Below are positions 1 to 44,357 of a DNA stretch of 44,357 nucleotides, one piece after another. The position numbers and the translations under genes are program-made. Positions within the stretch are counted from its first letter, which is position 1; each line of letters starts with the position of its first letter. Source of the stretch: Lentisphaerota bacterium (GTDB lineage Bacteria > Verrucomicrobiota > Lentisphaeria > Victivallales > Victivallaceae); NCBI GenBank assembly GCA_015061615.1, contig SUWE01000019.1:1-44357 (forward strand), given 5' to 3'. The notes under the pieces were generated by a model, which was not told where the DNA came from, did no database searches, and worked only from the letters and a program-made list of their open reading frames with translations.

Positions 1-841
1 AGGTGATAGCATTGGAAAGTCCCGCTTCTTCAGCGGCTTTCAGCTTCAGGCGCAGTTTTTCCCACTTGATCGGCAGAAAGTCGATCGGCATATCACGGTC
101 GAAACTTTCGACATTGCTCCAGCATTCGATACCGTTTTCATCACAGAGACGCTTGTTGATTTCAAGGAATGTCGGCAGAAGTTCGATTTCCACAAGTCCA
201 TCCTGAAAAGCGACGATATCGACGACGCCTTTGAGCTGTTCCATATTTTCTTTCCATTCAGCTTCGTGCTGTTCCGGAGCGATGGTGACGCCGAGTTTTT
301 CCATATTCTCATTGTAGGCATTGGCACCGAGAATACTTGGGGATATCATGATTTTTGCTTCGGGCATACGCGCTTTGACAACAGCAGACAGTGCGCGGTA
401 AATTCCGGCGACTTTGCTGTTTTTGTTGTCGATTTCCTGAGAAAAATACCAGCCTTTGAACGCTTTGCGCTCACCGTAACGGTCGATGATCTCGTTGCAG
501 ACTTTGCTCATTATCTCAATATCCGGAGCCGCATCATATTCCGGACGCCACCACGGAATACCGGAGTCGTAGCTGCCGCAGTAAAAATCCATTCCGTATT
601 TTTCGGCAAGGTCAAGGAACATGCCGATAAGATCGACAGGCGGCTCAAAACCATTTTTCTCTTTCATCAGCACAGCAGATGGATAGGTCATCCAGCGTTT
701 CCAGCCGCAGCGGATGAGGATAACGGTGTTGATTCCGAATGCCTTCATCGCCTGAAAATCGTGTTCCCACTCCTCTCTGCCCCAGTTCTGGTGGGGGATA
801 TCGTGACTTATTTCATCAAGAAATGTTCCAGTTATACGCAT
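1..841 (-). CDS. DUF4434-type TIM-barrel protein, 3' part cut off by the window edge
   Basis: Read on the minus strand, an open frame runs from ATG at 841 to the window edge (280 codons, no stop). It begins MRITGTFLDEISHDIPHQNW, followed by a segment with FGINTVILIRCGW. This start and the repeated Trp/Asp/Glu-rich strands resemble the DUF4434 family of putative glycan-active TIM barrels (family knowledge; assigned by eye). No signal peptide is seen, so it is probably cytoplasmic. The start is supported by AAGGAG at 848-853. A promoter candidate lies upstream at 882-910. The gene diverges from trpS. The catalytic role and substrate are unknown, and the C-terminus is missing only because the window ends. 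Confidence 0.72.
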   Translation of the reverse strand, partial: MRITGTFLDEISHDIPHQNWGREEWEHDFQAMKAFGINTVILIRCGWKRWMTYPSAVLMKEKNGFEPPVDLIGMFLDLAEKYGMDFYCGSYDSGIPWWRPEYDAAPDIEIMSKVCNEIIDRYGERKAFKGWYFSQEIDNKNSKVAGIYRALSAVVKARMPEAKIMISPSILGANAYNENMEKLGVTIAPEQHEAEWKENMEQLKGVVDIVAFQDGLVEIELLPTFLEINKRLCDENGIECWSNVESFDRDMPIDFLPIKWEKLRLKLKAAEEAGLSNAIT

Positions 842-881
842 CTGTTTCTCCTTATAAGCTGTTTTGACAGGTACTGCCGTT

Positions 882-910
882 AATCTACCACACCAGAGAG
901 ATAAATTCAA
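882..910 (-). promoter_or_regulatory. Promoter candidate for the DUF4434 gene
   Basis: On the minus strand, TTGAAT (905-910) and TAGATT (882-887) are 17 bp apart, about 40 bp upstream of the start codon at 841. A dyad TATCAT-TT-ATGATA at 933-946 lies just upstream of the -35 and could be an activator or repressor site. This is sequence reading only. Confidence 0.45.
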
Positions 911-932
911 GATGACAACAGCAAAAAAGCGG

Positions 933-946
933 TATCATTTATGATA
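933..946. promoter_or_regulatory. Inverted repeat, possible operator
   Basis: The sequence shows TATCAT, a 2-bp centre, then ATGATA, a perfect 6-bp dyad in the 223-bp divergent region between the DUF4434 gene and trpS. It sits 23 bp upstream of the -35 candidate of the leftward gene, where a regulator would act. The cognate protein is unknown. Confidence 0.35.
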
Positions 947-992
947 ACTGCGGCGAATCGGCAGGTTTTTAATATTTTATTGAGATTTCTGC

Positions 993-1026
993 TTGACAAA
1001 TCACCATTTTTATGGTAAGTTTACCA
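993..1026 (+). promoter_or_regulatory. trpS promoter with overlapping dyads
   Basis: TTGACA at 993-998 is a perfect -35 match. The -10 at 17-bp spacing (TAAGTT, 1016-1021) is weak; a TATAAT also occurs at 1041-1046. Two overlapping inverted repeats cover this area: ACCAT-TTTT-ATGGT (1003-1016) and TGGTAA-GT-TTACCA (1013-1026). A regulator bound here would overlap the RNA polymerase site. Confidence 0.45.
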
Positions 1027-1064
1027 GTGTCATATCGTCTTATAATATATAACGGAAGGATACT

Positions 1065-2027
1065 ATGAGAATCTTGACTGGAATCCAGCCTTCAGGTACG
1101 CCGCACCTGGGCAATTATTTCGGAGCAATGCGGCAGGTTTGCGACCTTCAGGAAAAGGGCGAATCATTCCTTTTCATCGCCGATTATCACGCCCTTACCA
1201 CCAATCCGAAAGCGGAAGATCTGCGCGAAAGGATAATGAATCTCACCCTTGATTTTCTCGCCTGCGGAGTCGATACGGAAAAGACCGTCTTTTTCCGCCA
1301 GTCGGCAGTTCCCGAAGTGTGCGAACTCATGTGGATTTTGAATACCGTCACTCCGCTGGGATTTCTGGAACGCGCCCACAGCTACAAGGATAAGATCGCC
1401 AAAGGTTTTCTGCCCAATAACGGACTCTTTTCCTATCCGGTTCTGATGGCGGCGGATATCCTGCTTTACAACGCCAATCTCGTTCCGGTGGGCAAAGACC
1501 AGAAACAGCATTTGGAAATCACCCGCGATCTGGCGATAAAATTCAACAACGAGTACGGCGAAATTTTCACCGTTCCCGATGGATATATCCCCGAACAGGT
1601 GGCGATCGTGCCGGGTCTTGACGGGCAGAAGATGTCCAAAAGCTACAACAACACCATTCCGATCTTCGGCAAAGAAAAAGCTCTGCGCAAGATCGTAATG
1701 AGCATCGTCACCGACTGCAAAGGGCTGGAAGAGCCAAAAGATCCCGAAGCGTGCAATGTCGTTGCGCTTTACAAGCTCTTTGCTTCTGAAGAAGAGTTGA
1801 ATGCAATGAAAGAGAAGTACCGCGCAGGCAACTACGGCTACGGTCACGCCAAACAGGAACTTTTTGAGAAGATGTGGGAGTTTTTCGCTCCCATGCGCGC
1901 CCGCCGGGCTGAGCTGGAAGCGAATATGGACTTTGTCGAAGAACTGCTCCGTAAAAACGGTGAACGCGCCCGCGCCGCCGCCAATGTCACGCTTGACAAA
2001 GTGCGCAAAGCGGTCGGACTCAAATAA
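1065..2027 (+). CDS. trpS: Tryptophanyl-tRNA synthetase
   Basis: A 320-residue class I aminoacyl-tRNA synthetase that charges tRNA-Trp with tryptophan in the cytoplasm. The N-terminus carries the HIGH-type signature in PSGTPHLGNYFGA (residues about 9-21). The KMSKS loop appears intact near residue 189 (GQKMSKSYNN). Length is normal for a bacterial TrpS. The ATG at 1065 is preceded by GGAAGG at good spacing. The STN-repeat gene follows after 14 bp, so the two are probably co-transcribed, although no functional link is evident. There is no sign of a tryptophan attenuator. Confidence 0.97.
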   Translation: MRILTGIQPSGTPHLGNYFGAMRQVCDLQEKGESFLFIADYHALTTNPKAEDLRERIMNLTLDFLACGVDTEKTVFFRQSAVPEVCELMWILNTVTPLGFLERAHSYKDKIAKGFLPNNGLFSYPVLMAADILLYNANLVPVGKDQKQHLEITRDLAIKFNNEYGEIFTVPDGYIPEQVAIVPGLDGQKMSKSYNNTIPIFGKEKALRKIVMSIVTDCKGLEEPKDPEACNVVALYKLFASEEELNAMKEKYRAGNYGYGHAKQELFEKMWEFFAPMRARRAELEANMDFVEELLRKNGERARAAANVTLDKVRKAVGLK

Positions 2028-2041
2028 GGGAAATTCAGCAA

Positions 2042-3568
2042 ATGAAAGTTTTCAGGGCATTTTTCATATTGTTGCTCATCATTATTTGCTGCGTACAGTC
2101 AGAATCTGCCGAGTATCTAAGCAAAAAAACGCGTCTTGAATCTTTGCTTGACCAGAAAATCATACCCCAATTAGAACTGACTGAATGTGAATTTGAAGAT
2201 ACCTTGGAATATTTACAACGCTATCTTTCTCATCATGACATAACAGTCAAACTGGTGAACGGTCACCGTCAGATTGGTGTCAGGTCAAACCTCGCTCCAA
2301 TGCCATTGGTCACAGTTAAAATTAAAGATAAGACATTAAGAGAGTGTCTTGATGAAATATCTGATGCTTCGGGATTCATATGGAGACCTGGTGCAAATTA
2401 TAGTAGACATGATGAAAATACTATTGAATTTGTCCGTCCATACATCTCTCCACTGAAAGATAGCAGCAGAAAAAATAATGGCAGTGAATATGAAATCCAG
2501 AAAATGCTCAGAAATAAAAAAATTACTTTTCGAAAAAGAAGCTTGGCTTTTCGTAAAGGAGGCGATAATTTTGCATCATATATTCATTATCTTAATATTT
2601 ACTATTCTTTTTTCTTGCAAGATATTGACAAGCCATCTCCCAAACGCCATAATGTGAAGTTAAAATTTAAACTCCTGTATGAAAACGGTTCCGAAGTTAC
2701 AGTCAGGCGAAAAGAAGAACTTCCTGACATAAGTTTTTCAAAAAAGGATATTACATTGCAATATGCATTGGATGAATTATCCATAACGACAGGTTTTGAG
2801 TATAATATTTTTCCAGATTGTGTCGAATTTTATGTTCCTGACGAAAAACGAAGAGAAAAAAAAGTCCGTAAAAACTCTGTTTTTGAAAAACGTATTGATC
2901 AAGTTTTTTTTCAGGATTTAATGTTGAAAGATATTTACTGGGAAATTATTCCACAAACTTTGCGTGACAGTACTAAATTGTCTGATATAACATTCAAACT
3001 GGTTGACGGCAAACCATTGACCGATGTAAAATCACAACTGATGAATATCCCCAAATTTTCTTTGTATGTAAGAAATGGCTCTTTGAAACGTGTTTTGGAT
3101 GAAATGTACATTGTGTCTGGCATTGATTATCAAATCAAAAATAATTGTATTGAGTTTGTCCGTCCCTATGTTCCAATTGCAGACGGAAACAACAACACAA
3201 ACAGGGGAATCAAAGGCAAACTTGATAAAATAATTTTTCCCAAAGTCGTTTTTCTAAATTCAAAATTAACATATGTTTGTGAATTATTAAGCAGATATTC
3301 CAATCATATCAATGATGGTGACGGTGTAAAAATTATATTTACTGGCGAAACTTCACCTCAAGTAAAAAAAGGGGGGAAACAGACTCAGCAGGTTCCTGAA
3401 GTATTCCTTTCAAAACGCAATACCTCTTTGAAAGGAATATTAGATGAAATATCGCGGTACACTGGGGTGAAATATATTATCAAAGAAGACTGTATTGTAT
3501 TCAACCTTTCCAATGTTAAATACAAAAAAAGTTACAAACAACCTAAAAGCAGAGGTAAAAGAAAATGA
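2042..3568 (+). CDS. Exported protein with four STN-like repeats
   Basis: A 508-residue protein with a signal peptide (MKVFRAFFILLLIIICC, cleavage likely after SESA). About four copies of a roughly 100-residue module follow, at residues ~32-135, ~150-270, ~279-380 and ~394-492. Each module ends in a pattern like LKxxLDEIxxxTGxxYxIxxxxIEFV. This resembles the STN (secretin and TonB N-terminus short) domain, a small periplasmic fold. No secretin or TonB barrel follows, so any role in binding or envelope assembly is inference. The gene is visibly A+T rich compared with trpS and the genes after 4135, which suggests a different history. It overlaps the next gene by 4 bp (ATGA), so they are probably translationally coupled. 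Confidence 0.82.
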   Translation: MKVFRAFFILLLIIICCVQSESAEYLSKKTRLESLLDQKIIPQLELTECEFEDTLEYLQRYLSHHDITVKLVNGHRQIGVRSNLAPMPLVTVKIKDKTLRECLDEISDASGFIWRPGANYSRHDENTIEFVRPYISPLKDSSRKNNGSEYEIQKMLRNKKITFRKRSLAFRKGGDNFASYIHYLNIYYSFFLQDIDKPSPKRHNVKLKFKLLYENGSEVTVRRKEELPDISFSKKDITLQYALDELSITTGFEYNIFPDCVEFYVPDEKRREKKVRKNSVFEKRIDQVFFQDLMLKDIYWEIIPQTLRDSTKLSDITFKLVDGKPLTDVKSQLMNIPKFSLYVRNGSLKRVLDEMYIVSGIDYQIKNNCIEFVRPYVPIADGNNNTNRGIKGKLDKIIFPKVVFLNSKLTYVCELLSRYSNHINDGDGVKIIFTGETSPQVKKGGKQTQQVPEVFLSKRNTSLKGILDEISRYTGVKYIIKEDCIVFNLSNVKYKKSYKQPKSRGKRK

Positions 3569-3963
3569 AAGTTTTCAGGGTATTTTTCACGTTGTTTGCC
3601 GTTTGTGCGTTGGGTTTATCCTCAATATCCTGCGGAGTTGAAAATAAAACTGTTGCGAAAGAGGAAACTGATTCCGTTTCAAGTGCAGTTGAAAAAAAGC
3701 TGGATACCATCGTTTTTTCCCGGATACAGTTTGAAGATGTTGCGCTTGGGGATGTCGTTCCGCTTCTGGAAAAACAATCAAAACGGCTTTCGCCGGACGG
3801 TATCGGCATATCAGTAAAAATCGCTGATGATGAACTTTTTGATGCGGAATTTTCGCTTGAAAAGAGCAACGCAACTTTGAAAGAAATTCTTGATGAAATA
3901 TCCCGCAAAACCAACAGCAAATATGTTGTTACTGAAACGGGAGTTGAGTTTTCAAGCCGTTGA
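3565..3963 (+). CDS. Small lipoprotein-like protein with one STN-like module
   Basis: A 132-residue protein. Its leader MKVFRVFFTLF nearly repeats the leader of the upstream gene at both DNA and protein level. A hydrophobic stretch ends in SSISCG, a non-canonical lipobox with Cys23 as the possible lipidated residue. Residues ~45-132 form a single STN-like module (KLDTIVF... to LKEILDEISRKTNSKYVVTETGVEF) that aligns best with the fourth module of its neighbour. It looks like a shortened tandem duplicate kept as a coupled partner (4-bp overlap). Function is unknown. Confidence 0.78.
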   Translation: MKVFRVFFTLFAVCALGLSSISCGVENKTVAKEETDSVSSAVEKKLDTIVFSRIQFEDVALGDVVPLLEKQSKRLSPDGIGISVKIADDELFDAEFSLEKSNATLKEILDEISRKTNSKYVVTETGVEFSSR

Positions 3964-3967
3964 TAAG

Positions 3968-4071
3968 GCGCGAGATTGACCACGATGCGCCGCCGCGGGT
4001 TGGCGATACGGTTTGTTTGCAATCGGCTTGTCAGGGCGCAGCTTTGATGCGCCACCGCCTTGTCGCGGCGT
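3968..4071. repeat. G+C-rich intergenic repeat with imperfect dyad
   Basis: Between the STN genes and the CBM9-like gene lies a G+C-rich block containing GCGCCGCCGCG (3988-3998) and, downstream, CGCGGCG (near 4061-4069), which can pair imperfectly. Its 28-bp core at 3973-4000 matches 23436-23463 at 25 of 28 positions. It is non-coding and could be a REP-like or MITE-like remnant. Confidence 0.6.
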
Positions 4072-4134
4072 AGTGTAACGAAGTTGGATGGTTAGACATT
4101 TCATAAAAAAATAATTTAAGGAGTATTGAAGAAA

Positions 4135-4788
4135 ATGAAAAGCTACACAATCAAAAAATCTGCCGTTCCCGTCGATCTCGCCGCGGGCTGGGAATCAGAA
4201 ATGTGGAAAGATGCCAACGTCGCCGTCGTCGATTACGGCTTTGACTGCAACAGCGACCACACCCCCAATGTTCAGCTGAAAATGCTTTTTGACGGCAAAA
4301 ATATCTGCGGACTTTACCGCGTTGAAGACCGTTACGTCGTCGCCAGAGCCGAAAAAGATCAGGATATGGTCTGTCAGGACAGCTGTGTGGAGTTCTTCGT
4401 CCAGCCCAAAGACAGCGAATATTACTTCAACTTTGAAATGAACTGCGGCGGAATCTTTCTGCTTTACCGCTGCGGAGACCTGAAGAAAAAAGAGTATATC
4501 GTCATTCCCGACGAAGATATGAAGACCTTCGGCCGTTACCACACTCTGCCGGAGCGCATCACCGAGGAGATCACCGAACCGACGACATGGTATCTGGGTT
4601 TTGCCATTCCGGTAGAATTCTTCGTCAAATACACCGGCTGTGCTGCTCCGGTTTCCGGAAGTGTCTGGAAAGCGAACTTCACCAAATGTGCCGACCGCTG
4701 CTCCCACCCGACATGGCTGAGCTGGATGCCGCTTGCCAAATGTTCGTTCCACGTTCCTGCCGAGTTCGGTGAATTTATCTTTGAGTAA
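4135..4788 (+). CDS. CBM9-like carbohydrate-binding protein
   Basis: A 217-residue protein without a signal peptide. It resembles the carbohydrate-binding family 9-like (DUF1083-type) beta-sandwich group. Visible features are an early Trp-rich part (AAGWESEMWKDANV), a middle strand QDSCVEFFVQP and YFNFEMNCGG, and a C-terminal WKANFTKCAD segment, all typical of that fold. Its ligand cannot be told from sequence. The ATG at 4135 is preferred over TTG at 4126 because AAGGAG (4118-4123) is 11 bp from the former and only 2 bp from the latter. NUDIX and uvrA follow at 9 bp and 2 bp, giving a likely three-gene transcript. Confidence 0.75.
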   Translation: MKSYTIKKSAVPVDLAAGWESEMWKDANVAVVDYGFDCNSDHTPNVQLKMLFDGKNICGLYRVEDRYVVARAEKDQDMVCQDSCVEFFVQPKDSEYYFNFEMNCGGIFLLYRCGDLKKKEYIVIPDEDMKTFGRYHTLPERITEEITEPTTWYLGFAIPVEFFVKYTGCAAPVSGSVWKANFTKCADRCSHPTWLSWMPLAKCSFHVPAEFGEFIFE

Positions 4789-4797
4789 GATCAGACG

Positions 4798-5376
4798 ATG
4801 AAAGTAAAGATCAATCGCTGTGAACAGTTGTTTTCCGGCAAGTTCCTCTCTTTCCGGAAAATCTTCTATACCGATGCCCACGGCATTGACCGTCACTGGG
4901 AAGCGGTAGACCGCACCGGAAATTCCGGCTGCGCCCATGCGGTATTCATCATCGCCCGTATCGTACCGGATAACGAAGTGGTGATGATCCGCCAGTTCCG
5001 TCCGCCTGCCGGAAAGTTGATGGTGGAGTTCCCCGCCGGATTGATCGACCCGGGGGAAACTCCGGAAACGACTGCGGTGCGTGAACTTTACGAGGAAACC
5101 GGCTTTGAGGGCAAAGTCCTTTCCTGCACCGCAGGCGGTTACAGCTCCCCCGGGATGACCGGGGAATCAATAATACTTGCGGCAATGGAGATCGACGGAA
5201 CGAAGTACCCTGACGGCATGATTCCGCAGAATCATCAGGAAGAAAGCGAAAATATCGAAGTTTTCCGGGTGAAAGCGGACAAAATAGCCGATTTTGTCAA
5301 AGCTATGGAAAGTGAAGATTGCGGCATCGACAGCAAAATCTATACCGCATTGACCTTTCAGAGTTTCGGTTGGTGA
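4798..5376 (+). CDS. NUDIX hydrolase, ADP-ribose pyrophosphatase type
   Basis: A 192-residue cytoplasmic hydrolase. The full NUDIX box GX5EX7REUXEEXGU is present as GLIDPGETPETTAVRELYEE followed by TGF (residues ~81-103), with the metal-binding glutamates intact. An upstream hydrophobic strand (IARIVPDNEVVMIRQFRPPAGK) and the overall size fit the ADP-ribose/sugar-nucleotide pyrophosphatase branch, which cleaves ADP-ribose to AMP and ribose 5-phosphate. The exact substrate is not certain. It stops 2 bp before the uvrA start, so uvrA translation may depend on it. Confidence 0.88.
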   Translation: MKVKINRCEQLFSGKFLSFRKIFYTDAHGIDRHWEAVDRTGNSGCAHAVFIIARIVPDNEVVMIRQFRPPAGKLMVEFPAGLIDPGETPETTAVRELYEETGFEGKVLSCTAGGYSSPGMTGESIILAAMEIDGTKYPDGMIPQNHQEESENIEVFRVKADKIADFVKAMESEDCGIDSKIYTALTFQSFGW

Positions 5377-5378
5377 AC

Positions 5379-8231
5379 ATGGTAGAGAATATCGTTATCC
5401 GGGGGGCAAATCAACACAACTTGAAGAATGTCAGCCTGACCATTCCCCGCAATAAACTTGTGGTGATAACCGGATTGTCAGGTTCCGGCAAATCTTCCCT
5501 TGCCTTCGACACCCTCTATGCCGAAGGTCAGCGCCGCTATGTGGAAAGTCTTTCCGCTTACGCAAGACAGTTCCTCGATTTGATGCAGAAACCGAAAGTA
5601 GACCATATCGAGGGACTCGCCCCTGCAATCGCCATTGAACAGCGCAGTGCCGGCGGCACTCCGCGTTCCACGGTGGCGACCGTGACGGAAATTTACGATT
5701 ATCTGCGTCTGCTTTACGCCCATTGCGGCACTCCCCACTGTCCGGAGTGCGGCAGAGTCCTTGCCTCGCAATCCGCCGAAGCGATAACGACTCAGCTTCT
5801 GGAAATTGAATCCGGATGCAAACTCACCATTCTCGCCCCGGTCGTTTCCGGCAGAAAAGGCGAACACCGCGACATACTTGACAAATTAAAGAGTGACGGC
5901 TTTGTCCGTGCCAGAATCGATGGCAAAGCAGTGATGCTCGATGATGAAGATGATACTCCGCTTGAAAAAAATATCCGTCACACTGTCGAAGCTGTCATCG
6001 ACCGTTTGAAAACCGGTGCGATCGACCGTTCACGCCTGACCGATTCCGTGGAAACCGCGTTGAAACACGGCAACGGAGTATTGACTGCGGTCATTGAAAA
6101 GGATGGCAGTACCGAAGAAAAAAGTTTCTGTGAAAAACTTGCCTGCATCCATTGCGGGATATCTTTCGGTGAGATGCTGCCGCGCAACTTCAGTTTCAAC
6201 TCCCCCTACGGTGCATGCAAATGCTGCAACGGTCTGGGAGTCCAGCTTTGTATGGACCCGGAAAAAGTGGTTCCCGATACCTCTGTATCCATAAAAAACG
6301 GAGCCATTCCCGGCTGGCGCCGCGGCCCGCGCCACCTGATAATCTACTACAATATGATTTTGCGCAAACTTGCCGAACAATTCGGTGATGCAAGTGTATT
6401 GACTGTGCCGTTTGAAAAAATTCCGGAAGATTTCAAACGTATCCTTCTTTACGGGACCGGGGATAAAAATCTTGAATTTGACTACTTCATGCACGGCAAA
6501 AAATACCACTGGGCAAAGCCGTTTGAAGGAATATTGGAAAATCTCCGCCGCCGCATGATCGAAACCGATTCCGATTCAGTACGCGAAAGACTTGCGGCAT
6601 ATCAGAGCCCGCGCGAGTGTCCGGACTGCAAAGGCGCAAGACTCAATCCGCAGGCGCTTGCGGTGACGGTCGGCGGAAAAAATATTGCGGACTTCAACGC
6701 GATGAGCATCCGTGATGCGCGGGATTTCATAGCAAATCTTGAACTGAATGCCGAACAGAGCGCCATTGCCGCCGATGTGATAAAAGAGATCCACAGCCGT
6801 CTGACCTTTCTCTGCGACGTCGGTTTGAACTACCTTACTTTGAACCGGGTGAGCAGTACCCTTTCCGGCGGTGAGGCACAGCGTATCCGTCTGGCGACCC
6901 AGCTCGGCTGCGGTTTGGTCGGGGTGCTGTATATCCTTGATGAGCCATCTATCGGACTGCACCAGCGCGACAATGATATGCTTCTGGCAACGCTGGAAAA
7001 GCTCCGCGATCTGGGCAACAGTGTCATCGTGGTCGAACATGACCTTGACACCATCAAACGGGCGGATTTTCTGGTCGATCTCGGTCCGGGGGCAGGAGTC
7101 AACGGCGGGGAGATCGTCGCTATCGGAACTCCGGAAGAAATACCGTCGTTCCCGGACTCCCTCACCGGGGATTTCCTTGCCGGCAGAAAAGAGATCGCCG
7201 TTCCGGCTGTCCGCAACAAGGGCAACGGCAACTTTATCACGGTGAAAAAAGCGAAGTTCCACAATCTTAAAAATGTCACGGTAAAGTTTCCGCTCGGCAC
7301 ACTTACCTGTGTCACCGGAGTATCCGGTTCCGGTAAATCCTCACTGGTCAACGGTATCCTCGTCCGCGCGCTCAACGCCGCATGCGGAATAAACAGCGAA
7401 GCGGTCGGGGAGTGTGAAGCGGTCGAAGGAACTGAATTTGTCGACAAGGCGATCGTTATCGACCAGAGTCCGATCGGGCGCACGCCGCGTTCCAATCCGG
7501 CAACTTACACCGGGGCATTCGATATCATCCGCAAACTTTTTGCCGAAGTTCCGGAAGCGAAGATGCGCGGTTACAATCAGGGCAGATTCAGTTTCAACCT
7601 GAAAGGCGGCAGATGTGAAGAGTGTTCCGGTGACGGAATACGCAAAATCGAAATGCAGTTCCTTGCCGATGCCCATGTCACCTGTTCGGCGTGCGGCGGA
7701 AAACGTTTCAACAGCGAAACACTTCAGGTGCGCTACAAGGGATTGAATATCCACGAAGTCCTTGAATTGACAATAGATCAGGCTGTGGAACTTTTCAATA
7801 ATATATCTCCGTTGAAACGGAAATTGCAGACCCTTCAGGATGTGGGTCTGGGTTACTTGAAACTCGGTCAGAGCGCCACCACCCTTTCCGGCGGTGAGGC
7901 GCAGAGAATGAAACTTGCTTCAGAACTTTCCCGCGTGCCGCGCGGACACACGGTCTATATTCTTGATGAACCGACGACCGGACTGCATCTGGCGGATATC
8001 GACCAGCTTTTGAAAGTGCTTTTCCGCCTGCGGGATATGGGCAACAGCGTTATCGTTATCGAACACAATCTCGATGTGATAAAGACCGCCGACTATATCA
8101 TTGATATGGGACCGGAAGGGGGTGACGGCGGCGGAAAGACCGTCGCCGCAGGCACCCCAGAGGAGATCGTGAAGAAATCCGCCTCACACACCGGCAGATT
8201 CCTGAAACCCCTGCTCAAAAACAAGGGGTGA
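5379..8231 (+). CDS. uvrA: Excinuclease ABC subunit A (nucleotide excision repair)
   Basis: A 950-residue DNA damage sensor that loads UvrB in nucleotide excision repair. Two ABC ATPase units are visible. The first has Walker A GLSGSGKSS, signature LSGGEAQRIRLA and Walker B YILDEPSIGLH. The second has Walker A GVSGSGKSS, signature LSGGEAQRMKLA and YILDEPTTGLH. Zinc-finger cysteine pairs CPEC, CIHC/CKCC and CEEC/CSAC are present. Length is normal. ATG at 5379 (MVENIVIRG) is chosen over an in-frame ATG at 5319 inside the NUDIX gene because UvrA proteins start at the IxIRGAxxHNLKN strand. Its 3' end overlaps the convergent oxidoreductase by 48 bp. Confidence 0.98.
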   Translation: MVENIVIRGANQHNLKNVSLTIPRNKLVVITGLSGSGKSSLAFDTLYAEGQRRYVESLSAYARQFLDLMQKPKVDHIEGLAPAIAIEQRSAGGTPRSTVATVTEIYDYLRLLYAHCGTPHCPECGRVLASQSAEAITTQLLEIESGCKLTILAPVVSGRKGEHRDILDKLKSDGFVRARIDGKAVMLDDEDDTPLEKNIRHTVEAVIDRLKTGAIDRSRLTDSVETALKHGNGVLTAVIEKDGSTEEKSFCEKLACIHCGISFGEMLPRNFSFNSPYGACKCCNGLGVQLCMDPEKVVPDTSVSIKNGAIPGWRRGPRHLIIYYNMILRKLAEQFGDASVLTVPFEKIPEDFKRILLYGTGDKNLEFDYFMHGKKYHWAKPFEGILENLRRRMIETDSDSVRERLAAYQSPRECPDCKGARLNPQALAVTVGGKNIADFNAMSIRDARDFIANLELNAEQSAIAADVIKEIHSRLTFLCDVGLNYLTLNRVSSTLSGGEAQRIRLATQLGCGLVGVLYILDEPSIGLHQRDNDMLLATLEKLRDLGNSVIVVEHDLDTIKRADFLVDLGPGAGVNGGEIVAIGTPEEIPSFPDSLTGDFLAGRKEIAVPAVRNKGNGNFITVKKAKFHNLKNVTVKFPLGTLTCVTGVSGSGKSSLVNGILVRALNAACGINSEAVGECEAVEGTEFVDKAIVIDQSPIGRTPRSNPATYTGAFDIIRKLFAEVPEAKMRGYNQGRFSFNLKGGRCEECSGDGIRKIEMQFLADAHVTCSACGGKRFNSETLQVRYKGLNIHEVLELTIDQAVELFNNISPLKRKLQTLQDVGLGYLKLGQSATTLSGGEAQRMKLASELSRVPRGHTVYILDEPTTGLHLADIDQLLKVLFRLRDMGNSVIVIEHNLDVIKTADYIIDMGPEGGDGGGKTVAAGTPEEIVKKSASHTGRFLKPLLKNKG

Positions 8232-9392
8232 AATTTCCACAACTTTGCCTTCCTGCCGGGATTTCTCAGCGGCATTGCCGATAACTGCGGTCGCAAAGCC
8301 CGCCATCGCATCGGCGGCGGGAGCGGTGCCGTTGAGAATGCAGTTGACAAACTCATCGAGAAAGAGCATATCGCTGCCGTCGTGGAAGGAGTTGTTTTCC
8401 GCCTTGCAGATTTTGCTCCACCCTTCTCTGCCGTCGGAAAATGAAACGGTGATCTTCTTTGCTGAAGAATCAGCGGTGATATACCCTTCAGAACAGACAA
8501 ACTCCCACTTTCTCTTTGCCACCGGAGCAAAGAGATTGAGTGAAAATGTCGCGCGCACACCGTTGGCATACTCCAGCATCACCTGCTGATTGTCGACAAC
8601 ATCTTTGTCACTGTTGTAAACGCAGAGATCGAAGGGGCGCAGAGATGGATTCGTCTTTTCAAACGGAGTCATTTTCACCATTTCACCCTGAAAGCGGAAA
8701 CGGCACTTGTCATCACTGCACTGAGAACAGAATTTCACCTTCAATTTATCAGGAGTGAAAAAGTCTGTTCCGCCGAATGAGCAGACCTTTACCGGATATG
8801 CTCCGGCAAGCTGATTCATCAGATCAAGGTCGTGACTGCATTTTGCAAGCAGAAATCCCCCCGTATTGGCGCTCTTTCTGTGCCAGCGGCGCATGTAGCT
8901 TGCTCCGTGCATAACGCCGATGTTTTCCACGAAATTCATTGAAAGCAACTGTCCGCACTCACCGGAATCCAGCACCCGTTTGACCTCTTTGTACAGCGGC
9001 AGACAGCGCAGGACGAAACCGACTTGCAGAACGGAGTTGTTTTTTCTGCTTTCTTCGATTATTTCCTGACACTCTTTTGCCGTCGGCGCCATCGGTTTTT
9101 CAAGCATGACATGCTTTTTGGCACGGAAACACGCTTTTGCGCACTCAAGATGAGTGAAATCCGGCGAGGTGATAACGGCAGCATCGAAGTCACCTTTTGC
9201 CAGAAGTTCATCCACGGAAAGATATTGCGGAATATCCTGACAGCTGAACTCTGCGGCAAAACTTTTCAATCTTTCTTCAGAAATATCACAGAGTGCGGCA
9301 AGTTCCGCCTGCGGATGATTTTTTATCAATTCAATGTAGGTACAGCCGCGCTGACCGGTGCCGATAACGGCAATAGAACACTTTTTTTTCAT
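8184..9392 (-). CDS. Gfo/Idh/MocA family oxidoreductase
   Basis: A 402-residue NAD(P)-dependent sugar dehydrogenase-type protein. The N-terminal Rossmann fold has IAVIGTGQRG, followed by ITSPDFTH and the conserved EKPMAP, which carries the catalytic-type lysine. The C-terminal alpha/beta domain has a CSQCSDDKC cysteine cluster near residues 242-250, as in the related oxidoreductase near 33400. AAGGGG lies just before ATG 9392. It is the last gene of the pseudopilin-GH42-GH78 operon, 9 bp after GH78, so it probably processes a sugar released by that operon. The substrate is unknown. Its 3' end overlaps uvrA on the opposite strand. Confidence 0.9.
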   Translation of the reverse strand: MKKKCSIAVIGTGQRGCTYIELIKNHPQAELAALCDISEERLKSFAAEFSCQDIPQYLSVDELLAKGDFDAAVITSPDFTHLECAKACFRAKKHVMLEKPMAPTAKECQEIIEESRKNNSVLQVGFVLRCLPLYKEVKRVLDSGECGQLLSMNFVENIGVMHGASYMRRWHRKSANTGGFLLAKCSHDLDLMNQLAGAYPVKVCSFGGTDFFTPDKLKVKFCSQCSDDKCRFRFQGEMVKMTPFEKTNPSLRPFDLCVYNSDKDVVDNQQVMLEYANGVRATFSLNLFAPVAKRKWEFVCSEGYITADSSAKKITVSFSDGREGWSKICKAENNSFHDGSDMLFLDEFVNCILNGTAPAADAMAGFATAVIGNAAEKSRQEGKVVEISPLVFEQGFQESAGV

Positions 9393-9401
9393 AAATACCC
9401 C

Positions 9402-10913
9402 TTACAATTCTATTGAATGAGTTCCGCTGTTCAACTCTTTATTTCTGCAAATAGCGGTCGAACCGGCGGGAACAGAAAGTTTTATTTTGCCTCTGCAATA
9501 CTCCATTTCCACAAATCTGCCGCCGCAAACGGGGAAACGGGCGGAAAATTCTTCAACTCCCGCGCACTTCGGGTCAACAATGAATTTGCGGAACCCCGCT
9601 TCAAGCGGACGGATGCCCGCGACCTGACGGGGAATGATATTACAGGGGGCGGCTCCCCACGCATGATTCCAATCCTGATTCGGTTTGCACTCGTTGCTCC
9701 ACGCTTCCATAGTAATTGTGGAACCCTGCGTGATCATATTGAGCCAGGAGCGTTCACCTTCAGAGCAGAGCAGTTTCATTGCCTGCTGTTCCATACCGTT
9801 GGCAAACATCGCATCAAGCAGAAATTGAGCGCCGTAAACGGAACAGCGCATAGTTGCCTCTGCAATTCCCGCACACTCTGAAACGCTGCCGATACCGAAA
9901 AAGAGCGGGAAGAACTTCGAGTGCAGAGCAGAGTGTTCCGATTCAGGCGAATCGACAAATCTGCCGTTGCGGAACATCGTTTTGCGTATGGCAAGGCGCA
10001 ACTCATCAGCTTTTTTCCGGTAATCTGTTTTACCCGTCAGTTTTTCCATCGCCAGCAATGCACCGTAACGGTAACAGTTGGGAACAAGATTGGTCGAACC
10101 GAACCCGTAATTGTCACGCTCACCGGCGGGCCAGTCGACGATATCTTTCGGGTTGCGGGTATCGGTGTAAAGCAGTTTATCCTGACCTGTCCACTTATCC
10201 AGCAGACGCTCTTCCAGAACTCCGAGCCAGCTGTCAACGCTTTTACGGTCGCCGGTATAAAGCAGATAATCGTATGCCATGACCGGCATAAGCAGCTGCC
10301 ACTCCGTCGGCCATGTCGGAGTATCCAGCAGATATCCGATCGTTTTACGCGGAATTTCACCGTCGGCACAACAGCAGAACCAGCCGAGCTGATTGATATA
10401 AGCATCACCCTCGTAAGGCTGGCGCTCACGCTCGCCGTCGACAAAATAACCGAATACCGCAGTAGCTTTTATGGAGTATTTGCAGAACTCCCAGAGTTTG
10501 TTGAGTTTCTCATTACCGGAAACAAAATTTGAATCCTCATCATGGAACTCCGCCGGAAATATCTCATTGCGGCGGATGGAAACAACTTTGCATTTTCCGG
10601 AGATTTCCACATAACGGAAAGGCGCGATTTCGCGGTCAACGAGGGGGGTGGTCAAGCCCCCTTTGCGCCACGGCGGACGGATCGGCAGAAAGAAACGGTA
10701 CTCTTTCACCCCCGGAACAACTTCGATTTGCTGAATACTGATATAACGGTATCCGCCGGGAGCGCGGTCAACTCTGCCGTTGACACAGCACTCACCGATC
10801 GCCGCTTCAACGATTCCCGGAGCGTCGCACTCCAGCACCATATCCAGAGTGCCGAATGCGGCTTTACCCAGATCGTAAAAAAACATTTCTTCAATCATAC
10901 AACCATTTACCAT
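9402..10913 (-). CDS. GH78-like alpha-L-rhamnosidase, short form
   Basis: A 503-residue six-hairpin glycosidase. The motif DGERERQPYEGDAYINQLGW matches the GH78 acid-residue region, and DWNHAWGAAP near the C-terminus matches the usual C-terminal GH78 segment. GH78 enzymes hydrolyse terminal alpha-L-rhamnose. The protein is much shorter than typical (often 700-1000 residues): most of the N-terminal beta domains are absent and there is no signal peptide, so it is presumably cytoplasmic. The start overlaps the stop of the GH42-like gene by 7 bp. An alternative ATG lies at 10898. Rhamnose specificity is inferred from family only. Confidence 0.8.
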   Translation of the reverse strand: MVNGCMIEEMFFYDLGKAAFGTLDMVLECDAPGIVEAAIGECCVNGRVDRAPGGYRYISIQQIEVVPGVKEYRFFLPIRPPWRKGGLTTPLVDREIAPFRYVEISGKCKVVSIRRNEIFPAEFHDEDSNFVSGNEKLNKLWEFCKYSIKATAVFGYFVDGERERQPYEGDAYINQLGWFCCCADGEIPRKTIGYLLDTPTWPTEWQLLMPVMAYDYLLYTGDRKSVDSWLGVLEERLLDKWTGQDKLLYTDTRNPKDIVDWPAGERDNYGFGSTNLVPNCYRYGALLAMEKLTGKTDYRKKADELRLAIRKTMFRNGRFVDSPESEHSALHSKFFPLFFGIGSVSECAGIAEATMRCSVYGAQFLLDAMFANGMEQQAMKLLCSEGERSWLNMITQGSTITMEAWSNECKPNQDWNHAWGAAPCNIIPRQVAGIRPLEAGFRKFIVDPKCAGVEEFSARFPVCGGRFVEMEYCRGKIKLSVPAGSTAICRNKELNSGTHSIEL

Positions 10914-13672
10914 TCGATCAGATAGACAGCCGGACCGGAACTCTGAATCGAAAATTCAGCTTTGCCCGCAGGGATATTGGTCAAGGAAACAGTTTCCGTG
11001 ATCTTCTCAGCCGGTGCAGGCAGTTTCACATCAACTTTCTTTCTCTTGTGAACGGGAATAAGCAGACGGTTGCCGAAACCGGACATAACGTTGCCCGGAG
11101 CGGTGAACGCCTTCAATCCGGCATTTGAAAGGATTTTATTCCATGTCGCAGGATCAATGATCGGCGCTCCGCTGAAAACTGCTGTTGAGCCGTCGGCAAG
11201 TTTTTTCACCGCCATTGCGGTAAATCCGGCATTGTCCGCATAAGAAAGTTTATCTTTTGCAGCAGAGTCAACAACTGCCATACGCGGAGAGATCGCAAAA
11301 TCACTCTTGAAAGGAACGTTTTTCACAGCGATTTTTCCGCCGTTGACAACTTTCAACGAGATTCCGGTCAGATCAGATGCGGCATTTTCAGAAAATCCCT
11401 CTTTACCGACCAGTGCAGGGGCGTAGTGCCATACAGCGGTCACTCCCGGACGGCGGACTTTTTTCTTCAGCAATGCAGCTGTATTGGAATCAATGGTGAA
11501 GGTGTTGAGGAAAACGACTGCTCTGTAATCATTTTCACTGTTGAGAAATCCCTGAAGATCAAGGAGATCAAAGGTGTATCCGCTGCGGATAAGCGCATGT
11601 ACCGGCTCCGTCGTCAGCATGAGAACAGGGATCTTCTGCTGTTCAACGGTCGGATAACCGTGCAGATACATTTCCGGAGTATTGAACACCACCGCGACCT
11701 GAGCGGCAGGATTCTTCTTTGCCGGCAGAGCGTACAACTCTTTCCACAACTTCAAGCTGTTGTGAAGTGAAGAAAATATCTCCGGAGCATTCATCCAGTG
11801 GCGCTGACCGACTCCGTGGATGCTCAAAAACTGAGTGCCGCATCCATCCAGCAGAGCCGAAGCGGTATCGCGGGCAAAAAGTTCGGCAGAGTGAGCCGGA
11901 GTGTAAAGTTTGGGATAGGTGATATGGGTACGGGTATCCTGTTCAACGATATGCAGTTTTTTATGACGGGCAAAAATCGAAGGCAGAACCCGTTTCAGTC
12001 CGTCGCTGTCAGGTGACCGCGAGTGATCGTAGCAGATCGGGGCGCTCAAAAAGTCGATATACGGTGAAGAAAGCACCTTATCCGGCAGAATGGTCTGCCC
12101 TTCCGGGGGGAAGTTCATCTGAAGCACATAACCGTAGTACGCTCCGGCAAGGATATGCGGAGCGGATTCCTTCACCGCCTGCGCACAGGAAAGAAGTGTA
12201 TCAGCAATCACCAGCTGCAAACACTCATAATAATCCATCGTCTGACGGTCACTGCCGATGGCGGGATTTCGCAGAAAATCCCCTTTGCCGACCCGCTCTT
12301 TCACCCCCGGAACAGCGGCAGTTGCCAGAGTCACAGCCGGATTTTTCCACGCTTTTTGCAATGCGGCATCACTGCCGTAACGCTGAGTGAGGAACTTTCT
12401 GAATGCACGCACCATCGGCGCGCTCATATCGGGCATATCCCGGCGCATACCGTAATAATGCCACTCCAGATAACAGCCGTTGGCAACGCGGCAGGAGATG
12501 ATTCTGGAGTACCACGGCTGAGTTTTGGCATAATCAAAAAATGCTTTGATTATCCGCTTCATTTCCGCGCGGTATTTTTCCGAAGCCATCGAAGGCGCTC
12601 TGCGGCGCAAAGTATCGCTGTTCTGGTCTGCTTTTCCGGTGGGATAAACTATCAATTCATCAGGATTGTTCGCCATCCAGAGATAGTTGCGCTGGGAAAA
12701 ACGGATGCAGAGACCGATATAGGTGTCCGGAGCAAGATTCAATGTTCTGCGGATCATCGCGTCGATACGGGAAAAGTCAAAACCGTTTTCGCGGATGATA
12801 TCGTAATCAAGCACTCCGAGTTCAAGCCATTTGATACCCGTATGGGCAAACTTCATGGTGATATCCGCTCTCTCCGGAGAAAAGGTGTCGCCGGGCTTGT
12901 GCAGGAAAGGGGGAATGACTTCGTCACCGACCTTTATCGCCGGAACCGCACGGGAAAAATCCAGCGTTGTCTTGCGCAAAGGCTCTTTGGAAATCGAATC
13001 AGGTATCTGCGTTGCTTTTTCAAAAGATTTTTTATAAACTTCTTTCTCACTTTCCGTAAGACCGAATTCAATAATGTTGCTCGCGGTATTCCACGGGTCG
13101 GTAAGCGCATCGCCGAACTCCCACGCATTTTTCCATGAGGAGTCATCAAAATCGACACTCCGCCAGTTTTCGCCCGCCTTCGCCGAGGCTTTCACATTTT
13201 TGTCGGAAACAAGGGCAATCTTTTTGCCGTTGGCAAGAGTTATTTCACCGCGGTAAAAGAGTCCGCCGGTATTCACATTGTTGAAGACTTCAAAGGAAAG
13301 GACGTTTTTTCCCTTTTTCAGCACCCTGCTCAAATCGTAACGCGGAATTTTCACCTGAAATGATGAAGATTGCGGAGGATAGCTGTAACGGATACTTTGG
13401 TCATTGGCTTTGAAAACACCTCTGTCATCCATAAGCAGATACATCCACGCGCTTTTGACCTCATCTTCAAGCTCAATGACTGCGCGGTAGTAAGCGGTCG
13501 TTTTCTGCCCGATATTTTTCGCCTGAAACCAGAGCCAGCGCGATTGGGAAATGGGATAGGGATAAACCTGACTGCCGTCAAGCAGTTCAGTTTGCGGAAC
13601 CTGCCACTCTGCCGCAGAAAGGTTGATAAAAAGTGCTGAAAACAGCGTAAGAAGTGTGATTATTTTTTTCAT
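10907..13672 (-). CDS. Secreted GH42-like beta-galactosidase-type hydrolase
   Basis: A 921-residue protein with a clear signal peptide ([22 protein letters not shown]). Residues ~25-215 look like a galactose-binding jelly roll. A (beta/alpha)8 domain follows, with [12 protein letters not shown] (probable acid/base Glu) and [11 protein letters not shown] (probable nucleophile Glu). A Rossmann-like trimerisation-type domain ([13 protein letters not shown]... [10 protein letters not shown]) and a C-terminal beta domain follow. This order is that of GH42/GH-A beta-galactosidases. The substrate may differ from lactose. The start overlaps the pseudopilin stop by 4 bp (ATGA), so export partner and enzyme are translationally coupled. 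Confidence 0.83.
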
Positions 13673-14442
13673 TTCAATGAAACTTTCCAGTTATTTGCTT
13701 CACCGAAAGCGTATTCGTTGAAACTGTTGACATAATTATTGGCGGTCTTTTCCGAAGTCACATGCCCGTCAACCCATGAAGTATTGGTGATTTTTCCATT
13801 GTGCAATCCGGCGGGGACTCCGTAGTGACCGGAAGCATAACCGCCGGGCAATCTGCCCAGAGTGAAGGAATATCCGTAATTTTTCTGCTGGTCAAGCTCG
13901 TAAGTTGAAAGCATATCCATAAAGAAAAAGGTCGCGGGTTTGATCTGATTGCGCTTCACCGTCGGCAGAAGATCATCGTTGCCGTCATAGGGGGCGACTT
14001 TGTAATTCATTCCGTAGGGAATATATTTGAAGTTGTTGAAGTCGCTTTTGAAGTCGCTCACACTTTTGGTACTCAGCCATGTGATGCGGTCAGGACGGCT
14101 GGTCTGCGCGGCAAAAGTCTGGCAGATCAGCGTGGGTGCAGTGGTGTACCCGCCGGCAATAAGCGGCATTGCCCAGCCGACATCTGTTTTACTCTGATCG
14201 TTGACCGCAGGACAACGTCCTCTGGAAGTCGGGAAATACTCATCATTGGCATCGGCGTACATTCCCGCACCCTGAGTTATCTGTTTCAGATTCGATATGC
14301 AGCCGGCACTGCGTCCGCGTTCCCGTGCGCTGTTCAGTGCAGGCAGCAGAATTGCCGCCAGAATGGCGATGATGGCTATAACCACCAGCAGTTCGATCAG
14401 CGTAAATTGTTTTGTTTTGAGTTGATTGAGATTTTTTTCCAT
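13669..14442 (-). CDS. Type II/IV pseudopilin of the HX9DG class, heading a GH operon
   Basis: A 257-residue protein with a prepilin-type leader. A short basic N-terminus is followed by [18 protein letters not shown] with the conserved Glu5 after the processing site, then a long helix [16 protein letters not shown]. The C-terminal [14 protein letters not shown] resembles the HX9DG motif of Lentisphaerae/Planctomycete pseudopilins (here 10 residues between H and DG). Such proteins are processed by prepilin peptidase and inserted in the inner membrane. ATG 14442 is chosen because GGAGG lies at 14449-14453; a longer frame to 14556 runs through the promoter region. It is the first gene of a four-gene operon with GH42-like, GH78-like and Gfo/Idh/MocA genes. 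Confidence 0.88.
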
Positions 14443-14519
14443 TTTTTTCCTCCATTTAAGGTTTTTATGGTAAAAGGGGACGACACTGTTAAATATACTA
14501 TAAAATTTTTCAAAAAACC

Positions 14520-14548
14520 TTGAACCCGGTGCCAATAAGTTGTATATT
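14520..14548 (+). promoter_or_regulatory. Promoter of the AraC-type regulator
   Basis: TTGAAC (14520-14525) and TATATT (14543-14548) with exactly 17 bp between, 34 bp upstream of the AraC start. This is a strong sigma-70-type match by eye. The leftward pseudopilin operon must start in the same 139-bp gap, where only an A+T-rich -10-like TATAGTATATT and no clear -35 is seen, consistent with activator dependence. Confidence 0.65.
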
Positions 14549-14581
14549 AGAGCCAAAACGAAAAAACAGGGGGAATTTACT

Positions 14582-15457
14582 ATGCACTATATGGCAGAAA
14601 ACAACCTGCCCTGCTGGAAACATTTTTCCATCGGCATCCGCCGTATTGCCGCAGGTAAACATGCGGATTCAAACTTTCACGATCACCACTTTTCAGAAAT
14701 AGTCCTGATTCTTGATTCAGGCGGCACTGTCCATTGGGCGGAAGGCAAATCGTGCGAACTCAAACGCGGTGACGTACTGCTGCTGCATCCCGGCAGGATA
14801 CACGGATATCAGAATTGCGCCTCGCTGGAACTGGTCAATATGCTTTACAAAGCCGACCGTCTGCCGCTGCCGCTGCTTGACGGTGCGGATATGGCGCTTT
14901 TTCCCTTCTTCATTTCTGCCAAATATGCGCAAACGCTGACTCCGGAAAAGCCGGTACTTTCCCTTGATGAAGAAAAACTTGCTGAAATCGAACAGCTGAT
15001 AAACACTCTTGATACGGAACTGCAAAGCAATCAGCCGGGCAGAAATCTCTGTTCATTCATCCTCTTTATGGAAATTCTCACCAAACTTGCCAGAGCCGGC
15101 AAAGGTCAGCGGAAAAAGGAAGATTTCAACGAAGCGGCGGCGGCGTTGAGCTGGCTGAACATGCACTTCAGGGAACCGGTTTCAATAGATCATCTGGCAA
15201 AAATTTCCAATCAGAGCCGACGTTCATTTTTCCGCCATTTCCGGATACTTACCGGAATGACTCCGGTGGAGTACTGCCGGAGAAAACAGCTTGAATACGC
15301 CGCCGACCTGCTGCGCAGTACCACACTCACTCTGGCGGAGATAGCGGAAGAAAGCGGATTTTGCGACTCAAACTACATGATAAAACTCTTTTCGGCGGCA
15401 TTCGGCAAAACTCCCGGAAAATTCCGTAAAGACGAAAAAGCCGGAAATAATCCTTAA
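14582..15457 (+). CDS. AraC-family transcriptional regulator with cupin sensor domain
   Basis: A 291-residue regulator. Residues ~1-90 form a cupin-like sugar-sensing domain ([17 protein letters not shown]... [16 protein letters not shown]). The C-terminal ~100 residues carry two helix-turn-helix units ([20 protein letters not shown] and [20 protein letters not shown], the latter with the F-x-x-x-F/K-x-x-x-G-x-TP motif). ATG 14582 is chosen because GGGGG lies at 14569-14573. It sits between the divergent pseudopilin-GH operon and the GH127 gene and is the obvious candidate regulator of both. A direct repeat at 15457-15486 is a probable target. Confidence 0.93.
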
Positions 15458-15486
15458 AATACCATTTTTTTTCCGGTAAATACCAT
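15457..15486 (+). promoter_or_regulatory. Paired direct repeat with 21-bp period, probable AraC-type operator
   Basis: AAATACCAT occurs at 15457-15465 and again at 15478-15486, start to start 21 bp (two helical turns), same orientation. A -10-like TATATT/TATTAT follows at 15508-15515 with no good -35. This is the expected layout of a class II AraC-activated promoter driving the GH127 gene. The binding protein is inferred from the adjacent gene. Confidence 0.6.
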
Positions 15487-15547
15487 GAACTTTTGCCGCT
15501 GTTGAGTTATATTATAGACGTGACAATTTTTGTTATGGAGAATATTT

Positions 15548-17173
15548 ATGAGAAAAACCGTTTTGCAAGGCGCTCTGGGTGAAGCCCTGATGTGTACCGT
15601 CAATGAAAGATTGAAAAAAGTCGATTACGATCAGCTTGTCGAACCCTTCAAGCTCCGCAACGAAGCCGACGGCGCATGGCGCTGTGAGTTCTGGGGCAAG
15701 ATCGTCCGTTCCGCCATCACCGCCGTCTGGGCGACCGGAGATGAAGAACTGCGGGCAATGGTCGACAAAACTGTGCAGGATATGATCGCAACCCAGACTC
15801 CTGACGGCTGTATCAGCTCCTACCCGGCTGACAGACAGCTCAATGACTGGGATATCTGGGGCAGAAAGTACGCCCTTCTCGGTCTTGAACGCTACTATGA
15901 AATGCTCGATCCCGATCCGGCGGTTTTGCAGTGCTGCTGCCGCATGGTCGATCACCTCATGACTCAAATCGGCGCTGAAGAAGGTAAAAAATCCATCCTC
16001 AAATGCGGCTGGCACACCGGACTGGCATCTGCCAGTATCCTCGGTGCGATCGTCGCCCTCTGGCGCCTGAGCGGTGTGGAAAAATACCGCAAGTTCGCAC
16101 AATATATAATTGATACGGGCTGTTCCACTGACGGCGATATCTTCGCCTGTGCCGCTTCGGGAGTCACTCCTGCCGCCCTCGGCAACGGCAAAGCATACGA
16201 AATGACCAGCTGCTTTCAGGGTGTCGCAGAACTGCTGATGATCGACGGCGAAGATGATCCGGCACAGCGCGCGATGCTCAAACGTTACTTCGATGCGGTC
16301 GTTGAACGCGAAATCTTCGTCACCGGAGCCGGCGGAGCCAAAGACACATGGGGCGAATACTGGTTCGACGGCGCACTGCGCCAGACCCGCAGCGATTGCG
16401 GCGGACTCGGTGAAACCTGCGTTACTGCGACATGGATACGTTTCTGTATGCGGATGCTCGAACTTACCCAAGACGCCAAAATCGCCGATGAATTGGAAAA
16501 ATCCCTCTACAACGGCATCCTCGGCGCTCTTGCTCCCGACGGCACTCACTGGATGCATGTCAACCCCACTCCGCTCACCGGCAGCGGCAGTAAAATCTGC
16601 GCCGATGACCAGATCGGCAGAGGTTTCGGAACTCCATACGGCGGCAACGACTGCTGCCGCGCCCAGGGACCGGAAGGTTTGAGCGTGGCTTCGATCGTCG
16701 CGGTCATGGAAAATAACGGCAAAGTATTTGTCAACCTCTATGAAAAACTTACTTCCGGCAATCTGACGGTTTCCGGAAATTATCCGTGGGAAAATCAGGC
16801 GGTCATCCGCTTTACCGCTCCGGAAAAGTGCATCCTTGCCCTGCGCACTCCGGAGTTCCTCAAGTCAGTGAAACTCAACGGAAAATCCCTCGATTTCACC
16901 GTGGGGAAATACCTTGAGATCGACCGCGAATGGAAGAGTGAAGATGAGATAGTTCTGGAGTTCGACTTCACCCTCAGAGAGTTGACTGCTCCCGGAGATG
17001 CCGCTTATACCGCCGTCAAACGCGGTCCCATCGTCCTTGCCGCCGACTCCCGCGGAAAGGTCCCCGGAGCAAAGATCAATGAACTCTGGAACGGCATCGG
17101 CCTTTGTGAATATGCCGCCGCCGGAAACCTCATGGATAAGAGCAACACCCTTACCGTCTGGCACAGAAAATAA
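15548..17173 (+). CDS. GH127-family (DUF1680) beta-L-arabinofuranosidase-like protein
   Basis: A 541-residue (alpha/alpha)6-barrel enzyme. It has the zinc/thiolate site of GH127: Glu289 and Cys291 in GETCVT, and the Cys369-Cys370 pair in NDCCRAQG; one of the paired cysteines is the nucleophile in characterised HypBA1. The C-terminal third is beta-rich (YPWENQAVIRF... VKRGPIVLAADSRG), as in the family. No signal peptide, so action is cytoplasmic on imported sugar. Family members release beta-L-arabinofuranose; specificity here is inference. ATG 15548 has GGAGA upstream. A strong terminator hairpin follows at 17231-17270. Confidence 0.86.
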   Translation: MRKTVLQGALGEALMCTVNERLKKVDYDQLVEPFKLRNEADGAWRCEFWGKIVRSAITAVWATGDEELRAMVDKTVQDMIATQTPDGCISSYPADRQLNDWDIWGRKYALLGLERYYEMLDPDPAVLQCCCRMVDHLMTQIGAEEGKKSILKCGWHTGLASASILGAIVALWRLSGVEKYRKFAQYIIDTGCSTDGDIFACAASGVTPAALGNGKAYEMTSCFQGVAELLMIDGEDDPAQRAMLKRYFDAVVEREIFVTGAGGAKDTWGEYWFDGALRQTRSDCGGLGETCVTATWIRFCMRMLELTQDAKIADELEKSLYNGILGALAPDGTHWMHVNPTPLTGSGSKICADDQIGRGFGTPYGGNDCCRAQGPEGLSVASIVAVMENNGKVFVNLYEKLTSGNLTVSGNYPWENQAVIRFTAPEKCILALRTPEFLKSVKLNGKSLDFTVGKYLEIDREWKSEDEIVLEFDFTLRELTAPGDAAYTAVKRGPIVLAADSRGKVPGAKINELWNGIGLCEYAAAGNLMDKSNTLTVWHRK

Positions 17174-17230
17174 AAACAGTGATTGCAAAATTACTGAAGG
17201 GCTGAATGCCAAGTTGTCTGTTTTTTTGCG

Positions 17231-17270
17231 GGGGCTGTTGCAAAACTTGATGTTTTGCAACAGCCTTTTT
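17231..17270 (+). terminator. Strong intrinsic terminator hairpin for the GH127 gene
   Basis: GGCTGTTGCAAAAC, a 5-base loop (TTGAT), then GTTTTGCAACAGCC followed by TTTTTT. The 14-bp perfect stem plus U-tract is a textbook rho-independent terminator 60 bp after the GH127 stop. It is built from the left terminal repeat of the 408-bp element, so the element has been used as, or supplied, the terminator. Confidence 0.85.
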
Positions 17271-17638
17271 TCAGCTTAAAACAAATCTGTTTGTAAAGTT
17301 TGCAGGGTAAAAAAATCCATTGCTCAAAACTGATGTTTGAGCAATGGCAGATTTCACGTTCAAGTATTGCAGTTACGCCGTAAGAGTTGCGGCGAGCGTT
17401 GCACGCCGCCGCGAGGGGTCTGGGGAATTTCTTCCCCAGAGTGGCACTCGTGGAGCAAATTTCATCCCTCCTGTCGCCAGAAAAGGCGGCAGAGGGTGAA
17501 ACTTTGCGACACATGAGTCGAACCACCACCACACATGCATACCACTTGCCAGTACAAAATCCCGCATGCGCGGGCGCCAGGGGTGCAGGGGGCGGCGTTA
17601 GCACCCCTGCAAAAAAACACAGGTTTTGCAACAGCCCC
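17231..17638. mobile_element. 408-bp MITE-like element with 16-bp terminal inverted repeats
   Basis: GGGGCTGTTGCAAAAC (17231-17246) is exactly repeated in inverse as GTTTTGCAACAGCCCC (17623-17638). The interior has no credible gene. It holds hairpins at 17251-17264 (pairing with the left end), 17317-17347 (12-bp stem CCATTGCTCAAA), 17419-17440 (9-bp stem TCTGGGGAA), 17561-17574 and 17585-17610 (7-bp stem GCAGGGG). The ends resemble insertion-sequence termini with CTGTTGCAAA (for example IS26), which suggests a non-autonomous transposable element. No clear target duplication is visible. It fills most of the 475-bp gap between GH127 and the isomerase gene. Confidence 0.65.
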
Positions 17639-17648
17639 TTTGGCTTGT

Positions 17649-18383
17649 TCAGCGCAGAGTATTGAGGTATTTCAAGCTCTTTTCGGCGCTGACGAAGGGG
17701 TCGGCGCTTTCATCCTGCTCGTAGATCACCCATTTGGCACCGGCTTCAACAGCGGCGGCGTATGCGCCTTTGATATCAATGATACCGTTGCCCAGTTCGG
17801 TGGTTTCTTTCACAACATCCGGAACTTTGATATCTTTAAGATGCACCTGCCGTATTCTTCCGGCGTAACGGCGGATAAACTCAGCAGGATCATAACCGCC
17901 GCGGTTTATCCAGCAGACATCGGGTTCAAAGAAAAATTTATCCGGATCGTTTTTCTCTGCTATTTTGCAGAGTGCGGGAACGCCGTCAACTTTTTCAAAT
18001 TCCAGCCAATGATTGTGGTAGGCGGCAACGGTTCCGTGAAAAGCTGCGTTGTCGCAAATGGTGCGGCTGTAAGCGGCGATATTTTCCCACTCGACAGTAA
18101 AATCACAGAAATCGCCGAAAGATACAGAAGGGGAATCAAGCAGTTTATTATACTGATAAGCGATATTTTCCCTGTCCAGAAGGGCATCTTTGAAAAACAT
18201 GGTTCCGGCGCACTCAAGTTTCAGTTCCTTCAAAAGCGCCGCCAGCTCTTCCGGTTCGATATTGCCGAAGTTGATGGCGAACTCCACACCGTCAAAACCG
18301 AGTTTGGCGATCTCTCTGAGCGCTCCGCGGAAATCTTTTTCCAGAGCATCACGGAAATTGTACAGCTGTACTCCGAATTTCAT
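17649..18383 (-). CDS. Sugar phosphate isomerase/epimerase (xylose isomerase-like TIM barrel)
   Basis: A 244-residue AP endonuclease family 2/xylose-isomerase-like TIM barrel. Visible landmarks are MKFGVQLYNFRD at strand 1, LGFDGVEFA at strand 2, YHNHWLEFE, FFEPDVCWINRGG (metal-binding Glu/Asp region) and VHLKDIK with the usual His and Asp. Members isomerise, epimerise or dehydrate sugars and keto-glycosides in the cytoplasm. GGAGAAAATT precedes ATG 18383. A promoter candidate lies at 18427-18455. It diverges from the five-gene sugar operon and probably serves the same pathway. Confidence 0.87.
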   Translation of the reverse strand: MKFGVQLYNFRDALEKDFRGALREIAKLGFDGVEFAINFGNIEPEELAALLKELKLECAGTMFFKDALLDRENIAYQYNKLLDSPSVSFGDFCDFTVEWENIAAYSRTICDNAAFHGTVAAYHNHWLEFEKVDGVPALCKIAEKNDPDKFFFEPDVCWINRGGYDPAEFIRRYAGRIRQVHLKDIKVPDVVKETTELGNGIIDIKGAYAAAVEAGAKWVIYEQDESADPFVSAEKSLKYLNTLR

Positions 18384-18426
18384 AATTTTCTCCTGTATTC
18401 AATGGCTGTTGGCTGTTTGAAAGATA

Positions 18427-18455
18427 CTATACAGCATGAAAAAGTTTTCAGCAAA
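18427..18455 (-). promoter_or_regulatory. Promoter of the divergent isomerase gene
   Basis: On the minus strand, TTGCTG (18450-18455) and TATAGT (18427-18432) are separated by 17 bp and lie 44 bp upstream of the isomerase start. The dyad TGCTA-AAA-TAGCA (18467-18479) is just upstream of the -35 and may bind the same regulator as the direct repeats at 18502-18536. Confidence 0.5.
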
Positions 18456-18466
18456 TATCCGATGTT

Positions 18467-18479
18467 GCTAAAATAGCAT
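18467..18479. promoter_or_regulatory. Inverted repeat in the divergent promoter region
   Basis: A perfect dyad TGCTA-AAA-TAGCA between the two divergent sugar genes. Its centre TAAAATAG also occurs in the direct repeat at 18523-18536, so it may be a third binding site for one regulator. Confidence 0.4.
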
Positions 18480-18501
18480 CAATGTTGCGATTTTTTCATT
18501 T

Positions 18502-18536
18502 TTCGTAAAATAATGCTGATTATTTGTAAAATAGTG
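18502..18536 (+). promoter_or_regulatory. Paired 14-bp direct repeat with 21-bp period, probable AraC-type operator
   Basis: TTCGTAAAATAATG (18502-18515) and TTTGTAAAATAGTG (18523-18536) match at 12 of 14 positions and are exactly 21 bp apart. A -10-like TATATT follows at 18561-18566 without a good -35. The layout equals that of the GH127 promoter though the half-site sequence differs. The AraC-type gene at 23488, at the end of this operon, is the likely partner. Confidence 0.6.
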
Positions 18537-18657
18537 AAGGAAATTTGAATTGAGCAGTGCTATATTATCCCCAAAAGCGGAAAAACTGCACCGTTGGAAG
18601 ATAGTGCATTTCTGCAAAAAATCAAATACCAAACCCAACATAAAAGGAGAAAAAATC

Positions 18658-19692
18658 ATGCAGGGTACATTTCGTTTCTCATTCGGTCCGTGGAATATTC
18701 ATGAAGGCGCCGATCCTTTCGGTCCGGAAGTCCGTTCCAGCATCCCCTTCAACGAAAAACTCGCTCTTTACAAAAAATTGGGTTTCGACGGCGTGCAGTT
18801 CCACGATGACGATGCGGTTCCGGCGATGAATGATCTTACCCCCGCGCAGATCATCGCAGAAGCCGAAGCATTGAAAAAAACTCTTGACGATCACGGTCTT
18901 ACCGCTGAGTTTGTCGCGCCGCGCATGTGGTTCGATCCGCGTACCATCGACGGCGGATACACCAACAACTGCGCCAAGTGCCGCCAGTATGCTCTTGACC
19001 GCACCAAACGCACTGTCGATATCGCCAAAGCGCTCGGCACCGAAAATATCGTCCTCTGGCTCGCCCGCGAAGGTACATACATCCGCGAAGCCAAAGACCC
19101 CGTCCTTGCCACTGAACGTATCGGCGAAGCACTTCAGACCATTCTCGACTACGACAAAGATGTGCGTGTGATGATCGAATCCAAACCCAATGAACCGATG
19201 GATCACACCTACATTCCGACTATCGGTCATGCGATTGCGATGGGACTTATGACCAGCGATCCTTCCCGTGTCGGCTGTCTTATTGAAACTGCGCACGCCC
19301 TGCTGGCGAACCTTTCACCTTCCGATGAAATGGGTTTTGCTCTGGCGCACAAGAAACTCTGGAGCGTCCACCTCAACGATCAGAACGGTCTGAAGTTTGA
19401 CCAGGATCTGACCTTCGGTGCCGTCGATCCCCGCCGCGCCCTCAATCAGGTGCGTGTCCTCGATCAGCACGGATTCGGAAACAACGGCGAATGGGTCGGT
19501 CTGGACGTCAAAGTCATGCGTACCCAGAAATCCGGTGCCGATCTCAAACACCTTGCTTACAGCCGCAAAATTTTCCTGCGTCTGCTGGAAATCTCCCGTT
19601 CTCTCAACGACGATATGATCGCCCAGCTGGTCGCTGAACGCGATTATGAAGAACTGAACTGGTACATTCTCGACGCCATGCTGAAAGGATAA
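18658..19692 (+). CDS. Xylose isomerase-family sugar isomerase with altered metal site
   Basis: A 344-residue TIM barrel close to short (class I) xylose isomerases, which convert aldose to ketose in the cytoplasm. By eye the key residues align: His49 and Asp52 in FHDDD (His54/Asp57 of XylA), Glu174 and Lys176 in ESKPNEP, Glu210 and His213 in IETAH, Asp248 and Asp250 in FDQDL, and Asp283 in LDVKV. The position of XylA Asp245 is His238 (VHLN). This points to an active enzyme with a modified metal site and perhaps another sugar. ATG 18658 has AAAGGAG before it; a longer frame to 18550 runs through the promoter. It is the first gene of a five-gene operon. Confidence 0.88.
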   Translation: MQGTFRFSFGPWNIHEGADPFGPEVRSSIPFNEKLALYKKLGFDGVQFHDDDAVPAMNDLTPAQIIAEAEALKKTLDDHGLTAEFVAPRMWFDPRTIDGGYTNNCAKCRQYALDRTKRTVDIAKALGTENIVLWLAREGTYIREAKDPVLATERIGEALQTILDYDKDVRVMIESKPNEPMDHTYIPTIGHAIAMGLMTSDPSRVGCLIETAHALLANLSPSDEMGFALAHKKLWSVHLNDQNGLKFDQDLTFGAVDPRRALNQVRVLDQHGFGNNGEWVGLDVKVMRTQKSGADLKHLAYSRKIFLRLLEISRSLNDDMIAQLVAERDYEELNWYILDAMLKG

Positions 19693-19697
19693 TTTCT

Positions 19698-20822
19698 ATG
19701 AAACGCAAAATCCGTATGGGATTGGTCGGCGGCGGCCCCGGCAGTTTTATCGGAGCCGTCCACCGCATCGCCGCCCGTCTTGACGGGCAGATCGAACTGG
19801 TCTGCGGAGCATTCACCCGCGACCCGGTGAAGTGCAAAGCTATGGCGCAGGAACTTTATCTGCCCGAAGAACGCTGTTATGCCTCTTACAAAGAGATGAT
19901 CGAATGTGAAAGCAAGCTCCCTGCCGGCGAAAGAATGGACTTTGTTTCCATCTGCACGCCCAATCATATCCATGCTGAAATCGCACTTTATGCGATGGAT
20001 CACGGCTTTGATGTGCTGTGCGAAAAGCCGATGACTCTGACTGTTGAAGAAGCTGAGGCGCTTGCCGCCAAAGTTAAAGAGACCGGACTTGTCTTCGCAC
20101 TGATGCACAATTACACCGCCTATCCGATGGTGCGTGTTGCCAAAGAGATGATCGCCAACGGTGATCTGGGTGAGATCCGCAGAATCATGGCAGAGTATCC
20201 GCAGGGATGGCTTGCCGACGTGGTCACTGAAGAGAACAAACAAGGTTCATGGCGTACTGATCCGGCGACAACAGGAATAAGCTGCTGTATGGGTGATATC
20301 GGTTCTCATGCAGAAAATCTTTCTGAATTTATCACCGGATTGCAGATATCCGAACTTTGTTCCAATATCAAGAACTTTGTTCCGGGCAGAAGCGGTCTGG
20401 ATGATGACGGCGACGTACTGCTCCGTTTTGAAAACGGCGCGCAGGGAGTCATCAGCGCCAGTCAGGTGGCGATCGGTGAGGAAAATGCGCTGAAGATCCG
20501 CATTTACGGTACCAAAGCGGCTATCGAATGGCGTCAGGAAGATCCGGAAACACTTATCGTCAAATACAACGACGGTGCCGCGCGCCACTTCCGCCGCAAC
20601 TGGGCAGGCTGCGGAGCAAAATGGAGCCGCCTGCCTGCCGGACACCCGGAAGGATTCCTCGAAGGAATGGCGAATATCTATACCGATTTTGCCCGTGCCA
20701 TTGATGCGCGCCTCAACGGTGTTCCCTATCAGAGTGAATTTCCGACAGTATTTGACGGCGTGCGCGGAGTGAAATTCATCCACGCGGTCGTTGCCAGCAA
20801 AGGCAGCTGGGTGAAACTTTAA
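19698..20822 (+). CDS. Gfo/Idh/MocA family oxidoreductase
   Basis: A 374-residue NAD(P)-dependent dehydrogenase. The N-terminal Rossmann fold starts IRMGLVGGGPGSFIG, with ICTPNHIH and the conserved CEKPMTL. The C-terminal substrate domain has DIGSHAENLSEF, the usual His/Asp catalytic helix. It starts 5 bp after the isomerase and 20 bp before the next isomerase/epimerase, so it is in the same operon. Relatives oxidise a sugar hydroxyl, often at C3, or reduce keto-sugars. The exact substrate cannot be read from sequence. Confidence 0.92.
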   Translation: MKRKIRMGLVGGGPGSFIGAVHRIAARLDGQIELVCGAFTRDPVKCKAMAQELYLPEERCYASYKEMIECESKLPAGERMDFVSICTPNHIHAEIALYAMDHGFDVLCEKPMTLTVEEAEALAAKVKETGLVFALMHNYTAYPMVRVAKEMIANGDLGEIRRIMAEYPQGWLADVVTEENKQGSWRTDPATTGISCCMGDIGSHAENLSEFITGLQISELCSNIKNFVPGRSGLDDDGDVLLRFENGAQGVISASQVAIGEENALKIRIYGTKAAIEWRQEDPETLIVKYNDGAARHFRRNWAGCGAKWSRLPAGHPEGFLEGMANIYTDFARAIDARLNGVPYQSEFPTVFDGVRGVKFIHAVVASKGSWVKL

Positions 20823-20842
20823 CAGAGGAAAGAGTTCATACT

Positions 20843-21832
20843 ATGAGCAGAAAAGTTACGATTTTTACCGGTCAGTGGGCGGATCTGCCGCTGGAAACGC
20901 TCTGTCAGAAAATGCAGGCTGCCGGCTATGACGGTCTGGAACTGGCGTGCTGGGGCGACCACTTTGACGTTTTCAAGGCGGCGGAAAGTACCGCGTACTG
21001 CGATGATAAACGCGCGCTTCTGGAAAAGTACGGTCTCGGAGTCTGGGCGATAAGCAATCACCTTGCCGGTCAGCTCATCTGCGACCCGAACACCGATTCC
21101 CGTTCCGACGGATTTGCTCCTGCGGAACTCAAAGGCAGCAGCGAAGCCAAGCGCGAATGGGCGATCGCTTCGATGAAAGCGGCGGCGAAAGCGGCAAAAA
21201 ATCTGGGTGTCGATGTGGTCAACGGTTTCACCGGCAGTCCCGTCTGGCACATGTTTTACAGCTTTCCTCCCGTCGGTCCGGATGATATTGCTTCCGGTTA
21301 CCGCCGTTTTGCGGAGCTTTTCAACCCGATCATGGATGTCTTTGCCGAAAACGGTGTGAAGTTCGCCCTTGAAGTCCACCCGACTGAGATCGCTTACGAT
21401 ATCTACACTGCCAAAGAGGCACTGAATGCGCTGGGCAACCGCTGTGAGTTCGGATTCAACTTCGACCCCAGCCACCTTCTGTGGCAGGGTATTGACCCGG
21501 TCAAGTTCATCAGAACTTTCCCTGACCGCATCTATCACTGCCATGTGAAAGATTGTGCAGTGACGCTTGACGGTGAAAGCAGTATCCTTGCTTCACACCT
21601 GAATTTCGGCGATCCGCGCCGCGGCTGGGACTTCCGCAGTCCCGGACACGGTCAGGTCGATTTTGAAGGAATCATCCGCGCACTCAATCAGATCAACTAC
21701 GCAGGTCCGCTTTCCGTGGAGTGGGAAGATTGCGGCATGAACCGTGAATACGGCGCCAAAGATGCGTGTGAATTTACCAGGGATATCGACTTCACACCTT
21801 CCAATCAGAGTTTTGACTCTGTATTTGCATAA
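20843..21832 (+). CDS. Sugar isomerase/epimerase (xylose isomerase-like TIM barrel)
   Basis: A 329-residue TIM-barrel protein. Landmarks are AAGYDGLELACWGDHFDV at the N-terminus, FALEVHPTEIAYD (metal-binding Glu), FNFDPSHLLWQG (Asp/His) and YHCHVKDCAV (His/Asp), then GHGQVDFEGII and LSVEWED with a final Glu. These match the four-ligand metal site of isomerase/epimerase-type enzymes. It is clearly different in sequence from the isomerase at 18658, so the operon carries two distinct TIM-barrel steps. AGAGGAAAGAG lies upstream of ATG 20843. Confidence 0.88.
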   Translation: MSRKVTIFTGQWADLPLETLCQKMQAAGYDGLELACWGDHFDVFKAAESTAYCDDKRALLEKYGLGVWAISNHLAGQLICDPNTDSRSDGFAPAELKGSSEAKREWAIASMKAAAKAAKNLGVDVVNGFTGSPVWHMFYSFPPVGPDDIASGYRRFAELFNPIMDVFAENGVKFALEVHPTEIAYDIYTAKEALNALGNRCEFGFNFDPSHLLWQGIDPVKFIRTFPDRIYHCHVKDCAVTLDGESSILASHLNFGDPRRGWDFRSPGHGQVDFEGIIRALNQINYAGPLSVEWEDCGMNREYGAKDACEFTRDIDFTPSNQSFDSVFA

Positions 21833-21846
21833 GAGGTGGCATTCAG

Positions 21847-22599
21847 ATGGAAGATATTTTCTTTTTTGATGCCAACGCACGGGTCGGTTTTGACAACCAC
21901 CGGCGCGGAGCATCGGCTGCCGAACTTCTGGCAGATATGGATTACTACGGCATTGAAAAGGCACTTGTCCGCAGCCGCTGTACCGGATGCAGCGGCGCGG
22001 TCATCGGCAATGAGCAGATCACAAAAGTGATTTCAGCAGATAACACCGGCAGATTGACCGGAGTATGGTGCGTACTGCCGTCGCAGTGCGATGATATGCC
22101 GGAGCCGGACGATTTCTTTGCCGCGATGAAAAAAAACAATATCAGTGCGATAACCTTTGAACCGTTTGAACACCGTTATGTTCCCTGCCGTCTGACGATG
22201 GGGAAGATCTTCGGTGCGGCAATCGAGCGTAAAGTTCCTGTATTGCTCAACGCATTTGAAGGCAAATGGGATGAGCTTTACCGCTTTATGGCGGAGTTCC
22301 CTGAGTTGACCTGCATTTTCAGTGCGGGCCACAAATGGGGAACCGACCGCAATGTCCGGCCGCTTCTGGAAAATTATCCCAACTGCCGCGTTGAGCTGGC
22401 GGGTTACTGGATACCGGAAGGTATTGCCGATCTGGCGAAAATTTACGGTGCTGACAGACTGCTTTACGGCAGCAGCTTTCCGAAATACAATCACGGCAAC
22501 GGCATGTTCCAGCTGAAACACTCCACTCTGAGTGATCAGGAAATCGCTCTTATCGCCGGAAAGAATCTGGAAAATCTTCTGAAAGGAGCCGAATTATGA
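21847..22599 (+). CDS. Amidohydrolase-fold protein lacking most metal ligands
   Basis: A 250-residue protein of the amidohydrolase-2 (COG2159-like) fold. The strand 1 site, normally HxH, reads FDANARVG (Asn and Arg in place of the two His). The strand 8 site, normally GTDxP, reads GSSFP, so the metal Asp is replaced. A His is kept in SAGHKWG. It is therefore likely inactive as a classical metal hydrolase, or uses another mechanism. It overlaps the next, complete amidohydrolase by 4 bp (ATGA), which suggests the pair act together, perhaps as a heteromer. Confidence 0.8.
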   Translation: MEDIFFFDANARVGFDNHRRGASAAELLADMDYYGIEKALVRSRCTGCSGAVIGNEQITKVISADNTGRLTGVWCVLPSQCDDMPEPDDFFAAMKKNNISAITFEPFEHRYVPCRLTMGKIFGAAIERKVPVLLNAFEGKWDELYRFMAEFPELTCIFSAGHKWGTDRNVRPLLENYPNCRVELAGYWIPEGIADLAKIYGADRLLYGSSFPKYNHGNGMFQLKHSTLSDQEIALIAGKNLENLLKGAEL

Positions 22600-23411
22600 G
22601 TTCGATTTGGAAAGAATCCGGTACTCTTGCCGCCCGTTTCTGGGAAAAAGGTATTCTGGAAGATTGCCCGGTCTACGATATGCACGGTCACATGGGACCG
22701 CATGACAGCATCTACTTCAAACGCTGTTCTGCTGAAGATATGGTTGCGCATCTGCGCCGCATCGGTGTCCGCAGGTTCGTATTTTCCCATGATCAGGCGC
22801 TGGCTGGACTTATGCGCAATGAACAGGTGGTGGAAATATGCAAACAGTTTCCCGATATCCTGCGCATGTATATCAGCGTGAATCCCCACTTCTCTGAAAA
22901 TATCAAGGAAGATCTGGCAAAATACGACCAATGGAAACCGTATGTCGCCGGCTTGAAATTCCTCGCAGACTATCACGAAGTACCTGTCACTGACAAAGCG
23001 TATGAATATGCGTGGAAATTTGCCGATGAGCGGGGCATTCCGGTGTTGAATCACACCTGGGGAACTTCGCCTTACAACGGCGGAAAAGTGATGTATGAAG
23101 CGATTTCACGTTATCCCAATGCCAAAACCTTCCTCGGACACTGTATTTTCGGGGAGTGGGACTACGCTGCAAAATGTGTCAATGACTTTGACAACGTTTA
23201 CCTTGAACTTACAGCGGTGCCGGGTGAACGCAACCGGATAGAAAAACTTCTTGAAGCAACAAGCAGTAAAAAGATCCTGCTGGGAACAGATCTGCCGTGG
23301 TTTGATGAATATCAGGCGGTCGGCGGAGTGCTTTCCGCAAAAATCAGCGATGAGGAAAAACGGGATATTCTCTACCGCAACGCGCAGGAGATATTCGGCG
23401 ACGACAAGTAA
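22596..23411 (+). CDS. Amidohydrolase-2 family metal-dependent hydrolase
   Basis: A 271-residue TIM-barrel hydrolase with an intact metal site: His30 and His32 in YDMHGHMG, a His in LNHTWG, another in LGHCIFG, and the Asp in LLGTDLPWF. Relatives hydrolyse sugar lactones or decarboxylate aromatic acids. In an operon with a dehydrogenase and isomerases, lactone hydrolysis is the most natural role (inference). It starts inside the stop of the upstream degenerate paralogue and is followed by a G+C-rich hairpin at 23422-23462. Confidence 0.87.
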   Translation: MSSIWKESGTLAARFWEKGILEDCPVYDMHGHMGPHDSIYFKRCSAEDMVAHLRRIGVRRFVFSHDQALAGLMRNEQVVEICKQFPDILRMYISVNPHFSENIKEDLAKYDQWKPYVAGLKFLADYHEVPVTDKAYEYAWKFADERGIPVLNHTWGTSPYNGGKVMYEAISRYPNAKTFLGHCIFGEWDYAAKCVNDFDNVYLELTAVPGERNRIEKLLEATSSKKILLGTDLPWFDEYQAVGGVLSAKISDEEKRDILYRNAQEIFGDDK

Positions 23412-23421
23412 ATTAAAATAA

Positions 23422-23462
23422 CCTGCGGCGGCGTAAGATCGACCACCATGCGCCGCCGCAGG
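23422..23462. repeat. G+C-rich perfect hairpin related to the 3968-4071 repeat
   Basis: CCTGCGGCGGCG (23422-23433) pairs perfectly with CGCCGCCGCAGG (23451-23462) over 12 bp with a 17-base loop. No T-run follows, so termination is uncertain. The part 23436-23463 matches 3973-4000 at 25 of 28 positions, making it a second copy of an intergenic repeat. It separates the amidohydrolase from the AraC gene. Confidence 0.65.
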
Positions 23463-23487
23463 TCAGATTCAGTCACAAAAAGATAAA

Positions 23488-24381
23488 ATGCAGACAGTTA
23501 TTGCCAACAGAGACGATTTCTTTTATCCCAACAGCTGTCCGGTCGCTCTGCGTTCGATACAGGGCGACGCCTCCATGCAGCATGAAGGGGATTTGACGGA
23601 TATCCGCCACACCCACGATTTTGCCGAACTGATAATCATTTCGCAGGGGAGCGGGAAACACTGGATAGACGGCAATATTTACAACGTTGCCGCAGGTGAT
23701 ATCTTTCTTCTTCAAGGCAATACCGAACATTATTTCACTGAACGGTGCAATCTTGGAATGTACAATTTAATGTTCGATGACGTCTACTTTCAGGAGCATT
23801 TGCGCAGTCTGCGCAGTCTGCCGGGATTCAACGGATTTTTCCTCATTGAACCGGCGTACCGTCACCGTCACAAATTCCGCCACCGTCTGCATCTGGAAGG
23901 CGAAGACCTTGTGGCGCTCACATCCAAATTCCGTCAGCTGGAAACGGAACTGAAACTGCAAAGGCCCGGATTTGACCTTATTCTTTTTGCGCGGGCGCTG
24001 GAAATTTTTGTGCTGATATCCAGAAAATATTTTGAAAATCCCTCCGCAAAATCCTCCTCGCTCTGCGCGCTTGCCGAACTGGTGACGGTGCTGGAAAACA
24101 GCTATGATGAAGATTGGAGCATCGCAAGATTGTGCAAGATATCTTCCATGTCGCCAAGTTCGCTTATTCCCGCATTCAAGGAGATAACCGGTTCATCGCC
24201 GATAGAGTATCTGCTCCATGTGCGCATGAACAAAGCGGCGGAAAAACTGCTTTCGGGCAAGGAGACGGTCTCTGAGATCGCCGCCGCGTGCGGCTTTGCC
24301 GACTCCAACTATTTTTCCCGCCAGTTCCGCAAACATTACCACTGTTCACCGTTGCAGTACCGCGCAAGAAAACTCAACTGA
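23488..24381 (+). CDS. AraC-family transcriptional regulator with cupin sensor domain
   Basis: A 297-residue regulator. The N-terminal half is cupin-like (RHTHDFAELIIISQGSGKHW... VAAGDIFLLQGNTEHYF). The C-terminal DNA-binding part has two helix-turn-helix units, ending in VSEIAAACGFADSNYFSRQFRKHYHCSPLQYR, the classical AraC signature. ATG 23488 has only a weak ribosome site (AAAGAT). It lies 76 bp after the sugar operon, is the likely regulator of the 18502-18536 repeat, and overlaps the convergent RidA-like gene by 8 bp. Confidence 0.92.
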   Translation: MQTVIANRDDFFYPNSCPVALRSIQGDASMQHEGDLTDIRHTHDFAELIIISQGSGKHWIDGNIYNVAAGDIFLLQGNTEHYFTERCNLGMYNLMFDDVYFQEHLRSLRSLPGFNGFFLIEPAYRHRHKFRHRLHLEGEDLVALTSKFRQLETELKLQRPGFDLILFARALEIFVLISRKYFENPSAKSSSLCALAELVTVLENSYDEDWSIARLCKISSMSPSSLIPAFKEITGSSPIEYLLHVRMNKAAEKLLSGKETVSEIAAACGFADSNYFSRQFRKHYHCSPLQYRARKLN

Positions 24382-25495
24382 ACGGCAGATATGCACTGTT
24401 CCCTTTGCCGTTGACGGCGAAGCACTCCATTTCCACCAGCCATGCCGGACGGCAAACCGGAGCTTTGAGTACCGCCAGCGGCAGTTCACTGCCGAAACGT
24501 TCCGCTATAACTCCGGTAACAGTATCAGCATCGGCAATGTCGCGCAGATAAAGCGTTGCGCTTTTGATATCGGCTTTGGCGGCATTCCCTTCAGCAAGGA
24601 GCGCTTCGATATTATCCAGCATCCGGTGCGTCTGTTTTTCCACATCATACGGGTGGACAACGACTCCTTTATTGTCGATGCTTGCCGTTCCGGATACGAA
24701 TATATGCGACCGGTCACCGTAGACAACTTGCGTTGCCCGTTCAAAACTCACTCCGTATATCGCAGTCGGCGAAAGCATTTCCGGTGCGGTCAGATAGATC
24801 ATCTGTTCCGGAGCAAGTTCCGGAATGCTTATTGAATCCATTTTCACCAGACGGTGCGGCTCAGAGGCGGCTCCTTCAATGCCGGTACTGGCGATAAAGT
24901 GAGTATCTTCTGTCAGACCGTTGAGTTTGAAAAAATCGTTGCGTGCATTCACCAATCCGGCGTAATTGTTATCGACATCGCGGCAGTACAGCCATGTACG
25001 CACGCTATTATCTGCCACAGTGGAACGGTTTGCAGCAAGAAAACTTTTCAGCGTTTCAAACTCCTCTGCGGTCTGACCGTAACTGCCGGAAGATTTCAAC
25101 TCTTTGTTGCTGAACCACAGCGGAGTATAATTATTCATTTCAACTTTGAGTGAACCGTTTCGGGAGTTTTTCCCCTTTATCCCCTTCCAGTGCCACGCCT
25201 CAAGCACGATGCGGCTTTTGTCTGCCGGCGGCTGACCGACTGCGGAAATAAATGAATTGCGGTCTTGGAGCAGTTCCTCAAGGATATGCAACTGATTGGT
25301 GATATCGCTGAGGTGGAATCTCAAAAGTATCTCACTTTCACAGGAAACACCCCGTTTTTCACACTCTTTTTCATAAGCGGCAATAAGTGCTGCGGCTTCA
25401 GCGGCAAAGTTTTCAGCAACGATCGATGCACCTGAAAAAAAGTGTTCTTTTACACCGGTATTGCTGATGAATTGTGAATATCGTATATTCCCCAT
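24374..25495 (-). CDS. RidA/chorismatase-like protein at the end of a DUF1501 operon
   Basis: A 373-residue protein. The C-terminal ~130 residues are a YjgF/RidA-type domain (IFVSGTASIDNKGVVVHPYD... IGEALL-like helix HRMLDNIEALL... PAWLVEMECFAV). The N-terminal part, with LRFHLSDITNQLHILEELL, has the second half of the fold seen in FkbO/Hyg5 chorismatases. RidA proteins deaminate reactive enamines or imines; chorismatases cleave chorismate. Which applies here is open. It starts directly after the stop of the PPC-domain gene (no gap), so it belongs to that operon, an unusual partnership. Confidence 0.78.
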   Translation of the reverse strand: MGNIRYSQFISNTGVKEHFFSGASIVAENFAAEAAALIAAYEKECEKRGVSCESEILLRFHLSDITNQLHILEELLQDRNSFISAVGQPPADKSRIVLEAWHWKGIKGKNSRNGSLKVEMNNYTPLWFSNKELKSSGSYGQTAEEFETLKSFLAANRSTVADNSVRTWLYCRDVDNNYAGLVNARNDFFKLNGLTEDTHFIASTGIEGAASEPHRLVKMDSISIPELAPEQMIYLTAPEMLSPTAIYGVSFERATQVVYGDRSHIFVSGTASIDNKGVVVHPYDVEKQTHRMLDNIEALLAEGNAAKADIKSATLYLRDIADADTVTGVIAERFGSELPLAVLKAPVCRPAWLVEMECFAVNGKGNSAYLPFS

Positions 25496-27610
25496 TTATT
25501 TTACTCCGACAATTTGTACCGCCGGCAGGGTGATCTGCTGTTTGACAATGCGGGTCTTGCCGTTTTTATCCGGTTTGGCGGTGAACTCCCACGTCAGTTT
25601 GAAAATCTGATTTACCGCTTTGCCCGGAGCCTCTCCGGTCGCCTGAAGGACGATTTCCACCGGAGGAACGTAAAGCTGGGTGCGCTTTTTGTTTATCTGC
25701 ACCTTTTTCACTTTGAGCGGATTGTTTTTCTGCGGTACGATTTTGAGCCACGGCGGGAGATTTTCCGCAATGAGTTTGATTTCCGGTTCACCGTTGACCC
25801 AGATGGGAGCGGACTTGACTTTCAAGGTTATACTTTTACCGGGGGAAACGGTGTAAACCGTTTTCTTTTCATCCTGCCACTTCGCCGCAACGGTACGGTT
25901 GCCGACCCGCACCGGGAAGTGCCGCGCCGGATTGATATGGGTATAGGCAAACGCCTGCATCGCCTCATCACCGGGGATGACTCCGGTTTTGAAATCTCCG
26001 GCAGATGCTTCGATCTTGAGATCATACAGCGGTTTGGTACGGTCGTAATCGCCCTCAAGGGTGATAACGGTGCTTTCCGCTCCGGCAGGAATGGTATCAA
26101 TTCCGGTGATTCTTACGGATGCCGGAGATTTGACTTTGAGTTTGATTTCACCGCTGTACTGACCGTAACGCTCGACAACAAGATTTACCGGAGTGGAACT
26201 TGCGGAAGTTATCAGCTTCGTCGAAGGGGTGCTGTAAACCGCAAATACCGGACGCTGACGGTCAATACGCAGAAAATATCTGTACGCTTCGCCGCAAGTT
26301 CCGGCAGTATCAGAGACATTTACAGTATATATCCCGTCGGCAGGAGCGGTGAAAATCAACTGCGGATCGGCGCTGTTGTGCAGGATAAGTCCGGCTTTGA
26401 GCCGGTCGATATCATCATTGAAGGCAAGCATTTTGCCGTTTTCATCCGAAATCTTCAAAAGAGCATCCGGCGGCAGTCCCAGACGGCGGGCAAAAATTTC
26501 CAACACCACGGTTTCATCTTTTTTCAGTGCGATTTTGTAATCATCACCCTTTTTCTCTTTCACAGTTCCAAAGATGATGACCGGATATTTTACCGGGGAA
26601 TCCTTTGCCGCTTTTTCCGCAGAAATCACCGGAACTCCCGCAAATGCCGGAGCTTGAGCTGACGGCAGGGGAACACTTCCTCTTGCGGCAATTACGCGAT
26701 AGACAAAATCCTCTCTGCCGCGGTAGAGTGCATCGCGGATCTTCAGCGTATACACACCGTCTGCCGGAGCGGTGAATCCCAGAACCGGATCGGGATCGAA
26801 GTAATAATCATCAGCACAGGCAAGAGTGCGGTTGTTTTTGTCCGTCACCTCGATGATCGCCTGAAAATGTCCCGGCACACCGTCACCGATAAAGGGTTTG
26901 AGATAGCGGCCGATAAGTTTGAAAACGATTTTTTCACCCTTTTTCGCTTCAAAGGTGAATGAATCTGTCTCGCCGGGGGTGATCTGTCCGTTGAGATTGC
27001 CGGGGATGGTGAACATGACCGGTTTCTGCACCGCGGGGGGAAAGGGGAAAAACTCCTCGCGGAACTCCGGAGTATCACTGACAAAAAATCTCAGGGGATT
27101 GCTCAGCTGTCCGTTGCGCCTGACAAGACGCAGTTCCCTTTCACCGACGGCGGCATCGGGGGAAATCTTCAGCCGGATGATGATCCTGCCTGCGATCGCC
27201 GGACTTGCCTGAAGGGAATTTCTGGGAACAAACAAATGGCGGTAAAGGATATCACGCTCCACGTCACTCAGATCGGTGAGACGGTCGTAATACTCATGTT
27301 TGCGCCAGGTGTCGGTCTTTTCCGGCATTTGCGGAACTTTGTCGGTCAGTTTGTGAAAATTTTTCAGAACACCTGTTATGTAGCGCCGCTGTGAACCGTC
27401 GGGCAGCGGCAGACTGCGGACGACTTTGACAAACTCCGCTTCCACCCCGCCGCCGGAAACAATTACGCCGTTGACTCCCCAGAATGCCTGACCGCCGACG
27501 ATGATATCCACGGTGGTGCCGCGCTGTGCGCCGGAGGGCATGAGAAAGCCGATATGAGCGGCATTGAGGGAAAATATCCCCATAACAAGGAAAAGTATTG
27601 TCTTTTTCAT
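25496..27610 (-). CDS. Exported PPC-domain protein (Planctomycete-type)
   Basis: A 704-residue protein with a signal peptide (MKKTILFLVMGIFSLNAAH). It carries two pre-peptidase C-terminal (PPC) beta domains: one near residues 205-310 (FTFEAKKGEKIVFKLIG... ILGFTAPADGVYTLKIRD-like) and one near 345-450 (LKKDETVVLEIFARRLG... LIFTAPADGIYTVNVSD). Both end in the FTAPADGxYT motif. The C-terminal third is Ig-like and Pro-rich. In Planctomycetes such proteins accompany DUF1501 and DUF1549/DUF1553 genes. The biochemical role is unknown. AAGGAG lies before ATG 27610, and the DUF1501 gene ends 2 bp upstream. Confidence 0.85.
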   Translation of the reverse strand: MKKTILFLVMGIFSLNAAHIGFLMPSGAQRGTTVDIIVGGQAFWGVNGVIVSGGGVEAEFVKVVRSLPLPDGSQRRYITGVLKNFHKLTDKVPQMPEKTDTWRKHEYYDRLTDLSDVERDILYRHLFVPRNSLQASPAIAGRIIIRLKISPDAAVGERELRLVRRNGQLSNPLRFFVSDTPEFREEFFPFPPAVQKPVMFTIPGNLNGQITPGETDSFTFEAKKGEKIVFKLIGRYLKPFIGDGVPGHFQAIIEVTDKNNRTLACADDYYFDPDPVLGFTAPADGVYTLKIRDALYRGREDFVYRVIAARGSVPLPSAQAPAFAGVPVISAEKAAKDSPVKYPVIIFGTVKEKKGDDYKIALKKDETVVLEIFARRLGLPPDALLKISDENGKMLAFNDDIDRLKAGLILHNSADPQLIFTAPADGIYTVNVSDTAGTCGEAYRYFLRIDRQRPVFAVYSTPSTKLITSASSTPVNLVVERYGQYSGEIKLKVKSPASVRITGIDTIPAGAESTVITLEGDYDRTKPLYDLKIEASAGDFKTGVIPGDEAMQAFAYTHINPARHFPVRVGNRTVAAKWQDEKKTVYTVSPGKSITLKVKSAPIWVNGEPEIKLIAENLPPWLKIVPQKNNPLKVKKVQINKKRTQLYVPPVEIVLQATGEAPGKAVNQIFKLTWEFTAKPDKNGKTRIVKQQITLPAVQIVGVK

Positions 27611-27612
27611 AA

Positions 27613-28932
27613 TCAGATTTTCTCCTTGTAAAGTTCGGAAATTTTGTTTTTGCCGCCGTCCGGCGGAAGTATCGAAAGATCATAGTTGCGGGGATTGGGC
27701 AGTTTCGCCGCCGGATCTATCCCCGCAAGTTCATAGATGCTCCACAGAAGATCGACCGGCGAAACGGGGCGCTCTATGGGGCGCTCACCTCTGGCATCGG
27801 ATTTGCCCAGCACTCTGCCTCCGGCGAATCCGCCGCCTGCGACAAGGGTGCTGAAACAGCGGCAGTAGTGGTTTCTTCCGCCGTTCCACGGTTCGTTGTA
27901 ATCGACTTTGGGTGTGCGTCCGAACTCACCGGTACACCAGATGAGGGTGGAGTCGAGAAGATTTCTGGCTTGCAGATCCTCAAGCAGTGCCGAAACTCCC
28001 TGATCGAACTGGGGACCGAGCTTCTGCATCGCTTCAAAATGTTTTTTGTGCGTATCCCACCCCTGCGCGTTGATGGTGATATAGGGGACTCCCGCTTCGA
28101 CCAGACGGCGCGCGGCAAGACAGCACTGACCGAAACGGTTTCTGCCGTAGCGTTCACGGGTTTCGGTGCTTTCCAGATTGAGATCGAATGCCTTGGCATC
28201 ACTGCCGCTTAAAACTGCCTGAGCATCGGACAATGCTTTTTCAAAACTCAGCATTTCCGGACAGCTGCCGACGAGCGCCGCTGAAAATGTATCCAGTTCA
28301 GCGGCAAACTTTTCTCTGGCGGCGATCTGCTCTTTGCTCACGGCGCCGGGGGAAACAAATCCGTCCACAAGGAACTGCGCCGCATTGGGATCGGAACCGG
28401 TGGCAAGCGGTTTGAAACGGTCACTCAGAAAGCCGTTTTCTGAAAATCTGCCTTTGTTGGTGGTCAATGCGATATATGGCGGCAGTTTCCCTTTGTACTC
28501 CCCGCTTTTGAGCATACCGATAACAGCGCCGATGGCAGGATAAGTTATGCCGTCGCCGGGCATTCTGCCGGTCTGCATGAGATATGTAGCCGTTTCATGA
28601 CCGTTGGTGTGGTGATTCATACTGCGGATAATGGAGTATTTATCCGCATGTTGTGCAAGTTTCGGAAGGAACTCACTTATGCGGATACCCGGAACATTGG
28701 TGGGTATATCCCCGAATCCGCCGTTGTACTCTTTTCCGGCATCGGGTTTGGGATCGAAGGTCTCAAGGTGCGACGGTCCGCCCCAAATCCACAATTCAAT
28801 GACGGAACGGGCGGCTTTGCGCCTGCCGGAAGCAATATTGGCGGCGGGCAGCAGTTTCCCTGCTGTAAGGTCAAGCGCTCCGTAAGCTCCGCAGAGCGCC
28901 ATCATCTTGATAAAATCGCGGCGGTTGATCAT
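27613..28932 (-). CDS. DUF1501 protein with Tat-type leader
   Basis: A 439-residue member of DUF1501, an alkaline-phosphatase/sulfatase-fold group common in Planctomycetes. The N-terminus MINRRDFIKMMALCG has a twin-arginine (RRDFIK) export motif. Family landmarks are IELWIWGGPSHLETFDPKP, SMNHHTNGHETATYLMQTGR, ITINAQGWDTHKKHF and WCTGEFGRTPKVD. It lies between DUF1549/DUF1553 (12 bp upstream) and PPC (2 bp downstream). The substrate of DUF1501 proteins is not established. Confidence 0.92.
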   Translation of the reverse strand: MINRRDFIKMMALCGAYGALDLTAGKLLPAANIASGRRKAARSVIELWIWGGPSHLETFDPKPDAGKEYNGGFGDIPTNVPGIRISEFLPKLAQHADKYSIIRSMNHHTNGHETATYLMQTGRMPGDGITYPAIGAVIGMLKSGEYKGKLPPYIALTTNKGRFSENGFLSDRFKPLATGSDPNAAQFLVDGFVSPGAVSKEQIAAREKFAAELDTFSAALVGSCPEMLSFEKALSDAQAVLSGSDAKAFDLNLESTETRERYGRNRFGQCCLAARRLVEAGVPYITINAQGWDTHKKHFEAMQKLGPQFDQGVSALLEDLQARNLLDSTLIWCTGEFGRTPKVDYNEPWNGGRNHYCRCFSTLVAGGGFAGGRVLGKSDARGERPIERPVSPVDLLWSIYELAGIDPAAKLPNPRNYDLSILPPDGGKNKISELYKEKI

Positions 28933-28944
28933 AGTTTCACCTCA

Positions 28945-30513
28945 TCAATGGTGGAAAATAAATTCTCTGGAGTTGAAAAGAATCCACACGGTGTCGCTCA
29001 GTGCGCGCCATTTGGAGCGTTTATCCAGCTTTTTGTAATAACGGTTGTACGCATCGAGTTCCTTTTGGGTCGGGAATCTGCCGAGAATATCCAGATAGAC
29101 CTTTTCCACCCGCTGCGGTTCTTTGCGGAAACGGCGGATGACCATGCGGCAGTAATTGTTTATTCTGCGGTAGAGTGCGGCGGAGTTCATCAGATAAAGC
29201 TCCTGGGAATCGGTGCTGGCGGTGTTGCGTTCAGAAAGCTGTCCGGAGTCGCGCGGCGGTCTGCCGAAGTTATCCAGTACCCCGGTGGAAATACTGCCGT
29301 CGGCAATGGTGACCGCCCGCGAATTGCGCGGAAGGAAAGTGAACGGTTCAGGAATCACACTGCTGTAACGGTCATAGCCGCGGGTGACACCGGCAAGGGC
29401 ATCAATAAGCACTTCGGATTCCAGACGGCGCAGGGGATAACTCCCCATTACGGCAAGCCGTTCCGCGCTCTGGTCGAGGCTTGAAGCCTGAAAAATCGCG
29501 CTGTTCATGATGATGCGGTAAAGGTGGCGCAAAGAGTAATTGCTCTTGCGGAACTCCTCATTGAGATACTCCTGAAGCTCCTTTGAAAACGGGGAATTTT
29601 CATCCGTTGAGCCGAAAAGAGTTTTCCAGAATCCAGGAAATTGCGGCAGATCATCGGCAACCGGATAGATCCCTCTGCCGAAACACCAGTGCCAGACCCG
29701 GTTGGTCATGGCGCGGACAAAATATTTTTCCCCGTCAGCAAAGAGCCACCGGGCGTAAATTTCTCTGGGGTCGGTGACGGCGGAATCGACTTTCACGGAT
29801 GAACCGTCGGGCAGAACAGCGGAAATATTTCTGCCTTCAACGGCGTTGAAAACTATCTCCTCCTTCCACTCGTAAGTGCTTTTGTAACGGATGCAGGAAA
29901 AAAGAGCGGCAAACCCGGCAAGATCATCCGCATCGAATGCCGTTTCACGCATACCGCAGGTGGTGAGCAGAACCATTTTCGCCAGTCCGGCAGGAGTGCG
30001 GTCTGCTGAAGCACGGAAAAAATTGGCATACGGAGTGCGGAAATTACTGCCGGAAACCGTCAGCATTTTTCTGAACATCCCTGCCAGCGGCTCATCTTTG
30101 AAAAGATCATCCCTTATGGTGCGGTGGTATATCTGCACCGCGTTGGGCCAGAGGTTGATGGGGAACTCTGATTTTATGCGGAGCATATCGGCAAAACGCA
30201 TCGCCTGCATGTCGGCGTATTCCGGAGATGCAAGGATTTTTTCTATCCATTTTGCCCGTTTATCGGGAGCTTTATCCTTGAGAAAGGCGCGGACTTCCGC
30301 CTCATAAGGGAGCCTTCCGGCGGCGGTCAGAGTCAACCTGCGCAGAAAAACTGCGTCGGATGCCGTTTCCGGAGGAGTTATTCCGGAGCGCTCCCAGTGG
30401 TCAAAAAGGATTTTGTTTACCGGTAAGGTTCTGTCAGCTTGAAGTTTGCTGACATAGGGAAAAGCCGCAAGATGCAACGCGGCAAAGATGGCGGCAAAGA
30501 AAAAAAGTTTCAT
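28945..30513 (-). CDS. DUF1549/DUF1553 (PSCyt2/PSD1-type) protein without cytochrome domain
   Basis: A 522-residue exported protein (signal MKLFFFAAIFAALHLAAF). DUF1549 is at residues ~30-170 (FLRRLTLTAAGRLPYEAEVRAF... WIEKILASPEYADMQAMRFADMLR) and DUF1553 at ~250-500 (RAMTNRVWHWCFGRGIYPVADDLP... LRHLYRIIMNSAIFQ). In Planctomycetes the same protein usually also has an N-terminal c-type cytochrome with CxxCH and is longer; here no CxxCH is found. ATG 30513 is chosen because GGAGGATACT lies directly upstream; a frame extends to 30678 through the promoter. First gene of a four-gene operon. Confidence 0.88.
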   Translation of the reverse strand: MKLFFFAAIFAALHLAAFPYVSKLQADRTLPVNKILFDHWERSGITPPETASDAVFLRRLTLTAAGRLPYEAEVRAFLKDKAPDKRAKWIEKILASPEYADMQAMRFADMLRIKSEFPINLWPNAVQIYHRTIRDDLFKDEPLAGMFRKMLTVSGSNFRTPYANFFRASADRTPAGLAKMVLLTTCGMRETAFDADDLAGFAALFSCIRYKSTYEWKEEIVFNAVEGRNISAVLPDGSSVKVDSAVTDPREIYARWLFADGEKYFVRAMTNRVWHWCFGRGIYPVADDLPQFPGFWKTLFGSTDENSPFSKELQEYLNEEFRKSNYSLRHLYRIIMNSAIFQASSLDQSAERLAVMGSYPLRRLESEVLIDALAGVTRGYDRYSSVIPEPFTFLPRNSRAVTIADGSISTGVLDNFGRPPRDSGQLSERNTASTDSQELYLMNSAALYRRINNYCRMVIRRFRKEPQRVEKVYLDILGRFPTQKELDAYNRYYKKLDKRSKWRALSDTVWILFNSREFIFHH

Positions 30514-30547
30514 AGTATCCTCCTCAGTGGTATACTGCACTGGAGAT

Positions 30548-30576
30548 ACTTTATCATCAAATAAGAAAGATTTCAA
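30548..30576 (-). promoter_or_regulatory. Promoter of the DUF1549-DUF1501-PPC-RidA operon
   Basis: On the minus strand, TTGAAA (30571-30576) and TAAAGT (30548-30553) are separated by 17 bp, 35 bp upstream of ATG 30513. A short dyad CAGTG-N8-CACTG lies at 30525-30542 near the expected transcription start. No other feature is seen in 30577-30703. Confidence 0.6.
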
Positions 30577-30703
30577 GCATGACAACAGATTTTTTCTGAA
30601 TATTGTGCGGCAAACAGCCAAAGCCCACTTGGCGATTCCCCCCTTTTGCACTCTGTTTTGTACGGCAGCATCGTTCACTCATTTATGCCGATGTACCGCA
30701 TGT

Positions 30704-31510
30704 TCAACGGCTTGCGGTGTCACGGAAACTGAAACCGGTCAGGCGGATGAAATTATCTGAGAAAATATTTTTCCTTTCCATGCCGCTCAGATTTTCAAAC
30801 ATTACTCCGGCGACATTCATTCCCGGATTGCAGATCGGGTAATCCGTACCGAAAAGGATCCTGTGATCTCCGAGCATATCAATACCTTTTCTCAACATTC
30901 CCATGCGGAAAAGTCCGGAGCCGGAAAGGTCAAGGTACATATTGGGGTGTTTTTCTGCCAATTCATAAGTCGGCATTATCCCCCATGCACTTTCCGGATG
31001 AGCGATGACAAAGGTTGTATCCGGAAATGCTCCGAGCAATTCATCCAGATCTTCCAGCGTTGACGGATGAAGATTGATCACCATACCCAAATCCGCCGCC
31101 AGATCGCAGATCGGATCCATTCCCGGCAGGGAATACTTTTCATATCCCATAACGTACCATGCCAACTCCCCGACCCATCTGAATCCGAGACGGTGAAATT
31201 TTTCTATTGCAGCACATGATTCATCCGGGAGCAGCGGAGATACGTTGACACCGGGATAGAATACCGCAGGATTGTCACGGTACACTTGAAGGACTCTTTC
31301 ATTGCACAATTTCAGCTTTTCCGGATCCTGACCGGCATTTTTTTCATTGAATGACCCGCAGGAAAGTTTTATTCCGGCTTTTGCCTGAATTGCAAAAAAA
31401 TCCTGATAATTTTCAGGCAACTGAAATGGGAAGTCCCTGTCACTGCACAGATAAGGGTGCATGTGACAATCAATTACCGGATAGTCCGGCAAAAAAACAC
31501 AATCTTTCAT
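30704..31510 (-). CDS. Amidohydrolase-2 family metal-dependent hydrolase
   Basis: A 268-residue hydrolase with an intact metal site: His16 and His18 in VIDCHMHPYL, INLHPS, VIAHPES and LFGTDYP. The family contains sugar lactonases and decarboxylases. ATG 31510 is preferred to TTG 31519 because AGGAGA would be only about 1 bp from the latter. It diverges from a LacI regulator, and a promoter candidate lies at 31539-31567, so it is probably part of the same sugar regulon. Confidence 0.87.
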   Translation of the reverse strand: MKDCVFLPDYPVIDCHMHPYLCSDRDFPFQLPENYQDFFAIQAKAGIKLSCGSFNEKNAGQDPEKLKLCNERVLQVYRDNPAVFYPGVNVSPLLPDESCAAIEKFHRLGFRWVGELAWYVMGYEKYSLPGMDPICDLAADLGMVINLHPSTLEDLDELLGAFPDTTFVIAHPESAWGIMPTYELAEKHPNMYLDLSGSGLFRMGMLRKGIDMLGDHRILFGTDYPICNPGMNVAGVMFENLSGMERKNIFSDNFIRLTGFSFRDTASR

Positions 31511-31538
31511 CTCAAGCAAATCTCCTGTTGTTTTACGA

Positions 31539-31567
31539 AAGATACTGCAGAATCAATTTATTTTCAA
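31539..31567 (-). promoter_or_regulatory. Promoter of the amidohydrolase gene
   Basis: On the minus strand TTGAAA (31562-31567) and TATCTT (31539-31544) are separated by 17 bp and lie 28 bp upstream of ATG 31510. The -10 is only a partial match. Confidence 0.5.
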
Positions 31568-31608
31568 GAGTCCTGTTGCATTTTTTGAAAAAATTTATCA
31601 TCCAATGG

Positions 31609-31637
31609 TTGACAATCCTGTTTTCACAAAGTATATT
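31609..31637 (+). promoter_or_regulatory. Strong promoter of the lacI-type regulator operon
   Basis: TTGACA (31609-31614), 17 bp, TATATT (31632-31637). The -35 is perfect and the -10 is 5 of 6. A LacI-type operator at 31652-31667 covers the area just downstream of the expected transcription start, the classic position for repression. Confidence 0.75.
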
Positions 31638-31651
31638 AACTGCCGGTATCA

Positions 31652-31667
31652 ACTAAAACGTTATAGT
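31652..31667. promoter_or_regulatory. LacI-type operator in front of the regulator gene
   Basis: ACTAAAACGTTATAGT is a near-perfect palindrome centred on the CpG of AACGTT, the hallmark of LacI/PurR-family operators. Its left 12 bases with the preceding A (AACTAAAACGTT, 31651-31662) recur at 34056-34067, before the pseudopilin operon. The position suggests autoregulation. Confidence 0.7.
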
Positions 31668-31684
31668 GACAAAAGGAGATTTCC

Positions 31685-32761
31685 ATGGCTCAAAGAGTAA
31701 AAATTTCCGATGTAGCCAAAGCATGCGGCGTATCCATAAGTTGTGTTTCAAATATATTGTCCGGCAGCAAACGTTATTCATTCAAAGCTGAAACTGTGGA
31801 AAAAGTCAGAGAGATGGCGAAAAAGATGAATTATACCGTCAATCCTCTGGCATCTTCATTCAGAACTCAGAAAAACAGGATCATTGTCGGGGTACTCGGC
31901 AGCGCTGACCGTCATTGCGATATGGAATTGATGGTCAAACTGAAAACTGAATTGTATAAACACGGCTACAAGCTGGTCGTCCAGATAATGACAGATATGA
32001 CGGACGAACAGCGGGTGGATTTTCTTTCAAAAATCTACCGCTGGGGCGAAGGATTGATCATTGTTTCAACCGGAATCATGCCTGAAAGTCCCTGGTATCC
32101 GGCATTGCAGAAACTGCTGCAATCAGCACCGCCGGCGGTGAATCCCAGTTTTGAAATGCCCGGTACGCAGGTCGATTACATCCGGATAACTTATTATGAG
32201 CATTGGGATCGGATCGGTGAATTTTTCCGCAGTCACGGTTGCCGCCGGGTGCTTGCCTGCGGTTTTGCCAATCCGGAAATATGCAGCCGGACTTTTGCAG
32301 AAGAAATGAAAAAAGCCGGGATGCGCGGAGATACCTTGATCATCAGCAATCATTCCGGAGTCCGTTCTTATGACTATTATACTCCGGCAAGGAAGATAGT
32401 GGAGTTTATAAAACGTGCCCCCGATGGTCTGCCGCATGGGATCTACTGCCAGTCTGACGAAACGGCTTACGCATTGACTCAGGAACTTTCCGCATACGGT
32501 ATCCGGGTGCCGCAGGATATTGTGATGCTCGGCGGCGGAGATTCAGATGTCCGTTTCAGGATGTCTCCCGGGTTGCCGGTTTTTGTACACGACACAAATA
32601 CGCAGGTGCGCTGTGCGGTGGAGGATCTGCTTGCAAGGATCAGCAACGGTGAAGTTTCCGCCGGCACCGGAAGAAAAATCATGGATTTGGAACAATCCGT
32701 CAAATATCCTGAAGTAAATGAAACTTCAGATTGTGAATTGAACTATTTTCGGGGCATTTAA
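31685..32761 (+). CDS. LacI-family transcriptional regulator
   Basis: A 358-residue repressor-type regulator. The N-terminal helix-turn-helix is VKISDVAKACGVSISCVSNI followed by the hinge segment MNYTVNPLASSFRT. The remainder is a periplasmic-binding-protein-like sensor (IIVGVLGSADRH... LPHGIYCQSDETAYALTQEL... VMLGGGDSD) with Asp/Arg residues in ligand-binding positions. AAAGGAG lies before ATG 31685. It is followed at 20 bp by a Gfo/Idh/MocA gene. Target operators are proposed at 31652 and 34057. Confidence 0.94.
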   Translation: MAQRVKISDVAKACGVSISCVSNILSGSKRYSFKAETVEKVREMAKKMNYTVNPLASSFRTQKNRIIVGVLGSADRHCDMELMVKLKTELYKHGYKLVVQIMTDMTDEQRVDFLSKIYRWGEGLIIVSTGIMPESPWYPALQKLLQSAPPAVNPSFEMPGTQVDYIRITYYEHWDRIGEFFRSHGCRRVLACGFANPEICSRTFAEEMKKAGMRGDTLIISNHSGVRSYDYYTPARKIVEFIKRAPDGLPHGIYCQSDETAYALTQELSAYGIRVPQDIVMLGGGDSDVRFRMSPGLPVFVHDTNTQVRCAVEDLLARISNGEVSAGTGRKIMDLEQSVKYPEVNETSDCELNYFRGI

Positions 32762-32781
32762 TTATTAAGGAGAGTTGTATT

Positions 32782-33951
32782 GTGAAAACAGTAAGATTCG
32801 GTATCATCGGCATTTCCGGACGCGGCGGAGTATATCTTGATGATAATCACCGTCCGGAAGAGGGGTTTGAAATCGTTGCCGGGGCTGATATTGATGCTGA
32901 TGCACGGGAAAAATTTCAGGAGCGTTTTCCGCATGCGGCTGTTTATTCCGATTACCGGGAGCTGCTGAATGATCCGGATGTGGATGCGGTATTTATAATC
33001 ACTCCGGATTTTCTGCACCGGGAAATGGCTGTTGCCGCATTGGATGCCGGCAAAGATGTCTGTCTGGAAAAACCGATCGCTTTGAATATGAATGACGGTA
33101 TTGATATCTGCCGTGCAGCCATGCGGAACCGCCGCAAACTTTATCTGACCCATAATATGCGTTTTTTTCCGGTTATCCGCAAAATGCATTCTCTTATCAA
33201 ATCCGGTATGATCGGAGTCCCGCAGGTATTGTGGTGCCGTCATTTTATCAATTACGGCGGCGATGCATATTTCCGTGACTGGCACTCTGAAAGGAAAAAT
33301 ACTTGCGGTCTTCTGCTCCAGAAAGGGGCTCACGACATAGATATAATCCACTACCTTATGGGTTCTTATACAACTTCGGTATCCGGTATGGGGATGCTTT
33401 CGGTCTATGACAAGTGCCGCAGACGGGCGGATGATGGAACTCCGGGCAAAGCGGTCTGGGATGAAAATAATTATCCCCCGGAAGATTGCGAAGGATTTTC
33501 CCCCTGTATTGATGTGGAAGATCACAATATGATCATGATGCAGCTTTCTTCAGGAGCGCAGGCATGTTACATGCAGTGCCATTACACCCCTGACAGTGAC
33601 CGCAATTATACGGTGATCGGTACCAGAGGCAGAATTGAAAATATCGGTGTCGGTGAAGGGGCAAAAATTCTTCTGTGGACCGACCGGATGGATAAACGCA
33701 AGGAACCCGATGCAATATTCAATGTCAAACCGATGCCGGGGACACACTCCGGAGCGGATCCGCTGATCATGAAAGATTTCCGGGAATATATCCGTGATAA
33801 CACTGCTCCTGCGGTCAATCCGGTTGCCGCATTGATTGCGGTGATGGTTGGTGAAAAGGGTCATGAATCCATGCGTGGCAGAGGTGACAGATTGGATATT
33901 CCGGAACTCCCGGAAGATATCATGGACTATTTCGGCGGGGATAAAATCTGA
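32782..33951 (+). CDS. Gfo/Idh/MocA family oxidoreductase
   Basis: A 389-residue NAD(P)-dependent dehydrogenase. The N-terminal Rossmann fold is VRFGIIGISGRGGV, followed by FIITPDFLH and CLEKPIAL. The C-terminal domain has LLLQKGAHDIDIIHYLMG. It resembles the oxidoreductase at 8184 (shared RDWHSERKNTCG-like and HDxDxxHxLxG segments). The start is GTG 32782 with AAGGAGA at 32767-32773. It follows the LacI gene by 20 bp, so both are probably transcribed together. Confidence 0.92.
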   Translation: MKTVRFGIIGISGRGGVYLDDNHRPEEGFEIVAGADIDADAREKFQERFPHAAVYSDYRELLNDPDVDAVFIITPDFLHREMAVAALDAGKDVCLEKPIALNMNDGIDICRAAMRNRRKLYLTHNMRFFPVIRKMHSLIKSGMIGVPQVLWCRHFINYGGDAYFRDWHSERKNTCGLLLQKGAHDIDIIHYLMGSYTTSVSGMGMLSVYDKCRRRADDGTPGKAVWDENNYPPEDCEGFSPCIDVEDHNMIMMQLSSGAQACYMQCHYTPDSDRNYTVIGTRGRIENIGVGEGAKILLWTDRMDKRKEPDAIFNVKPMPGTHSGADPLIMKDFREYIRDNTAPAVNPVAALIAVMVGEKGHESMRGRGDRLDIPELPEDIMDYFGGDKI

Positions 33952-33958
33952 TAATTTA

Positions 33959-33979
33959 TTTTAGTTGAATTTTAGTTGA
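33959..33979 (+). repeat. Tandem 11-bp-period direct repeat
   Basis: TTTTAGTTGA occurs at 33959-33968 and again at 33970-33979, in phase on one face of the helix. It lies just after the oxidoreductase stop and about 80 bp upstream of the LacI-type operator. It may be a regulator site or chance in A+T-rich DNA. Confidence 0.35.
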
Positions 33980-34056
33980 GAAAGGGTTTGATAAATCGTA
34001 AAATGTGAACTATCTTATTACAGGACATTGAAAAATGTGTTTGTGTGCGCAGAATA

Positions 34057-34072
34057 ACTAAAACGTTTTAAT
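34057..34072. promoter_or_regulatory. LacI-type operator before the pseudopilin-GH123 cluster
   Basis: ACTAAAACGTTTTAAT contains a perfect 12-bp palindrome TAAAAC-GTTTTA (34059-34070). Its left part with the preceding A is identical over 12 bases to the operator in front of lacI (31651-31662). It sits 26 bp upstream of the pseudopilin start. No good -35/-10 pair could be fixed here. Confidence 0.7.
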
Positions 34073-34097
34073 AAATGTTGAAAGGAAAGGTCGTATT

Positions 34098-34823
34098 ATG
34101 AAAAGTTTCCGTTATGACGGAGTGAAATGCCGCTTTACTCTTATTGAACTTCTCGTTGTTATAGCAATCATCGCTATATTGGCAGCGATTCTGCTCCCTG
34201 CACTGAACAGTGCCAGGGAAAGAGGGCGCTCGGCATCGTGTCTCAGCAATCTGAAGCAAATCGGAACCAGTCTGGATATGTACGGCAGTGATAATAACGG
34301 TATGCTTCCTGCACAGATGGTGGTCAACGGTACAGGCAAAGGCGGCGCTGCATTTCTTTCTCTGAAAGGTTATCTGGCAAAAGAGCTGCTTGATTGTCCG
34401 TCAACGACCTATTCCCGCGGCGGAACGACCTGGGCGGGGCCTCAATGGAACGGATTTCATCTGGAAGATTACGGTATGTCAGCTTATGGGGAAAACCAGC
34501 GCGCCCATGTGGGCGCATCGAATAACGGTACTGACAACAATCTGAAAAAACGCTCATCCTGGAGCTTATCCTATCCTTCAAAACTGATGCTTTACGGTGA
34601 TTCATACGAAGCATCACTGGATGCCGCTACCGAAGGTTCAGCAAAACAGCTTTACGATAAAACAACTTCGGTTTCGGGTTACGGCAGTGTGGCATTCCGT
34701 CATAACAAAACAGCCAATATGCTCTTTGCCGACGGTCATACCGAAAACCGCACGGAATCTTCCATCGGTGCGGCATGGATTTTTGACAAATCAGAGCGTC
34801 ACATGTTCTGGTGGTACTTGTGA
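34098..34823 (+). CDS. Type II/IV pseudopilin of the HX9DG class, heading the GH123 cluster
   Basis: A 241-residue pseudopilin. A basic N-terminus is followed by [18 protein letters not shown] and [23 protein letters not shown], nearly identical in protein to the one at 14442-13669 although the DNA differs at many third positions. The C-terminus has [12 protein letters not shown], an exact HX9DG motif. It is expected in the inner membrane after prepilin peptidase processing. GAAAGGAAAGG precedes ATG 34098. A LacI-type operator lies just upstream. Followed at 27 bp by the accessory-domain gene, it heads the cluster. Confidence 0.9.
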
Positions 34824-34850
34824 AATAAGTTTAACAGAAAGGATTTGAAA

Positions 34851-35375
34851 ATGAAAAAAATCATGATTGCATTGCTGCTGATTTCACTCAGTACCGTTTT
34901 CGGCGGAGAATTATTGTTCAACGGTCACTGGTGGAAAGTCAAAGCCGCCAAACATGCCGGCTCCTTCTGGCAGGTGGACAAAGAAAATAAAGTTATCCGT
35001 CTTGAATATCCTGTGGTAAAAGAGGGGGATTGGGATTTTTTGCGCTGCAATGTGAAAACGCAGGATTGGACGGATAAAACAACCATCTCTTTTGATGTCA
35101 AAGCAGTTTCCGATAAACCGCTTCCTTCCCGGCATCTCGGTGTCATGCTGGTCGCTTCAGGCAGCGGCAATGAGCAGGCGTATTCCCGTATCGGTGAGGT
35201 CGAACCCGGAAAAGTTCAGCGTATAACTCTGGATTTGAATAAACTTAAACCGGCTGTCCGCAAAGGTGTCAAATCAATAGCATTTTATATCTGGCACGCA
35301 GATTTCCGCAGGGCGGGATTTGAGCCGGGCAAAGATAAGGTGATCTTTGAAATCAGCAATTTTGAAGTAAAATAA
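34851..35375 (+). CDS. Exported stand-alone accessory domain, paralogue of the GH123 N-terminus
   Basis: A 174-residue protein with a signal peptide (MKKIMIALLLISLSTVFGGE). The rest is a single beta-rich domain starting NGHWWKV and ending IAFYIWHADFRRAGFEPGKD and EISNFEVK. The same domain (GHWWKV to HRDFRQEGFVPGKDKVTFEL) forms the N-terminus of the next protein. It resembles no family I can name and could bind the polymer or help secretion (inference). ATG 34851 is preferred to TTG 34845 for spacing from AAAGGA. GH123 follows at 26 bp. Confidence 0.8.
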   Translation: MKKIMIALLLISLSTVFGGELLFNGHWWKVKAAKHAGSFWQVDKENKVIRLEYPVVKEGDWDFLRCNVKTQDWTDKTTISFDVKAVSDKPLPSRHLGVMLVASGSGNEQAYSRIGEVEPGKVQRITLDLNKLKPAVRKGVKSIAFYIWHADFRRAGFEPGKDKVIFEISNFEVK

Positions 35376-35401
35376 CCTGTCACAAATTCAAAGGTATGAT
35401 C

Positions 35402-37609
35402 ATGAAAAAATTATATTATGCACTCCTTTTGTCTCTGAATTTCGTGTTGCTGACCGCCGCAGAACCGGCATGGTACGGCCATTGGTGGAAAGTTCAGGAC
35501 AAAAATTTCAAGTCATCATTTTCCGCCGATCCGGTAAAGAAAACGGTGACACTGGAGTTCCCGATCACCGAAGGTCAGTGGGATATTCTGCGGGTGAATC
35601 TCAATGGCGGGGATTGGACAGATAAGGCTGCCTTGGAGTTTGATCTTAAAATAACGACAACAAACGGCAAACTCCCCCGGCGCAATCTGGGATTCCTTGC
35701 CCACAGCAAAGGCAGGGAGACCGGAGAACCTTATATCAATGCTTATATTCTTGATAAACCGCAGAAAATCCGGGTGGATCTGTTCAAATTGAAAAAAGAG
35801 GTTCTCAAAAACATCACCGGGATCGCATTTTTCATCTGGCACCGGGATTTCCGGCAAGAGGGATTTGTTCCCGGAAAAGACAAAGTCACTTTTGAATTGA
35901 GCAACTTCAAACTGCTCTCTTTTGATCCGGTCGGTGAAAAGGTTAAACGTGAAAGCAAAATCGTGGCTTCTGCCGGCGAGGGGGTATTCTGGAGCAGCAG
36001 CGGCACCGATAAGGTCATGCCGCAGGCTTCTCTGCCTCCGCAAAAGGCAGAGGAACCGCTTTACGTCTCTCTGGCGGGAAATGAGTATGAACCTTTCCAA
36101 GTGGTTTATACTCCATCTGAAAAGTTGTCAGTCCCGCAGACTCTGACCTATGAAACCGGTGATTTGAAAGATAAATCCGGAAATATTTTCCCCAAAGAAA
36201 ATATTTCTGTCCGCCGGGTCGGTTTCGTTCCCATCAATCAGAAAAACACCGTTGAATACCGCCGGATACCCCGCTGTTTCCGGGATAAATTCAAATCTCT
36301 GCCCGGTATGTGGCCCGACGTGCTTTACAATGACTGTAAATTGACCGTCAAAAATAAAGAAAATTATCCGGCTTATTTTACCATCCACGCTCCTGCCGGA
36401 ACTGTTCCCGGAGTTTATTCTGGAAAGATAACGGCAAAACTTGACGGCAGACAAGTGGCGGAAATCCCGCTGGAAGTGGAAGTATTCTCTTTTGAACTGC
36501 CTTTGAAGCCGTCATTCAAAACTCTTGCCCAATACTCTATTGCTTATGGATTTGACGGTCATTATCCGGAAACATATCAGAATTTCAATGTGCATGAAGC
36601 ATACTACCGCAGTATGGCAAAACACCGTATTTCTCCGATGCATTTGCCCCCCAAAGGACCGCCGCGTCCCTTCGATGAAAAGAAAATAGCTCCTTACATT
36701 GCTCTGGGCAAAGAATTGAATTTCAATGCGTGGCTGAATTTTTACTGGGGTCCTCCGGTAAGAAGTGAAAAAGACCGGGCATGGGTCAAAGAGGTGCTGG
36801 ATTATCTTGAAAAGGAAAATATTCTGAAGCAGACTTATACCTATGTCTGTGAATTGGATGAGGTCGGCGATGCCAAATACAAAGATGTTATCCGCAGATT
36901 CAATGCCATTCATAAAGCTGATCCGCGTTTCAACAAAGTATTTCTCACTTTGCGCAGTTCGCCCTATTTGTGGGGAATTCTGGATGTGTGGGTCCCCACT
37001 TATTCCGGAGAAGATGAGGATGAGGATCTTCTGCAATCCATAAAGACCGTGAAAAATATCAATCCGGATGCGGAAATGTGGAATTACGGCGGACCTGCCT
37101 ACAACATTGCACAGCCGGGCTTGATCCACCGCATGATCGCCTGGTTCGACTGGAAATATCAGGTCGACGGCAGATTGTACTGGTGTTTGAATTGCTGGAG
37201 CAAATGTGACCCGTACAAAGGTGAAGCCGCCGGCAGCGTCGGCGGTAACCGGGCGGGAGAGGGAATGTTGATCTATCCGCCGCTTGAAAAAGATAAACTG
37301 GAGATTGTCGATTCCATCCGCTATGAATTGCTCCGCGAGGGGTTGGAAGATTACGAATATCTGAAAATATGGCGTGATACCTGTGATAAATTATTCAAGA
37401 CAGTAAGTTTTTCCACCAGTGAAACTGAACGTTTTGAATTGGGTAATCTGTGCAAAAGAGCGTTGGAACTGGATAAGAAAATCAATCGCAAAATGTTGAA
37501 AAGTTTCCATGATTATCCGACAGACTCCGCTTATTTGTACGAAGTCCGCAATCAACTTGCCAATCAGATAATGGAAATTCAGAAGGTCTTGAAAAGTAAA
37601 AACAAGTGA
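35402..37609 (+). CDS. Secreted GH123/DUF4091-type hydrolase with N-terminal accessory domain
   Basis: A 735-residue exported enzyme (signal MKKLYYALLLSLNFVLLTAA). Residues ~22-180 form the accessory domain shared with the preceding gene. A central beta domain (EPFQVVYTPSEK... YFTIHAPAGTVPGVYSGKI) leads into a TIM barrel of DUF4091/GH123 type, with the catalytic-type Asp-Glu pair in CELDEVGD and the family end GEGMLIYPP... IRYELLREGLEDYEYL. Characterised GH123 enzymes are beta-N-acetylgalactosaminidases acting on glycosphingolipid-type glycans; this one may differ. ATG 35402 is chosen for spacing from AAAGG at 35390-35394. Confidence 0.86.
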   Translation: MKKLYYALLLSLNFVLLTAAEPAWYGHWWKVQDKNFKSSFSADPVKKTVTLEFPITEGQWDILRVNLNGGDWTDKAALEFDLKITTTNGKLPRRNLGFLAHSKGRETGEPYINAYILDKPQKIRVDLFKLKKEVLKNITGIAFFIWHRDFRQEGFVPGKDKVTFELSNFKLLSFDPVGEKVKRESKIVASAGEGVFWSSSGTDKVMPQASLPPQKAEEPLYVSLAGNEYEPFQVVYTPSEKLSVPQTLTYETGDLKDKSGNIFPKENISVRRVGFVPINQKNTVEYRRIPRCFRDKFKSLPGMWPDVLYNDCKLTVKNKENYPAYFTIHAPAGTVPGVYSGKITAKLDGRQVAEIPLEVEVFSFELPLKPSFKTLAQYSIAYGFDGHYPETYQNFNVHEAYYRSMAKHRISPMHLPPKGPPRPFDEKKIAPYIALGKELNFNAWLNFYWGPPVRSEKDRAWVKEVLDYLEKENILKQTYTYVCELDEVGDAKYKDVIRRFNAIHKADPRFNKVFLTLRSSPYLWGILDVWVPTYSGEDEDEDLLQSIKTVKNINPDAEMWNYGGPAYNIAQPGLIHRMIAWFDWKYQVDGRLYWCLNCWSKCDPYKGEAAGSVGGNRAGEGMLIYPPLEKDKLEIVDSIRYELLREGLEDYEYLKIWRDTCDKLFKTVSFSTSETERFELGNLCKRALELDKKINRKMLKSFHDYPTDSAYLYEVRNQLANQIMEIQKVLKSKNK

Positions 37610-37633
37610 TTTTATTCTCTTTTTTGAAGTATC

Positions 37634-38344
37634 ATGGATGTGAAAATGAATGATTTTTCCGGAGTTATTGCCAGACTGAAAGATCAGCCTGAAATACGTA
37701 TCGTGCTTTTCGGAGCATCCAATACCGACCGCTATATGCCCGGAATACACTGGGGGGATGTTCTTCATCTCGGATTGCGTTACAAATACGGTAAACCGCT
37801 CTGGGTGATAAATTCCGGCAGTAACGGCAACAATACCCGCGAGGCACTGGCACGTTTTGACCGCGATGTAAAATCTTTTTCGCCGGATATCGTGATCGTT
37901 ACCTTGGGCGGCAATGATTGTGATACGCGTCCGGAAAAATTTGTGCCGCTGCAGGAGTACAGAAACAATCTGCGGGAAATCGCCGACAGGATACACTCTG
38001 TAAACGGCATCGCTGTTTTTCAGACCTATTACCGTATGGATATTGCGGCAATGGAAGCTGAAAGAGCTTCCGGTTTTCTGCGGAATATGGATATTATCCG
38101 TGAAGAAGCAGAAAACAACAACTGGCCGCTGGTGGATCAGATGAAACTTTTTGATCAGCTTGATGAAGATGAGTTCCGTTACAAATACATGCTCAATCCG
38201 ATGCATGTGAATGAAAATGGAAATATCCTTATCGGTCTGGAACTGCTCCGTCATTTGGATTGCAATATGGATAAAGTCCCTCATCAGGAAAGATTACTGC
38301 CGGTAATCAAACGCCATCAGGAACTGGTTTCGGCAATGGAGTAA
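37634..38344 (+). CDS. SGNH/GDSL-family hydrolase (probable carbohydrate esterase)
   Basis: A 236-residue hydrolase. Block I is VLFGASNTD (nucleophile Ser), block II is around VINSGSNGNNTR, block III is TLGGNDC, and block V is LNPMHVNENG. Catalytic His is present in block V, but the residue three before it, normally Asp, is Asn. The fold is that of acetyl esterases of rhamnogalacturonan and xylan type. No signal peptide, so probably cytoplasmic. It follows GH123 by 24 bp; an in-frame second ATG is at 37646. The role is likely removal of acyl groups from imported sugar (inference). Confidence 0.85.
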   Translation: MDVKMNDFSGVIARLKDQPEIRIVLFGASNTDRYMPGIHWGDVLHLGLRYKYGKPLWVINSGSNGNNTREALARFDRDVKSFSPDIVIVTLGGNDCDTRPEKFVPLQEYRNNLREIADRIHSVNGIAVFQTYYRMDIAAMEAERASGFLRNMDIIREEAENNNWPLVDQMKLFDQLDEDEFRYKYMLNPMHVNENGNILIGLELLRHLDCNMDKVPHQERLLPVIKRHQELVSAME

Positions 38345-38405
38345 TTGCAAAAGGCAATCAAAAAAACTTTTGAAATTGTCTCAAAAATCGGGAAACAAGC
38401 TGCTT

Positions 38406-41400
38406 ATGAAACTGGATTTTGTCATAAACTGGGGTTACCAGATGCTTTACAGCCGCCGTTTGTACCACCGGGTTTTCTGCTGGGATGGCTCACTTCTCTG
38501 TTCAGATGAAAAAGCGGTGATGAAACTGGAACAACTGACCTATCCGTTTGTCTGGTTCGGTATCTGTTATTCTCCGGAAAAGACTCCTGTTGACGGCAAC
38601 GCTTGGCATAATACAGTTACCCGCCGGGCGATGGGCGGGATACAGGTTTCCGTTGAATGTGCAGAAAATGCGGTATTTACGCTGAAAAATCAATATGGTG
38701 AATTTACTTTTACCGCAGCGGAAATTGCCGGTGACGGGTATCGTTTTTTTCCGGTTGGCGGCAAATATGAATTTAATGTGATAACGGTTTGCCGTTATGG
38801 TCATTACTGGTTCCGTCCTCACGATTTTCTGCCGGGAATGGTGGAGTTCCCCGCTGAAAGTATGCCGTTGCGGATAAAAGATCACCGGCGGATGATCATG
38901 GCTGAACTGCCGCCGTCGCAGTTTTTGGAACTGCCGTTGGAAATTTCTCCGGCTCCGGCAGGTTCGGAAAATCTGCTGACCGTCCATTTGCAGGGGATGC
39001 TGCTCAAGCCGGATGATACTTCGCAACTTCCGGAAGAAGAATATGCTCCGGTGAGTAAAAGAGTTGAGCGCTTTCTTTCCCGAAAGTGCCAGCGCAACTT
39101 TGTCGGTGCAAAAGCTCAAATTTCTCTGACGGCGGATGACGGAACGGTGCTGGAAAAGACCCATTATTTCCGTTTCCATGATTTTGAAGTTCAGCTGATG
39201 GAAGATATCTGGTTCACCTTTCCGGTGAAAAAAAATATCCGCCGTATCACCATTACGCAAAATTCGCAGGGATATTCTCTGTGGCTGGCAAAGATCACTG
39301 CCCGTCAGCGTCAGGTAGAACATCTGGAAATGGAATTGCCGCAATGGGCTTTGGCAAACGAAAAAGTTTTCGGCAGAATTTATGCCGTTGAACCTTGCAA
39401 TGCAACTGTTTCCGACGGAAAAACTGCTGTCGCAAAATCTCTTGTCCACGGTTGGAACGAAATTGCAGTCGTGCCGCAGAAAGCAGGGGTGAATCACCGA
39501 TTCACTGTCTGCGGTGACGGCAAAACAACTTCAGCAGTTATTCCGGCGGTCTACGCTCTATCTTCAGAAACTCCCGAAGTCATCGTCGGTTGTGACTTGA
39601 CGACCGTACCGCATGATGACAACGGCGATATGGATCAACTGCTGGAATATATTTCCCGCACCCGTCTGGGCAACACGGTGGTATTCCGCAACTTCCGCCC
39701 GTATCCGAACTCACCGGCTCCTGCGGATGAATTACTTGACCGCTGGGGAAAATATTGTGCCGCTCACCGGATATTTGTACAGAGTGTCAACTGTCATGAT
39801 TCCGGAAAACTTGCCGAAGCCGCCGGAGCATATATGCACAACGGCGGCTGGCATGAAATCGCCGGAACGGTTTATGCCGGTGATCCCGATCCGGAAAATC
39901 CTGCATGTTCCATGCCCGAAGCTATGGAGCGCTTCATCGCTTACGTCAAAAAAGATGTTGCTGAACACAAACAATCATCCTTCCGTTACGGTTACGGGGA
40001 TGCAGGCGGCGGAGCCCGCTATCTTTTTCAGGCGGGCGTGGAGTATATCCGGGCGGAAACAATGGTTCCCCACACCCAGCATCTCTGTTCGCTGGTCCGT
40101 CCGGCAAGCAGGATTTACGGCAAAGGAGACTGGGGAGTGCATATTGCTGTCCAGCACTCTGCCCAGCCGTATATTGAATCATGGCATCTGGGGCAATATT
40201 ATCTTTCGCTTTATCAGGCGTGGGCGATGGGAGCGAACAATATATACGAAGAAGACAGTCTGTTTATTGCTTTCAAGGATGAACCGCAGGCGTGGGATGA
40301 CCGTTTGACCAAAGGTAAACGGCAGATGACCAGAGATTTCATGAAGTTTGCCGCCACCCATCCGCGCAAAGGAAAATTGCGTATCAATATCGCTTCGCTG
40401 GAAGGGCGTTTTGAAGCACCTTTCAACGGTTTTATCTGCGGAGCGGAACAAGATCCGGCATACAGTGTCTGGGGGGCTTACGGCAATCCGGCTCCGGAAT
40501 GGGGGCATGGTCAGCCGGAGAAAAAACACCAGATACTGGATGTATTGATGCCCGGAGCGTCGACTCATCCTCTGCGTCAGAAGGAAGATGAACGGAGATT
40601 TTATTTTTCAGGCACTCCTTACGGGGATTTTGATCAGCTTCCGGTGGAAGCTGACGTTGCGGAATTTTGCAATTACAAATTGATTTTCAATCTCGGCTGG
40701 CACACCGCCAATGCTGAAGATCAGGCAAAAATCGAAAAATTCGTCGCTGACGGCGGAACCTATTTTGCGGGACTTCCGGAGTATTCCTGTCACACCGGCA
40801 GAAAATTCCTGCTGAATATGGAAGATCTTGATCTGCTCAACGGCGGTGATTTGAGTAACTTTGCCGGTATCAAAGTGCTGGGCAAAGGGGAAAAATATTC
40901 CGGAAAATACAGCGGAATAAGCGGAGATGAAAGCTCCAGCCGCACTTACAGTTTTTCTCCGGATGAAGATGGGGAGTGTTGTCTGGCTGATGTGGTGCTT
41001 TGCGGAGCGGAAGCAGTCGTGATTGATCAATTTTCCGGCAAACCGCTGATCGTCAAACACCGTTTCGGCAGGGGAGCGGTTTACACACTGACGGCGTGGG
41101 CTTATCCCGGACACGAGGCGTTGGGCGGATTGATGGCGGCATGGCTGCGGAAACTTTGTGATGAACATAAAGGCGGTTATTTCATCGAAGACAGCTCCCG
41201 CGAAGTTTTCTGGAACCTTCGGGAAACAGAAACATTCCGTCAGATGACCCTGCTCAATACCGATTGGACCGTCCCCGGGAATGTGAAAGAGGTCTCACTG
41301 CACACCCCGGATTTTTCCATCCCGCTGGAAGTGAAAGAAGGGGAAATCAAAATCCTCTACCTTTACAATGCAATGGTGCTGGAAACCACCGGGGATCTGC

Positions 41401-41537
41401 ATTTGGAATTTACTCCGGCAGGAAAGATCATCGCCCACGGGGAAGGATGCCCCCGGCTGGTGATCCACCGTCCCGGAGAAAAGGAAACAAAAGAGATCAG
41501 CTTCGCGGATTCAACCGCAGTAACTCTTGATTTGTAA
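38406..41537 (+). CDS. Large protein with TIM-barrel and Rossmann-like domains, family not recognised
   Basis: A 1043-residue protein without a signal peptide. I do not recognise a family. A beta-rich N-terminal ~390 residues is followed by a region with TIM-barrel character (EVIVGCDLTTVPHDD... LDRWGKYCAAHRIFVQSVN... SSFRYGYGDAGGGARYLF... SWHLGQYYLSLYQAWAMGANNIYEED). Then comes a beta-galactosidase trimerisation-like domain (YKLIFNLGWHTANAEDQAKIEKFVADGGTYF) and a C-terminal beta domain. The layout recalls GH42-like enzymes, so an unassigned glycoside hydrolase is plausible. ATG 38406 has GGGAA upstream; a TTG-started extension to 38370 lacks a ribosome site. It ends the operon. Confidence 0.75.
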   Translation: MKLDFVINWGYQMLYSRRLYHRVFCWDGSLLCSDEKAVMKLEQLTYPFVWFGICYSPEKTPVDGNAWHNTVTRRAMGGIQVSVECAENAVFTLKNQYGEFTFTAAEIAGDGYRFFPVGGKYEFNVITVCRYGHYWFRPHDFLPGMVEFPAESMPLRIKDHRRMIMAELPPSQFLELPLEISPAPAGSENLLTVHLQGMLLKPDDTSQLPEEEYAPVSKRVERFLSRKCQRNFVGAKAQISLTADDGTVLEKTHYFRFHDFEVQLMEDIWFTFPVKKNIRRITITQNSQGYSLWLAKITARQRQVEHLEMELPQWALANEKVFGRIYAVEPCNATVSDGKTAVAKSLVHGWNEIAVVPQKAGVNHRFTVCGDGKTTSAVIPAVYALSSETPEVIVGCDLTTVPHDDNGDMDQLLEYISRTRLGNTVVFRNFRPYPNSPAPADELLDRWGKYCAAHRIFVQSVNCHDSGKLAEAAGAYMHNGGWHEIAGTVYAGDPDPENPACSMPEAMERFIAYVKKDVAEHKQSSFRYGYGDAGGGARYLFQAGVEYIRAETMVPHTQHLCSLVRPASRIYGKGDWGVHIAVQHSAQPYIESWHLGQYYLSLYQAWAMGANNIYEEDSLFIAFKDEPQAWDDRLTKGKRQMTRDFMKFAATHPRKGKLRINIASLEGRFEAPFNGFICGAEQDPAYSVWGAYGNPAPEWGHGQPEKKHQILDVLMPGASTHPLRQKEDERRFYFSGTPYGDFDQLPVEADVAEFCNYKLIFNLGWHTANAEDQAKIEKFVADGGTYFAGLPEYSCHTGRKFLLNMEDLDLLNGGDLSNFAGIKVLGKGEKYSGKYSGISGDESSSRTYSFSPDEDGECCLADVVLCGAEAVVIDQFSGKPLIVKHRFGRGAVYTLTAWAYPGHEALGGLMAAWLRKLCDEHKGGYFIEDSSREVFWNLRETETFRQMTLLNTDWTVPGNVKEVSLHTPDFSIPLEVKEGEIKILYLYNAMVLETTGDLHLEFTPAGKIIAHGEGCPRLVIHRPGEKETKEISFADSTAVTLDL

Positions 41538-41542
41538 GCTCC

Positions 41543-41587
41543 AACGGGGAAAAATCCGCCGTTTTATGCGGTAAAGATTTCCCCGTT
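41543..41587. terminator. Bidirectional hairpin between convergent genes
   Basis: AACGGGGAAA (41543-41552) pairs with TTTCCCCGTT (41578-41587), with an inner CCGC/GCGG stem (41556-41571). It lies between two convergent genes and overlaps the last codons of the GH95 gene. No T-run flanks it, so termination is only likely by position. Confidence 0.45.
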
Positions 41588-43726
41588 TCCAAGCTGCAGC
41601 CGGAGTGTTTCCCCGGCTTTCATGGCTTTGGTAAATTGTCTGCTCTGCCGGATCCTGATTTTCAGTAAACTGTCGGCAGCGGCAATTACTTCCACTGACA
41701 CCTGACCGCTGCTGTCGATCCTGCCGCTCACCCGGAATCCGCCGGGAGCGAACATCCTGTCAAATGAAACACCGGTATGATGGTCACTGATTCCGTAGAA
41801 AACACGCAATTCTCCGTCGTAAACGTGCATGAATTGATCCTGAATTGCAGTAATTGCCCCCATTCCGCCATCTATCTGCATGACCTCTCCGCGGATTTGA
41901 GCGAATATGGTAAGTCCCTTGTATCTTCCGTCATGCAGAGATGCACCGCCTGCGTTGTTGAAAGCATTCTGCCATATTTTCAGGATAAGTTCTGCCATTT
42001 CCGGATTGGCACACCGGGTGTAAAGCTGTGATGCCCACGGCATACACCAGCCAACCCACTCGCCCATGCCGAGTCTGGTGAGACGTTCAATGGAGTTTTG
42101 AATTATCTCCTGCATCTCAGGAGCAAGGGGGTCAACGACCTCAAACGGATAGATCCCGGCAAGATGGGAGTGGTGACGGTGACTTTCTTCCAGAAGCAAT
42201 CCCTCCCAGAGGGCGATCTCATTGTTTTCGATGGAAAAGAGCGGCAGATTTTGCCGGATATCGATCGCACCTGCGTATGGTTCAATGCCGAGCATTTCAG
42301 CGGCACGGATAATGTTTTTCGCCAGCTGATGCACAGCGGCGAGGTGGAAACTGGAATTTTTTCCCCAGGCATCCATTCCTGCGCCCCGATATTCAGGAGA
42401 TATGGTTACCGGCAGTGAGAGTTTGCCGTTTTCATCACGTTCCATCATCACTTCAAAGACCCGCAAAACTCCCAGCATGAAATCGTAAACCTCATTCCGG
42501 AGGAAATCCAGATCACCGGAGTAGTCGCAGTAATCAAACATCATTTGTGCCACCCACGATGAGCAGCCATGATCAATGGAACCGGTCCAGAATCCCCCCA
42601 TGCAGGTTGCCCGGTCATCAACGGCATGCGGCAGCATATAACCGTTATCGATCCGGGCAAAACAGCGTGCATTCTGCCGGAGTTTATCCTTCCATGAGAG
42701 GATCATATCAAATAACAGTTTGAGATTGGCAAATTTACCGGATTTGAGTCCCGGCAGCATATACATCTGGATATTGATATTGAAGTGATAATCCCCCTGC
42801 CACGGAGGAAGCGAATCATCTTCGATCCATGCCGCCTGCAATCCCGGCACCAGTCCGGCTTGCGGATTGGTGATAATGGCATATTTGAATAAGTTATGAT
42901 AATAAACCCGTTCCAGAAGCTGATCCGGATATCGGATATGCGGAATATCCTGCCAATATCCGGTAAAGTATTCTTTTGAAGACTCCGCAATCAAATCGAA
43001 ACCGTTGACTTCGGCAGCGGTCAGTTGAGCCGGATCATTGACATTCCGTTTGAAACACAATGTGAAAGTGCCATTGTCAAATTTTCTGCCGAATAAGGCA
43101 AAGGATGGATCAGCCGGCATCTGCTGGATAAAGCCCATGGTGTTCCCGTCGGAAAACTTTTCAGGGGGGATAAAACCGTGTTCTGCCAACGAAAGGTGTT
43201 CTGCAAGTTTCCAGCGGTGCTGTTTCTGTTCAGACAGATAGTAGGAATCGAGGATTTCCAGTTTGACGGAATCATCCAGTCCGCGACAGGCGATAGCATC
43301 CTGCAAAGTGAAGTCGGCAAAAAAATCCAGAAATTTTTCTTTCCCGTCAAATTCATAAAAAACGCGGGTTTGACCGGTTGTAAGATGCTGTTCATAGCGA
43401 AGCAAAACTGCTTTTTCAGGCAGAGTTATCACCAGACGCCCGACAGGGATCAGGCTGGGGCGCAAAACTCCATCAGTTTTTTCCTGATAAAAGAAACTGC
43501 GGATTTTTTTTTCATCGGCAGCAGCCAGCGCACTGCGGATATCTTCAAAATTCTGGGCGGCAGTCCATTTCATTCCGCCGCGATGATCCCACAAATTGGT
43601 ACATCCGATGGTGACATTCAGGATGTTTCCCTCACCCCAGAGCAGTTCTCCGGTGTATCCATTGCCCAAAACGGCTCCGCATTGTTGATCCTTAAGGGGG
43701 TAATTGAATTTGACAGTGTCGATCAT
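41564..43726 (-). CDS. GH95-like alpha-L-fucosidase/galactosidase-type protein
   Basis: A 720-residue (alpha/alpha)6-barrel glycosidase. It has GAVLGNGYTGELLWGEG at the N-terminus, ISPEYRG in the middle, LEESHRHHSHLAGIYPFEVVDP (the GH95 H-R-H-x-S-H-L motif) and QIDGGMGAITAIQDQFMH near the C-terminus. GH95 enzymes hydrolyse alpha-1,2-L-fucose or alpha-L-galactose linkages. No signal peptide is evident. ATG 43726 is chosen because the frame continues to GTG 43816 only through the promoter, upstream of the expected transcription start. The gene stands alone, convergent to the GH123 cluster. Confidence 0.88.
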   Translation of the reverse strand: MIDTVKFNYPLKDQQCGAVLGNGYTGELLWGEGNILNVTIGCTNLWDHRGGMKWTAAQNFEDIRSALAAADEKKIRSFFYQEKTDGVLRPSLIPVGRLVITLPEKAVLLRYEQHLTTGQTRVFYEFDGKEKFLDFFADFTLQDAIACRGLDDSVKLEILDSYYLSEQKQHRWKLAEHLSLAEHGFIPPEKFSDGNTMGFIQQMPADPSFALFGRKFDNGTFTLCFKRNVNDPAQLTAAEVNGFDLIAESSKEYFTGYWQDIPHIRYPDQLLERVYYHNLFKYAIITNPQAGLVPGLQAAWIEDDSLPPWQGDYHFNINIQMYMLPGLKSGKFANLKLLFDMILSWKDKLRQNARCFARIDNGYMLPHAVDDRATCMGGFWTGSIDHGCSSWVAQMMFDYCDYSGDLDFLRNEVYDFMLGVLRVFEVMMERDENGKLSLPVTISPEYRGAGMDAWGKNSSFHLAAVHQLAKNIIRAAEMLGIEPYAGAIDIRQNLPLFSIENNEIALWEGLLLEESHRHHSHLAGIYPFEVVDPLAPEMQEIIQNSIERLTRLGMGEWVGWCMPWASQLYTRCANPEMAELILKIWQNAFNNAGGASLHDGRYKGLTIFAQIRGEVMQIDGGMGAITAIQDQFMHVYDGELRVFYGISDHHTGVSFDRMFAPGGFRVSGRIDSSGQVSVEVIAAADSLLKIRIRQSRQFTKAMKAGETLRLQLGNGEIFTA

Positions 43727-43760
43727 AGCAGAATTCTTCGTAATTTTAATGGTTGGCTGC

Positions 43761-43779
43761 AACGCCTGGAAACGGCGTT
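43761..43779. promoter_or_regulatory. Inverted repeat in the GH95 leader, possible operator
   Basis: AACGCC-N7-GGCGTT forms a 6-bp dyad between the GH95 promoter and its start codon, about 20-40 bp after the expected transcription start. It could bind a repressor or form a hairpin in the leader RNA. Confidence 0.4.
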
Positions 43780-43806
43780 TTGACGAATGCTGTTTGTCAG
43801 CATAAG

Positions 43807-43835
43807 AATATATCACAGGAAGTAAGATTTGTCAA
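43807..43835 (-). promoter_or_regulatory. Near-consensus promoter of the GH95 gene
   Basis: On the minus strand TTGACA (43830-43835), 17 bp, then TATATT (43807-43812). The -35 is perfect and the -10 is 5 of 6. It fixes the GH95 start at 43726 rather than 43816. Confidence 0.75.
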
Positions 43836-44229
43836 AAAAAAGAGGATATATTTCCCAATAAAAATCCCATGATTTCAACACACCTTCGCCCCGGGCATAC
43901 CAAATGCGGTTTACCGGATTCAATTCTGCGGTATTGCGCAACACAAAAATCCAGCTTGAAAATGGAAATGTCAAACTCACACTCCCGATGTCACTCCGGA
44001 ACTGTGCCGTTACTTTGCAAAATATCTCCGAAAGCACATAAAAATCAAAGACAGGGTTTGGCTTTTATTTCTCTGTTTTTCATAAACAAGGAAAGCTGTT
44101 ATTGAAATCTGCTGTGCCACTGACAATTCGTAAACTGGGGTAATCTTACTGTAAAAGAGCTGTCAACCGGATAAACGGAGAGAAAATCTTTGTATCCAAG
44201 TACAAGTGTAAAGACGATCACAGGAATTT
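43836..44229. other. 394-bp intergenic region without a supported gene
   Basis: Between the GH95 promoter and the stop of the partial gene at 44230 I see no gene with a ribosome site, no tRNA and no clear hairpin. Short open frames of 74-78 codons exist on both strands but have no family features. The upstream gene lies outside the window. Confidence 0.6.
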
Positions 44230-44357
44230 TTACTTCACAATCAGCTCATCTTCCCAGCCGACAAGATTGCCTTTTTCTGAATCAAAGTTCACGCCGATGA
44301 TGAAGATTTCCCGTTTGTCAAGCAGATACTTTTTATAGTATTCTTTTTCCTTGATCT
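44230..44357 (-). CDS. C-terminus of a probable AAA/PD-(D/E)XK family protein, cut by the window edge
   Basis: On the minus strand an open frame enters at the window end and stops at 44230-44232 (TAA), giving 41 residues. It contains YLLDKREIFIIGVNFDSEKG, then NLVGWEDELIVK at the end. This resembles the C-terminal strand pair of AAA-ATPase-like proteins with a PD-(D/E)XK nuclease domain (typically GINFSSEKRNIxEWKVE). Those proteins are abundant in gut bacteria and may be mobile. The identification rests on 41 residues only. Confidence 0.5.
   Translation of the reverse strand, partial: IKEKEYYKKYLLDKREIFIIGVNFDSEKGNLVGWEDELIVK

Follow-up and report, generated by a model that had tools for sequence, protein, structure and literature searches.

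A prepilin-headed gene cluster

The window (the whole 44,357-nt stretch of DNA that was analysed) carries, at 34,098–41,537, five plus-strand open reading frames headed by a prepilin gene, as proposed in the preliminary description, which had noted prepilin, accessory, GH123-like, SGNH and large-protein genes in one direction (Table 1). With the two genes upstream, the same-strand order is LacI, Gfo/Idh/MocA, prepilin, accessory, GH123-like, SGNH and 1055-aa gene. The tight spacing described earlier is borne out, although the gaps from the prepilin to the 1055-aa gene are 20–25 nt between longest ORFs rather than the 25–60 bp given. The GH123-like and SGNH assignments agree with the Pfam matches in Table 1; the former protein scores 43.3 bits against the GH123 catalytic-domain model (cut-off 23.1) and is a predicted enzyme.

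Table 1. Features of the window discussed in the text.
Feature	Position	Strand	Basis
Large protein, signal-peptide-like start, directly after the 13669 prepilin	10907..13672	-	Sequence inspection
Other prepilin, likely ATG at 14442	13669..14556	-	ORF inspection
AraC-like regulator, divergent from the 13669 prepilin	14540..15457	+	By eye; HMM-scanned within the upstream-gene set
Operator-like palindrome TAAAACGTTATA before lacI	31654..31665	.	One mismatch to 34059–34070; function putative
LacI-family regulator	31685..32761	+	Pfam LacI 9e-09, Peripla_BP_3 4.7e-15
Gfo/Idh/MocA-family dehydrogenase	32782..33951	+	Pfam 8.8e-24
Perfect palindrome TAAAACGTTTTA, candidate LacI operator upstream of the prepilin	34059..34070	.	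Function putative
Prepilin, DUF1559/H-X9-DG type, 241 aa	34098..34823	+	Pfam, NCBIfam, AlphaFold model
Decayed 34-bp double-palindrome unit in leader-peptide codons	34101..34133	+	Shuffle-tested alignment
Constant mature N-terminus, 34 residues identical to the 13669 prepilin	34134..34235	+	Protein comparison
Exported accessory protein, CBM-like beta-sandwich (predicted)	34845..35375	+	Homology to N-terminal domain of GH123-like protein; Foldseek
GH123-like protein, signal-peptide-like start	35396..37609	+	Pfam GH123_cat 3.8e-11
SGNH/GDSL hydrolase	37634..38344	+	Pfam Lipase_GDSL_2 2.3e-16
1055-aa protein	38370..41537	+	No Pfam, NCBIfam or PDB sequence match
GH95-like protein, convergent with the cluster	41564..43816	-	Pfam Glyco_hydro_95_cat 3.1e-39

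The accessory protein has no Pfam match at E≤0.01 and shares 44.6% identity over 156 residues with the GH123-like protein's N-terminal domain. Its structure model (two-sequence input, pLDDT 73) has as top Foldseek match a mannanase with a CBM (1wky, E 2.6e-06), in a list with several CBMs, yet also unrelated viral jelly-rolls. The 1055-aa protein, for which the Pfam search was made at E≤0.01, is mostly genus-wide: we observe it at 41–70% identity in 18 relative loci, in one of which it lies in a same-direction run with a prepilin, some of these loci being cut by contig ends. When sought in relatives, the intact cluster is not conserved as a whole. In the second species compared (G001), the SGNH, Gfo and 1055-aa genes recur together next to an unrelated prepilin, while in another relative (G022) a homologue of the prepilin (36%) lies near a Gfo gene; a related-locus search with the 34098 prepilin gave nine pattern stretches, none of them confirmed.

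The palindrome TAAAACGTTTTA is separated from the downstream prepilin ATG by 27 nt. Together with the upstream lacI gene and the similar palindrome before it, this placement is compatible with the LacI control previously suggested. The number of matches at up to two mismatches is, however, little above chance (4 against 2.2 expected, with 15 of 100 shuffles reaching 4), and the case for an operator therefore lies in the exactness and place of the palindrome.

The prepilin and its family

The 34098 prepilin scores above the gathering score of DUF1559 (PF07596; 32.4 bits versus 23.3, residues 38–82 only) and above the cut-off of the TIGR02532 leader model, with Glu at +5 (22.6 versus 16.3 bits), and falls slightly under that of PF07963 (20.7 versus 21.2). 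The TIGR04294 C-terminal motif reaches 18.0 bits against a cut-off of 19; 12 matches in the genome exceed this cut-off, and a looser H-X9-[DE][GAS] motif is found in 49 of 71 paralogues. The T2SS pseudopilin GspG equivalog TIGR01710, the top NCBIfam score, gives 37.7 bits, well under its cut-off of 88.85. In the AlphaFold model (mean pLDDT 78), an N-terminal helix (3–53) and C-terminal strands make up a predicted type IV pilin fold with a long helix and a beta-sheet head. Foldseek returns nothing at E≤0.001; its top hits are only weak matches to pilins, the best being 1ay2 (E 0.2, probability 1.00, 61 columns).

The description of a near-identical leader with diverged bodies holds for the two window prepilins: 34 of 34 residues are identical from F+1, whereas no match between the bodies is found at E<1e-3. 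A comparison of 60 codons gives identity at 45 of 60 amino acids but at only 117 of 180 nucleotides, and recent gene conversion between the two leaders was rejected on this nucleotide identity. Both prepilins lack Gly at -1 (Arg at 34098, Gln at 13669), a residue that is rare throughout (8/74 leaders in the source genome and 6/65 in the second species), and that a standard peptidase cuts these leaders is accordingly an assumption.

The source genome (G000) is a 2.7-Mb MAG, 84.65% complete, of an organism described as a gut-type bacterium. A six-frame scan of its fetched stretches finds about 74 prepilin leaders, 71 of them inside called genes, and a genome-wide search with TIGR02532 gives 84 matches at E≤1, a figure that also counts other pilins. 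The sample from the second species comprises 60 of 61 planned stretches (71 of 72 listed leaders), which yielded 65 scanned leaders and 59 called prepilins. The "second, independent" cluster is thus real, but calling it so understates the pattern, as the window holds two of about 74 prepilin loci. The majority of pilin-type leaders (69/76) fit one exact pattern ending in [AS]ILLPALN, while only 182 of 2485 body pairs in the source genome are alike at E<1e-3. The N-terminus is constant in protein and not in DNA, and the bodies are mostly unrelated. Third-position identity of the leaders is modestly above that expected from codon usage (0.456 versus 0.365 in the source genome, 0.481 versus 0.415 in the second species), which indicates a constraint mainly at the protein level, with some excess.

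The neighbourhood is likewise general. With a home-made gene caller and signal-peptide rule, the first gene downstream of a prepilin is signal-peptide-like in 50/63 cases in the source genome and 37/51 in the second species, compared with 70/436 and 23/190 among other genes; 8 of 71 and 8 of 59 called prepilins, respectively, have no comparable downstream gene. The corresponding counts are 24/42 and 12/33 for the second downstream gene and 17/52 and 1/32 for the same-strand upstream gene. Among 66 genes immediately upstream of prepilins, GntR models match 13, AraC HTH 7 and LacI 5 (Pfam tallies of prepilin neighbours count families, not genes). The source genome has one match to the peptidase model PF01478 and, among the matches listed, three of seven T2SSE matches fall below 1e-130.

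Palindromic DNA in prepilin leaders

We resolve two classes of palindromic elements at these leaders, counted in sequences that include MAGs. Class 1 is a 34-bp double palindrome that abuts the leader and shows strong compensatory changes. Hairpin 1 is paired in 86.1% of cells (slid control 36–48%), with 94 double changes against 26.7 when shuffled, and hairpin 2, which takes in the TTYAC of the leader itself, in 95.8% (slid control 34–52%). The alignment rows were picked by GTRAA at -15, which makes the conservation of the GTRAA columns a product of selection; no such choice affected the other arms. Run across the source genome at E≤1, a model without further leader codons gives 40 matches. 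Of these, 39 lie no more than 160 bp from a prepilin leader, in zones that make up about 1% of the genome, and 22 of the 84 prepilin genes carry the element. Among the matches listed at E≤0.001, class 1 is found in 17 of 40 genomes, all of one genus, and in none of 16 genomes from other genera, six of which have at least 38 prepilins. The unit length of 34 bp is not divisible by 3 and tandem units break the frame; with 3 of 74 leaders in the source genome lacking an in-frame upstream ATG, this indicates that not every insert is harmless. In the window, the leader-peptide codons of the 34098 prepilin align to the best class-1 unit with a score of 16.3 (0/2000 shuffles as high, best shuffle 13.3), although the covariance model at E≤1 does not report this decayed copy. 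The leader peptide of the 13669 prepilin has no palindrome unit (374/2000 shuffles score as high).

Class 2, observed in relatives, is a dispersed hairpin repeat inside leaders, between two copies of FTLIELLV. The core is followed 17–18 nt later by a leader in 61 of 82 matches. The remaining 21 lack an intact leader within 120 nt; five of these are at a stretch edge, and of the other 16, one lies beside a mutated leader. Class 2 is therefore not leader-specific, the long repeat also being found away from prepilins. All 47 distinct leader-to-leader inserts, of 24 lengths from 84 to 360 nt, are in frame and stop-free. An in-frame ATG precedes the first leader copy in 42, while in two of the other five a stop precedes any ATG, and three reach the sequence edge. 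These inserts are not independent, since, with the first leader left out, 46 distinct ones fall into two clusters of 44 and 2. All 27 insert-bearing prepilins of the second species whose end is included have 225–282 mature residues. In that species, 16 listed pairs share identical 5'-side runs of 116–214 bp before unrelated or barely similar bodies (best body match E 2e-5 over 36 residues). The core repeat occurs in at least 13 named MAGs belonging to two series, SIG and RGIG, from 80 of 105 stretches; the source genome has one copy at E≤1e-5 among the matches listed. The Y1 transposase model PF01797 has no match in the source genome, at its 84.65% completeness, and one in the second species; a RAYT/IS200-like mobiliser was accordingly rejected for the former.

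Alternative explanations

The preliminary description viewed each locus as a module with its own prepilin and proposed comparing body type with adjacent enzymes. The generality of this picture stands, with about 74 prepilin genes and an exported-looking next gene, whereas the correspondence between bodies and enzymes is absent outside a few recent duplicates. If every head were specific for the enzyme or the glycan of the locus in which it lies, and the two co-evolved, one could account for the excess of exported genes after prepilins over background, as well as for the closest duplicates, which retain both parts (C67/C14, 253 body bits and 1699 downstream; C40/C52, 208 and 1670). However, body and downstream similarity within the source genome have a Spearman coefficient of 0.024 over 1953 pairs. 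Downstream genes are shared by five of nine pairs with bodies of at least 60 bits and by about 4% of the remaining pairs, and the Mantel-type r of 0.077 (p 0.0025) over all pairs becomes -0.007 (p 0.60) once the former are set aside. Between the two species, a single pair of prepilin bodies scores above 61 bits (208), and the locus of its second-species member has no comparable downstream gene, while for the 25 highest-scoring downstream matches (465 to 137 bits) the bodies score 0–31 bits; loci with similar enzymes carry unrelated heads. Cognate pairing is rather doubtful, although fast divergence of true cognate heads could mask a correlation. We consider it possible, if still short of an even chance, that the prepilins are pseudopilins that load a type II secretion machine with the enzyme encoded next to them, given the GspG-like top score (itself under cut-off), the T2SSE and peptidase genes in the genome and the mostly exported-looking next gene; against this, the heads do not track enzyme type.

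The palindromes raise a separate set of alternatives, as they could be regulatory. Class 1 might form a functional RNA or DNA switch at prepilin operon starts, in which GTRAA pairs with TTYAC on either side to give two exclusive hairpins. Both helices covary and nearly all genome matches sit at prepilin leaders, but most prepilin genes lack the element, as do the 16 genomes of other genera among the matches listed, some equally prepilin-rich; the frame-breaking doubled units resemble spreading DNA; and Rfam searches of six sources report no family at the elements, the sole match being a tRNA. We regard such a switch as unlikely. Very improbable is an assembly artefact, by which repeated leaders would yield chimeric contigs resembling double leaders. 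Many leaders of the second species do lie close to contig ends and the named sources are MAGs, but the inserts are uniformly in frame with intact bodies, the core repeat spans both MAG series with differing contig-name styles, and assembly cannot produce the class-1 covariation.

A probable shared machine with exchangeable heads

The explanation that we consider probable is a shared pilus or secretion machine with exchangeable heads, in which a cleaved leader peptide tolerates translated palindromic DNA. Each of the approximately 74 prepilin-first operons would encode a prepilin with the common N-terminal helix and a locus-specific head; in most cases an exported protein, often active on glycans, comes next. 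The common helix would allow one prepilin peptidase to cut all of them and would admit them to assembly in one type II secretion or type IV pilus-like machine. As the peptide ahead of F+1 would be removed by the peptidase and never appear in the mature pilin, the leader-peptide codons would be nearly free, and palindromic DNA could build up there: the 34-bp double palindrome abutting the leader, and the dispersed hairpin repeat, which enters after FTLIELLV and is followed by a rebuilt leader. Long inserts, translated in frame within such an extended leader peptide, would probably be discarded at cleavage. Conserved leader DNA may also serve as a recombination joint, which would explain identical 5' segments before unrelated heads.

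More tentatively, and with the balance slightly against it, we suggest that the leader is a refuge for palindromic DNA that is translated in frame and removed by the peptidase once the leader is rebuilt, an intein-like outcome achieved by a host enzyme, and that some 70 near-identical sites per genome act as joints that swap promoters and 5' ends among unrelated heads and operons. If so, a cleaved signal region can let functional genes carry repetitive DNA without burdening the mature protein, and the leader accounts for about 74 prepilins with one N-terminus, free heads and exchanged 5' ends. The one-pilin-per-locus idea then becomes a set of individually testable operons.

Comparison with known systems

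SusCD-type polysaccharide utilisation loci unite a sugar-type regulator, exported enzymes and binding proteins within a single locus. The present cluster resembles them in having a regulator with exported proteins and differs in the prepilin at its head and in the lack of any SusC or SusD model (Pfam) among the eight window proteins scanned. In Akkermansia, mucin use is pilus-dependent, and by analogy only, pilus-like genes may serve glycan use here in a related group. Rickettsia palindromic elements are palindromic repeats found in frame inside protein genes, where they occupy many unrelated genes. The in-frame coding palindromes observed here are similar but lie just before or inside the prepilin leader, and the frame is kept in class 2 (47/47) and broken in class 1 where units are doubled.

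In the portion of the open-access literature covered, neither glycan loci headed by a prepilin nor inserts in leaders were described for Lentisphaerae, which is weak evidence, and pilin terms are absent from PMC7356697. REP-like bacterial repeats are short palindromes of 20–40 bp with many copies and a conserved tag (PMC3733652). In this, class 1 is alike, although REPs are extragenic, whereas class 1 is leader-bound in a genome with no Y1 transposase match. PARCELs are coding repeats with dyad symmetry that are shuffled within genomes, often in membrane-targeted proteins (PMC2996958); they are tandem repeat domains of the product, while the inserts here occupy the portion that is expected to be cut away. 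The family likeness is to DUF1559/H-X9-DG proteins (PF07596, TIGR04294); Rhodopirellula baltica has 74 DUF1559 genes according to PMC2754498. In common with that family, the DUF1559 score is over cut-off, the N-terminus is of prepilin type and the paralogues are many. Unlike in that family, most members here stand first in an operon that also encodes an exported protein, and palindromic inserts occur in the leaders.

Organization of the 34098 cluster

The preliminary description had reported five same-strand genes, led by a prepilin, with gaps of 25-60 bp; the genes and their positions hold, whereas the gaps measure 20-25 nt. A LacI regulator and a Gfo/Idh/MocA dehydrogenase lie upstream, and a GH95-like gene is convergent with the cluster. 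The perfect palindrome TAAAACGTTTTA ends 27 nt upstream of the prepilin ATG, and lacI is preceded by a near copy. The GH123-like protein has an N-terminal domain of which the accessory protein is a free-standing copy (44.6% identity); the model of the accessory protein, predicted from a two-sequence alignment, is a CBM-like beta-sandwich (pLDDT 73). In G000, the window's own genome, the small protein matches its larger neighbour (E<=0.01) in 5 of the 17 loci where a protein of <300 aa directly follows the prepilin with further genes behind. Pfam and NCBIfam scans return no match for the 1055-aa protein. Of 40 genomes, the window's own among them, 14 have a match to it at E<=1e-10, and in 1 of 18 relative loci it stands in the same-direction run as a prepilin. 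For the 34098 prepilin body, the diverging remainder behind the leader, just one match in the 39 other genomes exceeds 41 bits (91 bits, 36%, in G022). DUF1501/DUF1553-type and pre-peptidase proteins, whose apparent genes lie between the window's two prepilin loci, are familiar in planctomycetes.

Coordinates of the cluster and of other features discussed in the text
Feature	Sequence	Position	Strand
Five-gene cluster	window	34098..41537	+
Gene 1, DUF1559-type prepilin	window	34098-34823	+
Gene 2, accessory protein	window		+
Gene 3, GH123-like protein	window		+
Gene 4, SGNH/GDSL hydrolase	window		+
Gene 5, 1055-aa protein	window		+
13669 prepilin	window	13669-14556	-
DUF1501/DUF1553-type and pre-peptidase-like genes (judged by eye)	window	24374-30678	
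Tandem pair of strong T2SSE ATPase genes	G000:C7	44814-47693	
TTTACCGTG..CACGGTAAA palindrome, C65 pilin region	L103	10399-10421	

A prepilin family with a constant leader

Within G000 (2.71 Mb, 109 contigs, 84.65% complete), scanning the fetched stretches in six frames yields 74 leaders, 71 of them inside called genes. One exact motif ending [AS]ILLPALN is present in 69 of 76 pilin-type leaders, and the bodies are divergent, with E<1e-3 in 182 of 2485 pairs. Third-position identity in the leaders is 0.456 versus 0.365 expected from codon usage, which argues for constraint mainly at the protein level. TIGR02532 matches number 3 to 127 in same-genus relatives and 1 to at least 150 in the order's other genera. 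Prepilin peptidase matches number 0 to 2 per genome among 40 genomes (one in G000), and T2SSE matches, 4 to 14 per genome, correlate moderately with prepilin number (Spearman 0.44); G000 has seven, three of them below 1e-130. The tandem ATPase layout recurs in many relatives. In G001, a second species, many leaders lie within ~170 nt of a contig end (e.g. C63, C42, C58, C14 and C73), a pattern that assembly breaks at repeated leader DNA would produce.

Prepilin-first operons

The first downstream gene is exported-looking in 50/63 G000 and 37/51 G001 loci, against a background of 70/436 and 23/190 among other genes; the rates are 24/42 and 12/33 for the second downstream gene and 17/52 and 1/32 for a same-strand upstream gene. 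A Pfam scan of 57 large downstream proteins (28 from G000, 29 from G001) finds DUF4838 in 4 and 1, respectively, as well as GH123-type, GH42, CBM9, CBM4_9, DUF6259 and laminin_G_3 domains, the commonest family occurring at most five times in either set. Among 28 small downstream proteins, two have DUF1559 matches themselves and are possibly prepilins with degenerate leaders. Immediate upstream genes (n=66) include 13 with GntR models, 7 with an AraC HTH and 5 with LacI, and these counts support a putative sugar-type regulation of many prepilin-first operons.

When bodies were aligned genome-wide, the suggestion that body type tracks the enzyme set of its locus found no general correlation in its favour. 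Body and downstream similarity in G000 give a Spearman coefficient of 0.024 over 1953 pairs. A downstream gene is shared at >=60 bits in 5 of the 9 pairs with bodies at >=60 bits and in ~4% of the remaining pairs; the Mantel-type r of 0.077 (p 0.0025) over all pairs falls to -0.007 (p 0.60) once those with bodies at >=60 bits are set aside. Between G000 and G001, the top body pair scores 208 bits and the second 60.5, and the 25 highest-scoring downstream matches (465 to 137 bits) are accompanied by bodies of only 0-31 bits. The body type of a prepilin gives no indication of the enzyme type at its locus.

A palindrome beside the leader

Many genes carry, upstream of F+1 (the expected first mature residue), a 34-bp double palindrome of the form TTYAC-arm-arm'-GTRAA-arm-arm'|TTYAC (class 1), whose final TTYAC is the F-T codons of the leader itself. 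A GTRAA matching the leader TTYAC occurs within 24 nt upstream in 21/74 G000 and 25/63 G001 leaders; a control window gives 1 and 2. Across 34 aligned units (13 G000, 21 G001), pairing is found in 86.1% of cells for hairpin 1 (36-48% when slid) and 95.8% for hairpin 2 (34-52%); double changes in hairpin 1 number 94 versus 26.7 shuffled, a significance overstated by the relatedness of the rows, which the slid controls retain. A search of the whole G000 genome with a covariance model built on the unit as far as TTYAC returns 40 hits at E<=1, where one palindrome may score on both strands. Of these, 39 fall no more than 160 bp from a prepilin leader and belong to 22 of 84 genes; the remaining hit has an E of 0.46. 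At E<=0.001, 17 genomes in a set of 40 that includes G000 match class 1; they all belong to a single genus, and the 16 genomes from other genera have no match. Within the genus, genomes with more prepilins have more units (Spearman 0.69, 24 genomes), and the 11 matches in relatives that pair with a leader, among the matches and leaders listed, lie 30-58 nt from it by start coordinates.

Doubled units, which shift the reading frame, are perfect upstream of three G001 leaders (L173, L181, L214) and nearly complete at G000 L069 and L077 and G001 L203. Of the window's two prepilins, the one at 34098 has a unit in decayed form, and the leader of the one at 13669 has none. The palindrome in the C65 pilin region has no adjoining standard leader.

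Leader-to-leader inserts

A longer hairpin repeat (class 2) lies within 130 nt upstream of 27/65 G001 leaders, and inside leaders it sits after a first FTLIELLV and before a complete second leader. Its 23-base core has 105 matching stretches in GTDB r220 genomes; the 80 read all come from MAGs of Lentisphaeria or Lentisphaerae, which carry 13 different names. Among their 82 core matches, 61 have a leader 17-18 nt downstream (complete in 57), 5 are at a stretch edge, and 16 lack an intact leader, one of these (L274) having a mutated one; the repeat is thus dispersed. L243, L259, L294 and L299 carry copies away from leaders, which may be terminators or REP-like elements. With a 107-nt query, matches occur in 16 of 40 genomes, up to 46 in each; the 16 belong to a single genus, and G000 has one match.

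The fetched loci contain 47 distinct leader-to-leader inserts (28 from the GTDB core-match stretches, 17 from G001, and 1 each from G000 and another relative locus) of 24 lengths between 84 and 360 nt, and all 47 are stop-free multiples of 3. An in-frame ATG precedes the first leader copy in 42; 3 reach an edge and 2 meet a stop first. The chance of all being in frame is ~3.5e-12 if the 24 lengths were independent, which the inserts are not: with the first leader copy removed, they reduce to 46 distinct sequences in clusters of 44 and 2. Insert-bearing G001 prepilins have full bodies in 27/27 cases in which the fetched sequence covers the end of the gene (225-282 residues), 23 with an H-X-DG-like motif. 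Near-identical 5' segments in G001 front unrelated or barely similar bodies, and pairs picked at >=85% identity over -60..0 agree at 98-99% over -80..0.

Possible mechanism and relation to known systems

Simple fresh target duplication at the insert is ruled out, as the two 24-nt leader copies are identical at 16-23 nt. Recombination through the leader would fit the identical 5' blocks with varied end points inside it. Because the altered stretch precedes F+1 of a complete leader and the reading frame is intact, the long inserts would be translated and then lost from the protein together with the leader peptide. Assembly of the prepilins in one shared machine is predicted on the basis of the constant helix, a pilin-like model and what is known of the family. 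A weak point of leader removal is that few leaders have Gly at -1 (8/74 in G000, 6/65 in G001). This residue is also absent from the five pilins listed among the divergent ones of G000 contigs C65 (L103) and C12 (L102), probably the machine's own, where -1 is Lys, Arg or similar; the group's peptidase would thus need tolerance.

In-frame palindromes are known in Rickettsia. Coding palindromes have also been described in the form of PARCELs (PMC2996958), and DUF1559 expansions are already known, with 74 such genes in Rhodopirellula baltica (PMC2754498). At the level of titles and abstract starts, we found no palindromes tied to a prepilin leader in the open literature.
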